DNA from: Planctomycetota bacterium
Lineage (GTDB): Bacteria > Planctomycetota > Phycisphaerae > Phycisphaerales > UBA5793
Direction of reading: 5' to 3'
Assembly: GCA_963205185.1 (NCBI GenBank)
Contig: CAUJHZ010000038.1
Span: 1-64,000, forward strand
DNA length: 64,000 nucleotides
Shown: piece after piece, positions 1-64,000 of the stretch
How positions within the stretch are numbered: position 1 is the stretch's first letter
Layout of the letters: each line of letters begins with the position of its first letter
Notes under the pieces: model-generated
Database searches by the model: none
Seen by the model: the letters and a program-made list of their open reading frames with translations, nothing else
What the model was told of the DNA's origin: nothing
Made by a program: the position numbers and the translations under genes

Positions 1-72
1 TCGCCGTGGTTTGACGGGAATGATGGGCTCGATCAGGTTCCACAGTTCATCATCGAGAAGCGGCTTGGCCAT
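1..72 (-). CDS. IS5-type transposase, N-terminal fragment (cut by window edge)
   Basis: The first 24 codons are visible, beginning MAKPLLDDELWNLIEPIIP, which matches the conserved N-terminus of IS5-family transposases of the DUF4096/DDE type. A strong ribosome binding site (AAGGAGG) precedes the ATG at position 72. The rest lies left of the window, so whether the gene is intact or fused to a second frame cannot be judged. Its right inverted repeat should fall within roughly 100-180, but I could not define it without the other end. Family membership is inferred from the N-terminal motif alone. Confidence 0.75.
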   Translation of the reverse strand, partial: MAKPLLDDELWNLIEPIIPVKPRR

Positions 73-299
73 GTGCGTGCCTCCTTGCACTGCACGGCAC
101 TTAGCAAGCCGCGTGCCATTGTGTTAGGGGCTCTAAGGAGCATTGCGGCTGCTCTTCCAGCGCGGGGCCTTCACCTGATGAAGCGATCCCATGAGCCGTA
201 CCGCTCGCGCTTCAGTCCGCGGGGGATCGCCAGCACCACGACGGCCAGGCCCGACTTGTGTTTCATTCCTCCGGCCATGACCACTCTCTCTCGCACTGA

Positions 300-1277
300 T
301 CAGTGCGGCGTGCCAATCGCGTTAATCGTGACTTCGACGGCATCGTCAAAAGTCGCCTCAAGGCGGGCCGCCAGCGCCCGCTTGTCCGCCAGCACCTGCC
401 GGCAGATCTGCTCACTGCGCCCATCGCCGGCGCGCTGGGCAAAGCGAAGCAGCAGTTCGTATCCCCCGATCTGCAGGTGGAGAAACGCGAACGCGAATGC
501 CGCCATCTTGGCGGGCCGGTCCGCCTGGGCCTGGAAGAACAGGCCCCAGTTGAAGCCACCGAAGGCCATCGCGGCGTCGAGCACCTTTGACACGTCCGAG
601 CCCAGCGTCTTGAGCCGAAGTTCGAGGACGCCGGCGTGTTCGCGCGCTTCGCTGAGCATGTTGCGGCAGGCCTGGTCGAGATTGGCGCCCTGTGGCGACA
701 TGTGCCGGGCCCGCTCAAGCAGTTTGTCGGCCTGCATCTCCAGTGCGTGGGATTCCTTGAGGTGCTTGAGCATCTGGGCGCCGAATTCATCGGGCGGCGT
801 GCCGCCATGCGACGCCGCCTCGGCCCGATCGAAGCACGCTTCAAGCCGTTGCATCATCGTGCGCTCTTGTGCGGCGATCTCATTGGCGATGTGCTCGACC
901 TGGGCGTCCTCAGCGTGGGAGGCCAGCCTCTTGAGCATCTCGTAACCTGCCCACTCCATGGCTTCGTAGGAGTAAGAGTGGGCCACGAGGCGGCCGGGCG
1001 TCTCCGGCAGCGCGCGGGCAAAGGCCAGGAAAGATTTGCCGCCCGCGCGCATGATGGCATCCTTCAGCGCCGATGGCTCGCCGCCTCGCGATGCGAGCAG
1101 TTCGTGAACGAGCGCCGCCTGCTGGCGCGTTTCGGCATGATGGAGCCGGAATTGTTCCGCGATGAACTCATCGCCCGCCATTTCGGGTGCTGAAACCAGT
1201 TGTGCCAGGGCCTGCAATTCGACCGAATACATGTCGCTGAGAAACTGCACAAGCTCTTCGGCTGGTGTGCGAGTCAT
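300..1277 (-). CDS. Tandem DUF892 (YciE/YciF-like) ferritin-like protein
   Basis: This 325-residue soluble protein is helical, with two copies of a ferritin-like four-helix unit (about residues 5-150 and 170-315). The first begins with LVQFLSDMYSVELQALAQL and continues with glutamates and histidines (AEQFRLHHAETRQQ) typical of DUF892. E. coli YciF has one such unit of about 165 residues, so this is a duplicated or fused form. DUF892 proteins are induced by osmotic and general stress, but their reaction is unknown. It sits beside a response regulator (1361-2095) and a PRC-barrel protein (2336-3658), an arrangement that suggests a stress locus. No signal peptide is visible. Confidence 0.75.
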   Translation of the reverse strand: MTRTPAEELVQFLSDMYSVELQALAQLVSAPEMAGDEFIAEQFRLHHAETRQQAALVHELLASRGGEPSALKDAIMRAGGKSFLAFARALPETPGRLVAHSYSYEAMEWAGYEMLKRLASHAEDAQVEHIANEIAAQERTMMQRLEACFDRAEAASHGGTPPDEFGAQMLKHLKESHALEMQADKLLERARHMSPQGANLDQACRNMLSEAREHAGVLELRLKTLGSDVSKVLDAAMAFGGFNWGLFFQAQADRPAKMAAFAFAFLHLQIGGYELLLRFAQRAGDGRSEQICRQVLADKRALAARLEATFDDAVEVTINAIGTPH

Positions 1278-1360
1278 GGCTACCCCTCCGCAGATTGTCT
1301 CTCGTTCATGAGACTAATCGCCACCGGTTAATCGGGCGTTAACAGTCCATGAAAAGCGGC

Positions 1361-2095
1361 TCAGCGACCGTCGCTTGCAGCGGCTTGGGGTGAGCCAGCC
1401 TGGGGACTGGACTCTTCTTCCAGCACGCCAAACCGATACCCTGCACCAATGACGGTGTGAATCAGCGGCGTATCGAACTGCCGGTCTGCCTTGCGCCGCA
1501 GATTGGAAATGACCACGTCGATCACATTGCTCGAGGGCTCGTACTCCGCGTCCCAGACGCGCTCAGAGATCGCGTGCCGCGTCAGGACCCGGTTCGGGTT
1601 ACGGATGAGGTACTCAAGGAGTGCAAACTCGCGTGCAGAGAGCTTGATGTGCTCGCCGGCGCGGACGGCGCTGCGTTTGTCAAGATTGAGTTCGAGATCG
1701 TGGTACTTGAGGATGCGGGATTCCGTCGCCTGGCCCCGGCGCAGCAAGGCGCGAACCCGGGCGATCAGTTCATCGAAATCGAAAGGTTTGGTCAGGTAGT
1801 CATCCGCGCCCGCGTCAAGACCCATCACCTTTTCATTGGTGTCCGCCAGGGCCGTCAGCATCAGGATCGGCGTTCTTACCGCGCGGCGGCGCAGATTGCG
1901 GCAGACCTCCAGGCCGTCGTGGTCGGGCAGCATGCGGTCGAGCACGATGACGTCGAATTCGTCCGAGACGGCTCGACGCTCGCCGGCTGCGGCGCAATCG
2001 CAGGTTTCTGAGACGTAGCCGTGCTCGACCAGGCCCCGGCGGATGCCTTCGGCCATTCGCGGATTGTCTTCGATCACCAGCACACGCACCGGCAT
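1361..2095 (-). CDS. OmpR/PhoB-family response regulator
   Basis: This 244-residue protein has an N-terminal receiver domain (residues 3-120) with the acidic pair E9/D10, phospho-acceptor D53 in VIVLDRMLPDHDG, T81 and K103 (LTKPF). A winged-helix DNA-binding domain follows (about 130-228, containing LSAREFALLEYLIRNPNRV and VIDVVISNLRRKAD). The ATG at 2095 is preceded by GGGAGAGA and puts the receiver domain at the N-terminus; the longer upstream reading frame adds 55 unrelated residues. No histidine kinase is encoded nearby, so its partner must lie elsewhere. The target genes are unknown; the flanking stress-type genes are candidates. Confidence 0.93.
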   Translation of the reverse strand: MPVRVLVIEDNPRMAEGIRRGLVEHGYVSETCDCAAAGERRAVSDEFDVIVLDRMLPDHDGLEVCRNLRRRAVRTPILMLTALADTNEKVMGLDAGADDYLTKPFDFDELIARVRALLRRGQATESRILKYHDLELNLDKRSAVRAGEHIKLSAREFALLEYLIRNPNRVLTRHAISERVWDAEYEPSSNVIDVVISNLRRKADRQFDTPLIHTVIGAGYRFGVLEEESSPQAGSPQAAASDGR

Positions 2096-2335
2096 TCTCT
2101 CCCGCCGCCGAAGAGGACGTCGCCGTCCCGCTTCGACGCATGATACTCGCTTGTACCCAAGGAAAGGCGCGCCGACGCGTTTGGCGCGTGGGGAGGCGGC
2201 TGGATGAGGGCATTTTAACCGGGAACTCAGAAGTGTTTCACGCCCCGTAAGTACCGTCACAATGGAGCGGCATCACGTTCATGCATTGATCCAAGGGCCA
2301 TCCACTGGCCCCGACACTGAAAAGGGAGAAAACTG

Positions 2336-3658
2336 ATGAGACCCATTCTACTGACAACCATGATCGGAACGCTGGCTTGCGCCCCGGCTGTGACGGCCCA
2401 GTCGCCCGAGCGAGACCAGCCAAACCGGAACCAGCCGCGCGAGCGGACGCAGGATGAAAGACAGAATCCGAACCGCGATCAGTACGCGCGCAATCAAGGC
2501 CTTAAGGAAAACTTCACGACCTGCGACACGCTACTCGATGCGTCGATCAAGAGCGAGCGGGACACCGAGCACGAGGCGGAGGTGGACGAACTGATCGTGG
2601 ATACCCGCAACGGCCGTATTCTGTACGCCATTGTGGACACCAACGAGATCCTCGGCAGCGAAGACAAGATCGTCGCGCTGCCCTACGGGGCGCTCTCGTG
2701 GGACCCGGCGACCAGGACGTATCGCATCAACGCCAGCACCGCCCAGCTTGCGGCTCTGCCCAAGTTCGACGAGGACAACTGGAAGAATCTCCAGAGCGAC
2801 TCGTGGTGGAGTTCGCTGCGCGGCGCCTTCGGCGATCGCAGTGAATTCCGGGATGCGCAGGATCAGGACGGCGATGAATACACCGTGTTTTTCCACGATG
2901 GCCGCGCTGAGACGATGAAAGGTCAGGTCGTGTCCGTCGATCGCCAGATGCCGTCGAGCCGCGATTCGAAGTACTGCGCCGTGGTGCTGAGTTCGCCGGA
3001 AGACAATCAGCGGCACGTCGTGCTGCTGGCGCCGGTCGACTATCTCGATCAGAATTCAGTCGCGCTTCCGAAGGAAGGTACCGAAGTCAACGTCACGACG
3101 ATCAAGGGCTACAACGCCAAGGGCGAGCCGATCCGCGTGGCGCAGCGCATCACCATCGACGGCAAGACCGTCGAATTGCGCGATGACGAGGGCGTTCCCA
3201 GGTGGAAGTCCGTCAACGACCGCGGCCCGTTCTACCTCGAGCGAGTGAGCAACCTGACGGACGGATCGCTCATGATCGAGGGCGAAGAGTTCGGCGACGT
3301 GAGCCAGGCTATCTTCGAGCCGCAGAGCGGCCAACTGGCGTTCTACATCATCTCGGTCGGTGGCGTGCTGGGCATTGACGACACGCTGTACCCCGTGCCG
3401 GGCAGTGCAGTGACCATCGGCCAGGAAGACCACCTGTACATCGACATGTCCAAGTCGAAGTTCCGCCTCGCGCCCAAACTCTCGGGCAAGGGAACTGACG
3501 ACCTGAACGTCGCGGCGTTCGCCTCGAGCGTCTACGACTACTACGGCGTCAAGCGGCCCGACTTCAACCTCAAGCGATCTGAGAAGTGGTCGCAGGAAGA
3601 AGGCAATCGCGATGATCGGAACATGGACGAGGATCGCAACGAACACCCCGATCGCTGA
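2336..3658 (+). CDS. Exported PRC-barrel domain protein
   Basis: This 440-residue protein starts with a signal peptide (MRPILLTTMIGTLACAPAVTA) followed by a Gln/Asn/Arg-rich linker. A PRC-barrel-like region spans about 60-150 (ELIVDTRNGRILYAIVDT, then LPYGALSWDP), a middle beta-rich part spans about 180-290, and a second PRC-like segment lies near 300-385 (SQAIFEPQSGQLAFYIISVG). The C-terminus is strongly charged. PRC barrels are small beta domains found in the photosynthetic reaction centre H subunit, RimM and many stress proteins. The start has a clear AAAGGGAGA site. A 12-bp hairpin at 3732-3761 follows the gene. Function is unknown; a periplasmic location is inferred from the leader. Confidence 0.8.
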   Translation: MRPILLTTMIGTLACAPAVTAQSPERDQPNRNQPRERTQDERQNPNRDQYARNQGLKENFTTCDTLLDASIKSERDTEHEAEVDELIVDTRNGRILYAIVDTNEILGSEDKIVALPYGALSWDPATRTYRINASTAQLAALPKFDEDNWKNLQSDSWWSSLRGAFGDRSEFRDAQDQDGDEYTVFFHDGRAETMKGQVVSVDRQMPSSRDSKYCAVVLSSPEDNQRHVVLLAPVDYLDQNSVALPKEGTEVNVTTIKGYNAKGEPIRVAQRITIDGKTVELRDDEGVPRWKSVNDRGPFYLERVSNLTDGSLMIEGEEFGDVSQAIFEPQSGQLAFYIISVGGVLGIDDTLYPVPGSAVTIGQEDHLYIDMSKSKFRLAPKLSGKGTDDLNVAAFASSVYDYYGVKRPDFNLKRSEKWSQEEGNRDDRNMDEDRNEHPDR

Positions 3659-3731
3659 TTGAACTCGATTGAGCCGCTCCGGATCCTTATCGGTCGCCCC
3701 CTCGTCTCGAAAGTGCCGGCGCGGCATTTGA

Positions 3732-3761
3732 GCGTCCTGCCGCCTGACCGCGGCAGGACGC
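3732..3761 (+). terminator. Hairpin terminator after PRC-barrel gene
   Basis: A perfect 12-bp inverted repeat (left arm 3732-3743, loop 3744-3749, right arm 3750-3761) lies 73 bases after the stop. It is followed by CTTTGG rather than a long T run, so termination may be partial. Confidence 0.6.
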
Positions 3762-3860
3762 CTTTGGATGAATGAAGTAGGTTCCAGTCGGCGCCCCCCT
3801 TGGCGCTTGACCGGCAGTGTGGCGCGTGGATGACAATGAACCCGCTGGAAGGAAGACGTC

Positions 3861-4037
3861 ATGAGACGTTGCGCAGTGACACATCGGCTGGTGGAGCCGT
3901 CGGGCAATGTCATCCTGCGAGCAAAGCCATCTGACTTTCACTGCGAGAGGCCGTACTGGATGGAAGACGGGCGCCTCACCGGCGATGCGCTCAAGCGAGC
4001 GCCGGAACATCCGAGGGAGGGTGAGTCAGCCTGCTGA
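3861..4037 (+). CDS. Possible 58-residue small protein
   Basis: An ATG at 3861 is preceded by GGAAGGAAG at a workable distance and opens a frame of 58 codons (MRRCAVTHRLVEPSGNVILR at the start, ending with GESAC). It lies between a hairpin terminator and the rseP-like gene in an otherwise empty stretch. The predicted product is charged, without a membrane segment or leader, and resembles no family I know. The ribosome binding site and GC-rich third positions favour it; its shortness and lack of homology argue against. Confidence 0.35.
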   Translation: MRRCAVTHRLVEPSGNVILRAKPSDFHCERPYWMEDGRLTGDALKRAPEHPREGESAC

Positions 4038-4538
4038 TTCACCCATGAAATGGGCCGCACGGCGCCGGCCAGTCGGCGCCGCTCCGGCCGATCGAGTCCC
4101 GCTCAGTGATCATCCGGGCGGGATTCTTTTTGCGCCCCCTTATGGCGCAGCAGCGGGACGAAATGTGCAATGTTATCCACAATCATGCGGAGATAAGGCG
4201 AATTTCATCCGGCGTTTAAGTGACGTTCATACGCGCCGGTTATTGTCTTGGCGTTGACTTGAGGGGAGTCGGCACACCGGGTCCACCACCTCCGCACGGC
4301 GAGTCGTCCTCGCAGCCTCGAACTCGCCATTTGAGCGGAGCCCATCGCGTTTCGTCGCCTCAAAGGCGGCGAAATGCTTTTTTCTACTTGCGCATCGCAT
4401 TTGCCGCGGCCGCGGACCCCTCGCCGCGGGCTGGGCCCCGGCGCCAGTGCAGGCGAACTGCCGGCCCCGCGCGCGGCCTATCCTTGTCCGACGCCCCTGC
4501 TCCTCGCACGGGGCAAAATCGCCGATAATCTCCATCAC
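4038..4538. other. Long upstream region of rseP-like gene, no gene seen
   Basis: About 500 bases without a convincing gene; the frames that cross it have poor composition or no start signal. It includes an isolated TTATCCACA (4173-4181), identical to a DnaA box, and a TTGACT at about 4255 that could be a -35 element but has no matching -10. The promoter of the downstream protease gene is probably here. Confidence 0.4.
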
Positions 4539-6614
4539 ATGTCCACTTTCTTCGATTTTCTGCTTCTGCTGCTTGGCTTCAGCCTCGTGATTTTCGTGCA
4601 CGAACTGGGCCACTTCGCCGTTGCCAAGTGGGTCGGCATCAAGGTCGAGCAGTTCGCCATCGGCATGGGACCGGCCGCGCTCGCGTGGCGAAAAGGCATC
4701 GGCGTCTGCCCGGGCAGCACGCAGGGGGCGTACGACGCGGCTCTGCGCAAGGGGGTGCCTGCTTCCCAACTGGGTGAGACGGAGTACCGCCTGAATTACC
4801 TGCCGCTGGGCGGGTACGTGAAGATGCTCGGCCAGGAAGATCTCGACATGGCCGCCATCGTCGATGATCCGCGCTCATACAGCAGCCGCCCCGTCTGGGC
4901 GCGGATGTGCGTGGTCTCGGCGGGCGTGGTGATGAACCTCATCTTCGCGATGGTGCTCTTCGTCATCTGCTTCATGTGGGGCATCAAGAGCCCGCCGCCG
5001 ATCGTCGGTGGCGTGCAGTCGGAGAGCCTCGCTGCCGTCACCATGCCTGAGAATGCAGATGCGCACGGCATCGTCACGCCGGGCATCCAGCCGGGCGATC
5101 GCGTGGTTTCGATCAATGGCGAGCCGGTCAAGACCTGGGAGCAGGTGCTCATGTCCGCAGCACTGGCCAGGCCCGGGCAGTCGCTGCGCGTCGTCGTCGA
5201 TCGAGGCGGCGTCGAGTTGACCTTCGATCTCATGCCGCGCGAAGACCAGCAGACCCAGTTTCTCGCGCTGGGCCTGGCGACCACGCAGAGCAACCGGATC
5301 GTGGATTTCAAGCCGGGCTCGGAGTCGGCAGAGTTCGTCAACGCCACCTTCAAGCGGGCGGGCCTCGATGGAATTCGCATTGAGCCGGGCATGCTGCTGA
5401 GCAAGGTGAACGGCAAGCCGGTCGACGCCGTGTGGCAACTGAGCCAGGCCATCGACGAGTCGAACGGCCAGGACATTGAACTGACCTTTACGAACGCCAG
5501 CGGCGACGGTGCGCAGCAGGCATCGCTTCGGCCCGATCCTGATTTCATGATCGCCCAGGTGCAGCACGATTCGGCGTGGTACGCGCTGCGGCACGTGCTC
5601 GGACTGGTTCCTGCACCGAGCATTGCCGTCGGCGTTCCTGAGAAGGAAGGTACCGCGGGCCCGCGCGCCGGCGACATCATCAAACGTGTCGGCGACATTC
5701 GTTGGCCGCGCATCGATGAGGTCGGGGCCGTGCTCCAACCGCACGCGAAGGCGGCCATGGTGGTACTGCGCGGCGGTGAAGAGATCGCCCTTGAGATCAA
5801 CGTGCGCCGCAACGGAGCCGCGGGATTCCAGACGACGGACATGCCCGCCATGTCTCCTCCGATCGTGGCCGATACCCTGACCGCGGCCTCCGCCGGCGAC
5901 GCAGCGGGAGACGCTGCCGCCCCTGCGGCGACCCTCAATCTCATGCCCGGCACACGTCTGGTGTCGATCGATGGCGCCACAGTTCCAACGTGGCGCGACG
6001 TCGTCATCGCGCTGCGCCGCGCCGTCAATCCAGATGAGCCGACGACGGTTTCGCTCACCTACGAATTGCCCGTGCCCGGCTCGCCCATCGAGTCGACGAA
6101 GTGGACGATCGGCCCCGAGGCGGCGCGGTCGCTGCTCGCGCTGCAGTGGCACAGCCAACTTGCGGTGAACGTATTCGAACCGATGCAGGAAGTGCAGAAG
6201 GCCGCCAATCCGATCGAAGCGGTGCAGATGGGCTTCGACCGCACGTGGAGCATGATCGTCACGACTTACCAGACGCTCGACCGGCTCGTGCGCGGCACGG
6301 TGGATGTAAAGCAGCTCAAAGGCCCGGTCGGAATCGCCGAGATCGGCACGCAGTTCGCCGGCCAGGGCCTGCCTTACCTGCTGCTGTTCCTGGGCATTAT
6401 CAATGTCAATCTCGCGGTGCTCAACTTCCTGCCGATCCCGATCGTTGACGGCGGGCTGATGGTCTTTCTGATCATCGAAAAGCTGAAGGGCTCGCCGGTC
6501 AGCGTGCAGGTGCAGAACGCGGCGACCGTCGTGGGCCTGCTTCTCATCGGCAGCCTGTTCCTGGTCACGTTCTACAACGATGTGCTGAACCTGATCGGGA
6601 ACCTCGCGAGTTAG
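4539..6614 (+). CDS. rseP: RseP-like site-2 zinc metalloprotease with extra PDZ-like repeats
   Basis: This membrane protein of 691 residues belongs to the M50 site-2 proteases, which cut transmembrane anti-sigma factors and signal-peptide remnants inside the membrane. The catalytic HELGH is at residues 21-25 in the first membrane helix. The second metal-binding motif, NFLPIPIVDGG, is near residue 630. Between them lie four PDZ-like segments with G-x-x-x-G-D-type cores near residues 182, 282, 374 and 467. E. coli RseP has about 450 residues and two PDZ domains, so this form is expanded. The ATG at 4539 starts directly at the first membrane helix; the longer frame adds a non-membrane leader. 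No clear Shine-Dalgarno precedes it. Confidence 0.92.
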   Translation: MSTFFDFLLLLLGFSLVIFVHELGHFAVAKWVGIKVEQFAIGMGPAALAWRKGIGVCPGSTQGAYDAALRKGVPASQLGETEYRLNYLPLGGYVKMLGQEDLDMAAIVDDPRSYSSRPVWARMCVVSAGVVMNLIFAMVLFVICFMWGIKSPPPIVGGVQSESLAAVTMPENADAHGIVTPGIQPGDRVVSINGEPVKTWEQVLMSAALARPGQSLRVVVDRGGVELTFDLMPREDQQTQFLALGLATTQSNRIVDFKPGSESAEFVNATFKRAGLDGIRIEPGMLLSKVNGKPVDAVWQLSQAIDESNGQDIELTFTNASGDGAQQASLRPDPDFMIAQVQHDSAWYALRHVLGLVPAPSIAVGVPEKEGTAGPRAGDIIKRVGDIRWPRIDEVGAVLQPHAKAAMVVLRGGEEIALEINVRRNGAAGFQTTDMPAMSPPIVADTLTAASAGDAAGDAAAPAATLNLMPGTRLVSIDGATVPTWRDVVIALRRAVNPDEPTTVSLTYELPVPGSPIESTKWTIGPEAARSLLALQWHSQLAVNVFEPMQEVQKAANPIEAVQMGFDRTWSMIVTTYQTLDRLVRGTVDVKQLKGPVGIAEIGTQFAGQGLPYLLLFLGIINVNLAVLNFLPIPIVDGGLMVFLIIEKLKGSPVSVQVQNAATVVGLLLIGSLFLVTFYNDVLNLIGNLAS

Positions 6615-6705
6615 GTCGCGAAGGCATCAACGCGTCGGGTCGTCGAGGCGCCCAGGCATCGGGGCGCGGGAAGCGGACTGACCGCATGGCAACCGCGCAG
6701 AAGCA

Positions 6706-6733
6706 ACGCCCCGCGACGGGTGTCGCGGGGCGT
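6706..6733 (-). terminator. Hairpin after the 6767-7777 gene
   Basis: A perfect 12-bp stem (6706-6717 with 6722-6733) and a 4-base loop, 34 bases beyond the stop of the minus-strand gene. The T content after the stem is weak. Confidence 0.55.
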
Positions 6734-6766
6734 GGTCGGTTCGACATGAGATGGTTGCGCGAACGC

Positions 6767-7777
6767 TTACGGAATCTGTCCGACGTTGCTCGTCGTGCAG
6801 GGGCTCGCGTCCACGACGACGAGTTGGAGGTATCCGCCGCAGGCGCTGGTGCCGACGTTGCCGCTGACCGTGCCCATACCGCTTCCGGTGGACAGGGTGC
6901 GGACGAGTTGCAGCTGCGTGGTGCCCAAGCCGAGCATCGTGCCGGCGCACGGCCCGCCGCCAACGGTGAATGAGCCGGTGTTGAGAGCGAAGACGATGCC
7001 CATCGTGCTGCTGGGCGTCGCGTTGGACCAGTCAAGGCTGATCGAGCCAGGGCAGGCGCCAGACACGCGCAGGCGGAACGACCCGCTCACGCCCATGACG
7101 TAGTTGATGGCGTTGGCCATCATGACGGCGCCGTCGGTGTTCGCGTCCCAGAAGTCGGCGCGCGAAAGACTCGATGGGGCGTAGAAGTTGAGCCCGATGA
7201 TGCCCGCGGCGAAGCCGGGCATCTCGACGACAAGCGGCCGACTGTTGGACCAGTCGGCGATGAGAATACCGCCGGGCGAGACGCCGCCTGTGTTGTGGTA
7301 GCTCGACGCCCCTCCCGAGAACGTCGAGACGCCGGCCAGGACAGGATGGCTGGGATCGTGAACAGTGCCGAGCGTCAGCGGTACTCCCTGCGACTGGCTG
7401 GCGGTCTGCAGCGGCGAGTAGCCGCCTGAGAACCAGCGGCCGCCGGGGCCGACGTTCCATGAGAAGGTGGTCTGCACGACGCCGCCGCCGGCATCGACGA
7501 AGTCGGCCAGGGCGTTGCCCCATGCATTGGGATCGAGTGGGCTGGCGTCAGTGAACGACAGCACGGCGTCGTACGCTGCAAGATTCGGGGTGCCGGTGGT
7601 GAGATCAAAGGTGTCCACGTTCTGCCCGCCGAGCAGCCCGGTGGCGAGAATCGTGCTGCGCACTTCGCTGATCCAGGTGCTGTTGGCTGCGCCCGCGATG
7701 AGCACATCAGCCTGCGCGCCGCCTGCGCACGCCAGCGTCGCGGCGGCGCATAGAGTTCCGAACCGAAGTGATGCCAT
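6767..7777 (-). CDS. Exported protein with glutaminase-fold-like N-terminus and shared C-terminal Cys module
   Basis: This 336-residue protein has a signal peptide (MASLRFGTLCAAATLACAGG, cleavage near ADV) and an AGGAGGAGAG ribosome binding site. Residues 23-230 have alternating strands and helices (DVLIAGAANSTWISEVRSTI, YDAVLSFTDA, LADFVDAGGGVVQ) and look like a class-I glutaminase/ThuA-type flavodoxin fold, but I see no catalytic Cys-His pair. Residues 234-336 form a module found in four other exported proteins of this window, with cysteines at 242, 277, 313 and 327 and the motif GGGPCAGTMLGLG. No C-terminal membrane helix or PEP-CTERM tail follows. Function is unknown. Confidence 0.8.
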   Translation of the reverse strand: MASLRFGTLCAAATLACAGGAQADVLIAGAANSTWISEVRSTILATGLLGGQNVDTFDLTTGTPNLAAYDAVLSFTDASPLDPNAWGNALADFVDAGGGVVQTTFSWNVGPGGRWFSGGYSPLQTASQSQGVPLTLGTVHDPSHPVLAGVSTFSGGASSYHNTGGVSPGGILIADWSNSRPLVVEMPGFAAGIIGLNFYAPSSLSRADFWDANTDGAVMMANAINYVMGVSGSFRLRVSGACPGSISLDWSNATPSSTMGIVFALNTGSFTVGGGPCAGTMLGLGTTQLQLVRTLSTGSGMGTVSGNVGTSACGGYLQLVVVDASPCTTSNVGQIP

Positions 7778-8022
7778 TTTGTCTCTCCTCCTCTTGTCTG
7801 TTCAATCAAGTTCTACCCGCGCACCGCCGAACACCGACGGCGCACCACATGACGGATCCCTCTTCGGAGCCTGGGGCCCGCCGGCGATGCACGCGTGTGC
7901 GCGAGGGCGATGCCGGCTCCGCAGGAATGCCGAACAAGGCACATCCTACCAGAAAACTGGTCCCGCCGCAAGAGGGTCGGTCAGGCTGACGGCTCTTTGA
8001 CGTCCGATACCCGCGCTGCGAA

Positions 8023-8038
8023 CCGCCGGAACCGGCGG
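8023..8038 (-). terminator. Possible weak terminator after secY
   Basis: A 16-base inverted repeat (CCGCCGG, AA, CCGGCGG) lies 9 bases after the secY stop. It has no T run, so this is only a candidate end of the ribosomal operon. Confidence 0.3.
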
Positions 8039-8047
8039 GCCGTCCGC

Positions 8048-9448
8048 TCAACCTCTTCGCCCGCGGATGCGGTCCCCGCTGCCGCCGCCGAGGAAGCCGG
8101 AGTAGTTGCGCATGAGCAGGTTCGCTTCGATGCGCTGGACGAAGTCCAGGCCGACGCTGACGACGATGAGCAGCCCCGTGCCGCCGAGGAAGCTCGACAC
8201 GACAAAGGGAATCTGCATGGCGCCGGCCACGACCGACGGGATGACCGCGATGATGGCGAGGAACCCGGCGCCGACGTAGGTGACGCGCTCGAGCACGGTC
8301 TCAAGGTATTCTGCCGTGCGCGGGCCGGGGCGCAGGCCCGGGATGAACGAGCCGTGATCGCGCAACTGCTCGCTCATCTCCTTGGGGTTGAACTGGACGG
8401 TGGTCCAGAAGTAACTGAAGAAGTAAATGAGAATGATCTCGCACACGACGTAGGGAAACTTGCCCATCGTCATCGAGTCGCCGAGGAAGCGCGTGAAGTT
8501 GATCCACCACGTTTGTTCGCTGCCCGAGGACATGTTGGCCAGGCTCGAGAAGCCGACTGACGGGAAGATCATCAGCGACTGGGCGAAGATGATCGGCATG
8601 ACGCCGCCGTGGTTGATGCGCAGGGGCAGGAAGGCCTTCTGTCCGCCGTACACCTTGCGGCCGCGCGTGTGCTTGGCCTGCTGAATCGGAATCCGGCGCT
8701 GGGCCACGGTGATGACGATGGCGCCGGCCGTGACCACCATGAACGAGCAAATGAGGAAGATGACTGCGAGTGGGCCGTAGCGGGCGTCGCTGGTGGCGTC
8801 GAGGCTGAAGTCCTGAGCGACGAGGTTCACCGCGGTGGGCATCTGGGCCAGGATGCCCGCAGTAATGATGAGCGACACGCCGTTGCCCAGGCCGTACTTG
8901 TCGATCTGCTCGCCGAGCCACATGAGAAAAGTCGTGCCCGCAACCAGCGCCAGCACGCCTTGGATGCGGAACGACCAGAGCAGGCCGGTGTTGTTGGCGA
9001 TGGTGGGATAGATGAACCCTTGCGACTGCATGTAGGTCATCCACGCGAAGCCCTGGATGACGCACAGCGCGATGGTGGCGTAGCGCGTCCACTCGGTGAT
9101 CTTCTGGCGGCCGGTGGGGCCTTCCTTCTGAAGATCCTGCAGCGGCTTCCACGCGGAGGCAAGGAGTTGGAAAATGATGGAGGCGGAAATGTAGGGCATC
9201 ACGCCCAGGCCGAAGATCGTGGACTGGCCGAGGTCGCCTCCGGTGAACGTGGAGATGTACAGAGCCAGCTTGGTCGCGGCGTTGCTGTCCGAGCCCCGTT
9301 GACTGAAGAACTGCTCAAGTTGCGACTGGTCGACGCCTGAGAGGGGAATCCAGAAACCGATCCGATAGATCGCGAGCATCGCGATCGTGAAGAGCAGTTT
9401 GTTTCTCAGTTCGGGGATGCGAAAGACATTGATGAAGGCCTGGAACAT
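8048..9448 (-). CDS. secY: Preprotein translocase subunit SecY
   Basis: SecY forms the protein-conducting channel of the Sec translocon in the inner membrane. The 466-residue product shows the usual ten hydrophobic segments, the N-terminal IPELRNKLLFTIAMLAIYRIG and the loop QQAKHTRGRKVYGGQKAFLP. The C-terminus is the cytosolic NLLMRNYSGFLGGGSGDRIR. It is the last gene of the ribosomal cluster, 88 bases after rplO. I chose the ATG at 9448; a TTG at 9469 would add seven residues and has a slightly better AGGA upstream, so the start is uncertain. The genes often found next in other bacteria (adk, map, infA, rpmJ) are absent here. Confidence 0.97.
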   Translation of the reverse strand: MFQAFINVFRIPELRNKLLFTIAMLAIYRIGFWIPLSGVDQSQLEQFFSQRGSDSNAATKLALYISTFTGGDLGQSTIFGLGVMPYISASIIFQLLASAWKPLQDLQKEGPTGRQKITEWTRYATIALCVIQGFAWMTYMQSQGFIYPTIANNTGLLWSFRIQGVLALVAGTTFLMWLGEQIDKYGLGNGVSLIITAGILAQMPTAVNLVAQDFSLDATSDARYGPLAVIFLICSFMVVTAGAIVITVAQRRIPIQQAKHTRGRKVYGGQKAFLPLRINHGGVMPIIFAQSLMIFPSVGFSSLANMSSGSEQTWWINFTRFLGDSMTMGKFPYVVCEIILIYFFSYFWTTVQFNPKEMSEQLRDHGSFIPGLRPGPRTAEYLETVLERVTYVGAGFLAIIAVIPSVVAGAMQIPFVVSSFLGGTGLLIVVSVGLDFVQRIEANLLMRNYSGFLGGGSGDRIRGRRG

Positions 9449-9536
9449 GGTGAGCAAGCCAATCTGCAAGTCAGTCCTGATCGGTCAGCAGCGCCGTCCA
9501 TCGGGCCCGGCGGCACGCGAGGCGCAATCGAGGCGA

Positions 9537-10034
9537 TTACTTCTTCTTCGACTTGGCGCCGGCGGCGGGCCGCTTCCACGTGGTCTTCATGCTCAGTTCG
9601 ATACTGCCGCCCGCCTGCTCGATTTTGGCGCGGGCTGTCTCGGAGACCTTGCCGGCCGAGATTGACAGCTTCTTGGTCAGATCGCCGCTGCCAAGCACCT
9701 TGACGGGCAGCTCCGTATCGCGAATGAGCCCCTTGGCGATGAGTGAGTCGGCGTTGACGGTCTCGCCGGCGTTGAAATGCTTCTCCAGGTCACGGACGTT
9801 GACGACGTAGAACGTCGTGGCAAAGGCCTTATTGGAGAAACCTCGCTTGGGGATTCGCCGGAAGTAGGCGAGCTGTCCACCCTCGCGGGCGAGTTTTTCG
9901 CTCCAGCCGCTGCGGGACTTGGCGCCCTTGTGGCCGCGTCCGGAGGTCTTGCCGTGCCCGGAGCCGCGCCCGCGCCCGATGCGCTTGCGTGCTTTGTAGG
10001 GCTCGACGAGGCTTGTGATCTCGTGGATCATCAT
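9537..10034 (-). CDS. rplO: 50S ribosomal protein L15
   Basis: The 165-residue product has the typical N-terminal RIGRGRGSGHGKTSGRGHKG that threads into the large subunit, the internal GWSEKLAREGGQLAYFRRIPKRGF, and a basic C-terminus ending in KSKKK. Length is slightly above the usual 145-150. Two consecutive ATG codons (10034 and 10031) could serve as start. It directly follows rpsE; in most bacteria rpmD (L30) lies between these two genes, but the 87-base gap here has no room for it. Confidence 0.97.
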   Translation of the reverse strand: MMIHEITSLVEPYKARKRIGRGRGSGHGKTSGRGHKGAKSRSGWSEKLAREGGQLAYFRRIPKRGFSNKAFATTFYVVNVRDLEKHFNAGETVNADSLIAKGLIRDTELPVKVLGSGDLTKKLSISAGKVSETARAKIEQAGGSIELSMKTTWKRPAAGAKSKKK

Positions 10035-10121
10035 GATGCGAACTCTCTTTCGAACAGCCGGTCGCCCTCGCGGCGGCCGCGTTGATCATTCCTGGTGCCC
10101 CGCGCGGATCGCGGAGCGGAT

Positions 10122-10823
10122 TCAGCCTGCGGGCTGCTCGGTCTGGCCGCCCTGGGCGCCTCCGTCGGTGGAGCCGGTGTCGGAAGACCGGCCGCGGCGC
10201 GAACGGCCGCGTCCGCCGCCCTCTCCCCCGCCGCGTCGTCCGCCGCGCCCGCCGCCGGACTGCTCCGTTTGCTTGGGTTCCTTGCGGACGTATTCGACTT
10301 CGGGTGCGTTGGCGGTGAATTCTTCGACGTGAGTGGTTTCGATGCTCACGCCGCGCAACTCTTCGATCTTCTTCTTGGAGCGGAGTTGCTTGAGGCCTTC
10401 CATCGTCGCCTTGACGAGATTCTTCTTGTTGGTTGAGCCGTAGCACTTGGTCAGGCAGTCGCGCACGCCGGCGAGTTCGAGCACCGCGCGGACGGTGCCC
10501 CCGGCCACGACGCCGGTGCCGGGGCTCGCCGGAAGCATGCGCACTTCGCTGGCGCCGTAGCGGCCCAGAACGGTGTGCGGAATGGTGCCCTTGATGAGCT
10601 CGACCTTGGTCAGGCTGCGGCGGGCATCCTTCTCGGCCTTTTCAATCGCCGGCGGCACTTCCTTGCCCTTGGCGTAGCCGTAGCCGACCCGGCCGCGCCG
10701 ATCGCCGACCACGACGAGCGCGCCGAAACTGAAACGGCGACCGCCTTTGACCGTGGCGGCGGTGCGGAACACGCCGACCGTGTTGGACTCAAAGCCTTGT
10801 GATTCGCTGGATTCGTCAATCAT
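10122..10823 (-). CDS. rpsE: 30S ribosomal protein S5 with Gly/Arg-rich tail
   Basis: S5 helps maintain decoding accuracy. The core (about residues 10-165) carries the double-stranded-RNA-binding-like N-domain (VFRTAATVKGGRRFSFGALV, GYGYAKGKEVPPAIEKA) and the C-domain with ASPGTGVVAGGTVRAVLELA. After residue 185 there is an unusual low-complexity tail of about 45 residues, mostly Gly, Arg and Ser (GGRGGRRGGGEGGGRGRSRR), ending with a Gln/Thr/Gly stretch. E. coli S5 has 167 residues; this one has 233. I used the ATG at 10823; an in-frame ATG at 10856 would add eleven residues. Confidence 0.96.
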   Translation of the reverse strand: MIDESSESQGFESNTVGVFRTAATVKGGRRFSFGALVVVGDRRGRVGYGYAKGKEVPPAIEKAEKDARRSLTKVELIKGTIPHTVLGRYGASEVRMLPASPGTGVVAGGTVRAVLELAGVRDCLTKCYGSTNKKNLVKATMEGLKQLRSKKKIEELRGVSIETTHVEEFTANAPEVEYVRKEPKQTEQSGGGRGGRRGGGEGGGRGRSRRGRSSDTGSTDGGAQGGQTEQPAG

Positions 10824-10889
10824 GTTCGTTGATCCGATTCTGTCAGCCGCGTGCATCGCGGCAATGTGTGGCGTTCCTTGGCGGCCCGA

Positions 10890-11252
10890 TCAGAACTGAA
10901 GTCCGCCTTCGCGGGCCGCGTCGGCCAGGGCCTTGACCCGGCCGTGGTAGCGCAGGCCGTTGCGGTCGAACTGCACCTGCTTCACGCCGGCCTGCCCGGC
11001 TCGCTGGGCCAGCAGCGTGCCGACTGTCTTGGCGGCCTTGATGTCGCCGGTCGATTCGCCCTTGAACTCCGCGTCGCGCGAGGACGCGGCGGCGATGGTG
11101 CGGCCGGCCACGTCGTCGATCACCTGGGCGTAGAGGTAGCGCAGCGAGCGGTAGATCGAAAGGCGCGGCCGATCGGGCGTGCCGAAGATGCGCTTGCGCA
11201 TGCCGCGGCGGCGGCGCTGGCGGCGGAGAACTCGATCCGATGTGCGACTCAT
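10890..11252 (-). CDS. rplR: 50S ribosomal protein L18
   Basis: This 120-residue 5S-rRNA-binding protein has the basic N-terminus [20 protein letters not shown] and the conserved [20 protein letters not shown], ending in the family's usual [34 protein letters not shown] precedes the ATG. It lies 50 bases after rplF, in standard spc order. Confidence 0.97.
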
Positions 11253-11302
11253 GTCCGTATCCTCCCGGGACCTGGCCCGAGTGTGTCAACCAGCCGCCGG
11301 CA

Positions 11303-11857
11303 TCAGCGGCCGACGACGGTCTTGCCTTCCTTGCGGATGATCTGTTCATCCGTGTACTTCACGCCCTTGCCGTTGTACGGCTCGGGCTTGCGCTTGGCGC
11401 GAATGGTGGCGGCGAACTGGCCGACCAGCTGCTTGTCGGGCGAGTTCAGCGTGATGATCTGTCGCTCGACGCCGACCTTGAGACCCGCGGGCACGGGGAG
11501 TTCAACCGGCTTCGAGTAGCCGAGATTGAGCACAAGTTTGTTGCCCTGCAGGTTCGCGTTCCAACCCACGCCGACCACTTCGAGCTTCTTCTCGTAGCCC
11601 TTGGTCACGCCCTTGACCATGTTCTGGATGAGCGAGCGGGTCGTGCCCCAATACGCTTTGTAGGCCTGGTCGCGCATGCGGTTCTCGGGAATCGTGCAGA
11701 CGACTTCGCGTTTGGTTGAATCCCACTCCACCGCGACTTCGGGGCGATGGGTGAAACTGAGCTTCTTGTCGCCCTTTTCGATGGTGACGGCGCGATTGTT
11801 GATCGTGACGTTCACACCGGCGGGGACGGCGACTGGTTTTTTTCCGACTCGAGACAT
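11303..11857 (-). CDS. rplF: 50S ribosomal protein L6
   Basis: The 184-residue product has the two homologous alpha/beta domains of L6. The N-terminus reads MSRVGKKPVAVPAGVNVTI. The second-domain signature PEPYNGKGVKYTDEQIIRKE near the C-terminus is the standard L6 signature that contacts 23S rRNA near the sarcin-ricin loop. Length is normal (about 178). AGGAG precedes the ATG. Confidence 0.98.
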   Translation of the reverse strand: MSRVGKKPVAVPAGVNVTINNRAVTIEKGDKKLSFTHRPEVAVEWDSTKREVVCTIPENRMRDQAYKAYWGTTRSLIQNMVKGVTKGYEKKLEVVGVGWNANLQGNKLVLNLGYSKPVELPVPAGLKVGVERQIITLNSPDKQLVGQFAATIRAKRKPEPYNGKGVKYTDEQIIRKEGKTVVGR

Positions 11858-11918
11858 GATTCAGACTCCTGCTGGGCTTGGCCGTGATGGCAGCGCCAGG
11901 CGATTCCGGCGCCGCGGG

Positions 11919-12317
11919 TCAATCGACCGTGGCCAGCAACTCGCCTCCGACTTTGAATTCACGACACTTTCGATCGCTGAGCACGCCGCGGCTGGTGGAC
12001 ACGATGGAAATGCCCAAACCGTCGAGCGGCCTCTTGAGACTGTCCACTCCGGTGTAGACGCGCTTTCCGGGCTTGCTCTCGCGGCGAATGTTGTGGAGGA
12101 TCGTCTCGCCGCGCGGGCCGTACTTGAGATGCACGCGGATCAGGCCGCCCAGGCCGTTGTCGATCACGTCGTAACTCTGGATGTAACCCTCGTCGCGCAG
12201 CACGTCGCACACGCCGCGGCAGACGCGGCTGTTGATGCAGTTGACCGTCGTCGAGCGGTTGCGCAGCCCGTTGCGGATGCGAGTGAGCAGATCGGAAATC
12301 GGGTCGTTGAATGACAT
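11919..12317 (-). CDS. rpsH: 30S ribosomal protein S8
   Basis: The 132-residue product starts with NDPISDLLTRIRNGLRNRST, as in all S8 proteins, and has the C-terminal signature SLKRPLDGLGISIVSTSRGV, which binds the central domain of 16S rRNA. In E. coli, S8 represses the spc operon by binding its mRNA near rplE; no equivalent site was identified here. Length is normal. Confidence 0.98.
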   Translation of the reverse strand: MSFNDPISDLLTRIRNGLRNRSTTVNCINSRVCRGVCDVLRDEGYIQSYDVIDNGLGGLIRVHLKYGPRGETILHNIRRESKPGKRVYTGVDSLKRPLDGLGISIVSTSRGVLSDRKCREFKVGGELLATVD

Positions 12318-12393
12318 CAGTCAAACCCTCGTGTAGTCGTTCCATCAGGGGCCGCCGCCCGGCGCCTCGGCGCTCGGCGGCGACCGGTGTGTG

Positions 12394-12579
12394 TTACCAA
12401 CTGGCCTTGCGCATGCCGGGAATGAGCCCCTGGTGCGCCAGTTCGCGCAGCATGATGCGGCTCACTCGAAACTTGCGGTACACCCCGCGCGAGCGGCCGG
12501 TGATCTCGCACCGCCGCACCTTGCGCGTCGAGAACTTCGGGGGCCGCTTCAGTTTTGCCATTTGCGCTTTAGTTGCCAT
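12394..12579 (-). CDS. rpsN: 30S ribosomal protein S14, short form lacking zinc ligands
   Basis: This 61-residue protein sits in the usual S14 slot between rplE and rpsH. The C-terminal half ([18 protein letters not shown], then IPGMRKASW) is unmistakable S14. Short S14 proteins of this length normally carry two CxxC pairs that bind zinc. Here only one Cys remains ([16 protein letters not shown]), as in the long zinc-free S14 of E. coli. It thus combines the length of the zinc form with the motif of the zinc-free form. AAGGA precedes the ATG. Confidence 0.95.
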
Positions 12580-12631
12580 CGTCGATTCCTTCGCGGCCGC
12601 AGCCGCGTGCGTTGCAGATTCTGATCCTGTC

Positions 12632-13225
12632 TTATGACTCTTCCCGCTTGAACGGCCAGCCGAGTTCCGCCAGAACGAAGCGGCTGATCTCGGGCGTGGA
12701 ATTGCGGAAGGAGATGTTGATGTGCATGCCGTGCGAGAAGTTCACCTTGCCCATGTCGATCTCGGGGAAGACGGCCTGCTCGCTGAAGCCAAAGGAGTAA
12801 TTCCCCTGCCTGTCGAACGACGTGTCCTTGAGGCCGCGGAAGTCCTTGACGCGGGGGATGGCCAGGTGGATGAGCCGCGAGAGCAGGCTCCACATCCGCT
12901 CGCGCCGCAGCGTCACCATCGCCGCAGAGGTCGCGCCTTCGCGCACCTTGAAGTTCGCCACCGACTTCTTGGCCGTGAGCAGCACGGCTTTCTGGCCGGA
13001 GATCGTCGAAAGCGTGGAGAGCACCGTGTCGCGCACTTCAGGCTTGAGTTTGTTGTTCTCGAGTTGCTTGCCGACGCCGGTGTTGATGACGACCTTCTCG
13101 ATGCGCGGCAGCGCCATGGGATTGGTGATGCCGAACTTCTCGCGCACTTTGGGGAGAACTTCGTTTTCGAATTTCTCCTGCAGGGCGGTCTTTTTCGTCG
13201 CCGGGGCTGTTGCTGCTGGACTCAT
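12632..13225 (-). CDS. rplE: 50S ribosomal protein L5
   Basis: L5 binds 5S rRNA and contacts the P-site tRNA. The 197-residue product has the typical [17 protein letters not shown], the loop [20 protein letters not shown], and the ending [20 protein letters not shown]. An Ala/Pro/Thr-rich N-terminal stretch of about 10 residues precedes the conserved core. Upstream spacing is 55 bases from rplX; the Shine-Dalgarno is weak. Confidence 0.97.
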
Positions 13226-13280
13226 GGCGTGATTCCGATTCTCGATCAGGTGCGGGCGAATGCTGGTCCGCCGCGATCAG

Positions 13281-13769
13281 TTATTTCTTGGCCGTCTTCT
13301 TCTTGCTGGTCCGGGTCGAGGCCTTCTTGGCGGGCTTGGCCGGCGCCTTCTTTGCGCTCTTACTGGCGGCCTTCTTCTTCGTGGTTTTCTTCTTCGTCGT
13401 CTTCGTCTGGGCGGCGCGAGCCGGCTTGGCGGCTGCTCCGTCCCGCGGGCCGTGCACGGCGCCGAGTTCCTGTCCGCCGCGGGCTGCCACGCGGACCTTC
13501 GAGCCATCGGGCTTGACGGTGAAGCGGACGCGGGTGGCGCGGCCATCGACGACGGGGCTCACGTTGGAGATGTGAATGGGCATCTCCTTGGTGATGACGC
13601 CGCCCTGCGGGTTCGTCTGCGACGGCTTGAGGTGCTTGGTGCGGGTGTTGAGGCCCTGCACGACGACCTGGCTCTTCTTGGGAATGACCTTGAGCACGGT
13701 GCCCGTGCGGCCCTTGTCGGACCCGGCCGTGACGATCACCGTATCACCGCTGCGGACATGGGCTGGCAT
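13281..13769 (-). CDS. rplX: 50S ribosomal protein L24 with histone-H1-like tail
   Basis: The first 105 residues are a normal L24 with a KOW motif (VRSGDTVIVTAGSDKGRTGT) and VVVQGLNTRTKHLKP; L24 starts assembly of the 50S subunit. After residue 112 comes a tail of about 50 residues composed almost only of Lys, Ala, Thr, Ser and Pro (repeats such as KKKTTKKKAASKSAKKAPAK), similar in composition to histone H1 or bacterial AlgP-type tails. Typical L24 is about 105 residues; this one has 162. Its ATG overlaps the rplN stop (TGATG), so the two are translationally coupled. Confidence 0.96.
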   Translation of the reverse strand: MPAHVRSGDTVIVTAGSDKGRTGTVLKVIPKKSQVVVQGLNTRTKHLKPSQTNPQGGVITKEMPIHISNVSPVVDGRATRVRFTVKPDGSKVRVAARGGQELGAVHGPRDGAAAKPARAAQTKTTKKKTTKKKAASKSAKKAPAKPAKKASTRTSKKKTAKK

Positions 13770-14155
13770 CAGAGCACCTCCGTGGCAAGCGAGACGATTT
13801 TGAGGTAGTTCTTCTCGCGCAGTTCGCGAGCGACGGCGCCGAAGATGCGCGTGCCCTTGGGATTGCCGTCGTCGTTGATGAGCACGACGGCGCTGTTGTC
13901 AAACCGGATGATCGACCCGTCCGGGCGGCGTGTCGGGTAGGCGGTGCGGACGACGACGGCTTTGACCTTGTCGCCGGCCTTCACGTCTCCGCCGGGCAGC
14001 GCCTTCTTGACCGAGCAGATGACGCGATCACCAACGCCGGCCGTGCGGCGGGTGAAACGTCCCTTGGCGGTTGAGCCGCCGAGCACGCGGATGACGTAGG
14101 CGATTTTCGCGCCCGTGTTGTCCGCCACCTCGACTCGTGATTCCTGCTGTATCAT
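13769..14155 (-). CDS. rplN: 50S ribosomal protein L14
   Basis: The 128-residue product starts [20 protein letters not shown] and contains the signature [20 protein letters not shown] followed by [21 protein letters not shown]14 lies at the subunit interface and contacts 16S rRNA. Length is close to the usual 122. The stop overlaps the start of rplX by one base. Confidence 0.98.
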
Positions 14156-14217
14156 GACTTGATCCGTTCACCTCTGGTCCGCGCCGGCCCGTGGCCCCGC
14201 GGCAACGTGTGTCTGCT

Positions 14218-14538
14218 TCAGCCGACCGACGCCGGGCTCTCGTCGTGCAGCCGGACTTCTCCGACCGCCTTGGCGAGCACCTGAACCACCTTCCACTGCT
14301 TGGTCTTGCTCACCGGCCGGCAGGGCATGATCTGCACCTGGTCGCCCACGCCGCTGACGTTGTTCTCATCGTGCACGGTGAGGTACGAACGGCGCTTGAT
14401 GAACTTGCCGTACTTCGGATGCCGCACCTGGAACTCGATGCGCACGCGGCGGGTCTTGTCGGTCGAAGCGCGATCGACGATGCCGACTTCGACGCGGCGG
14501 TTGCGCTGGCGCGGCTGGCTGGTCGCTTGCGTGCTCAT
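14218..14538 (-). CDS. rpsQ: 30S ribosomal protein S17
   Basis: The 106-residue product has the OB-fold core of S17: [40 protein letters not shown] and the signature [20 protein letters not shown]. Short N- and C-terminal extensions make it longer than the usual 84-90 residues. The ATG overlaps the end of rpmC by four bases (ATGA), indicating coupled translation. Confidence 0.97.
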
Positions 14539-14741
14539 GCCTGGTTCTGCCTTTCCATCTCGCGGCGGCGGCGCTCGGTGAGCAGCCGGGCCACGTCCCT
14601 GCGGGTCTTGCCGAATTGCGATGAATCTTCGATCTTCTCAGTGACGGCCTGCGTGCGCAGGTCGAAGAGATGGCGGCGGATGCGATCCACCTCGACGTCC
14701 ACCTCTTCGTCACTGAGTTTGTGTACTTCTTTGGCCTTCAT
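14535..14741 (-). CDS. rpmC: 50S ribosomal protein L29
   Basis: This 68-residue helical-hairpin protein begins [20 protein letters not shown] and continues [20 protein letters not shown], then a run of basic residues ([14 protein letters not shown]). L29 lies near the peptide exit tunnel and helps bind SRP and trigger factor. The start at 14741 fits family length; a longer open frame upstream is not L29-like. It overlaps rpsQ by four bases. Confidence 0.96.
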
Positions 14742-14791
14742 TGCATCATCCCATCTGCGGGCGGACCGGAGCCGGCGCCGCAACTTGTTCC

Positions 14792-15211
14792 TCAGACGCT
14801 CAGTCGCCTCGTGATCATGCGGCAGCGCACTGGCATCTTCATCGCCACGCGAGCCAGGGCGCCCTGGGCCGCGGCATGCGGTACGCCGGCGATCTCGAAG
14901 AGCACCGTGCCGGGCTTGACGCGCGCTGCCCAGTAGTCCGTTTCCGCCTTGCCCTTGCCCATTCGCGTTTCGATCGGCTTCTTTGAAATCGGCTTGTCGG
15001 GGAAGACGCGGATGAAGACCTTGCCTTCGCGCTGCAGGTAGTGAGCACAAGCGACGCGGCCGGCTTCGAGCTGGCGGGCGCTGACCCATGCGGGCTCAAG
15101 AGCCTGCAGGCCGTAGTCGCCGTAAGCGACGTAGTTGCCCGCCGTCGCCTTGCCGCGCATCCGGCCGCGCTGCTGCTTGCGGAACTTCATTCTCTTGGGC
15201 ATCCGAGGCAT
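14792..15211 (-). CDS. rplP: 50S ribosomal protein L16
   Basis: The 139-residue product shows the L16 signature [20 protein letters not shown] and [20 protein letters not shown], then [10 protein letters not shown]16 shapes the A-site tRNA binding region of the 50S subunit. Length is normal (136-144). A GAGAGGATG site precedes the start. Confidence 0.98.
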
Positions 15212-15285
15212 CGGAATTCATCCTCTCGTTGCGATCCGCGACCCGGTGGCCGCGGCGAATCCAGTCACGTCACCGACCAACCAAC

Positions 15286-15984
15286 TCAACGCCGTCCTCG
15301 AGCGCGGGCCCGGCCGCCGGCCGCAGTCGACTCGGCTTCTTCGCCTGCTTCGTAGAGACCCTTGTAGACCCACACCTTGACGCCGATCGTGCCGGACTTG
15401 GTGAAACTCGGCGCGAATCCGTAGTCCACGTTGGCCTGCAGCGTCTGCAGCGGGATCGAGCCGAGGCTCACCGTAAGGCTGCGACTCATTTCAGCGCCGC
15501 CGAGACGGCCCGAGACGCTGATCTTCACCCCCTTGGCGCCGGCCTGCATCGCGCCTTCAGCGCGCATCTTGAGGATGCGGCGGAAACTGGCGCGCTTCTT
15601 CAACTGCTCGGCAATGCCTTCGGCGATCAACTTCGCGTTCGTGTCAGGGCTCTTGATCTCGACGATCTTGATGGACACCTGCCGGCCCGTCATCGTCTGC
15701 AGATCCTGCTGCAGCTTTTCGACTTCGGCGCCGCGCGGCCCGATGACCAGCCCCGGGCGGGCGGTCTTGAGCACGATCGAGAGTTCCTGACGGGTGCGCT
15801 CGATGTGGATCTCGGAGACGGCGGCAAACGGCGGCGTGCGGTTCAGGCGCTTGTCAACGTACTCGCGGATGCGGTAGTCCTCGACGAGCAGTTCGCCGTA
15901 GAGCGCCTTGGGCGCGTACCACCGGCTGCGGTGCGGCTCGGTGATGCCGATGCGGAAGCCCAGCGGATGTGTCTTCTGTCCCAT
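15286..15984 (-). CDS. rpsC: 30S ribosomal protein S3
   Basis: The 232-residue product begins MGQKTHPLGFRIGITEPHRS, has the KH domain (IVLKTARPGLVIGPRGAEVE) and the C-terminal S3 domain (GAKGVKISVSGRLGGAEMSR). S3 lies at the mRNA entry site. The start follows the rplV stop by only two bases. The C-terminus ends with a short Ala/Gly/Arg run, and length is normal. Confidence 0.98.
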   Translation of the reverse strand: MGQKTHPLGFRIGITEPHRSRWYAPKALYGELLVEDYRIREYVDKRLNRTPPFAAVSEIHIERTRQELSIVLKTARPGLVIGPRGAEVEKLQQDLQTMTGRQVSIKIVEIKSPDTNAKLIAEGIAEQLKKRASFRRILKMRAEGAMQAGAKGVKISVSGRLGGAEMSRSLTVSLGSIPLQTLQANVDYGFAPSFTKSGTIGVKVWVYKGLYEAGEEAESTAAGGRARARGRR

Positions 15985-15986
15985 GG

Positions 15987-16520
15987 TTACGCCACCTCCA
16001 CCGCCACGCGGACGTGGCTGGATCGTTTCATGATCGGGTGCGCCCGGCCGCGGTCCTTGGGCTGGAAGCGCTTCATCGTCGGACCTTCATCGACGCGCGA
16101 CTCGCTCACGACGAGGCGGCTGATGTCGGCCTCGTTTTCCTCTGCACAGGCGATGGCCGATTCCAGCGCCTTGCGGACGAACACGGCGGCCCGCTTCTTG
16201 CTGAACTTGAGCATCGTCAGCGCGGTGTCGATGTCGCGGCCGCGAATGAGATCGGACACGAGCCTGATCTTGCGCGGCGAGATGCGGGCCCACTTGTGCG
16301 CGCCGTCGAAGCACACGATCTCGCTGACGGGCACATTGAGCGCGGCCGCGAGCGATCGCAGGTCTTCGCGCCTGGGCGCGGGCTTGAAGTTGCCCTTGCT
16401 CCAGTTGCGCAGCGCCGAGGTCGCGTTGATGCCGGGCCGCTTGATCTCGGAGGCGAGATCCTCGGGCCTGATGCCGGCCGCCTTGATCCTGGCATTGAAC
16501 TTGGATGCGTTGAGATTCAT
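15987..16520 (-). CDS. rplV: 50S ribosomal protein L22 fused to an N-terminal HTH-like domain
   Basis: Residues from about 75 to 177 are a complete L22: [40 protein letters not shown] and the loop-tip region [20 protein letters not shown], which lines the exit tunnel. Residues 1-72 precede it and are absent from ordinary L22 (about 110 residues). They read like an XRE/cI-type helix-turn-helix: [12 protein letters not shown], then [20 protein letters not shown] and [15 protein letters not shown]. The whole reading frame is open and fills the gap after rpsS, with AGAGG upstream of the ATG at 16520, so the extension is probably translated. Its role is unknown. Confidence 0.95.
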
Positions 16521-16548
16521 AGTGCGTCAACCTCTGCCCGCCGCGGGC

Positions 16549-16839
16549 TCATTTCTTCACGCCGGCGGCGAGGCCTTCCTTCTTGTTGGTGTGGCCTCGG
16601 AACACGCGCGTCGGGCTGAATTCGCCGAGCTTGTGTCCCACCATGTCCTCGGTGACGAACACGTCGAGAAACGAGCGGCCGTTGTGCACCTTGAACGTGT
16701 GGCCCACGAACTCGGGCACAATGGTGCAGCGGCGAGCCCACGTCTTGATCGGCTCGCGCCGGCCGGTCTGGGACATCCGCTGAACTTTGACGAAGAGGTG
16801 CTCTTCGACGAACGGACCTTTTTTCAATGATCGGGCCAT
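16549..16839 (-). CDS. rpsS: 30S ribosomal protein S19
   Basis: The 96-residue product starts [20 protein letters not shown] and contains [20 protein letters not shown] and [19 protein letters not shown], all standard S19. S19 is part of the 30S head next to S13. GAGGAATCTGATC precedes the ATG at 16839, 11 bases after the rplB stop. A longer frame runs in from rplB but is only a shadow. Confidence 0.98.
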
Positions 16840-16850
16840 GATCAGATTCC

Positions 16851-17705
16851 TCAGAGAGTCAACTGGCCGTAACGCTTGCTGCGGCGACGGCGGATGATGC
16901 GCTTGTTGCTGGCGAGTTTGCGCTTGCGGGTGCGGCCGCCCTTGGCGAACACGCCGGTCTTGCCCGCGGGGGCGCGGCCGCCCTTGGACTTGCCTTCGCC
17001 GCCGCCCAGCGGATGGTCGTAGTGGTTCCGGACCATGCCGCGCGTCTTGGGCTTGCGGCCGCGGTGACGGCTGCGGCCGGCCTTGCCCAGCGTGATCTGC
17101 TGGTGGTCGGTGTTGCCCACTTCGCCGATGGTCGCGCGGCACTCGACCGACACCTGGCGGATTTCACCCGAAGGCATCACCAGCGTCGCCCACTTGTCTT
17201 CGCGGTTGGTCAGGCGAGCCGACATGCCCGCGGCCCGGCAGAGCTGGCCGCCCTTGCCCGGCACCATCTCGACGCAATGCACGTTGAGGCCGGTGGGGAT
17301 GTACTTGAAGGGCATGCAGTTGCCGACCTTGGGCTCGACGCGGCCGCGACCGCTCATGAGCACGTCGCCGTCCTTGACGCCTTTGGGCGCGATGATGTAG
17401 CGACGCTCGCCGTTCTCGTATTCGAGCAGGGCGAGGTGGGCGGATCGGTTCGGGTCGTATTCGATGCCGATGACCTTGGCGGGCATGTCATCGAGATTGC
17501 GCTTCCAGTCGACGGCGCGATAGCGGCGCTTGTGTCCGCCGCCGCGACCCCAGGCGGTGATCTTGCCCTGGTTGTTGCGGCCCGCGGTCTTGCTGTAGCG
17601 GCGCAGCAGCGACTTCTCAGGCGACTGCTTGGTCACCTCGGCATGGAGGTTGACCGAGGAGTTCCTCCGCCCGGCGCTCGTTCTTTTGTACACTCGAATC
17701 GGCAT
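16851..17705 (-). CDS. rplB: 50S ribosomal protein L2
   Basis: L2 is needed for peptidyl transferase activity and subunit joining. The 284-residue product has the OB and SH3-like domains and the C-terminal signature [20 protein letters not shown], which includes the conserved histidine region at the active centre. GAGGA precedes the ATG. Length is normal (about 275). Confidence 0.98.
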
Positions 17706-17754
17706 GATTCAATCCTCGCAGTCGCCGCGCCGGCGCTGGGGCCGACGCACTCAT

Positions 17755-18030
17755 TCAGAACAGTTCGATCCGATCGTCAGGATGCACGCGAACGACGGCC
17801 TTGCGCAGATCGGGGGTTCGCGTGTAGCCGAACCGCGTTCGGCGGACCTTGCCGATGCGATTGCTCGTGTTCACGCTGAGCACGCGCACCTTGTAGAGAT
17901 CCTCAACGGCACGCTTGATGTCAGGCTTGCTGGCGCGGCGATCAACTTCAAAGGCGTAGCGATTCTGCTCAGCCGCGGCGGTGTTCTTCTCGGTGACCAG
18001 CGGCCGGCGAATGACGGTGGCGGATTCCAT
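17755..18030 (-). CDS. rplW: 50S ribosomal protein L23
   Basis: The 91-residue product begins MESATVIRRPLVTEKNTAAA and has the conserved FEVDRRASKPDIKRAVEDLY and VLSVNTSNRIGKVRRTRFG. L23 sits at the exit tunnel and docks trigger factor and SRP. The start at 18030 overlaps the rplD stop (TAATG); a longer frame would add 16 unrelated residues. Confidence 0.97.
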   Translation of the reverse strand: MESATVIRRPLVTEKNTAAAEQNRYAFEVDRRASKPDIKRAVEDLYKVRVLSVNTSNRIGKVRRTRFGYTRTPDLRKAVVRVHPDDRIELF

Positions 18031-18704
18031 TAGCGGCCTCCCTTGCTGCCCGCGGCGGCGCCGTTGCCGCCCGTGCAATGCTGACTGTCGATGAAGGCCT
18101 GGAGGTTGGCCTTTTCGATGACCAGGTAGCGGTGGTTGAGCAGTTCGAATGCGTTCAACTGGTCCCAGCGGATCGTGTCCACGCTGTCGAGGTTGCGGGC
18201 CGAGAGTCGGGCGTTGACGTTGCCCGAATCCAGCGCGACCAGACAGGTGCGATCGATGCCGACCTTGTCGAGCATCGTCTTGAATTCGCTGGTGCGGGGC
18301 GTCTTGAAGTCGATCTTGTCAATGACCTTGATTTCCTGATCGATGGCCTTGGCCAGCAGCGCGTTGCGATTGGCCAGGCGGCGCATTTTGCGGGGCATGT
18401 CCTGGCGGAAGTCAGCGCCCGTGCGGCGCTTGGCGAAGGCGACGCCGCCGCCCTTCATGACGTTCGTGCGCACGGGGCCGCGGCGGGCGTTGCCCGTGCC
18501 TTTTTGCTTGAAGAGTTTGCGAGTCGAGCCTTCGACGGCGGCGCGGTTCTTCGTGCGGGCCGAACCCTGGCGCCGGTTCGCATGGGAGCGAACGTAGGCC
18601 TGCTTGAGCAGTGCGGGGCGGATCTCGCCGCCGAGCAGCGCTTCGTCGACTTTGAATGTGTCGACCTGCTTGCCTGTTGAATCGTAAATGGGCAGTTCAA
18701 TCAT
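18030..18704 (-). CDS. rplD: 50S ribosomal protein L4
   Basis: The 224-residue product contains the L4 loop RQGSARTKNRAAVEGSTRKL followed by KQKGTGNARRGPVRTNVMKG, which reaches into the exit tunnel, and the C-terminal part with NAFELLNHRYLVIEKANLQA. In E. coli, L4 represses its own operon through the S10 leader; whether that holds here is unknown. AAAGG precedes the ATG. A 205-base spacer separates it from rplC, long for this operon. The C-terminus ends with a Gly/Ala-rich run. Confidence 0.97.
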   Translation of the reverse strand: MIELPIYDSTGKQVDTFKVDEALLGGEIRPALLKQAYVRSHANRRQGSARTKNRAAVEGSTRKLFKQKGTGNARRGPVRTNVMKGGGVAFAKRRTGADFRQDMPRKMRRLANRNALLAKAIDQEIKVIDKIDFKTPRTSEFKTMLDKVGIDRTCLVALDSGNVNARLSARNLDSVDTIRWDQLNAFELLNHRYLVIEKANLQAFIDSQHCTGGNGAAAGSKGGR

Positions 18705-18711
18705 GGTGCGT

Positions 18712-18894
18712 TTACCTTTCGCCTATCCTCCGCCGCCGTCTCTCAGTGCTCTGGCGGGGCAGGAATCGACTCGGTTCTCTGATGCAGCGCTGGGCCGCAC
18801 TACTGAAGCTGTCGTCGCCGGGCAGTTCCCATTGGAACGTCGGGCTTTCCCGGCCGCGGGGGCTGCTCGCCCCAATCGCGTCTATTTCCGTCAA
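18712..18894 (-). CDS. Possible small ORF in the rplC-rplD spacer
   Basis: A frame of 60 codons from TTG at 18894 is preceded by GAGGTGAG and ends in the Shine-Dalgarno region of rplD. The product would begin MTEIDAIGASSPRGRESPTF and end in a basic run (RRRRRIGER). It fills most of an otherwise empty 205-base spacer. It has no known homologue that I recognise and uses a rare start codon, so it may be chance. If real, its stop position would couple it to rplD translation. Confidence 0.22.
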   Translation of the reverse strand: MTEIDAIGASSPRGRESPTFQWELPGDDSFSSAAQRCIREPSRFLPRQSTERRRRRIGER

Positions 18895-18909
18895 CTCACC
18901 TCGTTGTGG

Positions 18910-19596
18910 TTATTTCTTCTTGCCGCTGGCCGCGAGTTGCTTGGCCCGGCCCAGCCGCCTCGAAGTGCGGACGAAGAGTAGGCCGCCGTTCGGGCCGGGG
19001 ACAGCGCCTTTGACCAACAAAATGCTCTTCTCAGGCAGCACCTCGATCACATCGAGGTTGCGAACCGTCACCTGCTCATTGCCCATCTGCCCCGCCATGC
19101 GCTTGCCCTTCTTGGGCTTGGGACCGGTGCCGCGGTTCGTCGCATGGCCCGCGATGGAGCCGGGGGAACGGTGTTTGCGTTCGGTGCCGTGGCTGGCGGT
19201 GAGGCCCTTGAAGTTGTGCCGCTTCATCGTGCCCTGGAAGCCCTTGCCCTTGCTGATGCCGATGACATCCACAAACTTCGTGTCGGCAAAGACTTCGACC
19301 GTCAGTTCCTGGCCGGGCGCCATGTCCTTGGCGTCGTCTTCAAGGCGCACCTCGCGGTGAAACTTCTTGGGCGAGACGCCGGCCTTGGCGTCATGGCCGA
19401 TGAGCGGCATGGTGGTCCGGCCGGCTTCGACGTCTTCAAAGCCGATCTGGATCGCGCTGTAGCCGTGCGCATCCTTGTTCTTGACCTGGGTGACGAAGCA
19501 CGGGCCAGCCTGGATGACCGTGACGGGCACGTTGCGGCCCTCTTCGGTGAAATAGCGTGTCATGCCGATCTTACGGCCGAGGAGTGCGTTGGTCAT
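18910..19596 (-). CDS. rplC: 50S ribosomal protein L3
   Basis: The 228-residue product begins MTNALLGRKIGMTRYFTEEG and has the signature HNFKGLTASHGTERKHRSPG followed by GTGPKPKKGKRMAGQMGNEQ, which reaches toward the peptidyl transferase centre. GGAG precedes the ATG at 19596; an in-frame GTG at 19653 would add 19 residues running through a palindrome, which I consider untranslated leader. Length is normal. Confidence 0.97.
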   Translation of the reverse strand: MTNALLGRKIGMTRYFTEEGRNVPVTVIQAGPCFVTQVKNKDAHGYSAIQIGFEDVEAGRTTMPLIGHDAKAGVSPKKFHREVRLEDDAKDMAPGQELTVEVFADTKFVDVIGISKGKGFQGTMKRHNFKGLTASHGTERKHRSPGSIAGHATNRGTGPKPKKGKRMAGQMGNEQVTVRNLDVIEVLPEKSILLVKGAVPGPNGGLLFVRTSRRLGRAKQLAASGKKK

Positions 19597-19639
19597 GGCG
19601 ACTTGCTCCGTTGTGGACCAGAGGTCATCGGGGCGCTGC

Positions 19640-19655
19640 CGGTGAACGTTCACCG
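19640..19655. promoter_or_regulatory. 16-bp palindrome in the rpsJ-rplC spacer
   Basis: CGGTGAACGTTCACCG is a perfect palindrome 44 bases before the rplC start, inside an unusually long 189-base spacer. It could be a protein-binding site or part of an mRNA hairpin that regulates rplC. No assignment can be made from sequence alone. Confidence 0.4.
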
Positions 19656-19785
19656 CCGGTTTCCCGCGACGTGGCCGATGCTGAATCCTGGTATCTCAGG
19701 GACTTGCGCGACCGAAGACTCCGGCTGCAGCCCCCACCAATGCAAACGGCCGCCTTTCCAGGTGGCCGCTGCTGACACGATCTTG

Positions 19786-20094
19786 CTACGCCTTGATTTT
19801 AACGAACACGCCCGCGGGAACGACGAGGCGGTTGAGCGCTTCGACGGTGCGGGCATTGGGTTCCTGGATGTCGATGATGCGTTTGTGGGTGCGGATTTCG
19901 AACTGCTCGCGCGACTTCTTGTCGATGTGCGGCCCGCGCAGCACCGTATACCGCTCGATGCGGGTCGGCAGCGGGATCGGGCCGGACACGCGAGCGCCGG
20001 TGCGCTTGGCGTGATCGACGATCTCGCGGGCCGAGGCGTCCAGCGCCTGGTGGTCGTAGGCTTCCATTCGAATGCGGATCTTGGCTTCGGTCAT
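19786..20094 (-). CDS. rpsJ: 30S ribosomal protein S10
   Basis: The 102-residue product has [20 protein letters not shown] and the signature [20 protein letters not shown] followed by [21 protein letters not shown]10 is part of the 30S head and, in many bacteria, the NusE antitermination factor. AGGTGAC precedes the ATG. It is the first gene of the cluster, about 145 bases after the predicted transcription start. No tuf or fusA gene is next to it in this window. Confidence 0.98.
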
Positions 20095-20244
20095 TGAGTC
20101 ACCTGGATCAGTTCAATCGTTCAACTGCGACACCGGAAACGACACGGTTCGTGCCGTCCCGCGGCCGCTGGCATGTACACCTGCTTGGCCCACCACCGAC
20201 TTGTGTCGCCCGCCGCGTGGCGAGCGCGCGATGAAAAGCCCGTC

Positions 20245-20272
20245 AGTATATGGATGGTCCTGAGCCGGTCAA
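20245..20272 (-). promoter_or_regulatory. Predicted sigma-70-type promoter of the ribosomal operon
   Basis: On the minus strand, TTGACC (20272-20267) and TATACT (20250-20245) are separated by 16 bases; each matches the consensus in five of six positions. It lies between the stop of the upstream zinc-ribbon gene and rpsJ, giving a leader of about 145 bases. Confidence 0.7.
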
Positions 20273-20306
20273 CTCAGGCAAAGTCCCCCTGCGACCCTTC
20301 GCGCCG

Positions 20307-20690
20307 TCAGGCGTCCAGCGGCAGGCCGCACTCCGGGCATCGCTCGGTCGGGGCGGTCCCATCCGGTAGTGTGACCGCGTAGCCGCAACGTGGACAGCCC
20401 GTCGGCGGCATGGCGATGATCCAGGCGGCGAGAACGCGCGAGAGCCCCGCCAGCGTGCCGCCGACCATCATCATCGCGATCCCGCGGTACATCGACTGCT
20501 CCTCGCCGATGCCCTGCCACGTCTGAAAGATCAGTCGAAGGTCGAAATTGTTGCCCAGCCCGAGCACCAGGCGCTTGAGCGAGAGGTACGCCCCGGTGGC
20601 GAGGAGAATGATTGCGATGGCGCGGATGGTCCAGGTGACGATGGCGCGCACCGCGTTGACCTGCTGTGTCGAAAACCGGTTGGCAAACAT
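20307..20690 (-). CDS. Membrane protein with C-terminal zinc ribbon
   Basis: This 127-residue protein starts MFANRFSTQQVNAVRAIVTW after a strong GGAGGCGGA site. It has about three hydrophobic segments (one near 15-35, one near 70-90, and a third just after) and ends with a zinc ribbon: CPRCGYAVTL, 10 residues, then RCPECGLPLDA. Membrane proteins with such ribbons are common in Phycisphaerae. Function is unknown. It sits upstream of the ribosomal promoter and is probably transcribed alone. Confidence 0.72.
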   Translation of the reverse strand: MFANRFSTQQVNAVRAIVTWTIRAIAIILLATGAYLSLKRLVLGLGNNFDLRLIFQTWQGIGEEQSMYRGIAMMMVGGTLAGLSRVLAAWIIAMPPTGCPRCGYAVTLPDGTAPTERCPECGLPLDA

Positions 20691-20825
20691 TCCGCCTCCG
20701 CAGACTGGGCCGCTCGCCCGGGAGCGGGGCGCCGACGACGATCCACCACGCTGGATGGAGCGAGCCGACACTCGTGTCTCGAAATGGTAAGATGCCTGCG
20801 ACCATCGCTTGCATCGGAGCCCAAC

Positions 20826-22049
20826 ATGCGTTTCAGAATCACTCTCGCTGCGTCCCTGCTGCTGGCCGTCGGATGCGCACGCGACTCAGCCCGCTGGTAC
20901 AGAGGCAACACCCACACGCACACGCTCTGGAGCGATGGAGACGCAGCGCCCGAACTCGTCGCCGAGTGGTACGTCGAGCACGACTACGACTTCCTCGTCC
21001 TGTCCGATCACAACATTCTCTCGAACACGCAGAAGTGGTTCCCCATCATCGACGCGCCCAACAGCCGTCTGACCACCGAGCGCGTCGATGACCTCATTGC
21101 CCGCTACGGCGCTGATCATGTCGAGACGCGCGAAGTGGACGGTAAGCGCGAGATGCGACTGCGCACGCTCGATGAACTTCGCGCCCGGTACGAGCAGCCC
21201 GGCGAATTCATCTTCATCCAGGGCGAAGAGATCACCGACCACTTCAATCGACAGCCGGTGCACATCAACGGCATGAATCTCGTCGATCTCGTCAAGCCGC
21301 GCGGCGGAAACAGCGTGCGCGAAGTCATGCAGAATAACATCGACGCCGTCATCGAGCACGGCCACGAGCACGATCGACCAACGCTGGCGCATCTCAATCA
21401 CCCCAACTTCGGCTGGGGAGTGAGCGTCGAAGACATCGCTCACCTGCGCGGCGAGAACTTCTTCGAGGTCTACAACGGCCATCGCAGCGTGAACAACTAC
21501 GGCGACACGACCCATCCCGGCACCGAGCAGATGTGGGACATCGCCCTCACCGAACGACTCACTGAACTGCACCTCGGCCCGCTCTACGGCCTCGCCACCG
21601 ACGATGCGCACAACTACCACCAGGCGCCCGAAGGCCACTCGAATCCCGGGCGCGGCTGGATCATGGTTCGCGCCAAGTCGCTCGACGCCGACTCGATTCT
21701 CGACGCCATGCATCGCGGCGACTTCTACGCCAGCAGCGGCGTGATGATCGACCGCATCGAGAGCAACGGGAAGAAGCTGACGATTCACATCCAAGCCGAA
21801 CCCGGCGTGGCGTACACGACGCGCTTCCTCGGCACGCGCTGGCTGCCGGATTCAGATGGCGACGGGCGGCCTGAAGTCGGCCCGGCCGGCGAAGTGCTCG
21901 ACCAGACCATGGACAACCCGGCGACGTACACGTTCACGGGTGATGAGGTCTACGTCCGGGCGGTGATCATCTCATCCAAGCCCCACCCGAACCCGTTCGC
22001 CAAGGGCGATCTCGAAATGGCATGGCTGCAGCCGGTGGTGCGCAATTAG
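20826..22049 (+). CDS. PHP-domain metal-dependent phosphoesterase-like lipoprotein
   Basis: This 407-residue protein has a lipoprotein-type leader (RFRITLAASLLLAVGC) and a PHP-like domain: RGNTHTHTLWSDGDAAPELV near the N-terminus, DYDFLVLSDHN at about 55, then GEEITDHFN, LAHLNHPNFGWG and LATDDAHNYH, which supply the metal-binding His and Asp residues. PHP proteins hydrolyse phosphoesters; exported members like this have unknown substrates. A C-terminal beta-rich part follows from about 290. GGAG precedes the ATG at 20826. A terminator hairpin is at 22087-22116. Confidence 0.82.
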   Translation: MRFRITLAASLLLAVGCARDSARWYRGNTHTHTLWSDGDAAPELVAEWYVEHDYDFLVLSDHNILSNTQKWFPIIDAPNSRLTTERVDDLIARYGADHVETREVDGKREMRLRTLDELRARYEQPGEFIFIQGEEITDHFNRQPVHINGMNLVDLVKPRGGNSVREVMQNNIDAVIEHGHEHDRPTLAHLNHPNFGWGVSVEDIAHLRGENFFEVYNGHRSVNNYGDTTHPGTEQMWDIALTERLTELHLGPLYGLATDDAHNYHQAPEGHSNPGRGWIMVRAKSLDADSILDAMHRGDFYASSGVMIDRIESNGKKLTIHIQAEPGVAYTTRFLGTRWLPDSDGDGRPEVGPAGEVLDQTMDNPATYTFTGDEVYVRAVIISSKPHPNPFAKGDLEMAWLQPVVRN

Positions 22050-22086
22050 CGCGCTTTGCGACGGAGAGAGTCGAACGCCCAATGGA

Positions 22087-22116
22087 AAACTCCCGAGGCG
22101 CGTGCCCCGGGAGTTT
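22087..22116. terminator. Bidirectional terminator between convergent genes
   Basis: A 9-bp stem (22087-22095 with 22108-22116) extended by GGC/GCC inside, with A residues on the left and T residues on the right. It lies between the PHP gene and the convergent exported-protein gene at 22154-23023. Confidence 0.75.
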
Positions 22117-22153
22117 GGCGATGTTGTCGACTTGCGGTGCGAAGTGGTGAGCC

Positions 22154-23023
22154 TTATGGGATGTTGTCCACGTTGCTCGTGTTGCACGATCCGGCTTCGA
22201 CCAGCTGGAGATAGTGGCCGCACGCGGCGGTGCCGGCGTTGCCATTCACCGAGCCGCTGCCGCCGCCGGTGCCGATGGTGTTGACGAGCTGCACGCCGCC
22301 CTGGACACCCAGTTGCGTGCCGGCGCACGGTCCGCCGGGGATGATCGTCGTGCCTTGGTTCTGGCCGAAGACGATGCCCTGCTGCACGCTTGGCGTGGCG
22401 CCGCTCCACTGGACGGTGACGGTGCCGGGGCACGTGCCGCTGACGCCCAGGCGGTAGCCTCCGACCGCTTCGAAGCGGACATCATCCATGATGGTGATGT
22501 AGCCGTTCTCGACGTCCATCAGGCGCACGTAGCCGATGCCGCCCGAGGCTTCGTAGCCGACGAACACCGCCTGCGCGCCGCCGGGCATCTGCACCTGGCC
22601 CGAGTCGATGAGGTTGTTTGACGGGCCGTAGATCTCGACCGTCCACGTCGTCTGCACGCCGGTGGACAGCAGCATGCCGACTCGATTCGGATTGCCCGCG
22701 CCAGTCAGATCGTACTTCAGATCGGACATACCCCAGCTGTCGGCCAGCGCGCGGCCGAGCGACGCGCCGGGAATGTTGCCGAAGTAGCCGCTCCAGTCGA
22801 TATTACCGCGCCAGCCGCCGAACCCGCTGCCGCCGCCGCTGTCGGTGACGGTGATTCCGCTGCCGATGCTGGCAGTGGGATGGCCGAGCGTCGTCATGTC
22901 CGTGGCGTTGAAGTCAATGACGGTCTCGTTGCCCGAGAAGTCGCCGATCCCGATGAACCCGTCGGCGAGAGCCGCCCCCGACAGCATCAGCGCCGATGCA
23001 CCTGCAAGAATGAACCGCTGCAT
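22154..23023 (-). CDS. Exported beta-rich protein with shared C-terminal Cys module
   Basis: This 289-residue protein has a signal peptide (MQRFILAGASALMLSGAALA) after AGAGAGGGAG. Residues 20-185 look like a jelly-roll domain of the type seen in extracellular PEP-CTERM proteins (VIDFNATDMTTLG, GSGITVTDSGGGSGFG, ITIMDDVRFE). Residues 190-289 are the module shared with four other proteins here: cysteines at 198, 233, 268 and 280 and the motif GGPCAGTQLG. There is no C-terminal membrane anchor. Function is unknown; an outer surface or extracellular location is inferred. Confidence 0.78.
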   Translation of the reverse strand: MQRFILAGASALMLSGAALADGFIGIGDFSGNETVIDFNATDMTTLGHPTASIGSGITVTDSGGGSGFGGWRGNIDWSGYFGNIPGASLGRALADSWGMSDLKYDLTGAGNPNRVGMLLSTGVQTTWTVEIYGPSNNLIDSGQVQMPGGAQAVFVGYEASGGIGYVRLMDVENGYITIMDDVRFEAVGGYRLGVSGTCPGTVTVQWSGATPSVQQGIVFGQNQGTTIIPGGPCAGTQLGVQGGVQLVNTIGTGGGSGSVNGNAGTAACGHYLQLVEAGSCNTSNVDNIP

Positions 23024-23222
23024 TACTCCCTCTCTTTCTCTATTCCAGTCCATGTGGACCACGGTTGGATTGAGCCGGTCGGAAAGCGACGGGACCCTCA
23101 GAATCGGCGACCGGCTCAGATCAGACCGATCCTGAAGCGCAGACAGTCTACCACATCAAGGCGTCCGAAAGGGGCAAATACGCGTAAATGCCGCACAAAA
23201 AGGCGTTCCGAGAGTTTTTGAT

Positions 23223-23948
23223 TCAAAACGGCGCGTAGAAGTCCCACGGCGCCTGCCAGTCTTCGGCCTTGCGGAAATAGCGGTCCTGGTGCTGGCGGAG
23301 TCTCAGGCCCCGCGAGCGGCCGCGCAGCAGCCGGCCAAGCGCGCGCGTGCGCCCCAGCCGGCCGTAGTTGACCGGGAGCCCGGCGTCGATCTCCTCGTAC
23401 CTGCGATGCGACTGCACGAAGCCGATCGCTTTGTCTACCCCGGCCATGCCGCAGTCGTTGAAGCCGATGATGCCGCCAACCGGCAGCATTCTGTCGAGGT
23501 ACCAGAAGTCGAGCAGCGCGTGGTCGAAGGTGTGCCAGCCGTCGATGTAGCCGAAATCAACGCGCAGACCCAGCCGCAGCAGCGGCGGCAGGGCGAGGAA
23601 ATCCGGCTCGATGATGAGTTCATGATGCTCGCCATAGCCCGCGCGTTCGACCGCGGTGCGCCCGGCGCTGCGCCACTTGTCCGCCTGCTTGGGATCAATG
23701 GAGATCAGCTTGCCGCCGCTGCCGCTCGCCGCGAGGCCCGCGAGAATCGCCAGCGCCGACGTGCCCAGCGCCATGCCGATTTCCACGCAAACCAGCGGCT
23801 TGCACTGGGCGACGACGCGAAACAGCGCTTCGGCGTATGCGACCGGCAGGTGCGAATGAATCGCCATCGGCGAGCCGTCTTCCGCCGCGGTCTCGCCGGT
23901 TTCGTACATGTTCGCCAGTACGGCACAGGCCTGCAGGAGGGTGGGCAC
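23223..23948 (-). CDS. Class I SAM-dependent methyltransferase (Methyltransf_24 type)
   Basis: The 241-residue soluble protein has a Rossmann-type motif I (CVEIGMALGTSALAILAGL), an acidic end of strand two (KLISIDPKQADKW), and the DFGYIDGWHTFDHALLDFWY segment typical of the Methyltransf_24 group, followed by LPVGGIIGFNDCGMAG. The substrate is unknown; relatives often modify sugars or small molecules. The C-terminal 40 residues are rich in Arg. The frame opens with GTG at 23948, preceded by GGAG. Confidence 0.75.
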   Translation of the reverse strand: MPTLLQACAVLANMYETGETAAEDGSPMAIHSHLPVAYAEALFRVVAQCKPLVCVEIGMALGTSALAILAGLAASGSGGKLISIDPKQADKWRSAGRTAVERAGYGEHHELIIEPDFLALPPLLRLGLRVDFGYIDGWHTFDHALLDFWYLDRMLPVGGIIGFNDCGMAGVDKAIGFVQSHRRYEEIDAGLPVNYGRLGRTRALGRLLRGRSRGLRLRQHQDRYFRKAEDWQAPWDFYAPF

Positions 23949-24072
23949 GACATCTCCACGTCGCGGTCGCGAATCGGCAGCGGAAGCATGCTATCCGCGC
24001 CGCCTGCTCGCGAGCGCGGATCCCGTGGGCTTCTTTGCTTCGGCACCGGCGCCTCGCCTCCTACCATTGGCC

Positions 24073-24339
24073 ATGGTTTCGCCGGAATCGCGCTGGGGCA
24101 GCGAGCGTTCGCGACGGGTCATCGTCTCCGCGGTGATGATCGCGGTGCTCGTGGTCGCTCTGGCGCTGGCCTGGTGGATGGTAACCGCGCGAACAGCGGC
24201 GTTGCGCCAGGGCTTATATGAGAAGACTCCTTCGAGACTGGCCGCTGCGCCCGCAAGAGCGCCCCGCCTCTGGCCGATAAATCGCAAATCTCGCAGGCTG
24301 TTTACGAGCGACAAGGAGACGGGTGATGGGCAGGTTTGA
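24073..24339 (+). CDS. Small single-pass membrane protein
   Basis: This 88-residue protein has one hydrophobic helix (VIVSAVMIAVLVVALALAWW, about residues 16-36) and a basic, proline-containing C-terminus. Its 3' end overlaps the start of the next gene by 14 bases, suggesting coupled translation. No clear Shine-Dalgarno precedes the ATG. Function is unknown. Confidence 0.5.
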   Translation: MVSPESRWGSERSRRVIVSAVMIAVLVVALALAWWMVTARTAALRQGLYEKTPSRLAAAPARAPRLWPINRKSRRLFTSDKETGDGQV

Positions 24340-25801
24340 ACCGATGATGCGCTGCGCCTCAGTCGGTGCGGTCATGGCCGCGGTCATTTGCGGCGCTGCG
24401 GCGAGCACTCGCGGACAGAATCCCAAGCCGGCCGAGCCGGTGACCACGCTGAGCAGCACGATCTACGAGGAAGAGAGCGTCGGCCTGACCATGCGCCTGC
24501 CGGAAGGCGTGCGCCTGACGCGCAACCCGCAATCGACGCAGCGCGTGCTGGTCGAGACGTTTGACATGTCGTGGGTGGGAACGCTCGAGGTGATCCAGAC
24601 CCGCGATGAGAACGAAACGATCAAGACCGTCACCGACCGCGCCATCGAGGCGAACAAGGGATCGACCGATCCCGAGAAAAGCCGCGTCAAGGAATTCAAA
24701 CTCGCCAGCCGCGAATCGCTGACCATCAACGGCCAGACGGCCGAACAATTCGTGATCGACATGACTTTTGAGACGCGCGGCGGGCTCATGCGCGAGGTGC
24801 GCGTCTATACGATCTTCAAGCCGCTTCCCGGCACGTTCGTCATTTACAGCGTGCGCGGCGACGGCACGCAAAGCGATGCAATCGTCAAGGCGACCAGAGC
24901 CAGTGTCGACACGTTCACCTTTCGCGATCCCGCGGTTGTGGCGCGGGAGATTCAGGAAGGCATTGACGCCACGAACAAAGCGCTATCGCGCCTCAGTGCC
25001 GACGCCTACAAGAAGATGCTCGTGAGAGACGCGTGGTACCGCGTCTACGCGAAAGGCGATGTTTCCGAGCGCGAGATCGCGTACTACCGGATCCAGGAAG
25101 ACACCGGCCCGCGCGGCGCTTTGAGTTCGAGCCGCGATCCATCAAAGTTTTCCGCGGCTGAATCGGAGGAAGGCCTGCTCGTGAGCCAGTCGGCGCGGTT
25201 TATTGCGCCATCGGAGTCATCCGCCGACGAGTTTGTTTCCGAGGTCGAGAGCCTGGCGTGGATGGCCTTTGATCGCAAGACCGAGGTGTGGACCACGCAC
25301 CAGGTGACGTATCAGAAGACGCCCGGCGGCTATCGCGTCGCATCGCGCTCGTCCATCAGCGGCACGCGCGAGAACGGGCGCATCAACGTCATCGTGATCG
25401 TGGACGGCGCCAATGTCGCCACACCGTCGTTCGCCACGCCCGACGCGTACCTCTCGCAGGCGGAGCAGCACCTGATCTACCGCATCCTCAACCCCGGGCA
25501 GGCGGGCTCGTACGAAATGTACCTCTTCCGGCCGCAGTCTTCGGACGTGAAGCGGCGCAGCGAGATCATCAGGGCGACCGACAATCCGGATCGGTTCACC
25601 GTCGAGTCGCGCCAGGATCCGTCGCAGCCGGCGACGACCAAGACGATTACCGGCAAGGGAGAGATCCTGCGCATGGTCTCGCCGGAGGGCCAGATCACCG
25701 AGCAGAGCAATCCTGCCGAGCTTCAGCGACTGTGGCGCGCCAAAGGTCTGCCGACGGGACCCATCCGTCCCATCGTCGAACCCGAGCGGCCCGGCGGCTG
25801 A
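24326..25801 (+). CDS. Exported protein of unknown function, DUF1795/PsbP-like N-terminus
   Basis: This 491-residue protein has a signal peptide (MRCASVGAVMAAVICGAAA) and an AAGGAG site eight bases before the ATG at 24326; a GTG directly before it is the other possible start. Residues 45-195 (VGLTMRLPEGVRLTRN, LEVIQTRDENETI, GLMREVRVYTIFKPLPGTFV) resemble the PsbP/DUF1795 fold, a resemblance I consider tentative. The C-terminal half is beta-rich and has no motif I recognise. It overlaps the small membrane protein upstream. Confidence 0.7.
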   Translation: MGRFEPMMRCASVGAVMAAVICGAAASTRGQNPKPAEPVTTLSSTIYEEESVGLTMRLPEGVRLTRNPQSTQRVLVETFDMSWVGTLEVIQTRDENETIKTVTDRAIEANKGSTDPEKSRVKEFKLASRESLTINGQTAEQFVIDMTFETRGGLMREVRVYTIFKPLPGTFVIYSVRGDGTQSDAIVKATRASVDTFTFRDPAVVAREIQEGIDATNKALSRLSADAYKKMLVRDAWYRVYAKGDVSEREIAYYRIQEDTGPRGALSSSRDPSKFSAAESEEGLLVSQSARFIAPSESSADEFVSEVESLAWMAFDRKTEVWTTHQVTYQKTPGGYRVASRSSISGTRENGRINVIVIVDGANVATPSFATPDAYLSQAEQHLIYRILNPGQAGSYEMYLFRPQSSDVKRRSEIIRATDNPDRFTVESRQDPSQPATTKTITGKGEILRMVSPEGQITEQSNPAELQRLWRAKGLPTGPIRPIVEPERPGG

Positions 25802-25814
25802 GTCGCAGAGGGCC

Positions 25815-26651
25815 TTACCGCCGCTCAGACTTTACTGCATCGTCCGCATCGCCGGCGGGCGTGTCATGTGCGATCGTGATCGGGCCCGACGTGGGTCGCC
25901 GCTGCCGGAGTTGCTGCTCGAACGAGCGGGCCAGCGCCGGCGTTCGGACGACCAGCTCCGTCGGCAGCACGTCCGTCATGCCGGGGAGCGAGAATCTGGT
26001 CCGGCCGATCTCGTCGATGGCTCGGGTGAGTCGGACGCTGACGCGCGCCGAGTACCGCGCCGCCAGCCCGAGTTCCCGGTCGCCGGGCAGAACTTGCCGC
26101 CACGGACCGATTTCAACCTCCAGCGCCGGCGATCTCTCAAGCGAGATAGCGCCGGGCGCCTCGCACTGCTGATCGATGTAAGTCAGTATCAGTTCGCGAT
26201 GATCGCCCGGCTCGAGATCGAGGCTCATCGCCGAGAGCGAGAGTTCGCGGCTGATGACGACGAACGCGCCAAGCAGATACGGCGTCTGCTGTCCGGTTGA
26301 CCAGTGCACTGTGACAAGAGTGGAGAACTGGCCGGATGCAGTGAGAGTGGCAGTCGCCTCGATCCAGCCGGTCTGCCCGGGTTCAAACGTGCGCACGGGC
26401 GCTTCAATGCCGGTGCAGCCGCAGGCGGGTTTGATGGCGGTGATTTCGATGGTCTGATCGGTGTCGTTGGTGAACTCGAAGCGATGTTTGAGTTCGCCCG
26501 GCAGCACGACGACGGTCTCGCCGGCGTCGAAGCGCTGCTCGAGTGCATAGCTCGGCGCCTCCGATCCGCCGCGCTGCGCCACCAGGAGCCAGGTTCCGGC
26601 CATCACCGCGAGCGCTGCGGCGGCGCCGAGTATCTTCGTGTGTTGCTTCAT
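25815..26651 (-). CDS. Exported DUF1573 domain protein
   Basis: This 278-residue protein has an N-terminal membrane helix or signal (KILGAAAALAVMAGTWLLVA) and a DUF1573 domain at about 45-125: LKHRFEFTNDTDQTIEITAI, KPACGCTG and FEPGQTGWIEATATL. DUF1573 is an immunoglobulin-like domain with a conserved CGCT motif, common in Planctomycetota and Bacteroidota and of unknown role. The rest is beta-rich. It is the third gene of a probable operon with 28083-28481 and 26813-27988. GGGGAAAG precedes the start. Confidence 0.82.
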   Translation of the reverse strand: MKQHTKILGAAAALAVMAGTWLLVAQRGGSEAPSYALEQRFDAGETVVVLPGELKHRFEFTNDTDQTIEITAIKPACGCTGIEAPVRTFEPGQTGWIEATATLTASGQFSTLVTVHWSTGQQTPYLLGAFVVISRELSLSAMSLDLEPGDHRELILTYIDQQCEAPGAISLERSPALEVEIGPWRQVLPGDRELGLAARYSARVSVRLTRAIDEIGRTRFSLPGMTDVLPTELVVRTPALARSFEQQLRQRRPTSGPITIAHDTPAGDADDAVKSERR

Positions 26652-26812
26652 CGATTCTTTCCCCTATGCCTGGTCTGCCGCGCCGCTTCGACGCGACACT
26701 CTCCCCTGAACGCGGCGCGCCAAGTGCGCGCGAAATGCAAGTGCGGCCGCGCTGCGCGCGGCTGCAAGTGCTTGAGTTGGTCAGACCACCCTCGAGCGAT
26801 CGGCTCGATGAA

Positions 26813-27988
26813 TTACCGCCCGCCGAAGCGATGGCGGAAGAAGAGCACCACGGCGCCCACCGCCCCCGCGGCAACCATGACGTACCCCGTGAGGCGCATC
26901 CAGTCGCTGGGCGTCTTGGAGCCCGGCGTCTTTGAATTGGCCAGCGCGGGATCGACAATTGGCGTCGCCCCCAGAGTCGCCTCGACGTACCGGGACGGGT
27001 CGATCGGCTCCTCGATGACGCGCGGCAGCTGATAGAGACGGCCGCCCATCAATACCACGTCTTCGTTCAGCCGGTAGGTCCCACCCCAGCGGGCGTCAGC
27101 GATCTGGCTATGAGGCGGAAGCGATGCGAGATCAACCGTGAAATCGGAGTCGGACGATTCCGGGTTCAGCTGGATCGAGGTGATCAGGGTCACCATGTCA
27201 AAGTCTTCCGCGTTGCTCTGGCCCGGTCGAAAAGTGCTGTGGTTATCAAACCGGCCGGGCATCCACACCCCGTCCACCTGCGAAATCTCCGACGCCGTGA
27301 TCCGCGAACGGAACAGCTGCGGCCCCTGCTCGAGGGGCTGGCCCTCGATAATGGTGTGGCCGAAGGTGTCGCGCTCCAGCAGCAGCCATTGCCGCGCGGG
27401 GTCGTACTTGAATACGAGAATCGCGGACGGCACAAACTCCGGCCCGACGATCTTCACTTCGACAATCGGAGTCCCGTCGAGCGTTGCATGACGGACTTCG
27501 GCATTGATGTCAGGATCCGCCAGGAGTTCGCCGACGGTGGCCTGGGTCCGCCAGCAGCGGATGCCCAGCGAAGGACCAAGTTCATCCATCTCATCGATGG
27601 GCGGAAACTGGTCGCTGACCACGACGTTCTGCCGACGCGTCGGCGAGGCGTCAGCGAAGACGAACTTCTGATACGCGTTCTCACCGTCCCAGGTATCAAT
27701 CTGCACGACGCGCTCGGTCTCGCCCGCCGCAGGTGGCCGGGTCGTTTCCTGGTGGTAGCGACCGCGGCCGTCCGTCAGGCGCCACACGTAGGTGCGCTGC
27801 GCCTCGGCCGGGCGCTGTCCGGCGCGGAACATCGGCTCATACTCAACGCGAAGGCAGGCCCGCAGCGCTTCAGCTTCTCGAAGGGCTCGGCCGACTTCGG
27901 TGCGGCTGAGATCCTGCCCCCAGGCGGATGCCCCGAGTGCCACGACAACCATCGCCAGGAGGATTGAACCGGTTCGGCCCTGCGTCAT
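26813..27988 (-). CDS. Exported protein with C-terminal membrane anchor
   Basis: This 391-residue protein has a signal peptide (SILLAMVVVALGASAWG) and a single C-terminal membrane helix followed by basic residues (GYVMVAAGAVGAVVLFFRHR). The long middle part is beta-rich (VWRLTDGRGRYHQETTR, VDGVWMPGRFDNHSTF) and recalls the lipoprotein-carrier-like fold of planctomycetal proteins that measure or bind lipids, but the similarity is weak. It sits between a Cys-rich exported protein and a DUF1573 protein, in the same orientation. Function is unknown. Confidence 0.75.
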   Translation of the reverse strand: MTQGRTGSILLAMVVVALGASAWGQDLSRTEVGRALREAEALRACLRVEYEPMFRAGQRPAEAQRTYVWRLTDGRGRYHQETTRPPAAGETERVVQIDTWDGENAYQKFVFADASPTRRQNVVVSDQFPPIDEMDELGPSLGIRCWRTQATVGELLADPDINAEVRHATLDGTPIVEVKIVGPEFVPSAILVFKYDPARQWLLLERDTFGHTIIEGQPLEQGPQLFRSRITASEISQVDGVWMPGRFDNHSTFRPGQSNAEDFDMVTLITSIQLNPESSDSDFTVDLASLPPHSQIADARWGGTYRLNEDVVLMGGRLYQLPRVIEEPIDPSRYVEATLGATPIVDPALANSKTPGSKTPSDWMRLTGYVMVAAGAVGAVVLFFRHRFGGR

Positions 27989-28082
27989 GACGTGCTCCCA
28001 CTGAAGGCGAGGTCCGGGCGCGGAACGACTGGCGCCGCTCCCCCATCATCGGCACAAGACCGACGCCGCATTTTACGGCAAT

Positions 28083-28481
28083 TCACGGATTGCCACCACC
28101 GCAATTGAGAATGCGGCACTTGTCGGGACTGGAAATGTCGCCGAAGCAGTATTGCGACACGCAGATCCCGATGATCTTGGGGCCGCAATCAAAGGGAATC
28201 TCACTGTCTGGAACGCAGGTGAACTCAGTCCGCCGGACGCAGTTGGCCTTGCCGATCACGGTGTAGGGGCAGCGGTAGCAGGATGTGCCGTCCGGATCCT
28301 CATAGCACTGCGGGTAGTAGGTCACATTGCAGACGCGATTCGTGACGAACCAGCAGTCGTAGTCGGCAAGGGCCGGCGGCCTGGCCTGCGAACGGGCTGA
28401 CACCGTGAGCAGACCTGCTCCGACGAGCAGCAGCATGGCCAGTCCGTATCGAGTGAGTGATCTCCTCTTTCTCATTGACAT
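28083..28481 (-). CDS. Small exported 12-cysteine protein
   Basis: The start at 28481 (or an ATG two codons later) has GGGGGAGA upstream and leads into a signal peptide (YGLAMLLLVGAGLLTVSA). The mature part of about 95 residues has twelve cysteines in short spacings (CWFVTNRVC, CYRCPY, CVSQYCFG, CRILNC), an even number consistent with a disulfide-stabilised fold. It opens the operon that continues with 26813-27988 and 25815-26651. No family was recognised. Confidence 0.7.
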   Translation of the reverse strand: MSMRKRRSLTRYGLAMLLLVGAGLLTVSARSQARPPALADYDCWFVTNRVCNVTYYPQCYEDPDGTSCYRCPYTVIGKANCVRRTEFTCVPDSEIPFDCGPKIIGICVSQYCFGDISSPDKCRILNCGGGNP

Positions 28482-28810
28482 CAGATTCTCCCCCATCCCC
28501 TCCCAGTTCGGAGGGCGTCCGGAAGACCGCACGCGCAGCCATGGCGCCCCGAAGTCACAATGCGGGTGTCAAGAGCGGAATCGCACGTTGACGCCAGGCG
28601 CCGCGCCAGATTCGCCGCAGCGCCTCCGCCCGCCGCAAGCTGGCGGGCGGTGAATATGCAAGAAGATACACCCGCTCGCGCGAATGTGAAGCCGCGATTG
28701 CGAAAAAAGCAACAAATATCGCGATGGCGGCTGGCCCGGTTCAGGTTATAGCGCATGCTGTATCGCCGCGTCGGCGCCGTTGCGCCCACGCCCGCTCAAG
28801 GCGCTGCACC
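28482..28810. other. Divergent intergenic region, no gene seen
   Basis: A stretch of 329 bases between divergently transcribed genes. It has an A-rich patch near 28690-28725 flanked by CGCGAT and ATCGCG arms, the lowest-GC patch of this part. Promoters for both genes should lie here, but no clear -35/-10 pair was found. Confidence 0.4.
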
Positions 28811-29584
28811 ATGCACCACCGTTCTTATATGCGCGCGTTCTCGCTCATCGAGTTATTGGTCGCCCTGTGCATAACGATGATGCTCGTTGGGCTGCTGCTG
28901 CCGGCGCTGGCGAGCACGCGTGATGCATCGATTGCGACCAGGTGCGCTTCCAATCAGCACCAGATCGGACTCGCTGTTACCCAGTTTGCCGGCGATCACT
29001 TTGACCTGCTGCCGCGCGAAGGCATATCGCCCTGGACCGACTCTCTTGCCGAGAGCAAACACATACCCTGGGTTAACGCGATTCAATCTTATATCGATCA
29101 CCCCGGGGGTCGGACCGACTTCGCCTCGCCGATCCTGCTCGACCCCGCACACCCCAACCCGAACCACCAGGTCCAATACGTGGTCAACGGCATCGGCTTT
29201 CCCAGTCTCCCGTACGGCATCGACGTCGTCGGCTCCGATCGCCGCCCCGCCTCGCCGCTCTCGCTTCTGCACCGGCCGACCGAGATGATCTACCTGACCG
29301 CCTTCACCGAAGACGCCGATAACAGCATCGCGAACAACGCGCTGACCGGCGATCTCAACCACGATGCCGGGCTCTACGACGTGTGGAACCTGGCGCACCT
29401 TCTGGGCCCCGACCACGGTTCCGACTCGATCGCGCGTGACGTGCGGCGCGTCGGCATCAACCGCCATGGAACGGGGAACAACGTGCTCTTTGCCGACGGC
29501 CACGTCGATGCAAGGGTGACGGAGTTCATACAGCGGCCGCGCGAGTGGTACGACGGCCTGCTCTGGAAGCCCGACTCCCCCTGA
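28811..29584 (+). CDS. Type II-secretion-like prepilin with H-X9-DG motif
   Basis: This 257-residue protein starts with a prepilin-like leader (FSLIELLVALCITMMLVGLL), where cleavage before F would leave the conserved E at +5. It ends with HGTGNNVLFADGHVDARV, which fits the H-X9-DG motif typical of the large planctomycetal DUF1559 prepilin-like family. Two ATG codons (28811 and 28829) could start it. Such genes occur in many copies per planctomycete genome; the pseudopilin machinery is not in this window. Role unknown, probably part of a surface or secretion structure. Confidence 0.85.
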   Translation: MHHRSYMRAFSLIELLVALCITMMLVGLLLPALASTRDASIATRCASNQHQIGLAVTQFAGDHFDLLPREGISPWTDSLAESKHIPWVNAIQSYIDHPGGRTDFASPILLDPAHPNPNHQVQYVVNGIGFPSLPYGIDVVGSDRRPASPLSLLHRPTEMIYLTAFTEDADNSIANNALTGDLNHDAGLYDVWNLAHLLGPDHGSDSIARDVRRVGINRHGTGNNVLFADGHVDARVTEFIQRPREWYDGLLWKPDSP

Positions 29585-29602
29585 CGGGCAAGCGCTGAGG
29601 CG

Positions 29603-30784
29603 CTACGGCTTCTCCTGCACCTCTTCGATGTCGATCGGCGGGGGGTCGTGCGCATCGCGCGTCGGCGGGGGCGGCTCGGCCGGAGATTCGGCCGGCACTT
29701 CGTCGCCTTCTTCAAGCCACTCGTCGAGTTCGGCGTCAGCCTCATCATCCTGAAGATAACTCGGCAGCGGAAAGCGCTGCGGGTCAATCTTATAAAGTTC
29801 CTCGTCGAGTTGACGCGTGCGCGAAGCCATGCCTGGAATGATGTACCAGCGTTCGCGATATTGAGTCGTTTCCCCCGGCGGGATCTCGGCGATCGGACCG
29901 AGCAGCGCCGCTTCGTGGCGCAGCATGCTGAAGTTAACAGCGACCTCGACCGGTCCGTGGCCGGCTTCGGTCAGCGTCGCGTCCGCCTCGGCGGTCCAGG
30001 GCTCGCCCAGGCGCACGAACCAATAGCCGCGCCGATGGATCGCAACGACCCGGTCCGAAGGAACCGTCGCCTTGAAGGTGCCGCCTTTGCCCATCCAGTT
30101 GTAATAGCGCTTGGTGCGAATGAGCGTCCAGCGGCTGCGCGTGCGGGTGATGTTGTTCCACACGTCCTGTGCGTCGGGGTGACTGCTGAGCGTGATCTCG
30201 CGATCGCCTTCGGGCGTGAGCACCGCGATGACCGAGCCGGGGATAGCGGCGGTGCTCAGCCAGACGCCGCCCCACTGGGGCTCATCTGTCGTATTCTTGA
30301 GCCCGTTGGTGACGAGCGCTCGCGGGCCATAGCTATCTCGGCCAAGTTGAACACTCTTGATCTCCTGCAAGCCAGACTCGAGCACGGGACCGACGGCCTC
30401 AAACTCGTTGAGCCCGTGCAGCGTGGCCAGCGTGGGGCCGGCATCCATGGCAACGGGCGGCGGCCAAGGCTGGGCTTCGCCCTGTGCATCCGTCCACGCG
30501 CTCTGCGGGCTCACCCAGGAGTACATCCCGCCGAAGTAGGTGTAGCCATCACCCGCCGCAGGCGGCTCATCGAGGTCGCGGACCCAGAGGAGATTGAAGA
30601 TGGCTCGCGGACCGAACCGCACGAGCCGGTCGTGTGTCGTGTCGTATTCGGCGACGAGACCCGAGCCGATGATGCGCTGGTTGATGCGCGGCTTGTAGGG
30701 CCCATAGCAGCCGGCGGCCGTTGCCGCCAGCGCGGCGGCCGCGGCCAGTTTCACTGCGTCGCGATACGTCCGGCACCCGTTCAC
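29603..30784 (-). CDS. DUF4380-like lipoprotein
   Basis: The best start is GTG at 30784, preceded by AGGAGGAG; the longer frame adds 21 residues without a leader. The 393-residue product has a lipoprotein signal ([15 protein letters not shown]) and a beta-rich body similar to DUF4380 (YDTTHDRLVRFGPRAIFNLL, WDVWN-type and PPGETTQYRERWYIIPG segments), which resembles galactose-mutarotase-like folds. The C-terminal 50 residues are Glu/Asp/Pro-rich. Envelope location is inferred. Function unknown. Confidence 0.72.
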   Translation of the reverse strand: MNGCRTYRDAVKLAAAAALAATAAGCYGPYKPRINQRIIGSGLVAEYDTTHDRLVRFGPRAIFNLLWVRDLDEPPAAGDGYTYFGGMYSWVSPQSAWTDAQGEAQPWPPPVAMDAGPTLATLHGLNEFEAVGPVLESGLQEIKSVQLGRDSYGPRALVTNGLKNTTDEPQWGGVWLSTAAIPGSVIAVLTPEGDREITLSSHPDAQDVWNNITRTRSRWTLIRTKRYYNWMGKGGTFKATVPSDRVVAIHRRGYWFVRLGEPWTAEADATLTEAGHGPVEVAVNFSMLRHEAALLGPIAEIPPGETTQYRERWYIIPGMASRTRQLDEELYKIDPQRFPLPSYLQDDEADAELDEWLEEGDEVPAESPAEPPPPTRDAHDPPPIDIEEVQEKP

Positions 30785-30883
30785 GCTCGACTCCTCCTGC
30801 TCTTGGCGCGGCGGCGGCTGCGTGGATGGAGCGGCCGGCGCCGTCAAATCAGTCTAGCACTCCGGGTCGCGCTGCGGTGCAGG

Positions 30884-31243
30884 TCATTCAGCATGGGCCG
30901 GTCCGGCTGCCTCTTCCGGATCCAGGGCCGGGGCGCGGGCTGCGGCCGCCTCCTCCGCCGCGTCTTCCTCAAGCGCACGGCCGGACATGGCGTCGATCCT
31001 CTCGCGCAAGTCGCCCACATAGGAGATGCGAATGCCGAAGTTCTCGGTGATTTTCACCGCCGACCCGACGCCGATTGGCACGTTGTTGACGAGCAGTTCG
31101 AGTTCCTCATCGGCGTTCTTGCCCATCTCGATGATCATCCCCGGCACCCACTGGACGACCTCATCCACGTGCATGGCCCGCTCGGCAATGCGGACAATCA
31201 GTGGGACCTCGAGCTTGAGAATGGACCGGATGTCGGACTTCAT
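30884..31243 (-). CDS. fliN: FliN/SpoA-domain flagellar switch-like protein
   Basis: The 119-residue product has a SpoA domain typical of the flagellar switch protein FliN (ILKLEVPLIVRIAERAMHVD, VVQWVPGMIIEMGKNADEEL, VNNVPIGVGSAVKITENFGI). FliN forms the C-ring that controls motor rotation and export. An Ala/Glu-rich tail follows. No other flagellar gene is in the window, so it is either an orphan part of a scattered flagellar set or a related secretion protein. Start at 31243 fits the family; the Shine-Dalgarno is weak. Confidence 0.85.
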   Translation of the reverse strand: MKSDIRSILKLEVPLIVRIAERAMHVDEVVQWVPGMIIEMGKNADEELELLVNNVPIGVGSAVKITENFGIRISYVGDLRERIDAMSGRALEEDAAEEAAAARAPALDPEEAAGPAHAE

Positions 31244-31437
31244 GGCTCTGTCTCTATCGGATAACCGGCCGCGGGACGCGAAGAAAAGGGGGGAAAGGCG
31301 TCGAGGCGAGGGAGCAACACATCGAGGCATCAAGGCTTGGGGTCACAGGGCCGTAGCCGACGGTTTCAGGGGGAGCCGCCCGGCGCGACTCGCTACTGTC
31401 AATCACGTGCCTTTCGCCGCTGCCTGCAAACCCGCTG

Positions 31438-32607
31438 ATGGCTGAGAAGTTCGACATCATCGTCATCGGCGTGGGCAGCATGGGGGCGGCGGCGTGCTAT
31501 GAGCTGCTGCGGCGCGATCCGTCGCGGCGCGTGCTCGGGCTTGAGCAGTTTGAGATTCCCAACGCTCGCGGGAGCCACCACGGCTACTGCCGCGCGTTTC
31601 GCACCGCGTACTTCGAGCACCCCGACTACGTGGCCCTGCTACGAAGCGCACTGAACCTCTGGCGCGAGATCGAAGCGGAGACGCAAACAAAACTGCTGCA
31701 CCTGGCCGGCGGGCTGTACATGGGCCGACCCGAGAGCGCGCTGGTCCGCGACTCCATCCGCGCAGCGCGACTGCACAATCTGCCGCATGCGCTGCTGAGC
31801 CGTGCTGAACTCGCGTCACGGTTCCCTCAGTTCTGCGTGGAAGGTGATGCCGTGGGCTTCTTCGAAGAGCAGGCCGGGTACGTGCGGTGCGAGAAGGCCG
31901 TGCAGGCGTATGCGACCGCCGCGCGGCAGCGCGGGGCCGAACTTCACGAATTCGAGTGCGTGCAATTCTGGCGGGCCGGGCCCTCGGGCGCGCACGTCAC
32001 CACCGATCGCGACACATATGAAGCGGATCAACTCCTCATCACCGCCGGGCCGTGGGCCGGGCGTCTCCTCGCAGAGCTTGGGGTCGAACTCCGGGTGACG
32101 AGGCAGGTCGCAGCTTGGCTTCGTCCCGCTGCCGCCGAGCCGTTTGCGAGTGAGCGATTTCCCGTCTGGGGCATCGACCCGGGCGCCGACGGGCGGCCCT
32201 GTGGAATCTGGTATGGCTTTCCGCTCACGCCGGAGACGCCCGGGCTGAAGATTGCTCACCACTGGCCCGGTCAGCCGTGCGACCCGCAAACAGTCGATCG
32301 CGTGGCGACCCCTGAGGATGTGGCCCCGCTTGGCGAGGCGATGCGGCGCTACGTGCCCGAGGGCCACGGCGATCTCGTCAACGCGCAGGTCTGCCTCTAT
32401 GCGAACAGTCCGGACGGGCACTTCATCATCGACCGCCATCCGGACCCTTCGATGCACGATCGCGTGACGATCGCGTGCGGTTTCAGCGGACACGGGTTCA
32501 AATTCGTGAGTGTGGTCGGGAAGGCGCTGGCCGAAATCGTGCTGGAAGGACGATCGTCAGAGCCGATCGACTTTCTCGGGCTGGCGCGATTTGCGCATCA
32601 AACGTGA
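31438..32607 (+). CDS. solA: Sarcosine oxidase / N-methyl-L-tryptophan oxidase-like flavoprotein
   Basis: This 389-residue soluble oxidase has the FAD-binding GxGxxG-type motif IIVIGVGSMGAAACYELLRR and the monomeric sarcosine oxidase signature QVCLYANSPDGHFIIDRHP. Cys319 in it corresponds to the cysteine that covalently binds FAD in the family. The C-terminal GFSGHGFKFVSVVGKALAEI is also typical. The enzymes oxidise N-methyl amino acids, releasing formaldehyde and hydrogen peroxide; the exact substrate cannot be told. The ATG lacks a clear Shine-Dalgarno. It stands alone between fliN and a VWA gene. Confidence 0.88.
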   Translation: MAEKFDIIVIGVGSMGAAACYELLRRDPSRRVLGLEQFEIPNARGSHHGYCRAFRTAYFEHPDYVALLRSALNLWREIEAETQTKLLHLAGGLYMGRPESALVRDSIRAARLHNLPHALLSRAELASRFPQFCVEGDAVGFFEEQAGYVRCEKAVQAYATAARQRGAELHEFECVQFWRAGPSGAHVTTDRDTYEADQLLITAGPWAGRLLAELGVELRVTRQVAAWLRPAAAEPFASERFPVWGIDPGADGRPCGIWYGFPLTPETPGLKIAHHWPGQPCDPQTVDRVATPEDVAPLGEAMRRYVPEGHGDLVNAQVCLYANSPDGHFIIDRHPDPSMHDRVTIACGFSGHGFKFVSVVGKALAEIVLEGRSSEPIDFLGLARFAHQT

Positions 32608-32653
32608 ATCGGGCCTCACCGCTGATCGTGCAGGGCGTTGATACACTCTGCCG

Positions 32654-34669
32654 GTGTCATTGCTGAGCCCTCTGACAGCGCTGCTGGTGGCCGGGGTGGC
32701 TGTTCCCGCCCTGCTGCTGCTCTATTTTCTCAAGCTGCGCCGCAAGGAGGTCTGGATCGGCTCGACGATGCTGTGGAGCAAGGTCGTCGAAGACCTGCAG
32801 GCGAACACGCCCTTCCAGCGGCTGCGGGCCTCGTGGCTGCTGTTTCTGCAATTCCTTCTGCTGCTGGCGCTGCTGCTGGCCCTGGCCCGCCCCATCTTCG
32901 GCACCCGGCAGGGCGAAGGCGGTCAGCGCGTCATTCTGCTCGTCGACGTCAGTGCTTCGATGGGAGCGCGTGAAACCAGGGCGCCGGCGGGATCTGATCC
33001 GAAAGACGACGCGAGCGGAGAACCGGTAACGAGACTGGACCGCGCCAAGGGGAGCGCGATCGAAATGCTCGATCGCCTCAAGCGCAGCGGCGATGAAGTT
33101 CAGGTCATGGTCGTCGCGTTCGCCACGCGGGCGCGCATCGCTCAAACCTTCACATCAGACCTGCGCTTCGCCCGGGCGGCGATCGATGCCCTGCAAGTTC
33201 TCGAAGAGCCCGGCCTGCTGGGACCGGCGTTGCGGCTGGCCGAAACATATGCGGGGCCGGAGCAGGCCGGCAGCGCGGGACCGATGCGGACGGTGCTCCT
33301 GAGTGACGGCCGATTCGGCGATGACCGGACGCCTTCCTATGCCGCAGCCGAGGTCGAGTTTGTCTCCGTCGCTCAGCGCGGCGACGAGGCGGCCGATCCT
33401 GACAACGTCGGAATCACCTTTCTCGCCGCGCGGCGGGATCTGCTCGATGCGTCGCAGGTTGATGTGCTCTGCGGCCTGCTCAGTACCGCCGCCCCGCTCA
33501 AGACGGTGCAGGTCGAATTCGCGCTGGACGGCCAGGCGATTGATTCGCAGGCCATCTCCCTCGAAGCGCGCGATCCGAAGCGGCCCGCCGAGGGCCTGGC
33601 CCGGTTGCGCTTCACCAACCGCTCAGGCGGGGTTTTGCGCATCAACATTCCGCGCGGCGATGACCTTGCCACGGACAACGCCGTCGGACTGCTGCTGGCG
33701 CCACCGACAACTGCGACGCTGCTGGTGGTCTACCCGGCTGATGACGCCGGACCGGATGAGTATCTGATGAGCGTGGTGAACGAACTGCCGCTCTATGAAG
33801 TGGAAACGTGGCCGGCCGACCGGTTTGAAACTGCGCTCAAGAGCGGCTCGGTGCAATCCAATCGCGGGCACGACTTCAGCGCCATCATCCTTGATCGCGT
33901 GTCACCCAGCGCGGTGCCCGATGCGCCGAGTCTTTCCATCGGCGCTCGGCCGCCGGTGCCCGGATTGAGCCTGGCGCCGTCGGAGATCGAGAACCCGAGC
34001 CGGCGCGTGCTCAGCTGGAGCCGGCAGCATCCGATCATGGCCAGCGTGGGCCTCGACACGATCGCCGTCGCGGATGAACGGCGCATCTCGCTGCCGGATG
34101 AACGCAGCGAGGCCCTCGCCCTGGCCGAGGGCGGGCCGATCATCGGCGTGGTGGAGCCGCGGCGAGGGAGGCGGCACATCATCGTGAGTTTCGACTTGCG
34201 GCAGAGCAACTGGCCGCTGCACGTGAGTTTCGCCATCTTCATCCAGAATGCCGTGGACTATCTCACCCAGCGCGGCAGCATCGAGGCCGGACAGATGATT
34301 CGAACCGGGGAAACGATGACCCTGCGCGCAGAACCCGGGGCAACGCAGGTTACACTGACAGGGCCGGACGAGCGGACCATTCCGGTGCGCGAAGACGGCG
34401 CCGTAACCATCGGGCCGCTCGATCGCGTCGGCGCCTATGAGGCGCAGGGACTGCCGGCCGGGAGCGCGCCGATCATCGCGAACCTGCTGAGCGAAACGGA
34501 GTCGAATCTGCAGCCGGTCGATTCAGTGGCGATCGGACACGAAGCGGCGCCGGCGCAACCGCTGGATCGCTCGACGCCGCGCGAGTTGTGGCCCTGGCTC
34601 GTCGCGCTGGCGCTGGCGATTCTCGGTCTTGAGTGGGTGGTGTATCTGCTGCGCGCGCGGTGGCGGTGA
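32654..34669 (+). CDS. BatA-like membrane protein with VWA domain
   Basis: The 671-residue product begins with an aerotolerance BatA-type N-terminal membrane region (PLTALLVAGVAVPALLLLYF, LLLLALLLALARPIFG) and a VWA domain from about 95, with MIDAS motif DVSASMG and later VVAFATRARIAQTF. The second half is beta-rich and periplasmic, and a C-terminal helix (LWPWLVALALAILGLEWVVY) returns to the membrane. Such proteins usually lie beside MoxR ATPase and DUF58 genes; neither is present here. The start codon is GTG. The gene converges with surE, with five bases between the stops. Confidence 0.85.
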   Translation: MSLLSPLTALLVAGVAVPALLLLYFLKLRRKEVWIGSTMLWSKVVEDLQANTPFQRLRASWLLFLQFLLLLALLLALARPIFGTRQGEGGQRVILLVDVSASMGARETRAPAGSDPKDDASGEPVTRLDRAKGSAIEMLDRLKRSGDEVQVMVVAFATRARIAQTFTSDLRFARAAIDALQVLEEPGLLGPALRLAETYAGPEQAGSAGPMRTVLLSDGRFGDDRTPSYAAAEVEFVSVAQRGDEAADPDNVGITFLAARRDLLDASQVDVLCGLLSTAAPLKTVQVEFALDGQAIDSQAISLEARDPKRPAEGLARLRFTNRSGGVLRINIPRGDDLATDNAVGLLLAPPTTATLLVVYPADDAGPDEYLMSVVNELPLYEVETWPADRFETALKSGSVQSNRGHDFSAIILDRVSPSAVPDAPSLSIGARPPVPGLSLAPSEIENPSRRVLSWSRQHPIMASVGLDTIAVADERRISLPDERSEALALAEGGPIIGVVEPRRGRRHIIVSFDLRQSNWPLHVSFAIFIQNAVDYLTQRGSIEAGQMIRTGETMTLRAEPGATQVTLTGPDERTIPVREDGAVTIGPLDRVGAYEAQGLPAGSAPIIANLLSETESNLQPVDSVAIGHEAAPAQPLDRSTPRELWPWLVALALAILGLEWVVYLLRARWR

Positions 34670-34674
34670 AGCCA

Positions 34675-35490
34675 TCACGACCTTGCGCCGCACAGACGAT
34701 CCTCCCATATACGCAGCAGCCCGTGGTCGGTCAGATCAAAGTGCAGCGGCGTGATGGTGATGTTGCCCGCGAGCATCGCTTCGACGTCGCTGCCCGTGGC
34801 GGTCTCTGAAAAATCCATCCCGTCGCCGACGCACCAGTAGTAAATCTGGCCGTTGGGCGCGACGCGGCGTTCGTAGCGGTCAGTCATGCCGCCCAGGTTC
34901 ATCGGCACGACTTTGATCGGCGGCAGCGGCGCTTCGCTCGTCGTCGCGGGAATGTTGATGTTGAGAACAGAGCGCGGCTGAAGCGGGCCGTGCTCGAGGC
35001 ACCGCTCGATTGCCTGCCGCGCGTGCCGGGCGGCGACGTCCCAGCGCACCTTGTCATACGCGCGGCGGTTGAGTTCGCTCTCGACGTACAGGCTGACCGC
35101 GATCGACGGCAGGCCGAGGAACGCCGCTTCGATCGCGGCGCCGACCGTGCCCGAGTAGATGATGTGAATGCCCACGTTGCAGCCCATGTTCATGCCGGAC
35201 ACGACCACATCCGGCCGCGGGTGCTGCGGATGGTGCTCCGGCCAGACATTCTCGATGGCGAGTTTCACGCAGTCCGCGGGCCGGCCATCGATGGCGAAGC
35301 CGGTCATGCGGTCGTTGATGCGCATCTGCCGGGCCATGAGCGGCACGTTAAACGTCACGCTGTGGCTCGTGGCGGACTGCACCTCCAGCGGCGCGACCGT
35401 GAACACTTCGCCGAGGCGCAGCAGTTCGGCATGGAGGGCTTCGATGCCCGGCGCGCGAAGGCCGTCATCATTGGTCAGGAGGATCCGCAT
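34675..35490 (-). CDS. surE: 5'/3'-nucleotidase SurE
   Basis: SurE is a metal-dependent phosphatase of nucleoside monophosphates, linked to stationary-phase survival. The 271-residue product starts MRILLTNDDG with the metal-binding D8 and D9, has the conserved SGMNMGCNVGIHIIYSGTVG and the NINIPA segment. Length is normal (about 250-270). No strong Shine-Dalgarno precedes the ATG. It is convergent with the BatA-like gene. Confidence 0.95.
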   Translation of the reverse strand: MRILLTNDDGLRAPGIEALHAELLRLGEVFTVAPLEVQSATSHSVTFNVPLMARQMRINDRMTGFAIDGRPADCVKLAIENVWPEHHPQHPRPDVVVSGMNMGCNVGIHIIYSGTVGAAIEAAFLGLPSIAVSLYVESELNRRAYDKVRWDVAARHARQAIERCLEHGPLQPRSVLNINIPATTSEAPLPPIKVVPMNLGGMTDRYERRVAPNGQIYYWCVGDGMDFSETATGSDVEAMLAGNITITPLHFDLTDHGLLRIWEDRLCGARS

Positions 35491-35609
35491 GGGCCGCGAT
35501 TCTAGCGCGATGCAGCGCCTGGCAGTCCGGACTGATGCGGCGCGCCGCGGCTCGGCGCGCTATGGTGTCGCGCCGGCCGTGCACCTTCGCGCCGGTAATG
35601 GAGGATCGC

Positions 35610-36074
35610 ATGTCCGTCTACACACGTCTGGCCGAACTCGGCCTCGAACTGCCGCCCGCGCCCAGGCCGGTGGCGGCGTACATTCCGTGGGTGCGCACGG
35701 GAAACCTCATCTACACCAGCGGTCAGGTGCCGCTGGTTGATGGCAAGCCACTGTGCGTAGGTGTCGTGCCGACTGAGGTTCCGCCGGACAAGGCCCAGGC
35801 CGCGGCAAGACTGTGTGCGCTGAACATGCTGGCCGTACTCCACGCCGCGACGGATGAAGCGCTCGACCGCGTCACGAAGGTGGTGCGGCTGGGCGTATTC
35901 GTGGCGTCCAGCCCGGGCTTCACCGCTCATCCGGCGGTGGGCAATGGAGCCAGCGAACTGATGGTTTCAGTCTTCGGCGATGAGATCGGCCGGCACGCTC
36001 GCTCGACGGTCGGCTGCAGCAGCCTGCCCCTGGGGGTGCCCGTCGAGGTCGAGGGGGTCTTCGAGATCCGCTGA
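35610..36074 (+). CDS. RidA/YjgF-family protein
   Basis: The 154-residue product has the RidA fold signature: VRTGNLIYTSGQVPLVDGKP, 8 residues later CALNMLAVLHAATD, then VVRLGVFVASSPGFTAHPAV, and the C-terminal VPVEVEGVFEI. RidA proteins hydrolyse reactive enamine/imine products of threonine dehydratase and other PLP enzymes; this longer subgroup often has unknown specificity. GGAGG precedes the ATG at 35610. Confidence 0.9.
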   Translation: MSVYTRLAELGLELPPAPRPVAAYIPWVRTGNLIYTSGQVPLVDGKPLCVGVVPTEVPPDKAQAAARLCALNMLAVLHAATDEALDRVTKVVRLGVFVASSPGFTAHPAVGNGASELMVSVFGDEIGRHARSTVGCSSLPLGVPVEVEGVFEIR

Positions 36075-36215
36075 TCGGGGCGGATTGCTGAATTGCCCCC
36101 GGGCGGGATTGCCCGCGCAGCGCAGCCGTTTACAATGGGCGCGACTGTCAGCCATCGGTCCGGCAAGGCCGCCCGAGCCGAACGAAACGCACGCGAACCG
36201 CGGAGAGTGCATCCA

Positions 36216-36551
36216 ATGACTCATATCGTCGCCGAGCCCTGCATCAAGTGCAAGTACACCGACTGCGTGGACGTCTGCCCGGTGGACTGCTTCCACGAGG
36301 GCGTCAACTTCCTCGTCATCGACCCGGACGTGTGCATCGACTGCGGCCTGTGCGTTCCGGAATGCCCGACGCAGGCGATCTTCCCCGAAGAGGACCTGCC
36401 CGAGAAATGGGCCGAGTACGTCGAGATCAACGCGCGGCTGGCGCCGGACTGGCCGGAGATCACCGCCAAGAAGGACGCCCTGCCCGAGGCGGAAGAGTTC
36501 AAGAGCGTCGAGAACAAGCGCAACCTGCTTGACGAGAGCGCCGGCGGCTGA
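36216..36551 (+). CDS. fdxA: 7Fe ferredoxin (3Fe-4S and 4Fe-4S)
   Basis: This 111-residue electron carrier has two cluster motifs: [20 protein letters not shown] (first, 7Fe type) and [16 protein letters not shown] (4Fe-4S). A C-terminal extension of about 45 residues, as in Azotobacter-type ferredoxin I, follows ([19 protein letters not shown]). The cysteine spacing fits the 7Fe FdxA group. GGAGA precedes the ATG at 36216. The redox partner is not evident. Confidence 0.93.
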
Positions 36552-36645
36552 GCCCGGTCCGACACAACCTGGAACGTGCTGATCCATTTGTCCGGGGAGG
36601 ATGATCGTCCACTCATAGTGCGCGGTGCGCCAGGAGATGACCATC

Positions 36646-37029
36646 ATGAGCCGCAGTCCCGCCGCCCCGCCTCGAATCCTCACCGAGCAGGATCAGGCCC
36701 AACTCATCACCATCGCCAGGTGGCAGAAGTTCCTGCTCTGGGGCGTGCTGCTCAACCTGACCACGGTCGCGCTCACGATGGCGGTGCACCCGGCGTTTGG
36801 ACTCATCAACTTCCTGATCGCAATCGCGCTGATCGTACTGGTCGCCAATCTGGGAGCAGCCCTGGGCGATAACGTGGTCTCGCGGATTCTCTATTGCATC
36901 GGCCTGCTCCTGCCGCTCATCAGCCTCGTCATCCTCGTCGTTCTGAATCAGCGGGCCACGAACATCCTCAAGGCCCACGGCATTCCGGTCGGCTTCATGG
37001 GCGCGAGGATTCCCAACACAGCGGCATGA
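36646..37029 (+). CDS. Small membrane protein, unknown function
   Basis: The 127-residue product has three hydrophobic segments (about 30-50, 50-75 and 85-105: KFLLWGVLLNLTTVALTMAV, LINFLIAIALIVLVANLGAA, ILYCIGLLLPLISLVILVVL) and a short hydrophilic tail. AGGAG lies nine bases before the ATG at 36646. No family recognised. A terminator hairpin at 37034-37057 follows directly. Confidence 0.72.
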   Translation: MSRSPAAPPRILTEQDQAQLITIARWQKFLLWGVLLNLTTVALTMAVHPAFGLINFLIAIALIVLVANLGAALGDNVVSRILYCIGLLLPLISLVILVVLNQRATNILKAHGIPVGFMGARIPNTAA

Positions 37030-37033
37030 AAAA

Positions 37034-37057
37034 AACCGCGCTCAGCTGAGCGCGGTT
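37034..37057. terminator. Bidirectional terminator between membrane protein gene and gap
   Basis: A perfect 24-base palindrome preceded by a run of A residues (37030-37035), so that on the minus strand it is followed by a T run. It is a strong terminator for the gap gene (minus) and may also end the plus-strand gene. Confidence 0.85.
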
Positions 37058-37100
37058 CTGGAAATTCTCGAATGGGCTTCGCCCGATTGGCCAGCCGGGA

Positions 37101-38123
37101 TTACTTGATCCCATCCTTGCCGGCCATGTACTTGATCATGTCGATGAGGCGGTTGCAGTAGCCGACTTCGTTGTCGTACCACGACACGATCTTGAAGAAG
37201 CGATCGTTGAGTTCGATGCCCGCGCCGGCGTCGAAGATGGACGATCGAGGATCGCCGATGAAATCGCTCGACACGACTTCTTCTTCCGTGTAACCCAGCA
37301 CGCCCTTCATCGTGCCTTCGGCGGCTTCCTTCATCGCCGCGTTGATCGCCGCCAGCGAGGTGGACTTGCTCGTGCGGAAGGTGAGATCAACGGCGGAGAC
37401 ATCCGCCGTCGGCACACGGAAACTCATGCCCGTCAGGCGGCCCTTGAGCGCGGGGATGCACAGGGTCACGGCCTTGGCCGCGCCCGTGCTTGCCGGGATG
37501 ATGTTCATGTAGGCGTTGCGCCCGCCGCGCCAGTCCTTCTTGCTCGGGCCGTCCTGCGTCGGCTGCGTGGCGGTCACGGCGTGAATCGTCGTCATCAGGC
37601 CCTCTTCGAGCCCGAACGTCTCGTGGATGACCTTCGCCACCGGCGCCAGGCAGTTGGTGGTGCAGGACGCATTGGAAATGATCTTGTCTTTGGCCGGGTC
37701 GTAGGTTTCGTGGTTGACCTTGTACGCCAGCGTCTTCACCTTGTCGGGCGACTTGGTCGGCGCCGAGATGATGACGCGCTTGGCGCCGGCGGAAAGGTGC
37801 TTGCCGGCGCTCTCGGCATCGGTGAACAGGCCGGTCGATTCGACGACATAGTCGCAGCCCACGCTCGTCCACGGCAGGCTGGCCGGGTCGCGCTCGGCGA
37901 AGCACCTGGTCACCTTGCCGTTGACGGTGAACTGGCCCTCGCCCGCCTGCACCGTACCTTCAAAGCGGCCGTGCACGGTGTCGTGGCGCAGCAGGTAGGA
38001 GAGGTTGTCGGATGGGACAAGGTCATTGACCGCGACGAACTCGATTCCGCCCTGTCGAAGACCCGCACGGAACATCAGGCGACCGATGCGACCGAACCCG
38101 TTGATGCCGACGCGAATGGCCAT
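37101..38123 (-). CDS. gap: Glyceraldehyde-3-phosphate dehydrogenase (NAD-type)
   Basis: The enzyme converts glyceraldehyde 3-phosphate to 1,3-bisphosphoglycerate in glycolysis. The 340-residue product has the Rossmann motif [10 protein letters not shown], an Asp in FVAVNDL typical of NAD preference, and the catalytic cysteine C154 in [19 protein letters not shown] precedes the start. A possible promoter is at 38222-38250 and a terminator at 37034-37057. Length is normal. Confidence 0.98.
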
Positions 38124-38221
38124 GTGGATACCTCCGATGGCGGCTGAGACTGTCTGAAGCGAGAGCCGGCGGAAAACGCCGCCTCGAAACCGGCTCGGCT
38201 ACAACAGTAGGCGGCTGATGA

Positions 38222-38250
38222 AACGTAACGGAGCAGGCGCGAACCGTCAA
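38222..38250 (-). promoter_or_regulatory. Possible gap promoter
   Basis: TTGACG (38250-38245) is followed after 17 bases by TACGTT (38227-38222). The -35 matches in five of six positions but the -10 is poor, so this is tentative. Confidence 0.3.
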
Positions 38251-38294
38251 TACGGGACTGTGCCGGATATCCGGCGGCGCATACGCTCTTGCCC

Positions 38295-39515
38295 ATGCAA
38301 CTGTCCGATCGGGTCAACCGGCTCAAGCCCTCCAGCACACTGGCGGTCAGCGCCCTGGCCAAGGAAATGGTCTCGCGGGGCATCGACGTCATCGGCTTTG
38401 GAGCCGGCGAGCCCGACTTCACCACGCCCGCGCACATTCGCGACGCAGCCAAGCGAGCCCTCGACGCCGGGATGACGCACTACGGCCCCGTGCCCGGCGA
38501 CCCCGCCGCCCGCGCCGCCATCGCCCGCAAACTCGTGCGCGACAACGGTCTCGGCTCCATCACGCCAGAGCACGTGCTCATCTCCGCAGGCGGGAAGCAC
38601 TCGCTCTTTCTGCTCGCTCACTGCCTGTTCGACACCGGCTGCGGTCTCGAGATGATCCTGCCCACGCCGGCGTGGGTCAGCTACCGCCCCATCGCGGAAA
38701 TGGCCGGCGCCAGCGTCGTCGAAGTTCCGACGCGCGTCGAAGACGACTTCAAGATGACGCCGGCCATGCTTGCCGCCGCCCTGTCGCCGCGTTCGCGCCT
38801 GTTGCTGATCAACTCGCCGAGCAACCCCTGCGGCACGATGTACCGCCCCGATGAACTCGAGGCCCTCGCCGCGGTCGTCACCGAGCACAACGCGGCAGGC
38901 GGGAACCTGCTGGTCGCCAGCGATGACATTTACGAAAAGATCGTCTACGCCGACACACCCTTCGCCAGCATCTGTCGGTTTCTCGATCCGAAGTGGTCGG
39001 TCACTCTCAACGGCCTGAGCAAGGCCTACGCGATGACCGGCTGGCGCATCGGCTACGCCGCCGGACCGATCGAACTGATCAAAGCCATGAGCAAACTGCA
39101 GGGGCAGATGATTACGTGCATCGCCTCGTTCTGCTTCCCGGCGATCGTCGAAGCCCTCGACGCGGGCGAGGCCGACGTCGCCGAGATGCGAGAGCACTAC
39201 CGTCGGCGGGCGGCGCTCATGCACGATCATGTCTCCTCCTGGCCCGGCGTGCGCTGCCCGCGGCCCACGGGCGCTTTCTATCTCTTTCCCGACATTTCGG
39301 CGTGGTTCGGCCGCACCACGGCCGGCGGCGCGCTGCTCCGCACCAGCATGGACGTCGCCACGGCCCTGCTCAACGAGGCCCACGTCGCCGTCGTGCCCGG
39401 CGATGAGTTCGGCGGCTGCGGGCCGCGACACATCCGCATGAGTTTCGCCTGCTCCACCGAACAGATCGAGACCGGCATGAGCTGGATGGCATCGTTCGTC
39501 CGCGGGCTGTCGTGA
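38295..39515 (+). CDS. Aspartate aminotransferase-like class I aminotransferase
   Basis: This 406-residue PLP enzyme has the family's N-terminal SSTLAVSALAKEMVSRGIDV and GAGEPDFTTP, the NPCGT cofactor contact near 178, D211 and Y213 (ASDDIYEKIVY), and the PLP lysine K243 in LNGLSKAYAMTGWRIGY. It most resembles the thermophile-type AspC/AspB aspartate aminotransferases, which make aspartate from oxaloacetate and glutamate; other substrates are possible. ATG 38295 is preceded by an in-frame TTG at 38289; neither has a good Shine-Dalgarno. Confidence 0.92.
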   Translation: MQLSDRVNRLKPSSTLAVSALAKEMVSRGIDVIGFGAGEPDFTTPAHIRDAAKRALDAGMTHYGPVPGDPAARAAIARKLVRDNGLGSITPEHVLISAGGKHSLFLLAHCLFDTGCGLEMILPTPAWVSYRPIAEMAGASVVEVPTRVEDDFKMTPAMLAAALSPRSRLLLINSPSNPCGTMYRPDELEALAAVVTEHNAAGGNLLVASDDIYEKIVYADTPFASICRFLDPKWSVTLNGLSKAYAMTGWRIGYAAGPIELIKAMSKLQGQMITCIASFCFPAIVEALDAGEADVAEMREHYRRRAALMHDHVSSWPGVRCPRPTGAFYLFPDISAWFGRTTAGGALLRTSMDVATALLNEAHVAVVPGDEFGGCGPRHIRMSFACSTEQIETGMSWMASFVRGLS

Positions 39516-39631
39516 AATCTGCTGCTCGGCGGCCAAATGTTGCGCCGAATTGCCCCAGATAGGCGTCCTTTCTGGTAGACTGATTCGACATCGAGAAGCG
39601 CCGGGCCGGGACGGTGCGGAAAGGAACGGCG

Positions 39632-40225
39632 ATGAAGCGGTGGCTGCTGGCAAGCGTGGCGATCGTCATCCTCATGGCCGCCGCGCTGATCTTCGTCGTG
39701 CGTGCCTTCATCGAAACCCCGCCGCCGAAGGTCCCGGTGCTGGCCGATGCTCCCCTGGCGCTGCACATCAATGAGATCGACCTGTCCACGTCGGGCATGA
39801 TCCTCGTCAGCATCGACAACCTCACCCAGCGCGACATCGACATCAATGCAGTGGCTCTGGGCAATGCGATTTCACGCTCGCTGCGACTGTTCGATCCCAC
39901 CGGCAACGAGTATCAGTGGGTGGACAGCAAGGGCCGCATCGTGCTCGACGCGATTGCTTCGGATCAATCGTGGCAATGGGCCTGGGGCGGCTCTACAGGC
40001 GATCGGACGCGCATCGAAGCCGGCCGCACGGAAAATTTCGCCCTGGTGGTAACTCCTGACCTCGGTCTGGTGGCCAGCGAGTGGGTGGCGCGCCTTCGCC
40101 GCACTCCACCCTGGCTCACGTACGTGATCGACTGTGAGATCCCGACGATCGATCCGCAAACCGGCGAATCAAAGAAAATCCGCACGACCGCCACCGGCGA
40201 AACGGCGTACAAGCCGCGACCGTAG
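39632..40225 (+). CDS. Membrane-anchored protein of unknown function
   Basis: The 197-residue product has an N-terminal anchor helix (LLASVAIVILMAAALIFVVR) and a mostly beta-strand exposed domain (LHINEIDLSTSGMILVSIDN, LRLFDPTGNEYQWVDSKG). AAAGGAAC precedes the ATG at 39632. It may be co-transcribed with the DUF2330 gene downstream. No family recognised. Confidence 0.7.
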   Translation: MKRWLLASVAIVILMAAALIFVVRAFIETPPPKVPVLADAPLALHINEIDLSTSGMILVSIDNLTQRDIDINAVALGNAISRSLRLFDPTGNEYQWVDSKGRIVLDAIASDQSWQWAWGGSTGDRTRIEAGRTENFALVVTPDLGLVASEWVARLRRTPPWLTYVIDCEIPTIDPQTGESKKIRTTATGETAYKPRP

Positions 40226-40333
40226 GAGGTTGCCGGCGCTCCTGGCATGCAACCGCTCGGACGATCGGGTCGAATACGCAGTCGGATTCGGTACTGCGCC
40301 TCGATGGTGCTGCTCCGGTTCCGGGAGGCTTTC

Positions 40334-41923
40334 ATGCGACAGCTTCGGGCGCCAGATCGGCTGATCGTGCTGCTTGCGGCGCTCGTCGCGTGGGCCGCAT
40401 CGCCGGCGCTTGGCGACGGCAAGTACTTCCGCGCGGAGGTCGTGGCGCGCGACCCTTCGATCCCGCACCAGGCGGCGCTCATCTCCTACCGCGACGGCGT
40501 GGAGACGCTCATCGTGCAATCCGCCGTGCAGGCCGAAGGCGAGCAGGTCGCGTGGGTGCTGCCGCTGCCGGCGCAGCCGACGGCGATCGAAGCGGCAAGC
40601 CCGGGCACGATTGCGACGCTGCAGCAACTGGTCCAGCCGCGGCTCGTGCTCGAGCGAAACGTGACGCCGTGGATCTTCGTGGCGCTGGCGGCCCTGGCCT
40701 GCTGCGGACTGATGCTGGTGGTGTCGCGGGCGCTAAGCAAGCATTCGACCCTGGCGCGCATTCTCATCTATGTGATTGCGTTTCCGATCATGCTGCTGGC
40801 GACCTCCGTGGGTGTGTTCCTGCCTGCACTGGCTCGACCCCGCAGCATGGCGGCGGCCGATCCACAGCCGCAACGCGGCGTCTCGATTCTCATGGACGAA
40901 ACCGTCGGCTCGTACACCGTCACGGTGATTGCCGCCGACGCCGGCTCCGAGGTGCGCGACTGGCTCAGCAAGAACGGATTTACATGCGACGACGCGGCGG
41001 GCCAGGTGATCGATCAATACGCCTCCGAGGGCTGGTGCTTCGCGACGGCGAAGATCCGCTGGTCGCCGCAGGAGATGCTTTCGCCGCACCCGCTCAAAGT
41101 CGTTTTTCCTGTCGATGAGGCCGTGTACCCGATGCGGCTCACGGGGGCGGGCGCCACGCAACCGCTGGCGCTGGACCTGTTCATCATCGGCAGCGAGATG
41201 GCGGCTGCGCGCGATCTCAAGCAGTGGCGCTGCGAGCAGCTCGTGCGCGATGAGGCTGCGAAGGACTGGTTTGATGGGGACGCAAGCGTGTACGAAGGCG
41301 GCGCGACGCCGCTGCGCATCGGCCATCCGGCCATCGCCGCCGCGCTTTGGGATGGCGCGACACTGACGCACCTGAGCGGCACGCTCTCGCCGGCGCAGAT
41401 GGCTCGTGATGATGTGCATCTGCGCTGGGAGCCGCCGCGGGCATACCAGCGCACGTTTTTCACGGGTCAGGCCGCGACCCTGCTGGGGGCCGTGGCGGGG
41501 ATCGGCTTGGCGGCGCTGGCGTTTCTCGCCGCTTCGCTGGCGGCGCTGCGCACGTCCTGGCGATTTGGACGCGTCTGCGCCTGGACGCTCGTACCCGGTC
41601 TGGTTGCGGCGATGCTGTGCGCGCCGGCGTTCGCGCTATTCGCGCCATCGGTCGAGACAGTGACGGAGCCGGCCCATCCCATCGATCGGAAGATGGCGCA
41701 AAATCACGTGATGTATGAGTGGGACGATCTGCGCGAGCGCGGGGCTCTTGAGCGTGAGCAGTTCATTGCCCGGCTCCGTTCAGCATGGCCTGAGCACCTG
41801 CCGCGTGGCGATGTGCCGATGGGTCTGGTGGTCCGCGAAGACGATTCGGGTTGGGACCTCATCTTCCACGATCGCGATGCGACCCCCACGGTGATGCGTC
41901 TCGATCGCGAATCACCGCGCTGA
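40334..41923 (+). CDS. DUF2330-like exported and membrane-anchored protein
   Basis: The 529-residue product has a signal peptide (RLIVLLAALVAWAASPALG) and the DUF2330-type start of the mature chain (AALISYRDGVETLIVQSAVQ, VAWVLPLPAQPTAIEAASPG). There are hydrophobic segments near 115-135 and 145-165, and a later pair (about 395-420, 430-455). GGGAGG precedes the ATG at 40334. DUF2330 proteins are exported and of unknown function. The last part (about 455-529) is soluble. Confidence 0.78.
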   Translation: MRQLRAPDRLIVLLAALVAWAASPALGDGKYFRAEVVARDPSIPHQAALISYRDGVETLIVQSAVQAEGEQVAWVLPLPAQPTAIEAASPGTIATLQQLVQPRLVLERNVTPWIFVALAALACCGLMLVVSRALSKHSTLARILIYVIAFPIMLLATSVGVFLPALARPRSMAAADPQPQRGVSILMDETVGSYTVTVIAADAGSEVRDWLSKNGFTCDDAAGQVIDQYASEGWCFATAKIRWSPQEMLSPHPLKVVFPVDEAVYPMRLTGAGATQPLALDLFIIGSEMAAARDLKQWRCEQLVRDEAAKDWFDGDASVYEGGATPLRIGHPAIAAALWDGATLTHLSGTLSPAQMARDDVHLRWEPPRAYQRTFFTGQAATLLGAVAGIGLAALAFLAASLAALRTSWRFGRVCAWTLVPGLVAAMLCAPAFALFAPSVETVTEPAHPIDRKMAQNHVMYEWDDLRERGALEREQFIARLRSAWPEHLPRGDVPMGLVVREDDSGWDLIFHDRDATPTVMRLDRESPR

Positions 41924-42126
41924 ACCGGACGCTTCGCGGCACAGACGGATCAATCCGGCACTGAGCAACGGGAGTCACACCAGATCTCCGCCGGGCATCG
42001 GCCTCATGCACCCCTTCCGCTTTGGCCGACAATGCACGGGCGCGCGTATCATCGAATGGCGCGGCTCTGTGACCTATCGGACCGCCAGACACTGACACAG
42101 TCCCACCTCGGGGAGGATGGCTCGAG

Positions 42127-42837
42127 ATGACCTTCAATCCGTTCCGCAGTTCTTTCAACCCTGATCACTTCGATCCGGCTCACCCGGCGTCGAGCGATCC
42201 GCAGATCGCCGCTGCGGCCGTGCAGGCCCTGCCTCACCTGACCAACTCCGTGCACTACCAGCGCACGCGCGAGATGACGATCGACGAACTGCTGCTCGAA
42301 AACCGCGTCGTGTTTCTGATCGGGGAGATCAACTACGGCAGCGCGGCCCGCGTCATGATGCAGATGCTCTATCTGGACAACCAGAAAAAGGGCCAGGACA
42401 TCAACCTCTACGTCAACAGCCACGGCGGAACCGTGGATGACACGCTGGCGATCTACGACACCATGCAGTTCCTCTCGGCCGACGTCGCCACCTACTGCAT
42501 CGGCCGAGCCTACTCCGGTGGGTCGATCATCCTCGCAGCCGGCACCAAGGACAAGCGCTACATCCTGCCCCACGCCAAGGTCATGATCCACCAGCCGCTG
42601 GGCGGTGTGGGCGGCCAGGCCGAGGACATCAAGATCCAGGCCGAGCAGATCATCAAGAGCAAGCGCATGCTCGCCCAGGTGCTCGCGAGCCACACCGGCC
42701 AGAGCGTCGAGCAGGTGCTCGCCGACTCGGAGCGCGACAAGTATTTCAGCGCTGAAGAAGCGAAGAACTACGGTTTGGTCGATGAAGTGCTCGCTTTCGA
42801 ACTCGACAAAGGCAAGAAGAAGGCGACGTCGAGCTGA
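42127..42837 (+). CDS. clpP: ClpP-like protease subunit (variant active-site surround)
   Basis: This 236-residue serine peptidase homologue has all three catalytic positions: S130 in GRAYSGGSIILAAG, H155 in KVMIHQPLGG and an Asp near 182 (LADSERDKYFS). The motifs around them differ from canonical ClpP: VNSHGGTVDDTL in place of NSPGGSV-type, and YSGGS in place of ASMGA. An extra N-terminal segment of about 50 residues is rich in Asn, Pro and His. It lies 81 bases before a canonical clpP, so the two may form a mixed ClpP ring, as in other bacteria with two subunits. GGGGAGG precedes the ATG. Confidence 0.9.
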   Translation: MTFNPFRSSFNPDHFDPAHPASSDPQIAAAAVQALPHLTNSVHYQRTREMTIDELLLENRVVFLIGEINYGSAARVMMQMLYLDNQKKGQDINLYVNSHGGTVDDTLAIYDTMQFLSADVATYCIGRAYSGGSIILAAGTKDKRYILPHAKVMIHQPLGGVGGQAEDIKIQAEQIIKSKRMLAQVLASHTGQSVEQVLADSERDKYFSAEEAKNYGLVDEVLAFELDKGKKKATSS

Positions 42838-42918
42838 ACGTGGCCGCGCGCGTTCTCCCGCATCACTGACCCAACCGCGGCAGCGCTCGTCGCGCCGCGA
42901 TCTCGCAAGGACCCGAAC

Positions 42919-43536
42919 ATGCCCAATCTCATTCCCATCGTCGTCGAACAGACCGGCCGCGGCGAACGCGCCTACGACATCTACTCGCGGCTGCTCAAGG
43001 ACCGGATCATCTTCCTCGGCGGAGGCGTGGATGACGACGAAGCGAACCTGATCGTCGCGCAGCTGCTCTTTCTCGCCAACGAAGACGCCAAGGCGGACAT
43101 CCAGTTCTACATCAACTCGCCGGGCGGCAGCGTCACGGCCGGCCTGGGCATCCTGGACACCATGAACTACATCCCCTGCGACGTGGCCACCTACTGCGTC
43201 GGCCAGGCGGCCTCGATGGGCGCCGTGCTGCTCGCGGGCGGCACGCCGGGCAAGCGCTACTGCCTGCCTTCCAGCCGCGTGCTGCTCCACCAGCCGCTCA
43301 TCGGCGGCGTGATGGAGGGCCAGGCGACCGATCTCGAAATCGAGGCGCGCGAGATGCTCCGCCTGCGCGAAATGCTCTACAAGGGCCTGGCCAGGGCCAC
43401 GGGCAAGAGTTTCGAGCAGATCGAAGCCGACTGCGACCGCAACAAGTGGCTCAGCGCCGACGAAGCCAAGCAGTACGGCCTGATCGACTCCGTCCTCGCG
43501 CACACGGACATGGTGGGGACGAAGAAAAGCGAGTAA
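42919..43536 (+). CDS. clpP: ATP-dependent Clp protease proteolytic subunit
   Basis: The 205-residue product is a canonical ClpP with catalytic S99 ([15 protein letters not shown]), H124 ([10 protein letters not shown]) and D171, plus [19 protein letters not shown]. ClpP forms two stacked seven-subunit rings that degrade proteins unfolded by ClpX or ClpA. AAGGA precedes the start. The preceding clpP-like gene is probably in the same operon; no clpX or tig gene is present here. Confidence 0.97.
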
Positions 43537-43641
43537 CGCACGAAGGTCCCCGCCTGATCGCTCCGCGCACTGCGCGTGAGGTGACCATCCGGCCTCTCGA
43601 TGGGCTCTGGCGGCCGAGGTGATCCACGATATACTTGCCGC

Positions 43642-43893
43642 ATGGCGTGGACGGCTGGTGGGAATCGGGTGGCGTTCGGTGTGCGGCGCGCGACGGCGCT
43701 GGCGGCAGCGGTGAGCGCGTGCGTCGCGATAATTTCGCTGCTGGGCGGCTGCACCAAGCCGCTGTTCCCCGATAATTACTCCAGGACCCAGTTCGATCAG
43801 TACGACCGGCTGCGCGGCGACTACGTCGAGGCGCGCCAGACGGACATGTACGGCAAGCCCGTGCCGGCGCTGCGCGAGCGGCTGAGGCCGTAG
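43642..43893 (+). CDS. Small lipoprotein
   Basis: The 83-residue product has a lipoprotein-type leader with lipobox LLGGC at residues 33-37 and a short Asp/Tyr/Arg-rich mature part (DQYDRLRGDYVEARQTDMYG). No family recognised. No strong Shine-Dalgarno; the ATG at 43642 was chosen because it places the lipobox plausibly. It is the only gene between clpP and the amidase. Confidence 0.5.
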   Translation: MAWTAGGNRVAFGVRRATALAAAVSACVAIISLLGGCTKPLFPDNYSRTQFDQYDRLRGDYVEARQTDMYGKPVPALRERLRP

Positions 43894-44055
43894 CCCAGTC
43901 GCCGGCGTCGAGAAGGTCCGATGTTTCGGCGGATTTGCCCGCCCGGCGCAAAATGGCCGGACCTTTCGCATTTTCGGAAAATCACAAAGTTTTTTCGTCA
44001 GCAGCGACGATACTTCCTTGGCGACCTGCACTGGTGGGGTACACTGAACGTGTCC

Positions 44056-44718
44056 ATGATTCCGACGAGCCGTTTCGACTTCGCATCCCGGCCGCACCGC
44101 CGCGCGGTGACGGTGTGGGCATCGTTCGTCGCGACCATGACGGTGCTCGGCGGCGTGCTGCTCGTCACCGACCAGGGCCCGTTGCCGCGGCTGGGTTCAA
44201 GCCAGCCGGCGCTGGGCGTCAACCTCGGCTCGCGCGCCATCGGCAGCGTACTCGACACCGCCGCCCCGCTCAAGCAGGACCAGTGGCTCGAAATCGTGAT
44301 CCACGACTCGGGCAGCCAGCATGGCTCGGTTGAGAGCCTCGCCCGCCAGGCGCAGTCCCTCGGGCTCAAGGGTCTGGGTTACCACTTCGTCATCGGCAAC
44401 GGCAATGGCATGGGCGACGGCGAACTGCACGTCGGCTACCGCTGGAACGAGCAGCTGCCCGGCGCCCACATCGGCGGCGCCGACGGCGCCTGGCACAACG
44501 TCCACAGCGTGGCCATCTGCCTCGTGGGCAACGGCGAGGCGAGCGAATTCAGCGACCGCCAGATGGCACGGCTGGTGGATCTGGTCCGCGGTCTGCAGGA
44601 GCGGCTGAACATCGATCTCGACCATGTCCTGCTCAATTCGGCCATCACGGGCCAGTCCAGCCCCGGCCGGTATTTCCCCGAGCAGCGATTTCGCGATCAA
44701 CTTCGCCTGAACGGTTGA
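44056..44718 (+). CDS. N-acetylmuramoyl-L-alanine amidase (amidase_2/PGRP-like)
   Basis: The 220-residue product has an N-terminal membrane helix (VWASFVATMTVLGGVLLVTD) and an amidase_2 domain: WLEIVIHDSGSQHGSVESLA with a zinc-binding His, LGYHFVIGNGNGMGDGELHV with a second, and HNVHSVAICLVGN. It would cleave the bond between MurNAc and the peptide. The usual zinc Cys/Asp near the end is replaced or unclear (STGRYF-type region reads QSSPGRYFP), so activity is not certain. A long 5' frame from 43921 adds a leader I regard as untranslated. Confidence 0.82.
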   Translation: MIPTSRFDFASRPHRRAVTVWASFVATMTVLGGVLLVTDQGPLPRLGSSQPALGVNLGSRAIGSVLDTAAPLKQDQWLEIVIHDSGSQHGSVESLARQAQSLGLKGLGYHFVIGNGNGMGDGELHVGYRWNEQLPGAHIGGADGAWHNVHSVAICLVGNGEASEFSDRQMARLVDLVRGLQERLNIDLDHVLLNSAITGQSSPGRYFPEQRFRDQLRLNG

Positions 44719-44745
44719 GAATCGTCGCATCGATCCCCGTATAAT
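44715..44745 (+). promoter_or_regulatory. Possible promoter of the kinase gene
   Basis: A perfect TATAAT at 44740-44745 lies 19 bases after TTGAGA (44715-44720), which overlaps the amidase stop. The spacing is long. A leader of about 170 bases to the kinase start would follow. Confidence 0.45.
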
Positions 44746-44921
44746 CGGCTGCGTGGTGAGAGAAAGGCGATCCCCCGGCACAGGGTCTACGCCCCGTACA
44801 GGTTTGGTATCAAGTCGTGCCCGAATGGGACCGATCCCAAGGGACGGCCGTCGAAGTACCAGTTCCGGCCGGCTTGACCGGGAAAGCAGCGCGGCGTTAA
44901 TGCCCCCAGCAGGATTGAGAC
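44746..44921 (+). other. Structured-looking leader before the kinase gene
   Basis: About 176 bases between the promoter-like site and the GTG start. It has several short complementary stretches (for example GGCCG and CGGCC near 44842-44875), and no frame with a convincing start. It does not match any riboswitch consensus I know. Confidence 0.3.
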
Positions 44922-45824
44922 GTGAGTCAATCAGCGGTACAGCGAGAGTACACTGTGGCGCCCGGGACTGAGATTGCAGGCTTTCGCGTCCTCAAGGAAC
45001 TGGGCACCGGCGCGGCCTCGTTCCTGTACCTCGTCCAGGACCCGCGCTCCAAGCAAATCTGGGCCCTCAAGCACGTTCGCAAAGAGACGGAGAAGGACCA
45101 GCGCTTCCTCGATCAGACCGAGATTGAGTATTCCGTCGGCGCGCAACTGCACCACCCGCATATCCGCCGCATCGAGCGCCTTATCAAGAACCGCCGCGTG
45201 CTGCGCGTGAGCGAAATGTTCCTGCTTCTCGAACTCGTGGATGGCATCGCGCTCGACAAGCAGCCGCCGACGACCTTCATCGAGGCGGCGGACATCTTCA
45301 CGCAGGTGGCCGACGGGCTGCTCTACATGCACAGCCGGGGCTTCGTGCACGCGGACATGAAGCCCAACAACGTCATCGTCACCGACGCCGGCCAGGCGAA
45401 GATCATCGACCTCGGCCAGTCGTGCGCGGTGGGCACGATCAAGGAACGCATCCAGGGAACGATGGACTACATCGCGCCCGAGCAGGTCCACCGCCGCGCC
45501 ATCACGCCCGCCACCGACGTCTACAACCTCGGTGCGACCATGTACTGGTGCGTGTGCGGCCGGCACATTCCCACAGCAATGACCGATCGCACGGGCCTGG
45601 GCGTGGCCAAAGACGATCACCAGATCGACCGGCCGATACCGCCCATCGAGATCAAGCCGAACATCAGCCAGGAATTCAGCGACCTGATTCTCGACTGCGT
45701 CGATCCCGATCCCGACCGCCGGCCGACGATGGAAGCCGTGCGCAACCGGCTGCAGGTGATCCACCTGCGACTTGAGTCGGCCGAACGCCGGGCCAGCGGC
45801 CTTCTCCCGCCTGCCGCAGAGTGA
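44922..45824 (+). CDS. Hanks-type Ser/Thr protein kinase
   Basis: This 300-residue soluble kinase has K50 (WALKHV), the catalytic loop HADMKPNN with D145 and N150, D163 in IIDLGQS (DLG instead of DFG) and the APE-like IAPEQ at about 184-188. The catalytic loop has HAD instead of the usual HRD. There is no membrane helix or sensor domain, unlike most PknB proteins. The start is GTG with AGGA upstream. The substrate is unknown. A GC-rich palindrome with T run (45860-45877) follows. Confidence 0.88.
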   Translation: MSQSAVQREYTVAPGTEIAGFRVLKELGTGAASFLYLVQDPRSKQIWALKHVRKETEKDQRFLDQTEIEYSVGAQLHHPHIRRIERLIKNRRVLRVSEMFLLLELVDGIALDKQPPTTFIEAADIFTQVADGLLYMHSRGFVHADMKPNNVIVTDAGQAKIIDLGQSCAVGTIKERIQGTMDYIAPEQVHRRAITPATDVYNLGATMYWCVCGRHIPTAMTDRTGLGVAKDDHQIDRPIPPIEIKPNISQEFSDLILDCVDPDPDRRPTMEAVRNRLQVIHLRLESAERRASGLLPPAAE

Positions 45825-45859
45825 CCGACGAGCTTTCGATTGAATTGATCCTCACCCGG

Positions 45860-45877
45860 CGCCGCGCGGCGGTTTTT
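45860..45877 (+). terminator. Possible terminator after kinase gene
   Basis: A 12-base GC palindrome (45860-45871) is followed by GTTTTT. The stem is only four pairs with a minimal loop, so it is a weak candidate. Confidence 0.4.
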
Positions 45878-45899
45878 CATGCGCGGTTCGGCGCCTCGC

Positions 45900-47324
45900 T
45901 CAGTGCGCGTTGGGATGCCGGAAGCCGCGCAAGACGGTCAGCCACAGGATGCGCAGGTCGAAGAGGACCGACCAGTTGCGGATGTAGTACAGGTCGTACT
46001 GAAGCCGCTTGCGCAGGCTGGTGTTGCCGCGTAAGCCGTTGACCTGCGCCCAGCCGGTCATGCCGGCCTTTACGTTCTGGCGGAGCATGTAGCCGCGCCA
46101 GTCTTCGCGAAAGTGTTCGAGCAGATCGAGCCGCTCGGGCCGGGGACCGACGAGCGACATGTCGCCGCGAATGACGTTAAACAGCTGCGGCAGTTCGTCG
46201 AGGCTCGTGTGCCGCAGCCAGGCGCCGATGCGCGTGATGCGAGCGTCGTCGCGGCGGGTCCACTCCTGCGTGCCGCGGCCGTTGACCGGCTCGTCGGCGC
46301 CCGGTTGCATGGTGCGAAACTTGTAGATGCCAAACGGCCTGCCGCCCATGCTGGCGCGGTCCTGCCTGAAGAGCACCGGCCCGCCGTCTTCCAGCTTGAC
46401 CAGCGCCGCGATGAGCAACATGAGCGGCGCGAAGATGATCAGGGCCGCGAAGCCGATACCGAGATCGACCAGTCGCTTGGCCACGGCTCCGTAGCCGCTC
46501 AGCGGGCTCTGGCGCACGCTGAGGACCGGCATGCCTTCGAGTTCGGAGATTGCGAGATTGATGGGCATGTAGCGCGGGCTGACGTCGGGAATGATCCGCA
46601 CTTCGACGGGAAAGCGCGAAAGCTTCATCAGCACGCTGGGCAGCAGGTGCGAGCGGCTCTGGGGCAGAGCGATGATGACGCCGTCCACCGGCCGCTGCTC
46701 GAGGACAGACTCAAGAGCGTCGAGCCCACCGCGCACCGGCCGCTCAAGGCACTTCTCGCGGCGGGTCGTGTCGTGGTGGCTGATGAAGTAGGCGCAGTTG
46801 ATGCCGGTCCAACTGTTGCGCAGGAAGGTGTGGCAGGCGATCTGGCCCAGGCGGCCGGTTCCGATGATCGCCATGTGCCGCCGATTCCAGCCATGTTCGC
46901 GGAAGGTACGGAGCACGAGGCGGAACGAGTAGCGGTGGACGGTCAGACAGGCCATGAGACACAGCGGCAGGGCGATGATTTCGAGCGTGGCGGTGTCGGC
47001 CTTGGCGTACGCCGGCAGCACGAGGTTCCAAGCCAGGATGGTCAGCCCCCAGCCGACGAGCACGGCCTTGCCGGTGTCGAGCAGTTCGCTGTCGAAACTG
47101 CGATCGCGCCGCGGGCGGTACAGGCCGAACGCCGCCATGCACGCGAGCAGAATCGGCACCCCCGCGGCAAGCGCCAGAACCGACTGGCGAGAGAACATGA
47201 CCACATCCCCGCTGGACACCATCTTCTGGGCCATGACGTGCGCGAGAGTGAAGCCGGCCACGAGGACGATGGTGTCGATCGCGCTAAGCAGTGAGACGAA
47301 GACGCGATGGCGTTCTTTAAGCAT
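45900..47324 (-). CDS. Undecaprenyl-phosphate sugar phosphotransferase (WcaJ/WbaP type)
   Basis: The 474-residue product has four or five N-terminal membrane helices, a CoA-binding-like domain (HMAIIGTGRLGQIACHTFLR) and a C-terminal bacterial sugar-transferase domain: KRLVDLGIGFAALIIFAPLM, GKPFGIYKFRTM-like GGRPFGIYKFRTMQPGAD, HTSLDELPQLFNVIRGDMSL, GPRPERLDLLEHF and GMTGWAQVNGLRGNT. Such enzymes transfer the first sugar phosphate to the lipid carrier in exopolysaccharide synthesis. GGAGAGAC precedes the start. No other polysaccharide gene is nearby, so it is isolated. The divergent gene at 47725 encodes an exported protein. Confidence 0.95.
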   Translation of the reverse strand: MLKERHRVFVSLLSAIDTIVLVAGFTLAHVMAQKMVSSGDVVMFSRQSVLALAAGVPILLACMAAFGLYRPRRDRSFDSELLDTGKAVLVGWGLTILAWNLVLPAYAKADTATLEIIALPLCLMACLTVHRYSFRLVLRTFREHGWNRRHMAIIGTGRLGQIACHTFLRNSWTGINCAYFISHHDTTRREKCLERPVRGGLDALESVLEQRPVDGVIIALPQSRSHLLPSVLMKLSRFPVEVRIIPDVSPRYMPINLAISELEGMPVLSVRQSPLSGYGAVAKRLVDLGIGFAALIIFAPLMLLIAALVKLEDGGPVLFRQDRASMGGRPFGIYKFRTMQPGADEPVNGRGTQEWTRRDDARITRIGAWLRHTSLDELPQLFNVIRGDMSLVGPRPERLDLLEHFREDWRGYMLRQNVKAGMTGWAQVNGLRGNTSLRKRLQYDLYYIRNWSVLFDLRILWLTVLRGFRHPNAH

Positions 47325-47724
47325 GTCTCTCCAACCCTGTCATCGGCGCGAGCGGCGCTCGGCGGCCAATGATCGCCCTGCGGGCGCCTGCGCGGATGCG
47401 TTCCGACTGCCTGGGCTCGGATTGCACCTGGTTCGGGGGCCGAACGTGGCGCTCCGCAGCCGCGGGCGTGCGGAGGTCCGGCCGGCGGGAAAGGGGCGGC
47501 GCGCCTTCCTCTCCCGTCTCCACAATGCCGACGCGATCGGCACTGCTGTGGCGAGGATAGCCCGCGCCGGCGCCCCGCTCCACCGCATCGCACCGGGGGG
47601 AAAGCAACCTGAAGGAACGTTAATCTCCCCCTCTCGCAAGGGCGCGCGTCTAAACTGCATCACGGTCGGCACTGGCGCCGGCGCCGCCGGCGGCGGCCAA
47701 AGGATTCGATACGAGGAGAAAGAC
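47325..47724. other. Divergent intergenic region, nothing recognised
   Basis: About 400 bases between the sugar transferase and the exported protein. It should hold both promoters, but I found no clear -35/-10 pair, repeat or gene. Confidence 0.4.
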
Positions 47725-48843
47725 ATGGCAGCATTGCACATCTGCTCGCGCGCGGCGCGAGCCATCGCATCCCGCCTTTGCGGCCGGCTCGCGCCGGCGG
47801 TTGTCGGCGCGGTCCTGCTGGCCGCAATGGGCTCGGCGTCGGGGCAACTGTTTGTCGGCCTTGAAGGTTCCGCGCCGCCGACGCGATCGACCGATCTCGC
47901 CGGCTTTCCAAACGTGACCTGGAGCGACCACTTTGCGTTTGACGTGAGCGGCGCTGCCGCGTCGCCCGACGGCACGCTCTATCTGTGCAACGGCGCATTC
48001 ACGACGAAGTTGTACACCTCGACGCTGAACGGACCGCCCGTGCTGCGCGCCACGCTCGACACCGACATGCACGCGCTGGCCTTCGGTCGCGGCCGTCTCT
48101 ACGGCTATTCCAACTTCGCCGCAACCAAGGGCATCTACGAGATCGACGTCAACACCGGCGTGTGCACGCTCGTGCTCGACGTATACACGAACACGGGGTT
48201 CCGGTACTTCGGCCTCGACTACAACCCCGCCGATGACCTCTTCTACGGCTACACCGAGTACGGCGACAGCGGGTTGTACTCGATCAACATCGACACCGGT
48301 GAGCAGACGAAGATCGTCGGACCGATCCCGGCATCCAACTCGCAGGGGCGCGGCTTGGCGGTCGGCCGCAACACCGTTTATCTGACGGCGACGCGCGGTG
48401 ACGATGGCATCCCCTACTACGCTTATGACCTTGCACAGGGATCCAACGGCACGTGGGTTCCATTCACGCAACCCTACCCGAACGACCACGCCACGGGCGG
48501 CGCGGCGTACATCGCGCAAGCGGGGTACGACATCGCGCTGCGATTGGTCGGCGAATGCCCCGGACAACTCCGCGCCGCCGTAAACGCCGCGACGCAAGGC
48601 GGGCGGGTCGCGCTCATCTACGCACGCGGCACAGGCGGAGTGCGCATTCCCAATGGGCCGTGCGCCGGCACGCAACTCGGTCTCGACGGCAGCGCGACAC
48701 TGGCATCGCTGCTGACGGCCGACGGACAGGGAAACGCAGCGCTGACGCGCAACGTCGGAGCAAACCTCTGCGGCGGAGCGGTCGTGCTGCAGGCGCTGGA
48801 TGTGACGACGTGCACGCCGTCGAAGGTGGCGGCCACGCCGTAG
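47725..48843 (+). CDS. Exported beta-propeller-like protein with shared C-terminal Cys module
   Basis: The 372-residue product starts at an ATG with GAGGAGA upstream; the longer frame before it is not a gene. A signal peptide (APAVVGAVLLAAMGSASG) is followed by repeated strands resembling a propeller (GTLYLCNGAFTTKLYTST, GRLYGYSNFAATKGIYEID, GLDYNPADDLFYGYTEYGDS). Residues 270-372 are the shared module, with Cys at 278, 313, 349 and 363 and the motif NGPCAGTQLGLDG. Function unknown; extracellular or surface location inferred. It converges with the gene at 48855. Confidence 0.8.
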   Translation: MAALHICSRAARAIASRLCGRLAPAVVGAVLLAAMGSASGQLFVGLEGSAPPTRSTDLAGFPNVTWSDHFAFDVSGAAASPDGTLYLCNGAFTTKLYTSTLNGPPVLRATLDTDMHALAFGRGRLYGYSNFAATKGIYEIDVNTGVCTLVLDVYTNTGFRYFGLDYNPADDLFYGYTEYGDSGLYSINIDTGEQTKIVGPIPASNSQGRGLAVGRNTVYLTATRGDDGIPYYAYDLAQGSNGTWVPFTQPYPNDHATGGAAYIAQAGYDIALRLVGECPGQLRAAVNAATQGGRVALIYARGTGGVRIPNGPCAGTQLGLDGSATLASLLTADGQGNAALTRNVGANLCGGAVVLQALDVTTCTPSKVAATP

Positions 48844-48854
48844 CGCCCGCGCGG

Positions 48855-50471
48855 CTACTCAATGACTTCGATGGTGTGAGTGAGATCGACGGGGATGACG
48901 CAGGCTTCATCGCCGGGCAGTACCGGCGTGTGATCGGGATTCCAATCCAGCGTGTAGCCGTAACCGCTGGCGCTGGGTCGGATGACAATGAACGCCGTGA
49001 AGTGAATCGTGTGCCGTCCGGGCTTGTCCCACTTGAGAATCGCGACTGGCGACACTCGATCGTTCTGCGGGATGCCGACCAGGCGCTCTCGCATCACGTA
49101 GCCGCGCATCTCCGTATCAAATTCGAAGCCCATCCGCCACTTGCCTTCCCTTCCGTGGACGGCGTCATGATCATCGGAGCGAAAGCCGGCGACAGCCGCT
49201 TCGGCGCGCCACAGTGAGTTGCCGCCTAACCGGCTTGCGCCCTCGACCGCCACTGTGAACTCCTCGCCGACTCGCGCGCTCTCGGGACCATCGAGTCGAA
49301 GAGACAGCGCTTCTTTGAAGAAGCGTTCTATGAGTTCAGCCGGCAGCGCTGCGGCGCTGATCTGGCTTTCGAGCCACGCCGAACCGTCCGTAGCCGAAAA
49401 GTAGGAGATTTCGAGCCGCTGATCGAGCAGCAAGCTCGCGAGGCGGTTGCGCTCGGAGTCGGTCAATGGCCGGCTGCCAATTTCGGTCCAGACCTCGCTG
49501 CCCGAGTGCTCTAAAGTGCCCGCCGAAGTGATGAGAGCCGATGTAGGCATCGCGTTGGCGAAGTAACGGGGAATCAGCCCGAGCGGCGAGGATGGACCGA
49601 GCACAAACCCGAGAAGGCTCAACAGGACACCCGCTACGACGAAGCCGGGCCGGCTCGACTCGATCCCTCGAACGACGCCGCCCGGTGCATTCCAGGCTGC
49701 GCCGCACTCCGGGCAGCGCTTGGCGGCGTGGGCATCGACTCGCACGCGCCGGTAATTGCACGCCGCACAGTGTTCATCGCTGCCGCGACGCTGCTTCATC
49801 CCCACTCCTAAACAGATCCCGCCGGTTGCGAACAGGTAGACGAACAGCCCGAAACGGATCGTGTCCATCGGCGAACGGGAGACGGTGAGCGCCATGAGCG
49901 GCATCAAAACCAGCGTTGAGATCACTGGGACAAAGGCGAGCGCCGACGTCGGGTGAGTCCGCACCCATTCGTGGTATCCTCCCCACCAGTCGGAGCCCTT
50001 GCTTTCGTATTTGCGGCGGCTGGTTCGCAGGGCGTGCCACGACGTCAGCCGCGCCAGGCCGAACTGCTCCCAGTAGTGCAGAAGTTCATCGCGCGGCCAG
50101 AAGCTGTGCCCGCGAGGACAGGCTACGTGCTGCTCGTCTTCGCTCTCCATGACGCTCAGGCACTTCGGGCAGATCATGGCATCGTGATCCGGCACGGCTC
50201 TCAGAATTCGGCGCTCACGACGGCAGACATGCAATACAAACGCAAGAGGGAGCAGGTTCAGGCACAGCGGAAACAGCAGCCACAAGTCAAGCCCGCCTCC
50301 CGCAGCCGGGCTTGCGGCTCGCGCAAACTGGCGATCGATCCTCCACATCATCGTCGCCATGACGACCAGCACGACCAGCACGACCAGCATCACGCCAGAC
50401 GTTGCCACGCTCAACGCATAGCGGCGCTTCTGCTTCCTGACCCACAGATTGTTCGTCCGGTCCCAGGCCAT
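48855..50471 (-). CDS. Membrane protein with two zinc-ribbon segments
   Basis: The 538-residue product has a hydrophobic N-terminal helix (VATSGVMLVVLVVLVVMATM), a zinc-ribbon-like CPKC...C motif near 98-118 (MICPKCLSVMESEDEQHVAC), further helices, and a second ribbon near 230-255 (HCAACNYRRVRVDAHAAKRC, then PECG). The C-terminal 250 residues are beta-rich. Function is unknown. No clear Shine-Dalgarno. Similar zinc ribbons occur in the membrane protein at 20307-20690 and in the PH protein at 50533-51099. Confidence 0.72.
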   Translation of the reverse strand: MAWDRTNNLWVRKQKRRYALSVATSGVMLVVLVVLVVMATMMWRIDRQFARAASPAAGGGLDLWLLFPLCLNLLPLAFVLHVCRRERRILRAVPDHDAMICPKCLSVMESEDEQHVACPRGHSFWPRDELLHYWEQFGLARLTSWHALRTSRRKYESKGSDWWGGYHEWVRTHPTSALAFVPVISTLVLMPLMALTVSRSPMDTIRFGLFVYLFATGGICLGVGMKQRRGSDEHCAACNYRRVRVDAHAAKRCPECGAAWNAPGGVVRGIESSRPGFVVAGVLLSLLGFVLGPSSPLGLIPRYFANAMPTSALITSAGTLEHSGSEVWTEIGSRPLTDSERNRLASLLLDQRLEISYFSATDGSAWLESQISAAALPAELIERFFKEALSLRLDGPESARVGEEFTVAVEGASRLGGNSLWRAEAAVAGFRSDDHDAVHGREGKWRMGFEFDTEMRGYVMRERLVGIPQNDRVSPVAILKWDKPGRHTIHFTAFIVIRPSASGYGYTLDWNPDHTPVLPGDEACVIPVDLTHTIEVIE

Positions 50472-50532
50472 CGATCAACTGTAGAACGGGACTTCCCTCC
50501 GGCATGGCTCAACGCAACCTAACATGAGACAC

Positions 50533-51099
50533 ATGGCCGATCGTCCTGCACTGCAATCCTCTTCGCCCAACCTGCGCCAGCCGTGCCCGCACTGCGGCTA
50601 CGACATTCCGCCCGGCGCGACATTCTGCCCGCACTGCACGCGACGGGTGCTCGCATATGAGTGGTGCTCTGAGTGCCGCGAGCCGGTATCGATCGACGCG
50701 AAATACTGCCCCTACTGCAGCCAGCGCATTCGCCACGCCCGGCCGGATTCCGCCGCGCCGACCATCGACGCGAACATCGAAATCCGCGCTTCGCGCCTCG
50801 GCTGCTTGTTCACCGCCGGCAGTTTCACCGCCCTGTTTCATCCGCCGGTCATTCACGCCGCGGGCGATCGCGTGCGGATGACGCGCTGGACCATGTTCGG
50901 CCTGCGCATCCACGACCAGGAGATTCGCATCGAGCGCATCGCCTCGGTCCGGACCACGAAGGGCGTGTTCTGGGATTCACTCGTCATCGAGACCTTCGGC
51001 GGGGCCACTGGCGATCTCGACCAGCGCGGCTTGCGCAAAAGCGACGCCAAGCGAATGGCGTCAATCATCAAGGCGGCGCTCTCCGATCGGCGCGAATAG
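50533..51099 (+). CDS. Zinc-ribbon plus PH-like domain protein
   Basis: The 188-residue product starts MADRPALQSSSPNLRQ (an ATG at 50524 would add three residues). Two zinc ribbons follow (CPHCGYDIPPGATFCPHC and CSECREPVSIDAKYCPYC). The C-terminal part (about 75-185) looks like a bacterial PH-type domain (VRMTRWTMFGLRIHDQEIRI). No membrane segment. Role unknown. It lies divergently from the membrane zinc-ribbon gene and directly before the adenosyltransferase gene. Confidence 0.72.
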   Translation: MADRPALQSSSPNLRQPCPHCGYDIPPGATFCPHCTRRVLAYEWCSECREPVSIDAKYCPYCSQRIRHARPDSAAPTIDANIEIRASRLGCLFTAGSFTALFHPPVIHAAGDRVRMTRWTMFGLRIHDQEIRIERIASVRTTKGVFWDSLVIETFGGATGDLDQRGLRKSDAKRMASIIKAALSDRRE

Positions 51100-51153
51100 A
51101 GGTCCGCGCGAGGCTGGGGCCGGTCCGCCCGTGAACCGACTACGATTGCCCCG

Positions 51154-51732
51154 ATGAAACTCTACACCCGCACCGGCGATGACGGTTCGACCGGGCTGCA
51201 CGGCGGCGGCCGTGTGCCCAAGACCGACCCGCGCGTCGAAGCCTACGGCCAGTGCGATGAACTCAACGCGGCTCTCGGCCTGGCGCGTTGCGCGGCAGAT
51301 GCCATGCACTTCGGGCTGATCGTCGAGTGCCTCGACGAGTTGCAGCGGCTGCTGTTTGAAATCGGCGCTGATCTCGCCACGCCGGGCGATTCTTCGGCGC
51401 GGCGAAAGGTGAGCCCGATCACCGAAGCCGACATCACCAGGCTCGAGCAGTGGATCGACACGGCGAGCGAGCAGTGCGAGGCGCAGAAGACGTTCATCCT
51501 CCCTGGCGGAACCGAACTGGCGGCCCGGCTGCACGTGGCGCGGACCATCTGCCGGCGCGTGGAGCGGCGCGTCATCGCGCTTGGCGCGCCTCCCACCACG
51601 TCTGGTTCGATCGATTCGAACGTCGTCTATCTCAATCGCGCGGGCGATCTTCTGTTCGCGCTGGCGCGCCTGGCGAACCACCTCGCGGGCGTTTCCGATG
51701 TGCCCTGGCACCCGCGCGCCCAGCAGCCGTAG
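51154..51732 (+). CDS. Cob(I)alamin adenosyltransferase, PduO type
   Basis: The enzyme attaches an adenosyl group to cobalamin to make coenzyme B12. The 192-residue product has the N-terminal ATP-binding MKLYTRTGDDGSTGLHGGGR, the helix EAYGQCDELNAALGLARC, and the C-terminal VVYLNRAGDLLFALARLANH, all family hallmarks. Length is normal. No other cobalamin gene is nearby. No strong Shine-Dalgarno. Confidence 0.94.
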   Translation: MKLYTRTGDDGSTGLHGGGRVPKTDPRVEAYGQCDELNAALGLARCAADAMHFGLIVECLDELQRLLFEIGADLATPGDSSARRKVSPITEADITRLEQWIDTASEQCEAQKTFILPGGTELAARLHVARTICRRVERRVIALGAPPTTSGSIDSNVVYLNRAGDLLFALARLANHLAGVSDVPWHPRAQQP

Positions 51733-51813
51733 GTCGGGACGAGGCTCTGCGCCGGCCCGGCATTCTGACTGACACCTCAAGCGCCCGGCCACGCGGCCAG
51801 GTCCGGATCCGAC

Positions 51814-52692
51814 TTACCCCGCGCCGCCGAGATCCGCGAGCCGCTTGATTCGATCAGGCTCACGTTCAGCAAGCCACGGATCCTGCGACAGCTCCGCGTG
51901 CGCCCGCACGAACCACGGCCTGGCTTCCTCGGCGCGGCCGAGTTCGAGCAGGCACTCGCCGAGTTCCTCGAAGACGTAGCCGCTGGTCGTGCCGCGCTGC
52001 TCGTGCTCGCGGAGCAGTTCGCGCTGGATGTTCAGGGCCTCATCGAGACGGCGCAAGGAGCGCAGGCAGCGGGCGATGCACCAGCGGGCGATGCCTATCT
52101 GCTGCTCATCGCCCTGCTCGATGCGTGCGGCGAGGGCTGCTTCAAAGTGAGCCAGGGCTTCGTCATGGCGGCCCATCGGGTGCAGCGTCCAGCCAAGGTT
52201 GTTGTGCAGCGAGCCGGCCCAGCGGCGGGCCCGCGCGCACGTTGAGGCTTCCGCCATGGCCAGGGCCTTGAGGTTCCACTCCATCGCCTCGTCGCCATCG
52301 CAGGTGAACGCCACCATGTGCGCTGCATCCACCGCCAGGTCATCCTCATCATGATGCGCAGCGAGTTCGCACGCCTGCTCAAAAAGGGGCCGGGCCCCAT
52401 CGCGCTGGCCCGATGAATTGAGCACCCGGCCGCGCTCGAGCAGCAGCCGCACGCGCACGAACGCGGGCAGGTCCCCCATCGCTTCGACTGCATCGAGCAC
52501 CTCGTTGGCCTCGTCGAAGCGGCGCTGCAGGCCCCTGGCTCGCGCGATCTGCGTCAGGAGTTCGGCCCGCTCATGCGGGCTGTTCAGCCGCGCAAGTTCC
52601 CCGACAAAGCGCTGCTCGCTGGCGGCGGGGTCGTCGAAGTTCCAGATGGGCCGCCAGTCGCGCGACTGCGGGCCCTGCTTCTGTTCGGTCAT
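51814..52692 (-). CDS. TPR-repeat protein
   Basis: The 292-residue soluble protein consists mostly of helical TPR-like repeats (for example SLHNNLGWTLHPMGRHDEAL, then AHFEAALAARIEQGDEQQIG and EELGECLLELGRAEEARPWF). It has no signal peptide or catalytic domain. The start at 52692 (MTEQKQGPQSRDWRPIWNF) is preferred to a longer frame. A role in protein interactions is inferred. Confidence 0.8.
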   Translation of the reverse strand: MTEQKQGPQSRDWRPIWNFDDPAASEQRFVGELARLNSPHERAELLTQIARARGLQRRFDEANEVLDAVEAMGDLPAFVRVRLLLERGRVLNSSGQRDGARPLFEQACELAAHHDEDDLAVDAAHMVAFTCDGDEAMEWNLKALAMAEASTCARARRWAGSLHNNLGWTLHPMGRHDEALAHFEAALAARIEQGDEQQIGIARWCIARCLRSLRRLDEALNIQRELLREHEQRGTTSGYVFEELGECLLELGRAEEARPWFVRAHAELSQDPWLAEREPDRIKRLADLGGAG

Positions 52693-52815
52693 GATGAAAT
52701 CGCCGGATTGCAGCCGCAAAGAGGCACAATACACACAAGTGACGCGAGCCGGAGGCGGCATTCTACCCTCCCGGCTCGCGTGCTGAGTCTGCGATCACTC
52801 GCCCGGCGAGGCGGA

Positions 52816-55230
52816 TCACTCGGATTTTGGATCCATGATCTGCTGGGCGCGACTGACGAGTTGTACGAACTGGTCGCGATAGCCGTGCTTATCCGTGCTC
52901 TCGCCGGCACGGGCCCAGTCCATGACGGCATCGATCGTCGCGCTGCCCTTGTACGCCGAGTCGCGCAAGATCATGCCCCAGGCGGCGACGGCGGCGGCGA
53001 ACTTGAAATCACCGCTCGCGTCATCCCACGATTTGCCCTGGTCCGCCACCGGGAACTCGACCAGCGTGCTCGTGTCGCCGTCGGGCTTCTTGTAGCGGAG
53101 CTTGACGGTGAGCATCTCGCCGCTGGATGTCGCCAGATCGGTGAGAACGGCCGGCGCCTGGTAGCGCAGCGGATCGATCTGAGGCGGTGCGGCTTCAGTC
53201 TGTCCATCCTCCTGCGGGGCCGCCTCGCCAACCGTCTCCGCACCTTCAAGAACGCGCCCATCGCGGCCGCGCGACGGCTCGGCCGGCGCTGCGAGCCCGG
53301 GCTCAGCCAAAGCGAGCATCGCCACCGGCTCGATCTCGTAGAGCGCTGTCACGGTGTGGCCCGCGCCGATCTCGCCCGCATCCTTGGTGTCATCGTTGAA
53401 ATCCTGCGCCGCGAGCGCGCGGTTCTCGTAGCCCAGCAGGCGATAGGAATTGACGACGGCCGGGTTGAACTCGACTTGGATCTTCACATCCTTGGCGATG
53501 GTCACCAGCGAGCCGGACATCTGATCGATGAGGACCTTCTGCGCCTCTTCGATGGTGTCGATGTACGCGCACATGCCGTTGCCCTTGTCGGCAAGTTGTT
53601 CGAGCATGGCGTCGTTGAGGTTGCCCATGCCAAAGCCCAGCGTCGTGAGGAACACGCCTGATTTGGCCTTGTCTTCGATCAGGCGGATGAGATCGCCCTG
53701 GCTGGTGACGCCGACGTTGAAGTCGCCGTCGGTGGCGAGGATGACGCGGTTGACGCCGTCCTTGATGAAGTGATCCTGCGCGACCTGGTAAGCAAGTTCG
53801 ATGCCGGCTCCGCCGTTGGTCGAGCCGCCGGCACTGAGCCGATCGAGCGCGCCGAGGATGGCATCCTTCTCGGAGACGAACGTCGACTCGAGCACGAGGC
53901 CGGACGCCCCGGCGTAGACGACGATCGCGACGCGATCATCGACGGTCAGGTTCTCAACGAGGCGCATCAGGCCCTGCTTGACGAGCGGCAGTTTGCTCGG
54001 CTCATTCATCGAGCCCGAAACATCGAGCAGAAAGACGAGATTGGTCGCCGGCCGATCGTCGTGGGGAATCTCCATGCCCTTGATGCCGATGCGCACGAGG
54101 CGATGCTCGGGCTGCCAGGGGCATGCGGCAACTTCAACGTTGGCGCGGAACGGGTGCCGATCGCCCGGCGAAGGCGCATCGTAGTCGTAGTCGAAGTAGT
54201 TGATCATCTCTTCGAGGCGCACTGAATCGGGCGAAGGTCGGCGGCCCTCGCGCAACTGGCGGCGGACCATCGAGTAGGACGCCGTGTCCACGTCGATGGA
54301 GAAGGTGGAAAGCGGCGCATCGATCGGGGCGAGGAAGGTGTTCTCGACGATTGGGTTGAAGCGGTCGCGCGAGGCGCTCTCCGCGTCATCAGGGCTGAAA
54401 AAGAAATCTGCTGACAGGCTCTCTCTCTCAACGAACGGGATGTCCTGACCATCAAACTGACCGGTGGCCCAAGGGAAAGCAATCGACTCTCCGGTAACAC
54501 CTGGCCGCGTTCGCGAAGGAGACGAAGCGGAAGGTGGGGACAACGTGGGGCCATCGCTGGCAGGCCGCCGGACGTGCAACGTCGCGATCCCCGGACTTCC
54601 CTCGAACTGGCGGCGCAGCGAAAGCGCCGGCCAGTCGTTCGGATACTCACTGATCTCGGATGGAATCAGCTCTCTTCCGCCGCCCAGCTGCCGAACCTGA
54701 TCCATCGCTGCGGCGAGTTCGTCTTTCGTCCGAGTAGCCTCTTCGAGTCGTGAACCCAGTGCCGTAGACAGGTCGCGCTCCCGAGTCTCGTCTGCGCCGC
54801 TGGACGGGGCGGGCGGCGCAGGCGCGTTGCCGCGCGACTCGATGGCGAGTTCGCCGCTGCGGCTCCGGCCGCGCATCATCATCGGCAGAGCCACGCCCAG
54901 CAGCAGCACGGCCGCTGCGCCGCTCACGCCGGCTCGCCACCACCACGCGGCGGGGCGGAAAGTGCGCCCGCCATCACCAACAAGCCGCAGCGGCGGCTGG
55001 CCCTGTGCTTGGGCCCGAATCGCTTCGCGCTGCGAGCCTGAAAGGGCCGGGGCCGGCTCGCGCATGAGTTCATCGCGCAGTTCATCGGCAACGCCGCGGA
55101 TCGCTTCCACCTCGGCGCGCCAGTCGGCGCGATCAGCGAGCAGTGCTTCAAACTCCGCCCGTTCGGCTTCATCAAGTTCGCCGAGGGCGTAGGCGGTCAA
55201 TCGCGGGTCGTGGTTGGTCATGTCGTTCAT
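52816..55230 (-). CDS. YfbK-like VWA protein with anti-sigma-like N-terminus
   Basis: The 804-residue product has, in order, a cytoplasmic N-terminus of about 70 residues (DPRLTAYALGELDEAERAEF) like those of planctomycetal anti-sigma proteins, one membrane helix (about 100-122), a low-complexity linker, a VWA N-terminal-type region near 305-390 (TFSIDVDTASYSMVRRQLRE), a VWA domain near 390-570 with MIDAS DVSGSM, and a C-terminal DUF3520-like part. It lies directly downstream of the sigma-factor gene, so it may hold that sigma factor at the membrane and respond to an outside signal. The start at 55230 has GAGGATCG upstream. The spacer to the sigma gene has short repeats. Confidence 0.87.
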   Translation of the reverse strand: MNDMTNHDPRLTAYALGELDEAERAEFEALLADRADWRAEVEAIRGVADELRDELMREPAPALSGSQREAIRAQAQGQPPLRLVGDGGRTFRPAAWWWRAGVSGAAAVLLLGVALPMMMRGRSRSGELAIESRGNAPAPPAPSSGADETRERDLSTALGSRLEEATRTKDELAAAMDQVRQLGGGRELIPSEISEYPNDWPALSLRRQFEGSPGIATLHVRRPASDGPTLSPPSASSPSRTRPGVTGESIAFPWATGQFDGQDIPFVERESLSADFFFSPDDAESASRDRFNPIVENTFLAPIDAPLSTFSIDVDTASYSMVRRQLREGRRPSPDSVRLEEMINYFDYDYDAPSPGDRHPFRANVEVAACPWQPEHRLVRIGIKGMEIPHDDRPATNLVFLLDVSGSMNEPSKLPLVKQGLMRLVENLTVDDRVAIVVYAGASGLVLESTFVSEKDAILGALDRLSAGGSTNGGAGIELAYQVAQDHFIKDGVNRVILATDGDFNVGVTSQGDLIRLIEDKAKSGVFLTTLGFGMGNLNDAMLEQLADKGNGMCAYIDTIEEAQKVLIDQMSGSLVTIAKDVKIQVEFNPAVVNSYRLLGYENRALAAQDFNDDTKDAGEIGAGHTVTALYEIEPVAMLALAEPGLAAPAEPSRGRDGRVLEGAETVGEAAPQEDGQTEAAPPQIDPLRYQAPAVLTDLATSSGEMLTVKLRYKKPDGDTSTLVEFPVADQGKSWDDASGDFKFAAAVAAWGMILRDSAYKGSATIDAVMDWARAGESTDKHGYRDQFVQLVSRAQQIMDPKSE

Positions 55231-55266
55231 CGGACGATCCTCAGAGGAGGCACTGGGCACTTGGGA

Positions 55267-55845
55267 CTAGGCACTGGGGAATGAAGCGCTGCGCTTGGGG
55301 CTGGGAGAACCCGACATGCGCTGTCGCAGCGTCTGGATGCCGGTGTGAATGAGCACGCCGACGTGGCTTACCGTCAGGTCCATGATCTCGGCGATCTCGC
55401 GATAGCTCAGATCGCCCTGGAACTTGAGGCGGAGCACCTCGCGCTGCCGCTCGGGAAGGTCGGCGAGCACGACAAGCAGGCGCGAGCGCGTTTCGGGTTG
55501 CTGGGCCCGCTCGTCGGGCTGGTGATGCTGCGCATCATCGGCGTCGGTGAGCCGACCATTGCGATGCTGGGTTTCCGGGAGCGAAGTCTGCATGCGCTGC
55601 TCCTTGCGAATCCGATCGAGGGCCCGATTGCGGCACACTCGATACAGCCACGGGGCGAGATGGTCCTCGACGGCGGTGCGGTCCTGCTGGATGAGTTTGA
55701 CGAACGCATCCTGCACGACGTCGCGGGCCGCTTCGAGATCGCCGTTGAGCAGCCGCAGCGTGTAGCGCAGCAGCGGCGCTTCGTAGCGCTGCAGGGCGTC
55801 GCAGACCCATTGCGTCTCAGCCGTCGCCGCGTTGGACGAGTCCAT
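55267..55845 (-). CDS. ECF RNA polymerase sigma factor
   Basis: The 192-residue protein has sigma region 2 (LRLLNGDLEAARDVVQDAFV, LYRVCRNRALDRIRKEQRMQ) and region 4 (LPERQREVLRLKFQGDLSYR, EIAEIMDLTVSHVGVLIHTG). Its partner is probably the downstream VWA protein with an anti-sigma-like N-terminus, 36 bases away. The ATG at 55845 has GGAGGTTCG upstream; a longer frame from 55896 is less likely. Target promoters are unknown. Confidence 0.9.
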   Translation of the reverse strand: MDSSNAATAETQWVCDALQRYEAPLLRYTLRLLNGDLEAARDVVQDAFVKLIQQDRTAVEDHLAPWLYRVCRNRALDRIRKEQRMQTSLPETQHRNGRLTDADDAQHHQPDERAQQPETRSRLLVVLADLPERQREVLRLKFQGDLSYREIAEIMDLTVSHVGVLIHTGIQTLRQRMSGSPSPKRSASFPSA

Positions 55846-56001
55846 CGAACCTCCGTTCACCGCCGGGCTCGGGCGGGGCGATTCACCCCCCGCCATGATG
55901 ATGACGCAACGCCGCGGCTTCTCTTAGAACATTCTGCACTTTGGCCCGACGGGATGCAGGGAAAGGGGGCGGATGGGGGCCGAAAGTCCGGAAAAAGGCC
56001 A

Positions 56002-56025
56002 CAGGCCCGGCAAACGCCGGGCCTG
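56002..56025 (-). terminator. Terminator of the AGCS transporter gene
   Basis: A perfect 10-bp stem (56002-56011 with 56016-56025), loop AAAC, followed on the minus strand by GTGGCCTTTTTCC. It lies 39 bases after the stop. Confidence 0.8.
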
Positions 56026-56063
56026 GGCGATGTGATTTGGATCAGCCGCGTCGATGCCGCTGC

Positions 56064-57848
56064 TTATTCCACGTCTTTGCCTTCAACAACGTCCTCGAAG
56101 GGAGGGGCCTTGTGCGGCGCGTCCATTTCGCCTCGTTTCAACCTGCCGAAATAGTCGCCGAACGCCCGCATGGACTGATAGCCCATCACGACAATGATGG
56201 GCACGTTCGCGAGCAGCATGACGCCTGTGCCGAGGTCTGCTAGTACTCCGAGTTGGGCATCCGTCCTGATGAAGGCCGGGATGCTCGCCACGATCGCCAG
56301 CAGGCAGAAGATGATCTTGTACGCGAGCACGGCCCACGATCCGAAGAGATAGATGACGCCCTGCTCGCCGTAGTACGACCAGGAGATCATCGTCGAGAGC
56401 GCAAAGAGCCAGCATGTCAGAGTCACGAGCCACTTGCCCAAGCCGGGAATGGCCCGATCAAATGCATTACCTGTCAGCCGGGCGCCCACCAGTTCGGTGA
56501 AGATGCCCTTGTTGATGATCCTGGCGCCGGCAGGCGGATCGTCCCAATGGATGATCAGATCGCCTTGGGAATAATCGGGGCCGTCGGCTTCGGCGGTCGT
56601 GAGTGTGCCCAGGATCTTGACGAGCCGGGTGTCCTGATTCTCATTGACGGCGTCAAGCTCTCCCATCAGGAACAGGCGATTGCCGGCGAGCCACTTCGCG
56701 GGGGCCGGCAGTTCGGGCAGCTTGGAAGCATTGACGTCACCCGCGACCTGCCAGGTGCCGTCCACCTCGACGATCGACACTTCACCGGCAAATTCTCCCT
56801 CAGCCTCGCGGTTCCAGGTGTTGGTCGAGAGAATAACGAGTGCGGTGAGCGTGCAGACGAGACAGGTGTCCACAAAGGGCTCAAGGCCAGCCACGACGCC
56901 TTCGCGCACGGGCTCATCCGTCTTGGCAGCCGAGTGAGCGATGGGCGATGAGCCCTGCCCCGCCTCGTTGGAGAACAGAGCCCTGCGAAGACCGGTTGTG
57001 AGGCCGAACCACGCCGTGGCCCCGAGGAACGCCCCACCCGCGTGGGTCGGACTGAAGGCATCCTGAACGATGAACATGAGCATGTTGGGCACGTTCTTGC
57101 CTTCAACGAAGAGCACGACGATTCCTGCGATAATGTACATGCCGCACATGAAAGGGACGAGTTTTCCGGCGACGGCGCCGATGCGCTTGATGCCGCCGAT
57201 GATCACCAGAGCCGTCAGGCTGGCGAGGAAGATACCAGTCACGATTTGCGGGATGCCGAAGTATTCGTTGGTGATGGAAGCGACGTTCCATACCTGGAAC
57301 ATGTTGCCGCCCGTAACCGTCGAGATAAGCAGCGTGATGCAGAAGATGGCGCCTACGACCCACGCGATGGGCTTGGCTACTCCGCCGACGCGATCGCCAA
57401 AGCCGCGCTTGATGACCCACATCGCTCCGCCGTGCGGATTATCCGGATCAGAGGTGTCGCGATAGAGCATCGCGAGCGTCACTTCGACGCTCTTGATGGC
57501 CATCCCGAGGAACCCCACCACCCACATCCAGAAAACCGCGCCCGGTCCGCCGACGGCGACCGCGACCGCCACGCCGCCGATGTTTCCGAGCCCGACCGTC
57601 GCGGATAGCGCGGCGGACAGCGCCTGGAAGTGATTGATGGCGCCGGGATCGTTCTTATCGTCGTACTTGCCGCGGATCACCGAGACGCCGTGCGTCAAAG
57701 CCCTGAACTGGATGAACTTGCTCCAGATCGTGAACAGGAGCCCCACGCCCAGGAGGATGACGAACGTGTGCTGTCCCCACAGCACGCTGTCAACGAACTG
57801 GGGAACGTGGTTGTTGTAGAGTTCGAGTGCACGCTGAAGTGGGTTCAT
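56064..57848 (-). CDS. AGCS-family amino acid:cation symporter with large insert
   Basis: The 594-residue membrane protein has the AGCS (alanine/glycine:cation symporter) signature GLGNIGGVAVAVAVGGPGAV plus LLFTIWSKFIQFRALTHGVS, SNEAGQGSSPIAHSAAKTDE and WSYYGEQGVIYLFGSWAV. Relatives carry D- or L-alanine or glycine with Na+. A soluble segment of about 100 residues (about 343-442, rich in Glu and Asp) interrupts the helices and is missing from typical members (450-550 residues). AGGAG precedes the ATG at 57848. It is divergent from an NSS transporter gene. Confidence 0.92.
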   Translation of the reverse strand: MNPLQRALELYNNHVPQFVDSVLWGQHTFVILLGVGLLFTIWSKFIQFRALTHGVSVIRGKYDDKNDPGAINHFQALSAALSATVGLGNIGGVAVAVAVGGPGAVFWMWVVGFLGMAIKSVEVTLAMLYRDTSDPDNPHGGAMWVIKRGFGDRVGGVAKPIAWVVGAIFCITLLISTVTGGNMFQVWNVASITNEYFGIPQIVTGIFLASLTALVIIGGIKRIGAVAGKLVPFMCGMYIIAGIVVLFVEGKNVPNMLMFIVQDAFSPTHAGGAFLGATAWFGLTTGLRRALFSNEAGQGSSPIAHSAAKTDEPVREGVVAGLEPFVDTCLVCTLTALVILSTNTWNREAEGEFAGEVSIVEVDGTWQVAGDVNASKLPELPAPAKWLAGNRLFLMGELDAVNENQDTRLVKILGTLTTAEADGPDYSQGDLIIHWDDPPAGARIINKGIFTELVGARLTGNAFDRAIPGLGKWLVTLTCWLFALSTMISWSYYGEQGVIYLFGSWAVLAYKIIFCLLAIVASIPAFIRTDAQLGVLADLGTGVMLLANVPIIVVMGYQSMRAFGDYFGRLKRGEMDAPHKAPPFEDVVEGKDVE

Positions 57849-58046
57849 GCGATGCTCCTGATCTGGTGGGACGCGACGAGACCGGGCGAACCGAACGTGC
57901 TGTATGGTCGCGACCCGAGCCGCCGAGTCAATCCGCAAAACCGAATCGCCGTCGGATTGCCCCTTGCTCGCCGAACCTGCTAGAGTGGCCGGTTCAGCAC
58001 GATCGCGTGTCGAATCGTCTACGACATCTTCAGCAGGAGTGCGCGC

Positions 58047-59816
58047 ATGGGCGAATCACGAGGGCAATGGGGATCGCGACTGGGCTTCATTGTTGCCGCG
58101 GCGGGTTCGGCCGTCGGCCTGGGCAACATCTGGAAGTTTCCATACATCACGGGTACAAACGGCGGCGGGCTGTTCGTGCTCATCTACCTCGTGTGCATCG
58201 CGCTGGTCGGCATCCCCATCATGATGGCGGAGATCATGATCGGCCGGGCGGCTCAGAAGCAGCCCGTCGCCGCGTTTCACACGCTGCAGGGTGGCCGCAG
58301 CGGCTGGGCGGGTGTGGGCTGGCTGGGCGTGGTCACGGGGTTCATCATCCTCTCGTACTACATCGTCGTCGCAGGCTGGGCGATGGACTTCACGCTCAAG
58401 GCGGCGGCGAACTTCACGCAACCGATCAGCGAGGCGGCCAATCTTGAAGCCGCCGAGTACGCCGTGAATACCTCGCTGGGCGACATGCGCCAGGCGCTGA
58501 CCGACCGCGAGACCGATCGCCGAATGGTCGATTTCGTGCAGTCGGAGCGGAGCGGCGTACGCCCTTCCGCATGGCGGACGTGGGAGCGGTTTGACGCCGC
58601 GGTCAGCACAGCGGCGGATCCGCAGGCCGCCCGCGCGATTTTGCTCAAGGACGCCGAGACCGCCGAGGCCGTGCATCGCGCCGAGGAAGTGAACGCCCGC
58701 ATTGCCCAGGAGCGCGCCCGCGTCGCCGCCGAAGTCACGCGCGAATACGAGTCATGGCCGGAGGAACGAGTCCGCGAAGAAGCCCAGGCCGTCAGGCGGC
58801 GCGGCGTGGTATTCGAGCGCGTGCAGAAGGCGTTTGGCGAAGTGGCAACCGACGGGTGGATGAGTTCATTCTGGGCTGCGCTGTTCATGCTCGCGACCAT
58901 CGTCATCGTCGCGGGGGGCATCAGCGCGGGTATCGAGCGCGCCTGCAAGGTCATGATGCCGGCGCTGCTCATACTCATCGTGATCATGGTTCTCTACGGA
59001 GCAACGACAGAAGGATTCGGCCGGGCGACGGCGTTCATCTTCAAGCCCGATGCGCACAAACTCAGGCCAAGCGGCGTGCTCGAGGCGCTCGGCCACGCGT
59101 TCTTCACCCTTTCACTGGGAATGGGCGCGATGATCACCTACGGCTCGTACCAGAAGGACAAGGAAAGTCTGCTCGGGCAGTCCGTTGCCATCGCCGGATT
59201 CGACACCGTCATCGCCCTGCTCGCGTGCCTGATGATCTTCCCGATCACATTCGCGTACGGGCAGGAGCCTTCCGCCGGACCGGGGCTGGTGTTCATGAGC
59301 ATGCCGCTGGCATTTGCCGAAATCGGGCGCGGCGGGATGCTCCTGGCGATCATGTTCTTCTCGCTGCTCACTTTTGCCGCACTGACTTCATCGATCTCGC
59401 TGCTCGAAGTGGTGGCGTCGTACTTCATCGATGAACGGGGCTGGACGCGCTCGAGGGCGGCGTGGGTCCTGGGCGGAGTCATCTTTGCCTTCAGCCTGCC
59501 TTCGGCATTTGCGATGTCTCCCGGCTTCGCGATGAAGGGCTGGGAGCCGAGTTACGGAAAGAACTTCTTCGACACCGTGGACTACCTCGCGAGCAACTGG
59601 ATGCTGCCGCTGGGCGGCCTGCTCATTGCGATCTATGCCGGCTGGATCATGCCTGGTCGGCTGCGCGACGCGGAGCTTCAAGGCGTGGCGCCGGCCATGA
59701 CCAAGGGCTGGCTGGTGCTCATTCGACTGGTTGCGCCTCTCCTGGTCATCATCGTGCTCATGCAGAAGGTCGGCCTGCTCGACGCGGATGAGTTCTTTTA
59801 CGGACTGGTGCATTGA
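58047..59816 (+). CDS. NSS-family sodium-dependent transporter with large extracellular insert
   Basis: The 589-residue protein has the neurotransmitter:sodium symporter hallmarks WGSRLGFIVAAAGSAVGLGN, IWKFPYITGTNGGG, then about nine further helices (IAFADAAG-like IAGFDTVIALLACLMIFPIT). Between helices 3 and 4 lies an insert of about 145 residues (about 125-268), mostly charged and helical (HRAEEVNARIAQERARVAAE), absent from LeuT-type members. AGGAG precedes the ATG. Substrate unknown, presumably an amino acid. Terminated by the hairpin at 59852-59881. Confidence 0.92.
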   Translation: MGESRGQWGSRLGFIVAAAGSAVGLGNIWKFPYITGTNGGGLFVLIYLVCIALVGIPIMMAEIMIGRAAQKQPVAAFHTLQGGRSGWAGVGWLGVVTGFIILSYYIVVAGWAMDFTLKAAANFTQPISEAANLEAAEYAVNTSLGDMRQALTDRETDRRMVDFVQSERSGVRPSAWRTWERFDAAVSTAADPQAARAILLKDAETAEAVHRAEEVNARIAQERARVAAEVTREYESWPEERVREEAQAVRRRGVVFERVQKAFGEVATDGWMSSFWAALFMLATIVIVAGGISAGIERACKVMMPALLILIVIMVLYGATTEGFGRATAFIFKPDAHKLRPSGVLEALGHAFFTLSLGMGAMITYGSYQKDKESLLGQSVAIAGFDTVIALLACLMIFPITFAYGQEPSAGPGLVFMSMPLAFAEIGRGGMLLAIMFFSLLTFAALTSSISLLEVVASYFIDERGWTRSRAAWVLGGVIFAFSLPSAFAMSPGFAMKGWEPSYGKNFFDTVDYLASNWMLPLGGLLIAIYAGWIMPGRLRDAELQGVAPAMTKGWLVLIRLVAPLLVIIVLMQKVGLLDADEFFYGLVH

Positions 59817-59851
59817 CGCCGCGGTGACACCTGTCAAGGCTGAAGACGAAC

Positions 59852-59881
59852 AAAGCCCCGGCACGGAGTGCCGGGGCTTTT
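59852..59881. terminator. Bidirectional terminator (copy 1)
   Basis: A 13-bp stem (59852-59864 with 59868-59880) with three-base loop and A and T runs on the two sides. It serves the NSS gene (plus) and the first duplicated exported-protein gene (minus). A near-identical copy is at 60922-60949. Confidence 0.9.
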
Positions 59882-59915
59882 GATGGGGCCTGGACTCTTA
59901 ATCAGCGCGCGGCCG

Positions 59916-60800
59916 TCAGTTAAACGTGAAGTCCACCAGGTTGCTCACCGTGCAACTCGACTGCTCGACCGCCTGCAGAAGCACGCGACGACCGCTCGCG
60001 GCGGGCGGGACGAAGCGGGTGAGATCCGTGTCGCCGAACACGTCGGCCACCTGGCTGCCGGCGATGATCGGAGCGTTCATTCCCACCGTCACTCCCGGGC
60101 AGCCGGGAACGTTGGTCGAGCCGCTTCGCAGCCCATAGATGAAGTGCACCCGCGCGCCCGGAGTGGCGCCATGGGCCGAGAGGATGTTGTTCACTCCGGC
60201 CGTGCCGGGCGACGGCGGATCGAGCGTGAGAGTCTCCAGCCGGACCGTAACGGTATCGATGAGGATGTAGACCACATCATCGCCGCCGGGCCCGGCGGAG
60301 AGGAGCAGTTCGTCAAACTCGGCTCCCCCAACCGAGAGCAGATTGTGGCGCACGAAACTGCCCGTCGAAAGCGTCACGGTGTCGCTGGCGACGAGTTGGC
60401 CGCCGAGGAACGCCTCCAGCGTGAGGGTGCGGTTGTTGTGCAGGTTGCCGAAGTCGTAGACGTGAATGCTCGCGGTGTCGGCGCGCCCCGATACCGGCTC
60501 GATGTGCAGCGAACCGAACTGGCCGAATGACACCCCGCTGCCCGGCACCCACCCGCCAAACGCCAGCGCATTTGGCGCGCTGAAGCCCGGCTGACCCGCA
60601 AGCGTTCCGTCGGCGCGATCGGCCATCATCATGCTGGGCGGTGGCTCGCTGCGATTGTCGTACTCGAAGAACCAGATTCCCGCTTCGACGAACTCTTCGC
60701 CGCCGGCCCCTTCCGGATACGCATCAAACGTGGCGGTCTGGCCCATTGCGGCTGCAGAACTCAGCAGCACGGCTGCTGCGATAACGCTTCCCGACTTCAT
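59916..60800 (-). CDS. Exported protein, duplicated family member with shared C-terminal module
   Basis: The 294-residue product starts at 60800 with AAGGGGAACAGG upstream and a signal peptide (SVIAAAVLLSSAAAMG). Residues 22-185 resemble a jelly-roll extracellular domain (FDAYPEGAGGEEFVEAGIWF, PNALAFGGWVPGSGVSFGQF). Residues 191-294 form the shared module; here the first Cys-Pro-Gly reads SPG and only two cysteines remain (234, 283). It is a tandem paralogue of the gene at 60984-61877. Function unknown. Confidence 0.78.
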   Translation of the reverse strand: MKSGSVIAAAVLLSSAAAMGQTATFDAYPEGAGGEEFVEAGIWFFEYDNRSEPPPSMMMADRADGTLAGQPGFSAPNALAFGGWVPGSGVSFGQFGSLHIEPVSGRADTASIHVYDFGNLHNNRTLTLEAFLGGQLVASDTVTLSTGSFVRHNLLSVGGAEFDELLLSAGPGGDDVVYILIDTVTVRLETLTLDPPSPGTAGVNNILSAHGATPGARVHFIYGLRSGSTNVPGCPGVTVGMNAPIIAGSQVADVFGDTDLTRFVPPAASGRRVLLQAVEQSSCTVSNLVDFTFN

Positions 60801-60921
60801 CCTGTTCCCCTTTCTCTGACAGAGGTGCGCCCGCGACCTGCGGCGAGGTCGCATCAGGCAAGTGTGCGCTCCAGAACTGGTTTCAACAACGGGGAAACGG
60901 CCGCGATTGCGCAAATCGCAG

Positions 60922-60949
60922 AGCCCCGGCACGGAGTGCCGGGGCTTTT
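60922..60949. terminator. Terminator (copy 2)
   Basis: An 11-bp stem (60922-60932 with 60936-60946), loop GGA, followed by TTTT on the plus strand. It is a near-exact copy of the hairpin at 59852-59881 and terminates the second paralogue (minus). Confidence 0.85.
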
Positions 60950-60983
60950 GATGGGGCCTGAACTCCTAATCAGCGCGCGGCCG

Positions 60984-61877
60984 TCAGTTGAACGTGAAGT
61001 CCACCCGGTTGCTCACCGTGCAACTCGACTGCTCGACTGCCTGGATGAGCACGCGCCGGCCGCTGGCGCCGCCGGGCACGAACTTGACCAGCGTCGCATC
61101 ACCCGTGTTGCTCGCGATGGCGCTGCCGGCGATGGCCGGCGAGGCCATGTCCACCGTCACGCCGGGGCAGCCGGGCACGTTGGTCGAACCCGTGCGCAGG
61201 CCGTAGACGAAGTGGACTCGCGCGCCGGGCGTGGCGTCATGGGCTTCGAACGTGTTGTTGACCCCTGCCGTTCCCGGCGAGGGCGGATCGAGCGTCAATT
61301 CGCCGCCCTGGAAGTTGACGGTAACGGTATCGACGAGGATGAAGGCAACGTCCGTCGTGTTGGGACCGGCGAACATGCGCAGGTGGTCGAACTCGGGTCC
61401 ATCGATGTTCAACTGGCTGTGCCGGATCGAAAACCCGCTGGGCAGGTTGATGGTGTCGGTCGCCACGACGTTGCCGTTGAGCGTGGCTTCGAGGTTGAGC
61501 GTGATGCCCGGGTCATTGCCGAATGAATAGATGTTGACGATCGCCAGGTCGGCCGTGCCGCTGACAGGCTCCATTTCCATCGAGCCGAATCGCGTGAACG
61601 CAGCGCCGTTGCCCGGCGAGTAGCCGCCAAAGCCCAGGGCATTGGGCGGAGTGAACTCCGGCTGGCCGGTGAGATTGCCGTCGGCCCATTCGGCGACCAT
61701 GATGCTCGGCGGCGGGTCGAGGCGGTTGTCGTACTGGTAGAAGCGAATCCCGCCGTCGGTGAAGTCGCGGCCGATGGCGCCTTCGGGGAATGAGTCGAAG
61801 TTGGCAACCTGCCCGAATGAAGCGCCGGCCGCGGCCAGCACTGCGGCGAACGCCAGAGAAGCCCTGAAACTGGTCAT
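60984..61877 (-). CDS. Exported protein, duplicated family member with shared C-terminal module
   Basis: The 297-residue product has a signal peptide (SLAFAAVLAAAGASFG) and AAAAGGGAGATC upstream. The jelly-roll-like part (FDSFPEGAIGRDFTDGGIRF) and the C-terminal module (residues 194-297, ending SCTVSNRVDFTFN) match its paralogue at 59916-60800 almost throughout. In the last 100 residues nearly every position is conserved. Function unknown; surface location inferred. Confidence 0.8.
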   Translation of the reverse strand: MTSFRASLAFAAVLAAAGASFGQVANFDSFPEGAIGRDFTDGGIRFYQYDNRLDPPPSIMVAEWADGNLTGQPEFTPPNALGFGGYSPGNGAAFTRFGSMEMEPVSGTADLAIVNIYSFGNDPGITLNLEATLNGNVVATDTINLPSGFSIRHSQLNIDGPEFDHLRMFAGPNTTDVAFILVDTVTVNFQGGELTLDPPSPGTAGVNNTFEAHDATPGARVHFVYGLRTGSTNVPGCPGVTVDMASPAIAGSAIASNTGDATLVKFVPGGASGRRVLIQAVEQSSCTVSNRVDFTFN

Positions 61878-62030
61878 GCTGATCTCCCTTTTCCTTGGTG
61901 TGAGCGGTGCAGGGGGCCGCAGCCTCTGCAGCGCAGCGCAGTGCGGCCGCCAATACGGAGAGTGTCGCCGATGCGCGGCGATTCGTCAATAGGAAATCCA
62001 ACCGAATCATCAGACCAGCCGCGCAGGCGC

Positions 62031-62396
62031 TCAGTGGACCACGAAAGTCGCTTCGCAGCCCGGCGCCTCGGTGACGCTCACGCGGTCGAGACGCACGCCG
62101 GCGGGCAGGCGGGAGTCCAGTCGCTGGGCGATGTGCTGAGCAACGCGCTCGGCTGACGCATTGCCGCGCTGAAATGCCTCGGCCTCGTTGAGATTCGCAT
62201 TCTGAAAGGGTGCGATGACAGCGTCAATTGCCGCTTCAAGGGCATGAAAGTCGCACAACAGGCCGTCGTCATCGAGCCTGTCGCCGGCGACCACGACGGT
62301 GACGCGCCAGTCGTGGCCGTGCAGCTCCTCGCGAGCACCACCGAGCATGAGGGCGTGGGCGGCCGAAAACACCCGTTTGACGCTGAGTTGGAACAT
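62031..62396 (-). CDS. queD: QueD-like 6-carboxytetrahydropterin synthase
   Basis: QueD makes 6-carboxy-tetrahydropterin from dihydroneopterin triphosphate in queuosine synthesis. The 121-residue product has the His residues of the zinc site (FSAAHAL, ELHGHDWRV), the acidic segment DFHALEAAI and the C-terminal VSVTEAPGCEATFVV with the conserved Glu. It could also act on another pterin. The ATG at 62396 was chosen; a GTG-free longer frame adds 11 residues. No other queuosine gene is nearby. Confidence 0.85.
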   Translation of the reverse strand: MFQLSVKRVFSAAHALMLGGAREELHGHDWRVTVVVAGDRLDDDGLLCDFHALEAAIDAVIAPFQNANLNEAEAFQRGNASAERVAQHIAQRLDSRLPAGVRLDRVSVTEAPGCEATFVVH

Positions 62397-62519
62397 GGAC
62401 AGATCGTAGCGTGGCCGGAAGCGGCTCATTTCATGCGGCTTTCGAGTTGCCTCTCAACCGGGACTCATTATCGGCCGATGGGCAGAGGGAGAGGACACTT
62501 CAGCAGGCGAGAAGTTCAG

Positions 62520-63932
62520 ATGCGAGAGATCACCATTCACAACCTGCGCGCGGGCCACGTGCTCCCGCTCGACCTGTACTCGGTCTACGGCATCAAGCTG
62601 CTCGCCCGGCGCACGACGATCACGCCGGCGCTGCTCGAACACCTCTCGACCATCGGGCCCCGCTTCTACCTGGCCGACAACGCCCGGGCCTTCGCCCCGC
62701 TGGCCGTTCTGCGGGAAGTGCATCCCGCGGACCTGAAGCGCAACGATCGGGCCCGGAGCGATCTGGTCGGTCTCGGGGGTCGCGTGACGGCCGAGGCCGG
62801 CGCCGTCCTCGAGCCGCACCATCTCGATGCTCTGGCGACCGGCGCCTTTGAAGTGGTGCGCAGCGAGCCCGAGCACGTCGCGGCCATGCGGCGCAAACTC
62901 TCCAACCAGATTCTCGAACGCCGGCAGCATCAGTGGCTGACGCTCGATCAGAACGCGCCGGTGGAAGACGACGCCCTGCGCCTTGGACACATCACCGACG
63001 GGACCTGGCCGGGCATTGACGAGATCATCGCGTGGCGCGACGAGCGCGTGGACCTGCTGCGCGGGCAATACGGCCGGCTGCTGGCGGGATTGCCGGTGGA
63101 TCTCGCGCTGCTGTACCGGATGGTCGATGAACTGATCGGCATGCTTCGGCGAAGCCCGAGCCATTATGCGCAGATCGCGCTGCTGTGCCCGCGAGCCGCC
63201 GACTACCTGCCCGACCACGCGCTGAGCACCGCGGCGCTGGCCATCAGCATTGCGGCGCGGCGGTCGTGGCCGGTTGAGCACATTCGCCTCGCGGGCCTGG
63301 CCGGCCTCGTCCACGACGTGGGCATGCTGCTGCTGCCCCAGCGCTTGCGCACCGAGGCAGAGGACCTCGACGAAGTGGATCGCGCGCGAGTGCTGCGGCA
63401 TACCGCGTACTCGGTCGCCCTGCTCGACGATGTCGCCGACCTGCCCGATGCGGTGATCTGCGCCGCCTACCGCCACCACGAGCGCGACAACGGCAAGGGC
63501 TATCCCGAAGGACTGCGGGCTCGCGGCATCGGCGATCTGGCACGCTTGCTGGCCGTTGCCGACATGGCTGCTGCCCTCAACGAGCCGCGCCCATTCCGCC
63601 CCCAGCCGCTGGCCCACGAGGCAATCCAGACCATGGTGCAGTACGGCGTGGACGGGTTCATCCACCGGCCGCTGGTTCGCGCACTCGTCGAGACGGTCGG
63701 CCTGTATCCGATCGGCAGTTATGTGCGCCTCTCGAGCGAACGCCTCGCGCTGGTCGTGGGCATGCACGTCGACGCCCCAGACCGGCCCATCGTGCGGCTG
63801 TGCGACGAGCACGGCTGCATGCAGGGCGACGTCATCGACCTGACCTGCAACGAGCCGTGGGAACTGTTCGTTCTGGATGGCGCCAAGGGCCCCGGCGAAG
63901 AGCTGGCGCGACGGAATCGGCTTGCCGGCTGA
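62520..63932 (+). CDS. HD-GYP-like domain protein
   Basis: The 470-residue soluble protein has a C-terminal HD-GYP-type phosphohydrolase domain: AGLVHDVGMLLLPQRL (HD motif, with K of HDxGK replaced by M), RHTAYSVALLDDV, HHERDNGKGYPEGL (HHExxxGxGYP) and ARLLAVADMAAAL. HD-GYP enzymes degrade cyclic di-GMP; the missing Lys makes activity uncertain. The N-terminal 230 residues have no recognised domain. A short C-terminal beta part resembles a PilZ-like or regulator region (VGMHVDAPDRPIVRL). GAAG-type spacing precedes the ATG at 62520. Confidence 0.85.
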   Translation: MREITIHNLRAGHVLPLDLYSVYGIKLLARRTTITPALLEHLSTIGPRFYLADNARAFAPLAVLREVHPADLKRNDRARSDLVGLGGRVTAEAGAVLEPHHLDALATGAFEVVRSEPEHVAAMRRKLSNQILERRQHQWLTLDQNAPVEDDALRLGHITDGTWPGIDEIIAWRDERVDLLRGQYGRLLAGLPVDLALLYRMVDELIGMLRRSPSHYAQIALLCPRAADYLPDHALSTAALAISIAARRSWPVEHIRLAGLAGLVHDVGMLLLPQRLRTEAEDLDEVDRARVLRHTAYSVALLDDVADLPDAVICAAYRHHERDNGKGYPEGLRARGIGDLARLLAVADMAAALNEPRPFRPQPLAHEAIQTMVQYGVDGFIHRPLVRALVETVGLYPIGSYVRLSSERLALVVGMHVDAPDRPIVRLCDEHGCMQGDVIDLTCNEPWELFVLDGAKGPGEELARRNRLAG

Positions 63933-63975
63933 TCGGCGCATCGGGCGAGCCTGCCGGCCTATCCTCCGCACGTCA

Positions 63976-64000
63976 TGTCAGCCAATCACGAAGCAGCATT
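63976..64000 (+). CDS. Possible start of a gene cut by window edge
   Basis: An ATG at 63976 opens MSANHEAA and runs off the right edge. No Shine-Dalgarno is evident, so this is a weak guess. Confidence 0.25.

Follow-up and report, generated by a model that had tools for sequence, protein, structure and literature searches.

A cysteine-bearing C-terminal module of exported planctomycete proteins looks like an undescribed sorting or anchoring tag

The window analysed here, a stretch of 64,000 nucleotides (positions 1 to 64,000 of contig CAUJHZ010000038.1, assembly GCA_963205185.1) from a planctomycete of the Phycisphaerales, encodes five proteins that end in the same module of about 100 residues. 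Three of them carry a four-cysteine type: copy A (6770..7078, minus strand, 103 amino acids) lies in an open reading frame (ORF) of 336 amino acids (6767-7777) behind a signal peptide and a weakly ThuA-like domain, copy B (22157..22456, minus strand) in the ORF 22154-23062, and copy C (48535..48840, plus strand) in the ORF 46954-48843, behind a propeller-like DUF6923/DUF4394 domain. Two of these ORFs probably start further downstream than annotated, copy B at the internal ATG of MQRFILAGASALMLSGAALA and copy C at an internal MAALHICSR..., near 47.7 kb. The remaining two modules are of a two-cysteine (GCPGVT) type and are both on the minus strand: copy D (59919..60230, ORF 59916-60932) and its tandem paralogue copy E (60987..61298, ORF 60984-61877). 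A ribosomal-protein/SecY operon (8048-20094) sits between copies A and B on the same strand; its placement looks incidental.

An earlier note on this DNA had claimed that the five C-termini are homologous, and all five were found at their positions and align well above background. The homology profile, an HMM, was trained exclusively on 108 four-cysteine modules, with the type of copies D and E left out to prevent circularity: it recognised the two excluded copies at 7.5e-15 (D) and 4.3e-14 (E), against 0.87 for the best-scoring of 2000 shuffles, and a profile-profile comparison of the two-cysteine with the four-cysteine type returned 99% probability. That the N-terminal domains differ holds for four distinct domains among the five proteins, but not for D and E, whose N-termini are alike (one BLAST cluster); because they have this domain in common, we regard the two as tandem paralogues. 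The propeller-like domain of copy C was borne out by a DUF6923 match above cut-off; the flavodoxin-like domain suggested for copy A corresponds to a weak match, Pfam ThuA at E=0.0042, below cut-off.

The module is not confined to these five proteins: the genome as a whole (4.55 Mb in 76 contigs) has about 125 full-length copies. A search with copy A gave 124 matches; after the loci were fetched there were 125 distinct full-length modules, including a few that the copy-A search had missed and the profile added. In 124 of the 125 the module ends 0-4 residues before the stop codon, and no ORF of this genome has two modules. The sole non-terminal copy (L091) has a signal peptide before the module and a cysteine-rich tail behind it; L111, from another family, is a comparable case with a domain after the module. 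Contigs C3, C6, C12, C34 and C72 of the window's genome have an end that falls within a module, which is to be expected where an assembly breaks at repeats, and the real copy number is therefore probably higher than about 125.

A crude rule detected a signal peptide in 97 of 114 complete ORFs, and many of the sequences that failed it visibly hold one further in. N-terminal parts with a length of 60 residues or more fall into 55 BLAST clusters; among the domains they contain are Kelch, FG-GAP, SBBP, S8 peptidase, M28 peptidase, beta-helix, CHRD and choice-of-anchor B/Q/R/J, and the module-bearing cargo is thus of the surface-protein sort. Within the window's family, homologous N-terminal domains are followed in some proteins by a two-cysteine and in others by a four-cysteine module.

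The consensus of the module is xxLxVxGxCPGxxxxxWxGATPxxxxxlvfaxxtGsxxIPgGPCxGTxLGLg...G...ACGgYLQlvdxxxCxTSNVxxIP-stop. Cysteines 2 and 4 are invariant, and the cysteine of strand 1 and cysteine 3 come and go together: both are present in 106 modules and both absent in 17, and the only two mismatches are modules truncated at contig ends. This joint presence and loss points to two predicted disulfides, C2-C4 and, for the main type only, C1-C3. In the numbering of the copy-A module, the predicted pairs are C9-C80 and C44-C94. Copies have a mean identity of about 37%, yet their cysteines and terminal motif hardly vary, and the terminal cysteine with its SN motif is among the best conserved parts. 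The structure prediction that the earlier note had proposed gave a confident result: copies A and D as modelled by AlphaFold (pLDDT 97, pTM 0.87) have a nearly identical strand order and form an Ig-like beta-sandwich of 8-9 strands, in which the disulfide pairs would be those deduced from the paired cysteine loss. Foldseek matched copy A to generic Ig/FnIII-like sandwiches only (PDB and viral libraries) and copy D best to neocarzinostatin-like sandwiches (TM about 0.5-0.6, E about 0.005); for neither copy was there a match as good as E 0.001. Neither a transmembrane stretch nor a basic tail is a feature of the module: a 19-residue hydropathy maximum of at least 1.6 was reached in 1 of 124 modules and a basic tail was present in 4 of 125.

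A third, divergent type of C-terminal sandwich was observed in L074 (2565-4022), L042 (3054-3944) and L015 (1920-3302). It has LGGLCLDL ... GADSVKT ... near the stop codon, lacks the usual cysteines and extends 17-19 residues beyond the module profile. Sandwiches of the GCPG...SN type at the C-terminus seem to be more widely distributed than the main type in Planctomycetota, and perhaps in Myxococcota, and the third type may be linked to them.

The statement that no named family fits the module withstood all searches. Pfam had no match at E<=1 for 46 module members, T9SS sorting-tail profiles included, and NCBIfam returned two unrelated weak matches and no T9SS tail for 32 module members; literature searches found no description of the module either. 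The Ig-like model GxPGS_dom (NF058592) reached E=0.063 for one member, had no match in the genome above its cut-off and was dropped, and the best match of a search against PDB sequences, THAP4 at 0.007, was taken as chance.

Nineteen proteins of the window's genome (L091 excluded) consist of a signal peptide and the module alone. Some of these genes stand in tandem arrays, and the MAG of another species has an array of three (L134). At three loci of the window's genome, an S8 subtilase with a two-cysteine module is directly followed by at least one stand-alone four-cysteine gene: L054 (1539-3609), L028 (1501-3303) and L025 (2-2239), the subtilase of the last being cut at the contig end and recognised via its matching C-terminal part. 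The stand-alone copies argue for a role of the module itself, beyond that of a part which is simply cleaved off. They could also mean that it functions independently, which would count against a tag, as do L091 and L111, which bear a domain after the module.

The distribution of the module is patchy. In the family of the window (f1, two genera), all six genomes have at least 120 copies; at E 1e-5, the module is absent from all 35 genomes of five other families (f2-f6) of the order. f1 is the only positive family among 150 genomes of the class, and in the phylum 36 of 392 genomes are positive. A second family-wide expansion was found in family f78, with 4-49 copies in each of 26 genomes out of 26, likewise C-terminal; the neighbours of f78 are almost all module-negative. 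Named relatives with the module are Phycisphaerales UBA5793, PLA5, PLA1 and PNC21. The MAG PLA1 (L124, L126, L128, L133-L135) is titled Vicinamibacteraceae yet carries several copies of the Phycisphaerales-type module, and is probably mislabelled or contaminated.

Active duplication is evident from the tandem duplicates (D/E and the stand-alone arrays) and from contig ends inside modules, and would fit a hitch-hiking domain, spread by duplication and recombination with no selection for a shared function. Such a domain would hardly keep near-invariant cysteines and a near-invariant terminal motif at so low a mean identity, nor so constrained a position, nor be retained by whole families in two lineages (f1 and f78), and we regard this explanation as highly improbable.

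Were the module a tag, lineages that lack it would be expected to have another C-terminus on homologous cargo. Choice-of-anchor B proteins have the module at their C-terminus in all six f1 genomes (G005 has a cysteine-poor variant), and the complete homologues examined in f2 and f3 have dockerin-like EF-hand pairs at the end, with G032 as the sole exception; these dockerin-like calls were read from the sequences, as the automatic label missed several plain pairs. The N-terminal domain of copy A is followed by the module in four f1 genomes, and its f2 homologues end in dockerin-like pairs and once, in L188, in PEP-CTERM. Whole-genome counts point the same way: there are 2-5 PF00404 dockerins per f1 genome versus mostly 11-66 in f2 and f3 (low in G024, G032, G035 and G039), and 4-19 PEP-CTERM matches per f1 genome versus mostly 37-150 in f5 and f6 (low in G017, G030 and G033), so that the complementarity between families is imperfect. 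Judged from these sequences, the module is exchangeable with other C-terminal tags, dockerin and PEP-CTERM, on homologous cargo, and so it looks like an undescribed tag by which proteins are delivered to the outside of the cell or fixed there.

The exported proteins of f2 and f3 (L150-L201) have a parallel tag economy of their own, with ends made of tandem dockerin-like EF-hand pairs in two styles, CRADxDGDG...FQNEFDxGC and DLNGDG...LLGxWG.

The exchange on the same cargo also bears on another explanation, in which the module would be an Ig-like domain of the ordinary kind, serving adhesion or ligand binding (of exopolysaccharide, for example), that is C-terminal by chance and has no role in sorting. 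The generic Ig/FnIII-like fold matches, the ligand-binding sandwiches of neocarzinostatin type matched by copy D and the secreted stand-alone copies would all suit such a domain. Ordinary adhesive Ig domains are commonly internal and in tandem, however; the module is terminal in all but one of 125 copies, is never present twice in an ORF and gives way to dockerin or PEP-CTERM behind homologous domains, and we consider a purely adhesive role quite unlikely.

The transporter or peptidase gene that the earlier note had envisaged as co-occurring with the module did not appear: inspection of the ORF list showed no common one beside the five window copies. Exosortase was rejected as a partner: every one of the 41 genomes has it, with or without the module and f1 included, so that it does not track the module. 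SprA was detected in none of the 41 genomes, with a positive control that gave no signal either. Thus, checks for exosortase, SprA and window neighbours found no partner gene, be it a transporter, a peptidase or a receptor.

The SprA search relates to the possibility that the module is a translocation signal like the C-terminal domain (CTD) of T9SS substrates: an outer-membrane translocon would read the sandwich, which would then be cleaved off, possibly in exchange for a lipid or sugar anchor. The combination of an Ig-like sandwich with a strict C-terminal position is that of the T9SS CTD (PMC4804311), and the strong conservation of the terminal cysteine and SN motif is consistent with such a signal. 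Against it are the silence of the T9SS tail models in Pfam and NCBIfam, the missing SprA (in a search whose control was silent too), the 19 proteins that have no cargo, and the disulfides and 100-residue domain, which exceed what a short signal needs. A translocation signal of this kind therefore appears unlikely and, given the stand-alone copies and the disulfides, we prefer, with moderate confidence, a docking domain that stays on the protein to a signal that is cleaved.

The earlier note had read the module as a sorting, anchoring or assembly tag, and the terminal position in 124 of 125 copies, the 55 N-terminal clusters and the dockerin-like or PEP-CTERM ends on homologues from sister families support this reading. 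We think that the module is probably a C-terminal sorting or anchoring tag of exported proteins that is mostly retained as a non-covalent docking domain. In the mechanism we propose, the signal peptide at the N-terminus, recognised in the sequences with a crude heuristic, would take the protein across the inner membrane, and the last approximately 100 residues would then fold into the predicted Ig-like beta-sandwich, locked by the putative disulfides. On the cell surface a single shared partner (a receptor, a translocon or a matrix polymer) may recognise the sandwich, probably through the conserved GPCxGTxLGL loop, which C2-C4 would tie to the terminal C-x-x-SNV segment. In f1 the module would thereby fill the role that falls to dockerin in some of the sister families and to PEP-CTERM in other ones, and would mostly stay on the protein for non-covalent docking rather than being cut off. 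More tentatively, it is possible, if on balance doubtful, that the module marks the substrates of a secretion or surface-docking system of planctomycetes that is as yet undescribed, has its own receptor or outer-membrane translocon and replaced dockerin or PEP-CTERM in at least two lineages of the phylum. If the tag reading is true, a single short model would assign the same fate to over 120 exported proteins in each genome of environmental planctomycetes, proteins that nothing else connects, and a folded, disulfide-linked tag would join the known C-terminal sorting tags; its partner should be findable among the genes that f1 and f78 have in common and that are missing from the sister families with dockerin or PEP-CTERM as their tags.

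Several known systems resemble the module. Like the T9SS CTD (Por secretion tail, for example of RgpB), it is an Ig-like sandwich with conserved last residues that forms the very C-terminus of many proteins which have a signal peptide but are otherwise unrelated. In contrast to the T9SS CTD, it has no match to the Pfam and NCBIfam models of that tail, is predicted to have 8-9 strands and a conserved cysteine pattern where seven strands are reported for the RgpB CTD (PMC4804311), and occurs in an order in which SprA was not detected (41 genomes, control silent too). PEP-CTERM was recognised as a sorting signal by its extreme C-terminal position and its many copies in few lineages (PMC1569441). 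The module is similar to the PEP-CTERM/exosortase system (and to GlyGly-CTERM and MYXO-CTERM) in its extreme C-terminal position, in its many copies per genome on unrelated exported domains and in its sporadic distribution by lineage, and PEP-CTERM takes its place on a homologous protein (L188 versus copy A); unlike PEP-CTERM, it has no PEP-type motif, no transmembrane helix and no basic tail, and exosortase does not track it. A cohesin/dockerin complex, the 'planctosome', has been proposed for planctomycetes (PMC6461901). The dockerin-type ends of Phycisphaerae are, like the module, folded C-terminal domains, and in sister families they occupy its place on cargo of the same kinds (choice-of-anchor B, ThuA-like domain), but the module is a beta-sandwich with cysteines and has no calcium-binding EF-hand loops: there are no DxNxDG loops in its consensus and no Pfam match, PF00404 included. 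With the neocarzinostatin and macromomycin apoproteins the module has in common only the fold, an Ig-like sandwich that is secreted and small (about 110 residues); the fold match is at E about 0.005, there is no sequence match, and nothing in the module speaks for a chromophore or toxin role. As its sequence places it outside PEP-CTERM, the T9SS CTD and dockerin, we call the module a new tag that works like them.
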